From Desulfocapsa sp. (lineage in GTDB: Bacteria > Desulfobacterota > Desulfobulbia > Desulfobulbales > Desulfocapsaceae): a stretch of 21,804 bases of DNA. The DNA is taken from positions 1 through 21,804 of the forward strand of contig JAOZLI010000008.1 in assembly GCA_029934915.1 (NCBI GenBank), written 5' to 3'. Below are positions 1-21,804 of this stretch, piece by piece (position 1 is the first letter of the stretch; every line of letters begins with the position of its first letter). A program made the translations under genes and the position numbers. The notes beneath the pieces are model-generated. The model had not been told where the DNA came from and did no database searches. It saw nothing but the letters and a program-made list of their open reading frames with translations.

Positions 1-76
1 TCTCTCCCCGAAAATTTTTTGTTAGAATTGCGGTAGCCTTCACTTGTCGTTTTGCGCATACATAATGTAATAACTA

Positions 77-126
77 TTCAGCAGGGCCCCATATCCGGGG
101 AACATCATACTGAATTGTTTTTTCTA
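77..126 (+). terminator. Possible bulged rho-independent terminator
   Basis: TTCAG (77-81) pairs with CTGAA (110-114), and inside it CCCC (87-90) pairs with GGGG (97-100). A T-rich run follows (TTGTTTTTT, from 115). The two helices are separated by unpaired bases on both sides, so the structure is weak. It would end a gene lying left of the window. Confidence 0.22.
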
Positions 127-407
127 AATTCGGTCAACATATTTTAACTGTTGACTCCGAACCAAGCTACACGATTAAGGTCAGCAAATCAAATTTTCTT
201 GAAATTCTAGTAGGATAATAATTATAACGGACTGTTGCATGCATAACTACAAGACAGGGAATCGCGTACTCTTGCAACTTGATAAAGAGTTTCCTTGGAG
301 GTCGATGAAATAGGGACGGCGGTTCGACTCCTTAGTCGTCATTAACTTTTCTTATGTTTTCTGGCTTTTGGGTGCCAGTCACTTTCGCAACGATTCATTG
401 TCTGGTT

Positions 408-458
408 CACAGAGGGAATAATTTCTAAAGATCTGCTCCTGAAATTAATTCCTCTGTG
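408..458. repeat. Long perfect-looking hairpin in the leader region
   Basis: The left arm 408-425 (starting CACAGAGGG) pairs with the right arm 441-458 (ending CCTCTGTG). There is one mismatch (418/448) and one G-T wobble over 18 pairs, around a 15-nt loop. No T-tract follows, so it is not a canonical terminator. It could be an mRNA processing or stability element, a binding site, or a remnant of a palindromic repeat. Confidence 0.55.
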
Positions 459-543
459 ACTATGGATGATATGTGGCCGGAAGAGTGAAAACTCGAATTG
501 GTAGAAGCCTTGGTTGGGAAGGAGAGTTAAAGCAAGTCGGAAA

Positions 544-684
544 ATGGCCTATTCTTTCTCTGATTTGCTAGGCAAAAGACCTAATAACGATAAGCACCGT
601 TATAGATATTACGACAATACCAATAAATACAAAAATGTTAAAAGGATGTCGCATGCACATAGACCTGTCAAAAAATTAAGCTAG
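544..684 (+). CDS. Candidate small basic ORF, unrecognised
   Basis: An ATG at 544 opens a 46-codon frame ending at TAG 682-684. The peptide begins MAYSFSDLLG and is rich in Lys, Arg, His, Tyr and Asn. No signal peptide, membrane helix or known domain is visible. A purine-rich GGAAGGAGAG lies about 19 nt upstream, which is too far for a good ribosome-binding site. It may be a chance ORF. It is listed because it is the only plus-strand frame of any note in the leader and is too short for routine gene calling. Confidence 0.13.
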   Translation: MAYSFSDLLGKRPNNDKHRYRYYDNTNKYKNVKRMSHAHRPVKKLS

Positions 685-1168
685 CTTCTAAAGAATTCTC
701 ATTAAGTGCCACTTTTATAACAGAGAGAGAGTAGTTTTGATATAGGTAGATATACTGGTTTTGCTAATGTTTTATGAAAATAGTCAAACTGACTAGTTCG
801 CATCCCAGATCATCAGAAAAATCTCTTGTATTATCTACCAGATCTCCATCTAAAAAAGCTTTTGACCTTGCAAATATGTCTTTGTAGTTATCATGATACA
901 CCTCCATATAAAATGTTTTTGGTGATGCCCTCCCTCTACCCTCATAGCAATCATTCCTCCAGGTAACACAAGGAGGAGTACAATGGAGGTGGATTCCAAC
1001 ACCACTCTCTTCAAAATAAGAGAAGGCCGAACTTCCCAAAAGACGAAACCATAACAATGAAGGTTTAGCAATACTTCTCAAATAAATTTGACATTCATTT
1101 TTTCAGAACATAGACTGATAAATGAAGCGTAACCATCAAACTGAATCAATCGGCTAGGAGGCTGGGTA

Positions 1169-2071
1169 ATGAAACAATTGCCAAAGATCGTAACTACTAT
1201 TCTTCTTATATTTGCCCTTGGAATGGCCATCGCATCTCCTGCAATGGGTGCCACCAAAATTGGAGTCCTGGCAAAACGCGGTGCAGAAAAAGCCATGGCA
1301 CAATGGGGGCCCACCGCCAATTATCTCACCAAAAAGTTGGGTAGTAAGGTCACAATTATACCGTTAACATTTGAAGAAATCGAACCAGCCATAAAAGCCA
1401 AGGAGATCGATTTCCTCCTGGCGAATTCTTCATTCTATGCGCTTATGAAAGAAAAACATGGACTCAAAGCCATGCTTACACTGATGAATGAGCGGATGGG
1501 CTACCCCCTGCATGAATTTGGCGGCGTTCTCATTTCCCGAAAAGGCAGTGGTATCAAAACAATCGCTCAGATGAAAGGAAAGCGTTTTATGTGCGTTAAG
1601 TACTCCTCCTTTGGTGGTGGTCAGATGGCCTGGCGCCTGTTATTGAAAAATAAAATTAACCCCAAAAGAAATCTTGCAAATTTTACAGAAGGAAAGACCC
1701 ATGACAATGTTGTTATGGCTGTAAAAAACGGGTCTACCGACGTGGGAACGGTACGTACGGATACCCTGGAACAAATGCAGGCTGAAGGCATTATTAAGCT
1801 CAGTGATTTCAATATTATTAACCAGATAAATGATTCATTTCCCTTTGTTCATTCCACCATTCTCTACCCCGAATGGCCGCTGGCTGTGTTACCTCATATT
1901 AATAAAGATCGAGCGAAGAAACTCGCTAAAGCTCTCAAGCTGATGCCCCAGAACGCCCCGGCCATGAAGGCCGCTGGCATTACAGCCTGGACTTACGCAG
2001 CTAACTACACACCGGTTACCGAATGCTTGACAGATATCGGATATGGTTCTTTAAAAAAAAATATAAAATAA
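1169..2071 (+). CDS. PhnD-family periplasmic substrate-binding protein
   Basis: This 300-residue secreted solute-binding protein has a clear signal peptide: a basic start MKQLPK, a hydrophobic core to about residue 24, and likely cleavage after ASPAMGA. The mature part begins KIGVLAKRGAEKAM and continues with the type-2 binding-protein pattern of the phosphate/phosphite/phosphonate (PhnD) family, such as the segments DFLLANSSFYALM, GVLISRKGSGI and VGTVRTDTLEQM. Family members bind oxyanions in the periplasm and usually feed an ABC permease. No phnC or phnE neighbour exists here; the next gene is an MCP. This suggests that the protein presents ligand to a receptor rather than to a transporter, which is an inference. 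The start is fixed by AGGAGG (1156-1161), seven bases before the ATG. The ligand cannot be told from sequence alone. Confidence 0.88.
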   Translation: MKQLPKIVTTILLIFALGMAIASPAMGATKIGVLAKRGAEKAMAQWGPTANYLTKKLGSKVTIIPLTFEEIEPAIKAKEIDFLLANSSFYALMKEKHGLKAMLTLMNERMGYPLHEFGGVLISRKGSGIKTIAQMKGKRFMCVKYSSFGGGQMAWRLLLKNKINPKRNLANFTEGKTHDNVVMAVKNGSTDVGTVRTDTLEQMQAEGIIKLSDFNIINQINDSFPFVHSTILYPEWPLAVLPHINKDRAKKLAKALKLMPQNAPAMKAAGITAWTYAANYTPVTECLTDIGYGSLKKNIK

Positions 2072-2202
2072 TTGTTCATAAAATGGAGCGGGCAGATTCC
2101 CTTTAACTGACCTGTCCCCCTTTGCACCGATTGCGAAAAAAAATAATCATTTCAATTATACATCATAAACGAGTAATAAAACCTCTACACAGGAGTTGAC
2201 TG

Positions 2203-4629
2203 ATGTTTAACAAGTTAAGTCTTCGAGTAAAACTGATCGGTGTTATTTTATCGGCGGTTACTGTATCTCTCATCATTATGACTGCTGTTATTGCCTATAA
2301 AGCCCAACAGGCTTCCCAAAAGGACGGTTTTGACAGGGTTGATCAGATTGCCTATCGATATGCTGCTGAAGCCGAAAGTGACATCGGAAACGTAACAAGT
2401 ATTGCCAAACGAATGGCCGCGAGCATTTCAAACCTGCGAACTCGTGGTGTCGATCGAGAGACACTTGACAGTGTTATGCGTGGTGTTCTTGAACGAAAGA
2501 AGAGTTATATTTCCGTATGGTCAGTGTGGGAACCCAATGCCCTTGATGGCCGGGATGCCGATTTTGAGGATGCCGTCGGCCACGATGAAACCGGTCGCTA
2601 CGTCCCTTCCTGGAACAGACATGGGGGTGAAATCGACGTAACACCACTCAAAAATTACACTACCGCAGAATATTATCTCTTAGCAAAAAATTCTAAAAAA
2701 CCGGTTGTTCTGGAGCCCTACCTCGGAGAGTTCAACGGTGAAAAAGTACTTATCGTTAACGCTACAGCCCCCATCAAATACAAAGGGAAAGTAGTCGGGG
2801 TAGCCGGCATTGAGTTTTCCCTAAAACCTCTTAACGTGAAATACAACGCTCTGAAGCCGTATGAAACGGGTACAATCTACATCTTTTCCAACAAAGCTAA
2901 TGTTATTTCCCATCCTAAGGATAATCGTATTGGTAAATCCTATCTGGAAGGAAACCCATGGTTAAAGGCATATATGGGAACCATGGCATCAGGACAGGGT
3001 TTCAGTTACTCTGAAAAGTCAGAAAGTCTGGGCGGAATGGTGTACAGACGAAACGTGCCAATCCCCATTGCCGGTAGCAGATCTACCTGGTCGATAATGG
3101 TCAATGTTCCATATAGCACTTTTCTCGCCCCTGCATATAAGATCAGGAATCTGACCATTGGTTTTGGCCTCGGAACTCTGGTGCTTCTTGCGGGAATTTT
3201 GTTCCTGGCCGCCAATGCCATTACCAAACCCATTGTTGCTATTGCTAATGTTGTTCGAGAAGTATCAACAGAACACGATCTAACCCTGGAAGTACCTGTA
3301 CGAAGTCAAGATGAAATTGGCACAATGGCGCAGGAATTCAACAATATGCTCGGTGAGTTGCGATCGGCCTTTACAGAAGTAAACAAAGCAAGTGAAGGAG
3401 TAAGTACGGGTGCTTCAGAGATGGCCAGTCGAGCAAGCGCCAACCGGGATAGAGCTGAGAACGAACTGGCTCAGGCCCAAAAGTCACAGGAACTGATCAC
3501 ACAGATGAGTGCTACATCTGCACAGGTATCGCTAGCCTCTACAGAGCAGGAAGAAACTGCACGTAGATCCCAGGAAACAGTGACCACTCTGGTTGAATCG
3601 ATGGAATCTGTAACCAAAGCCGTCGGCAGGCAGAGTGAAGAGGCAGACACAGCTACAAGCCGTGTTGCTGAAATGGGTGAAACTGGTGCCAAGGTTGTGC
3701 AGACATCCACGCAACAGGGAGAAACGGTGATTGAAGTTACCTCCTCCATGGATAAAATTTCCACAGCTGTTCAAAACATGGCTGAGGCGGTAAGCAGTGC
3801 CAACGAACATGGAGAAGAATCGCTTCAAGCTGCCGATGATGGTAGACAAGCCGTTGAAGATACTGTTTCCGGTATGCATTCCATTGCTGAATCTTCGGAT
3901 CAGATCTCTGAGATTATTGGCGTTATTACAGAAATCGCTGAACAAACCAACTTGCTTGCCCTGAATGCGGCCATTGAGGCTGCCCGTGCTGGAGAACATG
4001 GAAAAGGTTTTGCCGTTGTTGCCGACGAAGTTGGTAAACTTGCCCAGCGCTCCTCTGAAGCAGCCAAAGAGATTACTCAGCTCATTAAAGATTCCAGTAA
4101 CCGTGTTGCCGACGGAACGAAAAATAGCCAGGCTCTGCAATCATCACTGGTAAAAATTGTTGCAAGTGGACGAAATAATATGCAATCCATTGAGGAGATT
4201 TCCTCTGCTGCAGAAATCGTTGAAACGGATATCCAATCTGTACAAACCCTGGTTGGAGAACTGAATACTCTAGCCAAAGAAATTACCACAATGGCTGGTG
4301 AGCAGGGTTCTCGTCGTCTTGCAGCAGAAGAAGCACTGGGCGCCATGGTTCAGCAGTCACAAATCATTAGTGCACTGGTTGCAGAATCACAGCATGGTGC
4401 GGGAACGATCCAGTCAGATATGGATGGTATTGTTGAACAAACCAGCGACATGGGTGCAAGAGTTGATATACAGCAAAAAAATTCGGATGAAGCCATGACG
4501 ATTGCTGCTGAATCTGCGACTGGTGCTCAGCAGACCATGGAAGGTGCGGGTACGGTTGTTGGACTGACAGAGTCCCTGCAAAACCTGTCGCAACAACTGG
4601 TTAAAGAAGTTGAGAAGTTCAAAATCTGA
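2203..4629 (+). CDS. Methyl-accepting chemotaxis protein with dCache sensor
   Basis: This 808-residue transmembrane chemoreceptor has TM1 at about 10-33, a large periplasmic double-Cache-like domain (about 35-315; landmarks [17 protein letters not shown] and [11 protein letters not shown]), TM2 at about 317-340, HAMP from about 341 (TKPI to the [13 protein letters not shown] motif), then a long coiled-coil signalling domain. The conserved hairpin tip, with [20 protein letters not shown], begins near residue 577 and marks the CheA/CheW contact site. The C terminus ends KEVEKFKI and has no NWETF-type CheR/CheB tether. The typical RxWY amino-acid-binding motif of dCache_1AA is not evident, so the ligand is unknown. 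AGGAG (2191-2195) precedes the ATG by seven bases. It is 131 bp downstream of the PhnD-like gene, a likely partner. A palindromic repeat begins inside its stop codon. Confidence 0.96.
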
Positions 4630-4753
4630 TGGCGTCGTAAAAACTCTTCATCTGCTTCGTCACTGCAAATTTACTGTCACTGCGGCGTACCTAAGTACGC
4701 CTCATTCTAGTAAATTTACGTTCCTCGCATATGAAGTTTTTTACTTAGCCATC
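4628..4753. repeat. 126-bp imperfect palindromic repeat, copy 1
   Basis: The element begins GATGGC (4628-4633) and ends GCCATC (4748-4753), and its two halves are imperfect reverse complements. At its centre, GGCGTAC (4684-4690) and GTACGCC (4695-4701) flank a 4-bp spacer. Shared inner blocks such as GTAAATTTAC and CTTCAT appear on both arms. A second copy (16530-16646) matches 4637-4753 with about seven differences over 117 bp and no gaps. This looks like a small non-autonomous mobile or REP/MITE-like element able to form a long hairpin. Its first two bases are the last two of the MCP stop codon. It may also end transcription between the MCP and cheW. Confidence 0.85.
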
Positions 4754-4831
4754 TAACGTGTAGTTTTTTTACGAATTTAATATGCTCATATTGTGTGTGG
4801 ATAGAGAAACTCTATCTAGAGGAGAAATTCC

Positions 4832-5335
4832 ATGGCTGAGATATTTACAGGCGAAGGTCGGTCTGAGCAGGTTGAAAAAGAACAACTTATGCAATTGGTC
4901 GGGTTTTCGATCGGTAAGGAGCAGTTTGGTGTCGATATTCTTATGGTACAGGAGATTATTCGTTCGGCTCCAATCACTGCTGTTCCGAACTCGCCCGACT
5001 TTGTTGAAGGAGTTATCAACCTGCGTGGTAATATTATTCCTGTTATCGAGTTACGTAAACGCCTGAACCTGTATGAAGATAACGTAAATACGGACACCTG
5101 GATCCTGATCCTGAACATTGAAGGAAAGGTGACCGGATTTATTGTCGACTCGGTATCCAAAGTTTTAAAAATTCTGGAGAGCTCCATTGAGCCACCACCA
5201 GAGCTTGTTGTTGCCGGACTAAAAAGCCAATACATACAAGGTGTTTGTGATACCGGAACAGGAATTCTGATTATTCTTGATTTCAACCATATTCTGCTCG
5301 TTGAAGAATTACAGAAGTTGAAAGAGATAGCATAA
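4832..5335 (+). CDS. cheW: Chemotaxis adaptor protein CheW
   Basis: This 167-residue CheW-domain adaptor bridges receptors and the CheA P5 domain in the cytoplasmic array. After a variable charged N terminus, the CheW fold begins at about residue 22 (LVGFSIGKEQFGVDILMVQE). It continues through the conserved GVINLRGNIIPVIELRKRL segment and the ILILNIEGKVTGFIVDSV segment. It contains no other domain and its length is normal for the family. GAGGAG (4819-4824) lies seven bases before the ATG, a strong ribosome-binding site. It is the first gene of the cheW-receiver-HAMP-cheA operon and sits just after palindromic repeat copy 1. Confidence 0.96.
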   Translation: MAEIFTGEGRSEQVEKEQLMQLVGFSIGKEQFGVDILMVQEIIRSAPITAVPNSPDFVEGVINLRGNIIPVIELRKRLNLYEDNVNTDTWILILNIEGKVTGFIVDSVSKVLKILESSIEPPPELVVAGLKSQYIQGVCDTGTGILIILDFNHILLVEELQKLKEIA

Positions 5336-5397
5336 TTGCAGTAAACAAGAAAAGCAAAACGTTGCTGGTCTAATCTAAACAGGGTGGATACAAACCA

Positions 5398-5748
5398 ATG
5401 GGAAAACGCATTTTAATTGTTGACGACTCCTCAATGATGCGAAAAATGATAGCGAAAATCCTCCAACCAGAGGGGCACACCATCATTGGAGAAGCAAAAA
5501 ACGGGTTGGAAGCTATTGACTTATACAAGTCACTACAGCCTGATATTGTCACCATGGATATTACCATGCGGGATATGGATGGCCTGGAAGCAGCAAAAGA
5601 AATCTTCAGTTTTGATGATTCTGCTCAGATTATATTCCTTTCCAATCTTGATGAAGAAAAATATCGGGAAGAAGTGGAACGTCTTGGTGCCCTGGGGTTT
5701 GCCAATAAACACAAGGCTAAAGAGATTCTTGACATAATAAACAGGTAA
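5398..5748 (+). CDS. CheY-like single-domain response regulator
   Basis: This 116-residue stand-alone receiver has an acidic pocket D9/D10 (ILIVDDSS), phospho-acceptor D54 (VTMDITM), switch Ser82 (IIFLSNLD) and conserved Lys104. Two usually conserved prolines are altered: the residue in the DxxMP position is Arg58 (TMRDMDG), and Lys104 is followed by His instead of Pro (FANKHK). All residues needed for phosphorylation remain, so it is probably an active CheA target. It could act as a diffusible output or as a phosphate sink. With no output domain it resembles CheY, but flagellar-motor binding cannot be assumed, so I give no symbol. It lies 62 bp after cheW and 30 bp before the HAMP gene, in one operon with cheA. 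Confidence 0.93.
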   Translation: MGKRILIVDDSSMMRKMIAKILQPEGHTIIGEAKNGLEAIDLYKSLQPDIVTMDITMRDMDGLEAAKEIFSFDDSAQIIFLSNLDEEKYREEVERLGALGFANKHKAKEILDIINR

Positions 5749-5778
5749 ACGTTTACTGAAGTAACTAATAATGCCTCC

Positions 5779-6366
5779 ATGAGAGCGAAAGTCGAGATGA
5801 ATAAGCAAGACAATTGCAAACAGAATCTAAAAAAGAAGGCTATGCTCTTTTTTAGCCTGTCTATACCATTAAGCCTTTTAATAATCGGAAGCATGCTCTA
5901 TGCGTCACAGGGGCAATCTGATAAGGGACTATGGGTGGCTTTGTTCGCTGCTGTACTATTGCTGGTGACACTGGTCCTGGGTTCGCTTTTTTTCCAGCGC
6001 AGTATAGTTGTTCCTCTACAGGAGCTGTGTTCTACTGTTCAGAGAATAAGCAATGGCGAATTTGATAATCCAGTCCAGATCAGAACGATGGATGAAATTG
6101 GTCAGGTAGGTGAAAGCGTCAACGACCTGGTAATAAATGTACAGGAAATTCTTCTCTATGCCTGGAACCACACACATAAAAACTTTACACCTCTCAAAGA
6201 ACTCCCGGCAGATCCTTCCCTGTTAAAAAACGAAATTGCCAAGATATACCGAGAAAATGAAAATATGAAGGAATTCCTGCTGACCTTCACGTATTTTGAA
6301 GTCAAACTGGAACATGAAAAAATGGTATCTGATACTCTGGATGATTCAAATGCTGACAATTCTTAA
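5779..6366 (+). CDS. Two-helix HAMP-only membrane protein (chemosensory operon)
   Basis: This inner-membrane protein of up to 195 residues has TM1 at about 21-43 and TM2 at about 51-72, with almost no periplasmic loop. A HAMP domain follows at about 72-126 (VVPLQELCSTVQRIS to MDEIGQVGESVNDL). The remaining ~70 residues are helical and charged and match no output domain I recognise. It has neither a kinase nor an MCP signalling domain, so it is a HAMP module without an obvious effector. A second protein of the same design lies at 15162-15677, and the two align through HAMP and the following helix. Its position between the receiver and cheA suggests an accessory part of the array. An in-frame ATG at 5797 (residue 7) is an equally possible start; neither has a strong ribosome-binding site. 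Confidence 0.85.
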   Translation: MRAKVEMNKQDNCKQNLKKKAMLFFSLSIPLSLLIIGSMLYASQGQSDKGLWVALFAAVLLLVTLVLGSLFFQRSIVVPLQELCSTVQRISNGEFDNPVQIRTMDEIGQVGESVNDLVINVQEILLYAWNHTHKNFTPLKELPADPSLLKNEIAKIYRENENMKEFLLTFTYFEVKLEHEKMVSDTLDDSNADNS

Positions 6367-6380
6367 GCAAGGCGACAACC

Positions 6381-9300
6381 ATGGCTGACTTATCAATGTT
6401 ACCGGATTTTATAGACGAAGCAGTTGAGCACCTCGAAGAATTAGAGAGCTCTCTCCTGCGTCTTGAGACCCAGCGTGAAGATGCTGATGTACTCAACGAT
6501 ATCTTCAGATCGATGCATACGATTAAGGGTGCGGCTCAATTTGTCGGTATCGAACGAATCTCAGAACTCTCCCACAAGCTTGAAAACCTGCTGGATAATA
6601 TTCGCCAGGGAAAGCAAGAGCTGGATGAACCCTGTATAGACCTGCTTATTGCTGGTAAAGACAGAATTTCACAACTGGTTACTGAGCTTGAGAAATCCCA
6701 GGTAGAAGAAACTGAAATTGACGACCTCCTTCAGCGCATTGACAATGACGTGGAACCTGGAAGCGAGGCCATCGTCGAGATGGCCGTTCCTACTGAAATT
6801 GCACATCAATCGTGCTCTCTTCAAGCAGATGCCCAGGAAGAAGAACATGACGAAGAACTGTATAATATCTTTCTGGAACAGCTTCAGGAAAAAATTCCTT
6901 TTTTACAATCCCAAATAGACACACTTGCTACCACAACAGCAAAACAGGACATCCTGACCCATTGCGGTAATGGTATTAAGAACCTTCTCTCTTCTGCCAA
7001 CTATATGGGGTATGAAAGACTCAACCAGCATTATAAAGAATGGCAAATAAAAATCGAAGATGTCCTGACTCAGTTATCTGCTGATCAGCAACCAGACCTG
7101 AGCTTTATGCAGAGCTTTCTTGATGAAATTATCACTGTTTATCCACAGGCAATGGAGAATATCACAGTCAGCACTGAGGATGGGATCACAGATGCCCTTG
7201 ATTCTCTTTTTTCAGATACTCCGGAAGAAACACCGCAAGCATCCTCCACAGATGCAGGCGCTGATCTCGAATCCGCTCTGAACTCAGCCTTTATTGATAA
7301 CTTTGGCGAATCTTCTGAGGAAGTGACGGAAAGCAGTACACCACCCGCAGAGCTAGAAAATGAGGCTCTTGCAGAAGAATATGATGAGGAGTTACTTGAA
7401 ATTTTCATGACCCAACTCCAGGAAAAAATTCCATTCTTACAATCCCAGATCACTGAAATTGCAACGACAACAGATAAGGAAGAAGTACTAGACCATTGCA
7501 CCAAGGCCATTACAAGTCTTCAATCTTCTGCCAATTACATGGGATATGAGAAGCTCAACAGCCATTATGTGCATTGGCTGAATGCACTTGAACAGGCCAG
7601 GGGGCAACTCAGGAGCGGCCAGCACCTCGACATTGGTTTCATGCAGGCATTTATCGATACAATCAACAAGACCTATCCGCAAGACACCGAAAATATCGTT
7701 CAACCTGCTGACGATAGCGACGATTTAGATGCAGCTCTGGAATCGGTATTAAGTGATGGATTTTCAGGATCCCTTGGAGAAATAGAAGAAAAAAGCAAAC
7801 CTGAGCTTCTTGAGAATGAGACGCTGGCAGAAGAGTACGATGAGGAATTACTGAGCATCTTCATCAATCAACTCCAGGAAAACATCCCCCTATTACAATC
7901 TCAGATAGCAAAACTTGCAACATCTGCCAATAAGCAGGAAGTTCTCAGCCACTGCCACGAGACAATCAAAAGCCTGTATTCCTCTGCAAACTATATGGGC
8001 TATGGGAAGCTTAGCAACCACTACAATATATGGAAGGAAGAGCTTAAAACTGCAGTAACAGGTCTCCAGAACGGACAGGAGCCTGATCTTGCGTTTATGC
8101 AAAATCGTATCGATGAAGTCGTTACCGCCTATCCACAAGCCATAGAAACCGTAACACAGGTAACTGCCTCCGATCCCGATGATGAATTTGAGGATATTAC
8201 GGAAACCATCGGTTCCATGCTAAGTGTTCGACCACCTGAAGATCCAGTCAAAGAAGCTCAGACAAAAGAGAATCCTGAAGATATTACAATGCTGCCGGAG
8301 CGACAGACCGAAGAGGACGATGAGGCTCTCTTCAGCAAACTGAGCAATGCCCTGGAAGCTTCGCTTAATCAGGAGGAGAATATTCCATTAACACCGATGC
8401 ATGGTGTCATAGAAGAGATGGTCACTCCGAAAAAGGTTGAACCAAAGCCCTCTACTCCAAAATCCGCAAGTGCTGCAGAACCCGAAAAAACAAAACCTCA
8501 GCAGCAAGTGCAACCTGCCGAAAAGAAAGCGCCTGCCAAAATCAAACAGAGTATGCGGGTTGATACGGACAAAATCGACTTTTTGATGAACCAGGTTGGT
8601 GAGCTGGTGGTAAGTCGAGCCTATTTTGCACAGCTTTTTGCTGAAATGAGGGGATTACAACAGCACTTGTTAGATAATCTCAACCTCACCAAGAGCGAAT
8701 TAAAACCACTCAATGAATTTGCTTTCAGGCTGGGAGAAGCTGGAGTTGCACTTGGTCGGGTATCCAATGAGCTCCAGGAAGGCGTTATGAAAGTACGGAT
8801 GCTGCCCATCGACCATCTATTCAAACGCTTTCCGCGCCTGATACGTGATCTTGTTCACAAGAGTGACAAGAAGGTCGACTTAAAAACCAGAGGAGAAGAA
8901 ACAGAACTGGACAAAATGGTGGTGGAAGAAATCTCCGATCCGCTCATTCATATCCTGCGTAATGCCGTTGACCATGGCATCGAAAGTGCCGAAGAGAGAA
9001 TACGACAGGGTAAGCCGGAAACTGGCACCATTACCTTGGAAGCCTATCATGAAAGTGATCATATCGTCATTGATGTAACCGATGACGGCAGAGGAATTGA
9101 TTTCAAGCGTATCAAAGACAAGGCGCTGGCAAAGGGTCTCTACTCAGCAAGCGAACTCAATCGTATGACTGAGTCGGAAGTGAAACATCTTATCATGCAG
9201 CCCGGATTTTCCACTGCAGAAAAAACGACCAAGACCTCTGGGCGTGGCGTCGGCATGGATGTGGTGAAGAAGAATATCGAAAAGCTTAACGGAAGCATTG

Positions 9301-9851
9301 AAATCGAAACGACATTCGGCAAAGGTTCCAGAATACGAATCAAAATCCCACTGACCATGGCCATTATTCAGGCCCTGATGGTTCGCGTGGGTGAAGAAAA
9401 ATTCACTATCCCATTGACCTCTGTGGAAGAAACCCTGCGAATTTTCCAACAGGACATTTCTGAAATTGAAGGTGTTGATGTTATCTATATCCGTGATACC
9501 ACAATGCCTATTTTCAGGCTTTCGAAAATGTTCAGCATACAGGACGCCAATCAGGATAGAGACAAATTATTTGTGGTGGTGGTCAGTACCGGATCATCCG
9601 AAATTGGCCTGGTGGTAGATGAACTCCTGGGCCAGGAAGAAGTTGTTATCAAACCCCTTGCCGACTATTTACGGACAGACAGCGGGTTCTCAGGTGCCAC
9701 AATTCTTGGTACTGGAGGTATCTCACTGATCCTCGACATTCCCGAACTGGTGGAAATGAGCAATGCGAATCAGGTCAGAAGGCAACAAAAGCTTTCCCAC
9801 GGACGCCGTGTGGTCGACCATGATGATATGGAACAGCCAGTAGTACATTAA
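6381..9851 (+). CDS. cheA: Chemotaxis histidine kinase CheA with pseudo-Hpt array
   Basis: This 1156-residue CheA is much longer than the ~650 usual for the family. In order: a canonical Hpt (1-105) with phospho-His46 in SMHTIKGAA; three tandem Hpt-like repeats (about 155-265, 332-440, 484-592) that lack the His; an acidic then Pro/Lys/Ala-rich linker (about 595-722); the dimerisation helices (724-800, starting SMRVDTDKIDFLMNQVGELV); the ATPase with N-box HILRNAVDHGIE (857-868), G1 DDGRGID and G2 GRGVGMD; and a C-terminal CheW-like P5 domain (about 990-1125). No P2 CheY-docking domain is evident. It should autophosphorylate on His46 and pass phosphate to the receivers encoded nearby. AAGG lies eight bases before the ATG. 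The gene is 14 bp after the HAMP gene. Confidence 0.96.
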   Translation: MADLSMLPDFIDEAVEHLEELESSLLRLETQREDADVLNDIFRSMHTIKGAAQFVGIERISELSHKLENLLDNIRQGKQELDEPCIDLLIAGKDRISQLVTELEKSQVEETEIDDLLQRIDNDVEPGSEAIVEMAVPTEIAHQSCSLQADAQEEEHDEELYNIFLEQLQEKIPFLQSQIDTLATTTAKQDILTHCGNGIKNLLSSANYMGYERLNQHYKEWQIKIEDVLTQLSADQQPDLSFMQSFLDEIITVYPQAMENITVSTEDGITDALDSLFSDTPEETPQASSTDAGADLESALNSAFIDNFGESSEEVTESSTPPAELENEALAEEYDEELLEIFMTQLQEKIPFLQSQITEIATTTDKEEVLDHCTKAITSLQSSANYMGYEKLNSHYVHWLNALEQARGQLRSGQHLDIGFMQAFIDTINKTYPQDTENIVQPADDSDDLDAALESVLSDGFSGSLGEIEEKSKPELLENETLAEEYDEELLSIFINQLQENIPLLQSQIAKLATSANKQEVLSHCHETIKSLYSSANYMGYGKLSNHYNIWKEELKTAVTGLQNGQEPDLAFMQNRIDEVVTAYPQAIETVTQVTASDPDDEFEDITETIGSMLSVRPPEDPVKEAQTKENPEDITMLPERQTEEDDEALFSKLSNALEASLNQEENIPLTPMHGVIEEMVTPKKVEPKPSTPKSASAAEPEKTKPQQQVQPAEKKAPAKIKQSMRVDTDKIDFLMNQVGELVVSRAYFAQLFAEMRGLQQHLLDNLNLTKSELKPLNEFAFRLGEAGVALGRVSNELQEGVMKVRMLPIDHLFKRFPRLIRDLVHKSDKKVDLKTRGEETELDKMVVEEISDPLIHILRNAVDHGIESAEERIRQGKPETGTITLEAYHESDHIVIDVTDDGRGIDFKRIKDKALAKGLYSASELNRMTESEVKHLIMQPGFSTAEKTTKTSGRGVGMDVVKKNIEKLNGSIEIETTFGKGSRIRIKIPLTMAIIQALMVRVGEEKFTIPLTSVEETLRIFQQDISEIEGVDVIYIRDTTMPIFRLSKMFSIQDANQDRDKLFVVVVSTGSSEIGLVVDELLGQEEVVIKPLADYLRTDSGFSGATILGTGGISLILDIPELVEMSNANQVRRQQKLSHGRRVVDHDDMEQPVVH
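6843..8156 (+). repeat. Three tandem Hpt-like protein repeats inside cheA
   Basis: The repeats cover CheA residues about 155-265, 332-440 and 484-592. Each begins DEEL-xx-IF, contains QLQE-x-IP-x-LQSQI, a conserved HC, then SSANYMGY-x-KL/RL and HYxxW, and ends near YPQ. Aligning the invariant Gly of NYMG with Gly56 of the true Hpt puts the phosphorylatable His at residues 200, 378 and 530. Those positions are Lys, Thr and Lys, and the KGxA motif is replaced by xSSA. The units are clearly homologous to each other but separated by divergent acidic linkers, so they arose by old internal duplication. They probably serve as scaffold or docking modules. Confidence 0.8.
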
Positions 9852-9876
9852 AACGAAAAGAATTGTTTTAGTCTGC

Positions 9877-9952
9877 GTAGGTTGTGGTTGAGTATTGCGA
9901 AACCCAACGTTTGCATCAATGTTGGGTTTCGCTACACTCAACCACAACCTAC
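9877..9952. repeat. 76-bp hairpin between cheA and the CheB-like gene
   Basis: The outer arms GTAGGTTGTGGTTGAG (9877-9892) and 9937-9952 are perfect 16-bp reverse complements. The inner arms GCGAAACCCAAC (9897-9908) and GTTGGGTTTCGC (9921-9932) are perfect 12-bp reverse complements. A short mismatched 4/4 internal loop separates them, and the loop at the tip is about 12 nt. There is no run of T after it. It is probably a dispersed palindromic repeat, and as RNA it would be a stable structure that could limit readthrough or protect the upstream cheA message. Confidence 0.8.
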
Positions 9953-10022
9953 AATACCCATTGGAATCTATGGGAAAAGTTACATTTAAAACTCACAACA
10001 AAGTTAGAGATGGTATAGTATC

Positions 10023-11060
10023 ATGGATGAAAAATTTAACGTTTTAGTTGTCGATGATGCCTCTTTCATGACCAAGGCAATCAGTGAAATTCTGGAAGCT
10101 GACCCTGATGTTACTGTGGTTGGAGTTGCCAGGAATGGGCAGGAGGGGCTGGAACAGATAAAACGATTACGTCCCGATGTCATCACGCTGGATATTGATA
10201 TGCCGATCATGAATGGTATTGAGGCAATTCGCCATATCATGATCGAATCTCCTGTTCCCATTGTTGTGCTCAGCTCTCTCTTTGGTGACGGTTCCATTAC
10301 CTTTGAAGCTCTGCGCCTGGGAGTTGTTGATTTTGTAGCGAAACCATCCGGCGCCATCTCCAAAGATATTCACGTTGCCAAACAACAGATTCTTGATCGT
10401 ATAAAACTGGCAACATCCGTAAATCTTGAAAATGTTCGCAGGGTACGAGTGAATGAACAGAATGTTCGGGAAACACTGGAAGACCGGTACGGCTTTCAAC
10501 CCCTTGAGTATCTTGTTGCCATGGGTACCTCACTCAGCGGCCCCAACACCTTTATTCGTTTAATGACTCAACTTTCTCCTGCAATGCCGGCTGCTGCTGT
10601 GGTTGTACTGGAAATAAACTCGCAAATACTCCCGGCTTTTGTAGAAAAATTCAATGATTTCGTTCCCTGGAAGGTTGAGGTTGCGTGTCAAGATACGGTT
10701 ATAGAACAGGGGGTTTGCTATATTCATTCCAACGAGGCGGCTCTCACGATTCAACCCAACGACAGCGGAGAACCTGCCTTTAATATCGCAGGCCCTGTGG
10801 AAAGACCTCTGGACACATTTTTCAGCTCAGTAGCTGATGTCTTTAAGCAGCAGGCAATTGGTATAATGCTTACAGGATATGGCGACGATGGAGCGAATGG
10901 TTTTGCCGCAATTCAGCAAAAATCAGGAGTGACCATTGCCCAGAGTATAGAAACATGTGTCTATCCAAATCTGACAGATAACGCCATCAAATGCCAAACT
11001 GTAGATCAAATTGTGGAGGAGAGTAAATTGGCGGAAGCCATTGAAAATATCATTTCCTGA
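10023..11060 (+). CDS. CheB-like regulator, REC plus methylesterase domain lacking catalytic His
   Basis: This 345-residue protein has the standard CheB layout. The receiver (1-125) has D11/D12, phospho-acceptor D57 (ITLDIDMP), Ser84 and Lys107. A linker and a CheB methylesterase-like domain (about 160-345) follow. The catalytic Ser is present (S170 in AMGTSLSGP) and so is the catalytic Asp (D289 in GYGDDG). The catalytic His, found in the usual QHMP motif, is Glu197 (VVLEINSQ). The normally conserved MPREA segment near the end is also lost (PNLTDNA). CheB removes methyl groups from MCPs; with Glu for His, activity is doubtful. It may bind receptors without hydrolysis or use another chemistry. 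No strong ribosome-binding site is visible. It follows cheA after a hairpin. Confidence 0.9.
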   Translation: MDEKFNVLVVDDASFMTKAISEILEADPDVTVVGVARNGQEGLEQIKRLRPDVITLDIDMPIMNGIEAIRHIMIESPVPIVVLSSLFGDGSITFEALRLGVVDFVAKPSGAISKDIHVAKQQILDRIKLATSVNLENVRRVRVNEQNVRETLEDRYGFQPLEYLVAMGTSLSGPNTFIRLMTQLSPAMPAAAVVVLEINSQILPAFVEKFNDFVPWKVEVACQDTVIEQGVCYIHSNEAALTIQPNDSGEPAFNIAGPVERPLDTFFSSVADVFKQQAIGIMLTGYGDDGANGFAAIQQKSGVTIAQSIETCVYPNLTDNAIKCQTVDQIVEESKLAEAIENIIS

Positions 11061-11242
11061 TATCTGTTCAGGTTGTTAGCATTTTAGGCTGTAGGCTATT
11101 AGCAAATACGCACAAATAGTCCAACAGCACCTGGATGGCCTGACTCAGTTGTAGAGAGCGCATTTATGCGTAAAAAAGCGTTTTTCCTAACAGTCTAAAT
11201 ATCTTCGGCCTATTATGCTGAATAGTTACTTAGAGCCTTATT

Positions 11243-12160
11243 ATGATAATAACTTGCGACAAATGTAAAACCAGATACAAGCTGGCAGATACGATTACAG
11301 ACAAGGATGCCTTTAAGGTTCGATGTCAAAAATGTAATCATAGCTTTATGGCCTACAAATCCGTCCCGGAAGAACAATCCCTGCTGTTACAGGAAGAAAT
11401 AACACCTGATCACAATAAAATCATAGCCATCAGTAATCAAAAAGGCGGCGTTGCCAAAACCTCCACCTGTTTAAATCTTGGAATGGCACTGGCACAAATG
11501 AACAAGAAAGTACTACTGGTCGATTTTGATGTGCAGGCAAACCTGACTATTTTACTGGGGTTTCGAAAAACAGAATCGTTTTATGAAATTCTGGAAAAAA
11601 ACACAAAGGATATCAGCAGTTCCATACAAAAGACAAGATATCCAAATTTAGACCTTCTCCCCTCCAACAGCAAGATGGCATTGCTGAAAAAAAAATACCT
11701 GAATGTAGATCGCTACGAATACCTGCTGCGGGACAGATTGGATCTGATAAAAAAACAGTATGACCATATCCTGATAGACACCCCGCCCTCCATTGAGTTT
11801 TTCACGTTAAACGCACTTATCGCCTCAAACTTTGTTGTTATCCCCACGACGTGTGAATACCTCTCCATGCACGGTATCGGCCAGATCAATGATATCCTGA
11901 CCATTATTAAAAAAGAAATCAATCAGGATATAAATCATAAAGTTTTGATTACCATGCATAATGCGGATATCACCTCCGAGAAAGTAATGTTCAACAAGAT
12001 ACAGGAAAAGTATAGAGACAACATTTTTAAAACCGCCATTGAAATAGACAATAAAATGCAGGAGTCACATATCGTAAACATGCCTGTTGTTCTATATGCG
12101 AAAGAGAGTAAGTCCGCACAACAATACATAAAACTGGCACAGGAGATTAGCGGAGAATGA
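11243..12160 (+). CDS. Zinc-ribbon ParA/MinD-family ATPase
   Basis: This 305-residue protein fuses an N-terminal zinc ribbon to a ParA-type ATPase. The ribbon (1-40) has Cys5, Cys8, Cys28 and Cys31 in two CxxC pairs and resembles the MJ0042-type finger of deltaproteobacterial proteins. The ATPase starts near residue 58. It has the deviant Walker A KGGVAKTS (67-74), including the signature Lys67, the A' motif LLVDFDVQAN (D94, D96) and Walker B HILIDTPPS (D179). ParA relatives position cargo, including chemosensory arrays (ParC) in other bacteria. No parB or replication genes are nearby, so cargo positioning of the array or transporter is a reasonable inference. The ATP-binding residues look intact. 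Its stop overlaps the permease start by 4 bp, so it leads the transport operon. Confidence 0.88.
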   Translation: MIITCDKCKTRYKLADTITDKDAFKVRCQKCNHSFMAYKSVPEEQSLLLQEEITPDHNKIIAISNQKGGVAKTSTCLNLGMALAQMNKKVLLVDFDVQANLTILLGFRKTESFYEILEKNTKDISSSIQKTRYPNLDLLPSNSKMALLKKKYLNVDRYEYLLRDRLDLIKKQYDHILIDTPPSIEFFTLNALIASNFVVIPTTCEYLSMHGIGQINDILTIIKKEINQDINHKVLITMHNADITSEKVMFNKIQEKYRDNIFKTAIEIDNKMQESHIVNMPVVLYAKESKSAQQYIKLAQEISGE

Positions 12161-12924
12161 TGCCATGCGCAAAACCAATTCTTACCCCTCTACTCTCCTT
12201 TATCATTTGTATTCTGCTCTGGGAGCTCACGGTACGATATAGCGGTTGGGACAAAAACATCTTTCCTGACCCGCTCACGGTTTTGATCAGCATGGGAGAG
12301 CTTATTCGCAGCGGTTGCCTCCTCAAGCATACGGTGGCCAGCCTCTTTCGGGTAACAGCCGGGTTTTATCTGGCGGCAATACTAGGTATTCCACTGGGAA
12401 TTTTTTTAGGTAGAAATTATACAGCTGCTCTGTTTTTCAATCCCATTATTAATTTTCTGCGTCCCATATCTCCACTGGCCTGGATCCCCTTGGCCATGCT
12501 CTGGTTTGGTATCGGCGATCAGCCTGCAATCTTTCTGATATTTCTCTCCAGTTTTTTCCCCATCGTGGTGGCAACAACGGTTGCGGTACAATCCATCAAT
12601 CCGACCTATTTTTATGTAGCTGCCAACTTTGATTTCAATAAATATGAAGTGCTCAGTAAAATTGTGATTCCTGCAATCATTCCTTCCATCGTAACTTCCC
12701 TTCGCCTGACGGTCACCATCGCCTGGATTGTGGTGGTGGCAGCTGAAATGATAGCGGTACAATCGGGACTTGGTTACCTAATTCTTGATTCCCGTAATGG
12801 CTTACGCATGGATTATGTTATGGATGCAATGATTGTCATCGGTCTTATAGGATTATTCCTCGATTATATCATGCGGAGGTTGAGTAACATCGAATCTACA
12901 GTCTGGGCAACAGTGGAACGATAG
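12157..12924 (+). CDS. ABC transporter permease, SsuC/TauC/NrtB family
   Basis: This 255-residue integral membrane protein has about six hydrophobic segments. It carries the cytoplasmic coupling loop of binding-protein-dependent permeases (FNKYEVLSKIVIPAIIPSI, near residues 165-183) and the family hallmark AAEMIAVQSGLGYLI. This family moves sulfonates, taurine, nitrate, bicarbonate or pyrimidine precursors, and the substrate cannot be chosen from sequence. It overlaps the ParA stop by 4 bp (ATGA) and is followed after 10 bp by its ATPase. An ATG directly after the first codon is an alternative start. Length and organisation are normal. Confidence 0.92.
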   Translation: MMPCAKPILTPLLSFIICILLWELTVRYSGWDKNIFPDPLTVLISMGELIRSGCLLKHTVASLFRVTAGFYLAAILGIPLGIFLGRNYTAALFFNPIINFLRPISPLAWIPLAMLWFGIGDQPAIFLIFLSSFFPIVVATTVAVQSINPTYFYVAANFDFNKYEVLSKIVIPAIIPSIVTSLRLTVTIAWIVVVAAEMIAVQSGLGYLILDSRNGLRMDYVMDAMIVIGLIGLFLDYIMRRLSNIESTVWATVER

Positions 12925-12934
12925 CATTCTGAAC

Positions 12935-13729
12935 ATGGGAAATATTCTTGTAAAGCAAATAAGTAAAGAGTTTTGTAACAGGCGGCACGTCAACCGGGAC
13001 AATGATCATCTCTGTCCGCATGGTGATGTCATTCCTGTCCTGAACAAAATAGATCTTGAAATCAAGGAAGGGGAGATGGCTTGCCTGCTGGGACCTTCCG
13101 GATGCGGCAAATCCACCCTTCTTCGCATTATTGCCGGATTTGATAAACAGACTTCGGGATCGCTGACTATTAACGGCAAAGCAGTTGACGGACCCAGTTC
13201 AAATAATATTTTTGTTTTTCAACACAGTGGCCTCCTGCCATGGATGACGGTCTGGCAAAATGTAGAACTGGGACTGCGCCATATAAAGAACCCTGAAGGA
13301 AAAAACCATGTAATATTGGAATATATCCAGATGGTTGAGCTCGACGGTTTCGAACACCATTACCCCTATCAACTTTCAGGTGGAATGCAGCGCCGTGCGG
13401 AACTCGCCAGGGCCCTGGCCGTTAATCCTGATATCCTGATCATGGATGAGCCATTTTCCGGACTCGACTTCCTCACCCACATGAAAATGCGGGAAGAAGT
13501 GGTCAATATGCACCAGTTTCTGGAAAAAACCATATTAATGGTCACCCACGATATTGACGATGCCCTTATCATGGGAGACAGAGTTGTGGTTTTCAGCAAT
13601 CGACCTTCTGAGATTAAAGTAAATCGCCGCCTTGATTTCTCCCACCCCCGAATTTTCGAGAAAAACCCTGAATTGCAGGACATTAGAGACGAGTTATTCC
13701 TGATGCTAGGTGTCAGCTACGGTGTATAG
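12935..13729 (+). CDS. ABC transporter ATP-binding protein, SsuB/TauB/NrtD family
   Basis: This 264-residue cytoplasmic ATPase energises the neighbouring permease. All motifs are present: Walker A GPSGCGKST (53-61), Q-loop Gln96 (VFQHSGLLPW), signature LSGGMQRR (147-154), Walker B ILIMDEP with Glu172, and switch His205 (VTHD). The LLPWMTVWQNV stretch after the Q-loop is typical of the nitrate/sulfonate/taurine group. One oddity is a Cys/His-rich insertion between the first strands (C14, H18, H25, C27, H29), not usual in the family and possibly metal-binding. The 3' end overlaps the binding-protein gene by 20 bp, or by 8 bp if the later GTG is used. Confidence 0.93.
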   Translation: MGNILVKQISKEFCNRRHVNRDNDHLCPHGDVIPVLNKIDLEIKEGEMACLLGPSGCGKSTLLRIIAGFDKQTSGSLTINGKAVDGPSSNNIFVFQHSGLLPWMTVWQNVELGLRHIKNPEGKNHVILEYIQMVELDGFEHHYPYQLSGGMQRRAELARALAVNPDILIMDEPFSGLDFLTHMKMREEVVNMHQFLEKTILMVTHDIDDALIMGDRVVVFSNRPSEIKVNRRLDFSHPRIFEKNPELQDIRDELFLMLGVSYGV

Positions 13730-14753
13730 ATTAATAAAAGCCATCCCCCCTGTCTGGCGTACCCTTGCAGGCTCTGCAGCTTGGCTGCTGCTAATATCTG
13801 TACTGCATTTCTGGCTCAACGGTGAACATGATTCCAGAAAAGTCGTATCCATGGGCTACATGCCGGTTATTACCAACCTGGCAGCCCCACTGTTAGATCA
13901 TGCCAGCAAAAAGAATGAAGATATTTATTTTAAGGCGCTAAAGTTCAGTTCATTTGCAGAAATGGCAGAAGCCCTGCGACATGATGAAATAGAGGCAGCC
14001 TTTATTATTGCGCCCCTGGCGATTGCGCTGCATCAACAAAACGAAGATATAAAGATTGTCTATATTGGCAATCGGCATGAAAGTACCTTCGTCGCCAGAA
14101 AAGAGTTAAATATACAATCATTCAATGAACTGTCCGGTAAAACCATTGCCGTTCCCATGCGTTATTCAGGGCACAATATAGCCATTCAAAAATTGATGGA
14201 AGAAAGCGGACTCAATGGACAGATTAAAGTGGTGGAATTAAACCCACCGGACATGGCTTCGGCTCTGATGGCCGGTTCCCTTGATGGGTATTTTGTAGGA
14301 GAGCCCTTTGCTGCCCAAACGCTGAAAAATGGAACAGCAAGCCTTGTTTTTCACGTTGAAGATGTCTGGGACTCCTTTATCTGCAACCTTGTCCTCGTCA
14401 AGCAGCAACTGATAGAAGATGAACCCGAAACCGTCAGAATGCTCGTTGAAGGGGCAATACGATCCGGCTTCTGGGCAAGGTCTCACCCCCGCCAGGCAGC
14501 AGAGATTGCCGCTGCCTACTGGAATCAGTCCGTTGATCTGGTGGAGTACGCCCTGACACAGCCTGCTGGCCGTATTGTCTACGACCAGTATATGCCCAAA
14601 GAGGAAGAGATCCAGCAACTGGCTGACCTGATGGAACATTTCAATTTAACAAAAACTAATACTATCCAAGGTTTGGTAGATGATCAGTTTACCAGATCAA
14701 TGAGTACAAGTACTGTTGACAACCTTGAAGAGATTTTCAAAAACAATGAATAA
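13710..14753 (+). CDS. Membrane-anchored ABC substrate-binding protein, NrtA/SsuA-like
   Basis: This ~347-residue type-2 binding protein of the NMT1/NrtA/SsuA group has a basic start and one hydrophobic helix (about 18-36, TLAGSAAWLLLISVLHFWL). No obvious signal-peptidase or lipobox site follows, so it is probably tethered by an uncleaved anchor. The periplasmic part begins VSMGYMPVITNLAAPLL and shows the family pattern: IEAAFIIAPLAIAL, LSGKTIAVPM, DGYFVGEPFAA and a C-terminal helical region. It should deliver substrate to the adjoining permease/ATPase. The start is GTG. The GTG at 13710 gives the longest product, but GTG 13722 has AGGTG nine bases upstream and is as likely. It overlaps the ATPase gene and, at its end, the PilZ gene. 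Confidence 0.88.
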   Translation: MSATVYRLIKAIPPVWRTLAGSAAWLLLISVLHFWLNGEHDSRKVVSMGYMPVITNLAAPLLDHASKKNEDIYFKALKFSSFAEMAEALRHDEIEAAFIIAPLAIALHQQNEDIKIVYIGNRHESTFVARKELNIQSFNELSGKTIAVPMRYSGHNIAIQKLMEESGLNGQIKVVELNPPDMASALMAGSLDGYFVGEPFAAQTLKNGTASLVFHVEDVWDSFICNLVLVKQQLIEDEPETVRMLVEGAIRSGFWARSHPRQAAEIAAAYWNQSVDLVEYALTQPAGRIVYDQYMPKEEEIQQLADLMEHFNLTKTNTIQGLVDDQFTRSMSTSTVDNLEEIFKNNE

Positions 14754-15165
14754 CAGAGCCCAGAACAACAGACGTTTCCCCAGAGTTCCTAAGAGTGTCA
14801 ATATGACTGTCAGGAGGCTGCAATACCCCTTGGCCGATGTTCCAAAGACACCAGCAATTACAAAAAACGTAGCCACCGTGGGAGTCTGTTTTGTCACCAC
14901 AGAACTCTATGAGACCGGTATCCTGTTAAGCCTGGACATTGATCTTCGTGGTTGGCAGCAATATCTGGAAAATGTATTTTCCGTCATCGATGCAGGCACC
15001 ATCACCCGACCGTTAACGGCAATAGCTGAAGTAGTCTGGGTGCAAAATCTCACAAACAACAAAGGCTATAAAGTTGGTGTCAGGTTCCAGGATATTTACG
15101 AAGACGACCTCAAGGCCTTACAAAAATATCTCACCGCAATAATAGAAAAAGACAACATGTTATGA
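14746..15165 (+). CDS. PilZ-domain protein
   Basis: This 139-residue protein has a single PilZ domain, the c-di-GMP receptor family. The RxxxR motif is present (RRFPR, residues 9-13). The second motif, normally D/NxSxxG, reads NVATVG (41-46), with Ala for Ser. The C-terminal strands VVWVQNL and YKVGVRFQDI fit the fold. I chose the ATG at 14746, which overlaps the upstream stop by 8 bp. A TTG at 14716 would add ten residues but has no ribosome-binding site. It lies inside the transport operon and overlaps the following HAMP gene by 4 bp (ATGA), so it is co-translated with membrane signalling parts. c-di-GMP binding is likely but not certain given the altered motif. Confidence 0.82.
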   Translation: MNNRAQNNRRFPRVPKSVNMTVRRLQYPLADVPKTPAITKNVATVGVCFVTTELYETGILLSLDIDLRGWQQYLENVFSVIDAGTITRPLTAIAEVVWVQNLTNNKGYKVGVRFQDIYEDDLKALQKYLTAIIEKDNML

Positions 15166-15677
15166 TTTCTCTTCCCCGCAGCGGACTGCACCGTCAGCTC
15201 ATATTTTACACATTCTTTATTGGAATTGTGTTCCTGACCATGGCCTTTGAGATGACCATTTTTCTAAGGGGAGACCGGGTACAACTTCCTGCAGAAACAA
15301 CAAACCTGATTCTTCTTAAAACAGGGTTGATGCTGGCCATTCTCCTTCTGGCCATTGGCTTGGTGATGTTACTCTTTACAAAGCGTATCATGTTTCCCCT
15401 CGGTCGGATAATTGAAGGAACGGAAGCCATGAGCCAAGGAGATTTCTCCGTTGTACTGCCCGATCAGAGCCGCGATGAACTTGGAGAACTGGCACGACGA
15501 ATCAATGATCTTACAGCCAATCACCAGGAACTCATTCTCCTTACTCAAAATATGAGTGAACAGGCCAAACAGGTTTTGCAGACCGGGGCTGCTGAGACCA
15601 GAACGGAGGATGCTATTAAAATCCTTGTTGAACTGGACGAAACCTTAAGCGAATTCGGCAGGAGTTTTTACTCGTGA
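15162..15677 (+). CDS. Two-helix HAMP-only membrane protein (transport operon)
   Basis: This 171-residue inner-membrane protein has TM1 at about 11-35, a short periplasmic segment, TM2 at about 49-73, HAMP at about 73-125 (MFPLGRIIEGTEAMS to DELGELARRINDL), and a ~45-residue helical tail with no recognised effector. It is the same design as the protein at 5779-6366. The post-HAMP helices also look alike (HQELILL here, VQEILLY there), so the two are probably paralogues. It starts within the PilZ stop codon, suggesting translational coupling. Possible roles are relaying a membrane or transport signal to the PilZ protein or docking on the receptor array; both are inference. Confidence 0.84.
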   Translation: MISLPRSGLHRQLIFYTFFIGIVFLTMAFEMTIFLRGDRVQLPAETTNLILLKTGLMLAILLLAIGLVMLLFTKRIMFPLGRIIEGTEAMSQGDFSVVLPDQSRDELGELARRINDLTANHQELILLTQNMSEQAKQVLQTGAAETRTEDAIKILVELDETLSEFGRSFYS

Positions 15678-15690
15678 GGAATGCGGGCTA

Positions 15691-16455
15691 ATGCCAGGAT
15701 TTACAGAATACTGGTTTATGATACCCGTGGGTCTGTTTATATCCACAATTGCCATGTTTTTCGGTCTTGGCGGCGGTGTGTTATGGATGCCATTTTTGCT
15801 GATGACCACAGCTCTCCAACCACGAGAAGCTGTACTCTGCACCCTTGTCATCCAGTTTTTCGGTCAACTCAGTGCCTCCTTTGCCAACCATCGCTCTGGC
15901 CTGATTGACTGGCGACTTGTGCAACTACTCTTACTAGCCGGTATTCCTGCAGTCGTTGCAGGTGTTCTCCTCTCCTGTCTGCTCCATCCTCTCTGGATAG
16001 AATTTCTTCTCGGCCTGACTATTTTTTTTATAGCCTATGTTTTTCTCAGGGGTGACGACTTTTTTGTCGAAGGCACTGCCAAAGCAGACCTTGCAGCTGC
16101 CCGTAAGGGGCGGTTCATTACAATAATTGGCGGCATGTTAACTGGATTTATCGGCATCGGTGTAGGAGACTGGCTGGTACCGTTTTTTAATAAACATTGT
16201 AAACTTGCCATGGTCTATTCTGTGGCAAGCAGTATTGCCCTGATGATGATTCTCTCTTTAACGGCCATGAGTACTCACCTTCTTCTTGGGATACACATAG
16301 AATGGATCATAGCCGTACCAGGTATTATTGGTGTGATAATTGGCGCGCAGGTTGGCTCAAGACTGCTACAGCGTATTCCAGAGATTCGTTTTAAAGAACT
16401 CTTTGTGCTCATGCTGATTTTTATTGCCACCCATGTGACCTTCAATGCGCTCTGA
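15691..16455 (+). CDS. TauE/SafE-family membrane transporter
   Basis: This 254-residue polytopic membrane protein has about eight hydrophobic segments. It shows the two-repeat architecture of the TauE/SafE (sulfite exporter, DUF81) family: the first half has MFFGLGGGVLWMPFLL and the second has the related GGMLTGFIGIGVGDWLVPFF. Family members export sulfite, sulfoacetate or related organosulfur anions, and many are uncharacterised. It starts 13 bp after the HAMP gene, with GAGGA about ten bases before its ATG. Together with the NrtA/SsuA-like ABC genes it would fit import of a sulfonate-like compound and export of the released anion, but this is inference. It is the last gene of the operon; palindromic repeat copy 2 follows. 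Confidence 0.9.
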   Translation: MPGFTEYWFMIPVGLFISTIAMFFGLGGGVLWMPFLLMTTALQPREAVLCTLVIQFFGQLSASFANHRSGLIDWRLVQLLLLAGIPAVVAGVLLSCLLHPLWIEFLLGLTIFFIAYVFLRGDDFFVEGTAKADLAAARKGRFITIIGGMLTGFIGIGVGDWLVPFFNKHCKLAMVYSVASSIALMMILSLTAMSTHLLLGIHIEWIIAVPGIIGVIIGAQVGSRLLQRIPEIRFKELFVLMLIFIATHVTFNAL

Positions 16456-16529
16456 CATTGACAGTTCGGGATAAAAGCATATATACTTTTATTATGATTG
16501 ATGGCGGTGTATTTATACCCTTTTTTCGG

Positions 16530-16646
16530 GTGAAAACTCTTCATCTTCTTCGTCACTGCAAATTTACTGTCACTGCGGCGTACTTAAGTACGCCTCATTC
16601 CATTAAATTTGCGTTCCTCGAATATGAAGTTTTTTACTTAGCCATC
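16530..16646. repeat. Imperfect palindromic repeat, copy 2 (left end altered)
   Basis: This 117-bp segment matches 4637-4753 with about seven substitutions and no gaps, in the same orientation. The central 18 bp, GGCGTACTTAAGTACGCC (16577-16594), is a perfect palindrome, and the right end is GCCATC (16641-16646). The left terminal bases differ from copy 1. A GATGGC occurs at 16499-16504, with about 25 unrelated bases between it and the conserved part, so the left tip may have suffered an insertion. It lies between the TauE gene and the PATAN-REC-CheB gene and may end transcription there. Confidence 0.85.
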
Positions 16647-16723
16647 TGAGATTATATTTTTTTACCAGACGCACACAAGTACTACAAATTAGGACTCACA
16701 GCTCAACATAAAACGACAAAAAA

Positions 16724-18109
16724 ATGACAGAGCAAGCCAAAAGTGGATTCAACGGTGATGTACAGGGTCTCAGTCTTATAGACATTGTCCAGCTTGTCTG
16801 TATGGAAGGAGACGACAGAAAGATAACTGTACAAAGCCAAGAGAATAATGGGGTTATCTATTTCCATGACAATGAAATCATTCACGCCGAATGTGAGGGA
16901 GTAACCGGTAAAGAGGCATTCTACACTATTATGAGCTGGCCTTCCGGAACATTCAGCATGATTTTTGCCAGCACCGAGACACGGAGCATTGACGCTTCGT
17001 GGAATTTTCTTCTGATAGAAGCAGTACGCCTCATCGATGAGAAGGAAAATAACGGCGAGACCGACGACACAGAAGATTCTCTGCAACAGAAGGTCCTGGT
17101 GGTAGATGATTCAAAGCTCTTCACAAAAGCCTTTGTCAAACTCTTTGAAGAAGAAATTAATGCAAAAGTTATCGGTACAGCTACCAATGGTAAGGAAGCA
17201 CTGAAATTCCTGGAAGTGCAGGTTCCCGACCTAGTGACACTTGATATCAACATGCCGGTTATGGGAGGAGATTCGGCCTTAAAGCACATTATGATCCGTT
17301 CACCATCGCCTGTAATACTGGTGAGTAATTGCAGCGAACAGTCGTGTGCAACACTTATGGATTTTATGCGACTTGGTGCCGTTGATGTGGTTGCGAAACC
17401 TATAAATCCGCAGTCATGGGAAATAGTCAGTAAACGCCTCCACCACATTATTACACATGTAAAGGAGTTTCGTGTTGATAATGTCAGCAGAGCAAAAAAA
17501 CTGATCCCGATGGCGAAACGAATTACCCCCGAGAAACCTGCCAGAGAACTGATCGTTATTATTGGAGGACTCGGAGGAATGCTTGAATTACAAAAGGTCG
17601 TCCCCTCCCTCGAATACAACGCTGACACTGCTATAATGATCCTGCAGGATATGTATCCGTCTATCACTCCGCCGCTTGCGGCTTATCTTGATTTATTTAC
17701 ACCCTTTCCAACGACAACCATGGTCACCAATACAGCTATTTCTGGCGGACGTTGCCAGGTGGGCAATTGTCACACGCAATGGCATATCACCACTACAGAC
17801 GGCGCCCCCGTGGTTTGCGGTGAAGAGAACGATACCTTTGAGGTCTCCCTGGACAGATCCAAATTGCTAACTTCAGCAAGTGATGCCTTTGGCACAGCAT
17901 TAACGATTATTATTCTAAGCGGCAGTGATACGAACATGAAACAGGAAATCGAATATGCTTCGGGCAATGGAGCCACCATTCTGCTGCAGGAACCTGATTC
18001 CTGCCTCTTACCCGCCCCAATTATTGAACTACGTGATTTAGCCATAAAAACACATTGCCTGAAACCGGAAGAAATGGGATCTTTTATTTCCAACGCTTCC
18101 ATGAAATAG
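16724..18109 (+). CDS. PATAN-REC-CheB-like regulator with no catalytic triad
   Basis: This 461-residue protein begins with a PATAN/DUF4388 domain (about 8-105; GLSLIDIVQLVCM, GVIYFHDNEIIHAEC, SWPSGTFSM). A receiver follows (123-240) with D128/D129, phospho-acceptor D174, Ser201 and Lys225 all in place. A degenerate CheB methylesterase domain ends the protein (about 273-455). Aligned to CheB, the catalytic Ser is Gly282 (IIGGLGG), His is Asp309 (ILQDMYP) and Asp is Asn404 (LSGSDTNM), so methylesterase chemistry should be absent. PATAN-receiver proteins control type IV pili in cyanobacteria, which hints at a non-flagellar output. The receiver is probably a CheA substrate. It is 13 bp upstream of a related gene and probably co-transcribed with it. 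Confidence 0.88.
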   Translation: MTEQAKSGFNGDVQGLSLIDIVQLVCMEGDDRKITVQSQENNGVIYFHDNEIIHAECEGVTGKEAFYTIMSWPSGTFSMIFASTETRSIDASWNFLLIEAVRLIDEKENNGETDDTEDSLQQKVLVVDDSKLFTKAFVKLFEEEINAKVIGTATNGKEALKFLEVQVPDLVTLDINMPVMGGDSALKHIMIRSPSPVILVSNCSEQSCATLMDFMRLGAVDVVAKPINPQSWEIVSKRLHHIITHVKEFRVDNVSRAKKLIPMAKRITPEKPARELIVIIGGLGGMLELQKVVPSLEYNADTAIMILQDMYPSITPPLAAYLDLFTPFPTTTMVTNTAISGGRCQVGNCHTQWHITTTDGAPVVCGEENDTFEVSLDRSKLLTSASDAFGTALTIIILSGSDTNMKQEIEYASGNGATILLQEPDSCLLPAPIIELRDLAIKTHCLKPEEMGSFISNASMK

Positions 18110-18122
18110 AGAGATCAACTCA

Positions 18123-19883
18123 ATGGCCAAGTCTAAAATTCTCATTGTTGACAGTAATCCGGTTTTTGTCAACCTCCTCAGCGAAGAGCTTGAACTCTAC
18201 GGTCAGTTTGAAGTTCTTACTGCAACAAGGGAAAACGAAGAAATTGCTGCTCTTAAAGATCATCATATTGATATCGTACTGGTTGATATTGATGCAGAAA
18301 ATATTGAAGGACTACACTTCCTTTCTTTTATGAGCACCACCCATCCCCGTACTCCCTGCATTGTCATGACCAGAAAAGATCATTCTGAAACAGCAACGAT
18401 CAACAGTTGTGCAGGTAACGACTCTATTTTCTGTTACACGAAAAAGCCAACCCGCCTGATCGAACTTGGCGGTGAAATCATTGAGGGACTATATCGTATT
18501 GATGAGAATGACTACTCGCCAGGAATCGCGGTAAACAGATTACTGCACCTGCTTGCGATCCACAAAAAAACAGGCCGTATCCAAATTAAATTCGGCAGCA
18601 AAAAACATGGTTTTTTTGACTTTCATCACGGTATCCTGCAAGATGCCTTTTATCCTGAAAGAGAGGGCGAGGAAGCCCTCACAGAGATGCTCAGTTGGCC
18701 TCCTGTTAGTTTTCAATTTGAAACCCTGCCCCCGGATTACCAGAAGAATCGTATTTCGCCTGAATTCCTTAATACCATCCAGGGCTCCTCCAAGGGGGCA
18801 AGCTCTGCCACCGGTAACAAACAAAAAAAAATCAAACTCTTTATCGTTGATGATTCTAAAATGATGCGCAAGGTCATTGCCAATGTCTTTAAGGATGATG
18901 ACAGCATTGAGATAGTAGGGGAAGCAGATAACGGCAAAGCCGCACTGGAACTCCTGCCACAACTCTGTCCCGATGTGGTTACCCTCGATGTCCAAATGCC
19001 TGTAATGGATGGAATCACAACGCTGAAACATATGATGATTCAGGCCCCCACTCCCACAATAATGCTCAGTGCCTACACTCGTGAGGGAGCGGTTATCACC
19101 TACGATGCACTGCGGTTTGGAGCTGTGGATTTTGTGGCCAAACCTTCCAATGTCGATGGCCTTGATCTTAAGGAACAAGCTAGAGAAATAGTGCGAAAGG
19201 TACATCTTGCTGCAGCAGTTGAGCTCGAAGCTGTAAAATACATACGAGCTGCTAAAAGGAAGGACGATGCAAAACAACAATCCGGTTCAGACACCTGTGA
19301 CACACTGGTAGCCATTGGAGCTGCGGAAGGTGGATACGGCACTTTGTTAAAAATTCTGCCACACTTACGTCCCGGACTCTCCACTGCATACCTGGTAATA
19401 TTACATGTCTCTCCCCAGCATGTTGACTCCTTTATTGATTATCTTGGCACCTATTGTGCGGTACCGGTAAAACGAGCACAAAACCACGCCCCCATCGAAA
19501 ACGGTGTCTGCTATCTTGCATCTGGCGAAGAGTACTTAATCGTGCAAAAAAAGGAGAATAACCTGCTGCAGCACTTGTCCCCAGCCCCCTTTGCCTCCCG
19601 CAGAGGAGCCATCGATATGCTGATGTTTTCAGCTGCAGAGGCCATGAAGGACAATACGATAGGCGTAATTCTCTCAGGCATGGGAAGTGACGGCGAGGAA
19701 GGTTTGGAGGAAATTATACGAGTAGGTGGTTCTGCTATACTTCAGGACTCTGCAAGCTGCCTCTATAAAGAAATGGTGCAGAACGCTTCGCAATGCTGTC
19801 CTGCCGCACCCACTGTTCCTGATGGTGAGATTGCAGAAAGGATTCACAGGATGATTTCGACAGAATACAACGTTGTTATGTAG
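18123..19883 (+). CDS. REC-PATAN-REC-CheB-like regulator lacking catalytic Ser
   Basis: This 586-residue protein has four modules. The first receiver (1-125) has D55 and Lys107/108, but its acidic pair is D10-S11, so Mg binding may be weak. A PATAN/DUF4388 domain follows (about 128-205; GFFDFHHGILQDAFY, EMLSWPPVSFQFE). A second, complete receiver (236-360) has D243/D244, D289, Ser316 and Lys340. The CheB-like domain (about 392-586) keeps catalytic His428 (ILHVSP) and Asp523 (GMGSDG), but the nucleophilic Ser is Ala401 (IGAAEGG), so hydrolysis is not expected. The overall fold is the best preserved of the three CheB homologues here, as GVILSGMGSDGEEGL shows. It could bind methylated or amidated receptor sites without cleaving them. 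It ends 25 bp from the convergent ABC-F gene. Confidence 0.9.
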   Translation: MAKSKILIVDSNPVFVNLLSEELELYGQFEVLTATRENEEIAALKDHHIDIVLVDIDAENIEGLHFLSFMSTTHPRTPCIVMTRKDHSETATINSCAGNDSIFCYTKKPTRLIELGGEIIEGLYRIDENDYSPGIAVNRLLHLLAIHKKTGRIQIKFGSKKHGFFDFHHGILQDAFYPEREGEEALTEMLSWPPVSFQFETLPPDYQKNRISPEFLNTIQGSSKGASSATGNKQKKIKLFIVDDSKMMRKVIANVFKDDDSIEIVGEADNGKAALELLPQLCPDVVTLDVQMPVMDGITTLKHMMIQAPTPTIMLSAYTREGAVITYDALRFGAVDFVAKPSNVDGLDLKEQAREIVRKVHLAAAVELEAVKYIRAAKRKDDAKQQSGSDTCDTLVAIGAAEGGYGTLLKILPHLRPGLSTAYLVILHVSPQHVDSFIDYLGTYCAVPVKRAQNHAPIENGVCYLASGEEYLIVQKKENNLLQHLSPAPFASRRGAIDMLMFSAAEAMKDNTIGVILSGMGSDGEEGLEEIIRVGGSAILQDSASCLYKEMVQNASQCCPAAPTVPDGEIAERIHRMISTEYNVVM

Positions 19884-19908
19884 ATTCAGACACTCATTCT
19901 ACAAGCCC

Positions 19909-21525
19909 TTAAGCCGATTTCTGCAGGTAATAATCATAATCGCCCCCATAAAGATGCATTGCACCGTGATCGATTTCCATAACATGATCCACAAGAGAGT
20001 GCAGGAAATGCCGGTCATGGCTAACCAGAATGACAGTTCCCGTAAATTTCTTTAGCGCTTCCAAAAGAATATCACGAGATTGCATATCCAGGTGATTTGT
20101 GGGTTCATCCAGCACCAGAAAGTTATACGGACGAGCCAGCAGAGTTGCCAGTACAACCCGGCTCTTTTCTCCTCCTGATAACTGCGAGATACGTTTATCT
20201 GCATCGTCACCTTGAAAGAGGAAGGCCCCGCACAGGTTACGAACCTGGCCGATATGTGCCTGGGGCATAACCTCCTGCACCGTATCAAATACTGTCCTGT
20301 CAGCGTCAAGTATATCCATGGAATGCTGGCTGAAATAGCCCACATTCACATTGGCACCCAGCGTCACCGTTCCACTTGTAGGTTCGGTTTTTCCGGTCAG
20401 TACTTTTAAAAAAGTGGATTTCCCGGCACCATTCACTCCAACCACAGCAATCTTTTCCTGTCGGCGTATCATTCCGGAAACCCCGCTGAACACGGGTTTT
20501 GTACTTTTATCTTCCAGAATCCAGGTTTTGCCAAGCTCATGTATAGCCACCACATCATCACCGCTCCGAGGTGGTTCTGCAAATTCAAAACGCATAATTT
20601 TCTGTTCCGGCGGCAAGACAATACGTTCAATTTTCTCCAGTTTTTTGATGCGTGACTGCACCTGAGCGGCATGGGAAACACGAGCTGCAAAGCGGGCAAT
20701 AAAATCTTCTTCTTTGGCCAGCATCTCCTGCTGGCGTCTATAACTTGCCTGCAACTGTTCACGCCGAATATCACGTTCACGCAGATAAAAATCGTAGTCT
20801 CCGCCATAGGTGGTAACTGTTTTATTGGCCACTTCAATAATCCTGCTGACAATGGAATTCATAAAGATGCGATCATGACTGGTCATAAGCACACCTCCTT
20901 TGAAATCATTTTTCAGCCACTCTTCCAACCAGAGGATAGACTCTATATCAAGGTGGTTGGTTGGCTCGTCAAGTAACAGAACGTCGGGATTAATGGTTAG
21001 AATCTTGGCAAGAGCTATGCGCATCTTCCATCCACCACTAAAGGACTCAACCGGCCGGTTATAATCATCAGGGCCTATGCCAAGACCAGTGAGCACTGCC
21101 TGTGCACGACTTTCCAGATCGTATCCGCCCCTGTGTTCAAACTCTTCCTGAGCATTGCCATAGCGTTCGAGTAATTCAGCCAGGTCATCATCGGACATGG
21201 GTTCTGCCATGGCGGCTTCCATCTCCTGAATTTCCGTAGCCAGATCCGTCACTTCCGCCACAGCAGACATGGTTTCTTCCAGTGCAGAACACCCCGCCAT
21301 TTCACCAACTTCCTGAGAGAAATAACCGATTACCGTTTTTTTGGAACAGGCAATATCGCCCTTATCGGCCTCTTCCTCACCGGTGATAAGGCGAAATATT
21401 GTACTTTTCCCCGCACCATTGGGACCAACCAGGCCACTACGGACACCGGGAAGGATTTGCAAACTGGCATTGCTGAAAAGAATCTGGCGGCCATGTTGCT
21501 TGCTGATATTGGTCAAATGAATCAT
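19909..21525 (-). CDS. ABC-F family ATPase (ribosome-associated type)
   Basis: This 538-residue soluble protein has two ABC ATPase domains and no membrane segment, the ABC-F layout (EttA/Uup/YbiT/YheS relatives). Domain 1 has Walker A GPNGAGKST (34-42), signature FSGGWKMR and Walker B LLLDEPTNHLD. The charged linker (about 240-310, with AQVQSRIKKLEKIERI) matches the P-site tRNA interaction motif region. Domain 2 has Walker A GVNGAGKST, signature LSGGEKSR, LVLDEPTNHLD and VSHDRHFL. ABC-F proteins act on the ribosome to relieve stalls or confer antibiotic tolerance. The subfamily is not clear from inspection, so I give no symbol. It is transcribed against the chemosensory genes and is probably an unrelated housekeeping neighbour that marks the edge of the cluster. 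Confidence 0.95.
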   Translation of the reverse strand: MIHLTNISKQHGRQILFSNASLQILPGVRSGLVGPNGAGKSTIFRLITGEEEADKGDIACSKKTVIGYFSQEVGEMAGCSALEETMSAVAEVTDLATEIQEMEAAMAEPMSDDDLAELLERYGNAQEEFEHRGGYDLESRAQAVLTGLGIGPDDYNRPVESFSGGWKMRIALAKILTINPDVLLLDEPTNHLDIESILWLEEWLKNDFKGGVLMTSHDRIFMNSIVSRIIEVANKTVTTYGGDYDFYLRERDIRREQLQASYRRQQEMLAKEEDFIARFAARVSHAAQVQSRIKKLEKIERIVLPPEQKIMRFEFAEPPRSGDDVVAIHELGKTWILEDKSTKPVFSGVSGMIRRQEKIAVVGVNGAGKSTFLKVLTGKTEPTSGTVTLGANVNVGYFSQHSMDILDADRTVFDTVQEVMPQAHIGQVRNLCGAFLFQGDDADKRISQLSGGEKSRVVLATLLARPYNFLVLDEPTNHLDMQSRDILLEALKKFTGTVILVSHDRHFLHSLVDHVMEIDHGAMHLYGGDYDYYLQKSA

Positions 21526-21563
21526 AAGAGGTCTCGTAATACAGAAGTTTCTCGGTTAGGATA

Positions 21564-21743
21564 AGGGCTTGTTCGATAATAACTTTGTAATTATGAGGTG
21601 TAAGATGAATGTTTAGGGAAACGGTTTTCGATTATTTAACCGCAGGCGTAGCCGAGCTACGTTGAGGATTAAATCATTGTAAAGCGTTTTTCTAAATGTT
21701 TATATTGCGCCTCAGAATACGAAGTTATTATTGAATGAGCCCT
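21564..21743. repeat. 180-bp imperfect palindromic repeat
   Basis: The element runs from AGGGCT (21564) to AGCCCT (ending 21743), and its halves are imperfect reverse complements over the whole length. ATAATAACTT near the left end pairs with AAGTTATTAT near the right. The centre is CGTAGC-CGA-GCTACG (21647-21661). Its sequence differs from the 126-bp family, so it is a second kind of long palindrome. It lies upstream of the ABC-F gene and would form a large hairpin in RNA or single-stranded DNA. It is probably a dispersed non-autonomous element. Confidence 0.78.
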
Positions 21744-21789
21744 AAGTGCGGGGTTCACTCAGTAGAAATTCAATCAGGTTAAAGATATT

Positions 21790-21804
21790 ATGGCAAACCC
21801 ATTT
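21790..21804 (+). CDS. Possible start of a gene running off the right edge
   Basis: ATG at 21790 opens a frame reading MANPF up to the window end. A CAGG lies about eleven bases upstream as a weak ribosome-binding site. Five codons are too few to support a product. It is listed only as a possible partial gene divergent from the ABC-F gene. Confidence 0.2.

Follow-up and report, generated by a model that had tools for sequence, protein, structure and literature searches.

What might a CheB protein do once its catalytic triad is broken? The question is raised by three CheB homologues (B1, B2 and B3) of a Desulfocapsa sp., encoded within a window of 21,804 nucleotides (contig JAOZLI010000008.1). 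CheB is the textbook response regulator with an enzyme as its effector. In the window, as originally predicted, the Ser-His-Asp triad reads Ser/Glu/Asp in B1, Gly/Asp/Asn in B2 and Ala/His/Asp in B3. Pfam places receiver (REC) and CheB_methylest domains above cut-off in all three, and B3 alone (301.0 bits) passes the 293-bit cut-off of the NCBIfam CheB subfamily NF001965, with B1 scoring 247.6 and B2 145.1. DUF4388, which we take to be the PATAN domain, is recognised by Pfam in B2 (60.6 bits against a cut-off of 25 bits), falls under the cut-off in B3 (22.5 bits) and is not found in B1.

Table 1. Features of the window; triad codons are given for B1, B2 and B3.
Feature	Position	Strand	Remarks
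PhnD-like binding protein	1169..2071	+	Top NCBIfam match tetrathionate sensor TtrS, below cut-off
Chemoreceptor (dCache-HAMP-MCPsignal)	2203..4629	+	Without consensus methylation motif
CheW	4832..5335	+	
CheY	5398..5748	+	Single receiver
Small HAMP protein	5779..6366	+	Between CheY and CheA
CheA	6381..9851	+	One Hpt, three SANYMGY repeats, kinase core, CheW domain
B1, REC + pseudo-CheB	10023..11060	+	CheB domain about 10515-11042; S170 10530-10532, E197 10611-10613, D289 10887-10889
ParA/MinD-type ATPase	11243..12160	+	N-terminal MJ0042 zinc ribbon; downstream of B1
ABC permease, nitrate/sulfonate/taurine type	12157..12924	+	NCBIfam matches all below cut-off
ABC ATPase	12935..13729	+	
NMT1/SsuA-type substrate-binding protein	13710..14753	+	Apparent N-terminal membrane anchor, by eye
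PilZ-domain protein	14716..15165	+	
Second small HAMP protein	15162..15677	+	
TauE/SafE permease	15691..16455	+	
B2, DUF4388 + REC + pseudo-CheB	16724..18109	+	CheB domain about 17552-18082; G282 17567-17569, D309 17648-17650, N404 17933-17935
B3, REC (weakened) + DUF4388-like stretch (below cut-off) + REC + pseudo-CheB	18123..19883	+	CheB domain about 19308-19844; A401 19323-19325, H428 19404-19406, D523 19689-19691
ABC-F gene	19909-21525		

Triads and receivers across orthologues

The broken triads recur well beyond this genome. Across 79 named loci (L091, the same contig as L085, was left out of the triad tallies), His was seen at the B1 triad position in 0/77 readable B1 sequences and Ser at the B2 position in 0/43, while S-H-D is complete in 3 of 48 readable B3 sequences; the Ser and His positions are unreadable in four fragmentary B3 sequences and in one of the halves of a split B1. 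B1 also has conserved cysteines, C232 and C312. By comparison, of 69 readable CheB domains in 26 further genomes from the phylum, 66 have an intact triad, and the three exceptions all come from one genome.

The receivers have been retained, and the phospho-acceptor Asp is present in every aligned B1, B2 and B3; the exception foreseen in the original prediction, the first receiver of B3, is indeed weakened. In B1 all five sites (acidic residues, Asp, Ser/Thr and Lys) are kept in 77/77 sequences. The Asp and Lys of B2 are kept in 42/42, with Asp (34) or Glu (8) as the first acidic residue, and the second receiver of B3 has its Asp in 42/42 and its Lys in 41/42. Likewise, D54 and K104 of CheY are kept in 42/42, and H46 of the single CheA Hpt domain found by Pfam in 62/62 ungapped rows (of 69). 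The CheA, receiver and site-conservation counts keep the duplicate L091 row where B1 or B3 was used. Conserved sites and synteny together suggest that the CheA of the cluster phosphorylates the receivers of B1, B2 and B3.

With fold and phosphorylation sites kept and triads gone in large groups of orthologues, the best reading is therefore that these are phospho-regulated, non-enzymatic CheB-like proteins, as was originally proposed; the three complete B3 triads tell against its strict form, although in every aligned B3 Glu replaces the Thr adjoining the nucleophile. We consider it fairly probable that B1, B2 and B3 are REC-pseudoCheB switches phosphorylated by CheA, in a chemosensory class that has no methylation enzymes of its own. 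Each would be a response regulator with a CheB domain, now without catalytic function, as its output. As the shared fold suggests, the receiver-effector interface would open on phosphorylation, as it does in CheB, but the former active-site face thus exposed would hold a partner rather than cleave methyl esters. The pseudo-CheBs would act as outputs or in feedback. B1, linked with ParA and the ABC transporter, would most plausibly act in localisation or transport, and B2 and B3, which are PATAN-like by their DUF4388 regions, in surface motility of the kind driven by type IV pili.

Receptor methylation and alternative explanations

The B1-B3 genes are found repeatedly in one chemosensory cluster, alongside those for CheA, CheY, CheW, a chemoreceptor (MCP), ParA and an ABC transporter. 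In cultured Desulfobulbus rhabdoformis, for instance, locus L081 contains MCP, CheW, CheA, B1, B2 and B3. The clusters at L083, L084, L086 and L089 also contain homologues of the PhnD-like binding protein. No CheR was found in the stretch around B1 at any of 76 loci; presence counts of this kind are lower bounds, since the gene maps come from a greedy longest-ORF pick that left B1 itself unpicked in L024, L047 and L080. This genome encodes three CheR and three intact CheB proteins, all on other contigs, and at least one CheR match is present in 17/17 cluster-bearing genomes searched, so methylation in trans is possible. Among those genomes, the idea of cable bacteria without any CheR is rejected.

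Such methylation is the premise of a rival reading in which a CheR from outside the cluster methylates the receptor, with the pseudo-CheBs as decoys that shield or compete at its modification sites. It accords with the CheR and intact CheB genes elsewhere, with the receptor binding retained by S164A CheB and with the Glu at receptor offset +81 (32/45 cluster receptors). However, the receptors themselves argue otherwise. By a regular expression confined to the consensus methylation motif, the motif stands at the canonical offsets in 0/45 cluster receptors, as against 7/9 other receptors read from this genome; in all, 31 of the 45 have none, 13 have one and one has two. Together with the lack of CheR at the loci and the family-by-family change of the residues adjoining the triad, this makes decoys rather unlikely, and it weakens the earlier suggestion of binding at receptor methylation sites, because neither canonical-offset motifs nor a nearby CheR were found.

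The preferred reading of non-enzymatic switches has evidence against it as well: 8/45 cluster receptors carry the consensus motif at offset -108, and an intact CheB lies inside the cluster in L086 and L089. In genome G266, CheR adjoins relatives of B1 and B3, with an intact CheB farther along the contig. A fourth degenerate family, the C381 type, has no added conservation around the site (p 0.38). Since the cluster has no CheR of its own, almost never an intact CheB and no standard receptor motifs, classical methylation memory is probably not part of how it works.

The altered cleft could alternatively house hydrolase or other new chemistry, for example with the acidic residue at the B1 His position. 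That residue is acidic in 76/78 B1 rows and the triad Asp is kept in 76/78, and the site neighbourhood is strongly conserved. Nevertheless, the nucleophile position is mixed in B1 (Thr 40, Ser 28, Asn 10) and is Gly in 43/44 B2 rows and Ala in 35/49 B3 rows, which leaves a different enzyme quite unlikely.

Little credence is likewise due to the idea that these proteins count only for their receivers, draining phosphate from CheA and so speeding the reset of CheY, with the CheB domain a passive leftover. Invariant receiver sites, several receivers for one CheA and a Pfam scan of 17 window genes that found no CheZ, CheC or CheX domain would suit it. Against it, the CheB domain is full length, B2 has gained a DUF4388 domain, and in B1, B2 and B3 the site neighbourhood is more conserved than the remaining CheB domain. 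Finally, ordinary decay or sequencing error is extremely improbable: although B3 orthologues span intact, half-lost and lost triads and the Competibacter B1 is split into two ORFs, the same triad states recur in the named loci and among the 360 top protein matches examined, with frames open and receivers conserved, and the loss is therefore neither error nor local decay.

Ancestry, distribution and meaning

The loss had been proposed to be independent in each protein. B1, B2, B3 and the C381 type, one of which is encoded elsewhere in this genome, do each form a clade. However, all the sampled intact CheBs sit to the same side of one branch (98), in a tree of 126 of 208 domains (limited per family) with SH-aLRT support only and triad columns kept in, where the B2 branches are long and few lineages supply active CheBs. 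A GxCY motif is also found in the majority of sequences from the four degenerate families but in 0/66 intact controls. Thus three independent losses from an active CheB are unsupported as stated, and the single branch and common motif suggest a shared, already altered ancestor followed by differing triad changes.

The cluster is common to cable bacteria and other sediment bacteria, with B1 in only 1/20 genomes of the genus and 18/257 of the order. A misbinned contig was judged unlikely, since the ABC-F gene shows 84-90% identity to its counterparts in the seven other genus genomes searched, although a partial ABC-F match of 86% in G071, a cluster-bearing genome of another family, counts against this. 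The cluster is absent from the ABC-F surroundings in the four siblings read, and was likely acquired as an island.

Cable bacteria glide, and in most of their cluster-bearing genomes searched, with REC-CheB proteins counted by ORF size, it accounts for one of just two array systems present; the cluster is thus a direct candidate for their sensing. We tentatively raise the possibility of a widespread, undescribed chemosensory class of sediment and sulfur-cycle bacteria that dropped methylation memory from its own cluster, replaced CheB with phospho-switched, binding CheB pseudoenzymes and built in an ABC transporter; no description of such a class was found in the open-access literature searched. 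If true, a fixed multi-paralogue family with the CheB fold and switch and no catalytic centre would mean that binding is among the uses to which the phospho-gated CheB module can be put, and that methylation enzymes of its own are dispensable to a chemosensory array. The phosphate switch kept and the catalytic centre lost suggest conversion of a chemotaxis enzyme into a family of switchable binding proteins.

Comparison with known systems

The closest relatives are the CheB methylesterase/deamidases (1A2O, 6YMZ, 3SFT), with which B1-B3 share the REC-linker-CheB architecture, a fold match (B1 and B2) and the conserved phosphorylation site. They differ in the broken triad, the altered RPSVD and AP loops, the GxCY motif and a cluster without a CheR partner. 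PixG, PixE and LsiR (PMC7690835) are PATAN (DUF4388) response regulators and products of chemosensory-like clusters, as is B2 with its DUF4388 and REC domains; in B2, however, a pseudo-CheB domain is fused on, and the scan of window genes turned up no recognisable pilus gene. By analogy with this literature and by their DUF4388 regions, B2 and B3 might act in PATAN fashion on a type IV pilus motor. ChpA, the multi-Hpt CheA of Tfp-class systems (PMC10542144), may resemble the cluster CheA in that the latter has one real Hpt and three repeats, seen by eye, which we read as Hpt-like but lacking the phosphorylatable His; unlike that class, the cluster has three pseudo-CheBs, and its CheA has no C-terminal receiver by Pfam. 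PMC10542144 also describes non-functional internal domains in CheA3 of Cereibacter sphaeroides, likewise a chemosensory protein with a fold kept without its activity, in a kinase there and in the effectors of response regulators in B1-B3.

Triad loss and receivers in orthologues

The window proteins B1, B2 and B3 each combine receiver and CheB domains, and the positions equivalent to the catalytic Ser-His-Asp triad are S170/E197/D289, G282/D309/N404 and A401/H428/D523, respectively. We read these positions in the best 120 matches to each protein (of 1415, 1089 and 1427, respectively; window protein included). In B1 the first position is Ser, Thr or Asn, the second Glu or Asp and the third Asp, with His in 0/120; the Ser position of B2 is Gly in 120/120, with His present in one; and B3 reads A-Y-D in 93, A-H-D in 21 and S-H-D in one. 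A second tally covered 175 CheB-domain ORFs from 79 named loci, leaving out L091, a duplicate on the same contig as L085. Here none of the 77 B1 ORFs with a readable His position (of 78) carries His, the Ser position of the 43 B2 ORFs is Gly in 42 and Met in one, and the 48 readable B3 ORFs (of 52) comprise AYD (23), AHD (11), SYD (6), HYD (3), SHD (3), CHD (1) and GYD (1). Two of the 175 ORFs are intact CheBs, in loci L086 and L089, beside B1 and B2. B1 is divided between two ORFs in Candidatus Competibacter phosphatis (L087), either an error or a pseudogene. A control set of 71 CheB domains, listed from 26 further genomes of the same phylum, contains 66 with S-H-D, two fragments and three degenerate domains; the three degenerate ones all come from genome G266. 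The broken triads originally seen in the window alone recur, and are fixed, in orthologues, with S-H-D retained in 3/48 readable B3.

The original observation that the receivers are kept, apart from the first receiver of B3, was also borne out at the phosphorylation sites. D11, D12, D57, S84 and K107 of B1 are unchanged in 77/77 and D289 of the second B3 receiver in 42/42 (each count including the window protein and one duplicate row), as are D174 and K225 of B2 in 42/42 (window protein included).

Origin and conserved surface of the degenerate domains

The source genome encodes a fourth degenerate CheB on another contig, C381. Eight counterparts were read in other genomes of the family, and all of them carry Gly in place of the Ser; genes of this type adjoin obgE-proB-proA-nadD-like genes wherever the surroundings were read (names from reading L113 translations).

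Coordinates of the degenerate CheB proteins and of the conserved B1 cysteines
Feature	Location	Strand
B1	10023..11060	+
B2	16724..18109	+
B3	18123..19883	+
B1 C232 and C312, cysteines shared by most B1, B2, B3 and C381-type proteins (79-100% within each family)	10716-10718, 10956-10958	
Fourth degenerate CheB, REC-zinc ribbon-CheB, triad G/H/D	source genome G000, contig C381, locus L006 1417-2628	-

A tree of 126 CheB domains, 123 of them distinct, places the 25 active CheBs on one side of a single branch (SH-aLRT 98) and recovers clades for B1 (99), B2 (94), B3 (88), the C381 type (99) and B3 with C381 (97). A Cys-Tyr pair at the place of B1 C232 occurs in 98% of B1, 100% of B3, 100% of C381 and 79% of B2 domains and in 0/66 intact background CheBs. 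The degenerate families mostly have Ser or Thr where 60/66 of those intact CheBs have Pro, and their RPSVD motif is changed, the B1 version being one residue shorter. Within B3, intactness switches four times on the tree, compared with active CheBs. The differing triad changes and separate clades agree with the proposal that activity was lost independently, but the single branch and the shared Cys-Tyr and altered motifs are best fitted by a common, already altered ancestor in which the triads later changed differently.

We compared conservation in the site neighbourhood (columns within 4 residues of each triad position plus the loop that reads CVVFGMP in an intact CheB, the triad itself left out) with the rest of the domain. 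The values are 0.593 versus 0.491 for active CheB, 0.632 versus 0.497 for B1 (0/5000 shuffles as high), 0.547 versus 0.469 for B3 (p 0.0096) and 0.451 versus 0.368 for B2 (p 0.003); in the C381 family the neighbourhood is no better conserved than the rest (p 0.38). The former active-site surface is, judging by these alignments, reused in B1, B2 and B3. B1 carries GT-x-x-GPN and CV-x-PNLT signatures and B3 carries EGGY; Thr, Ser or Asn at the B1 nucleophile position argues against a serine enzyme.

The gene cluster, its hosts and methylation

Along the window the genes run PhnD-MCP-CheW-CheY-HAMP-CheA-B1-ParA-permease-ATPase-SBP-PilZ-HAMP-TauE-B2-B3; among relatives, B3 usually precedes the MCP and B2 is often found between CheA and B1. 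As lower bounds, where the sequence extends 7.5 kb or more upstream of B1, loci contain CheA (48/49), B3 (40/49), MCP (39/49), CheW (38/49) and CheY (36/49), and where it extends 5 kb or more downstream they contain SBP (48/54), permease (46/54), ATPase (46/54) and ParA (37/54). The Hpt His of CheA is kept in 62/62 ungapped rows. CheA (6381-9851) also has three long repeats in which SANYMGY stands at the place of an Hpt's phosphorylatable His; the last repeat is conserved in most orthologues. The ABC transporter (12157-14753) belongs to the nitrate/sulfonate type, its binding protein is apparently anchored in the membrane, and it lies in the chemosensory cluster of most relatives. Desulfonema magnum (L050) has B1, B3 and the ABC genes, with no CheA or MCP recognised within 10 kb upstream.

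By record title, 31 of the named loci belong to Desulfobacterales, 10 to Desulfobulbales (Candidatus Electronema and Electrothrix among them) and 24 to Gammaproteobacteria (e.g. Contendobacter, Competibacter, Venteria, Methylococcales), and the other 14 have coarse or odd titles; one cluster (L018) is in a MAG labelled Synechococcaceae cyanobacterium, whose contig may be mislabelled or misbinned. B1 occurs in 1/20 genomes of the genus and the adjacent ABC-F gene is genus-typical; the cluster (1-21525) looks like an island in the source species.

CheR and CheD were found in 0/76 stretches around B1, and the same CheR search did find CheR elsewhere (e.g. L096, L124, L227). The consensus methylation motif is absent from 31 of 45 cluster receptors, occurs once in 13 and twice in one, and in 0/45 lies at the offsets used by 7/9 other receptors read from the source genome. 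On the other side, the motif is found at offset -108 in 8/45 and a Glu at +81 is kept in 32/45, so a non-standard methylation site is possible. Genome G266 (L227) has relatives of B1 (S-D-D) and B3 (A-Y-D) together with CheY, CheR, CheW and MCP, an intact CheB farther along the same contig and a third degenerate CheB on a different one; its cluster is a possible evolutionary intermediate. This CheR and intact CheB, with the intact CheBs of L086 and L089, suggest an origin of the pseudo-CheBs next to a functioning methylation system that the cluster later lost.

The B1 cores of genomes G129 and G118 are identical to those of Ca. Electrothrix scaldis and Ca. Electronema aureum, respectively, and we treat the corresponding genera, g50 and g49, as Electrothrix and Electronema. 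Across these two genera of cable bacteria, 8/9 cluster-bearing genomes searched yield two MCP matches and no more, one being in the B1 cluster, 9/11 have two CheA, 10/12 lack another REC-CheB outside the cluster (judged by ORF size) and 12/12 have at least one CheR elsewhere.

Possible outputs and comparison with known systems

The architecture, conservation and neighbourhood of the pseudo-CheBs are direct observations. The cluster CheA would phosphorylate their receivers, the closed-to-open switch of CheB would be retained, and the former substrate face would then bind a partner. ParA and the ABC transporter would point to localisation or uptake as an output.

The open-access literature searched describes no family of inactive CheB response regulators, and the portions consulted of PMC3945109 and PMC10542144 mention none. 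We found no open-access paper joining cable bacteria, chemotaxis and CheB; PMC10580974 describes, in the portion consulted, gliding and type IV pili in cable bacteria, and its main text contains neither "chemotax" nor "chemosens"; other listed papers use the word chemotaxis once or twice. A dead CheB can still bind receptor: in the part of PMC8609364 consulted, S164A binding is unchanged without the pentapeptide and about 2.5-fold lower with it. By analogy with cyanobacteria (PMC7690835, consulted in part), DUF4388 would point to an output on type IV pilus-type motility.
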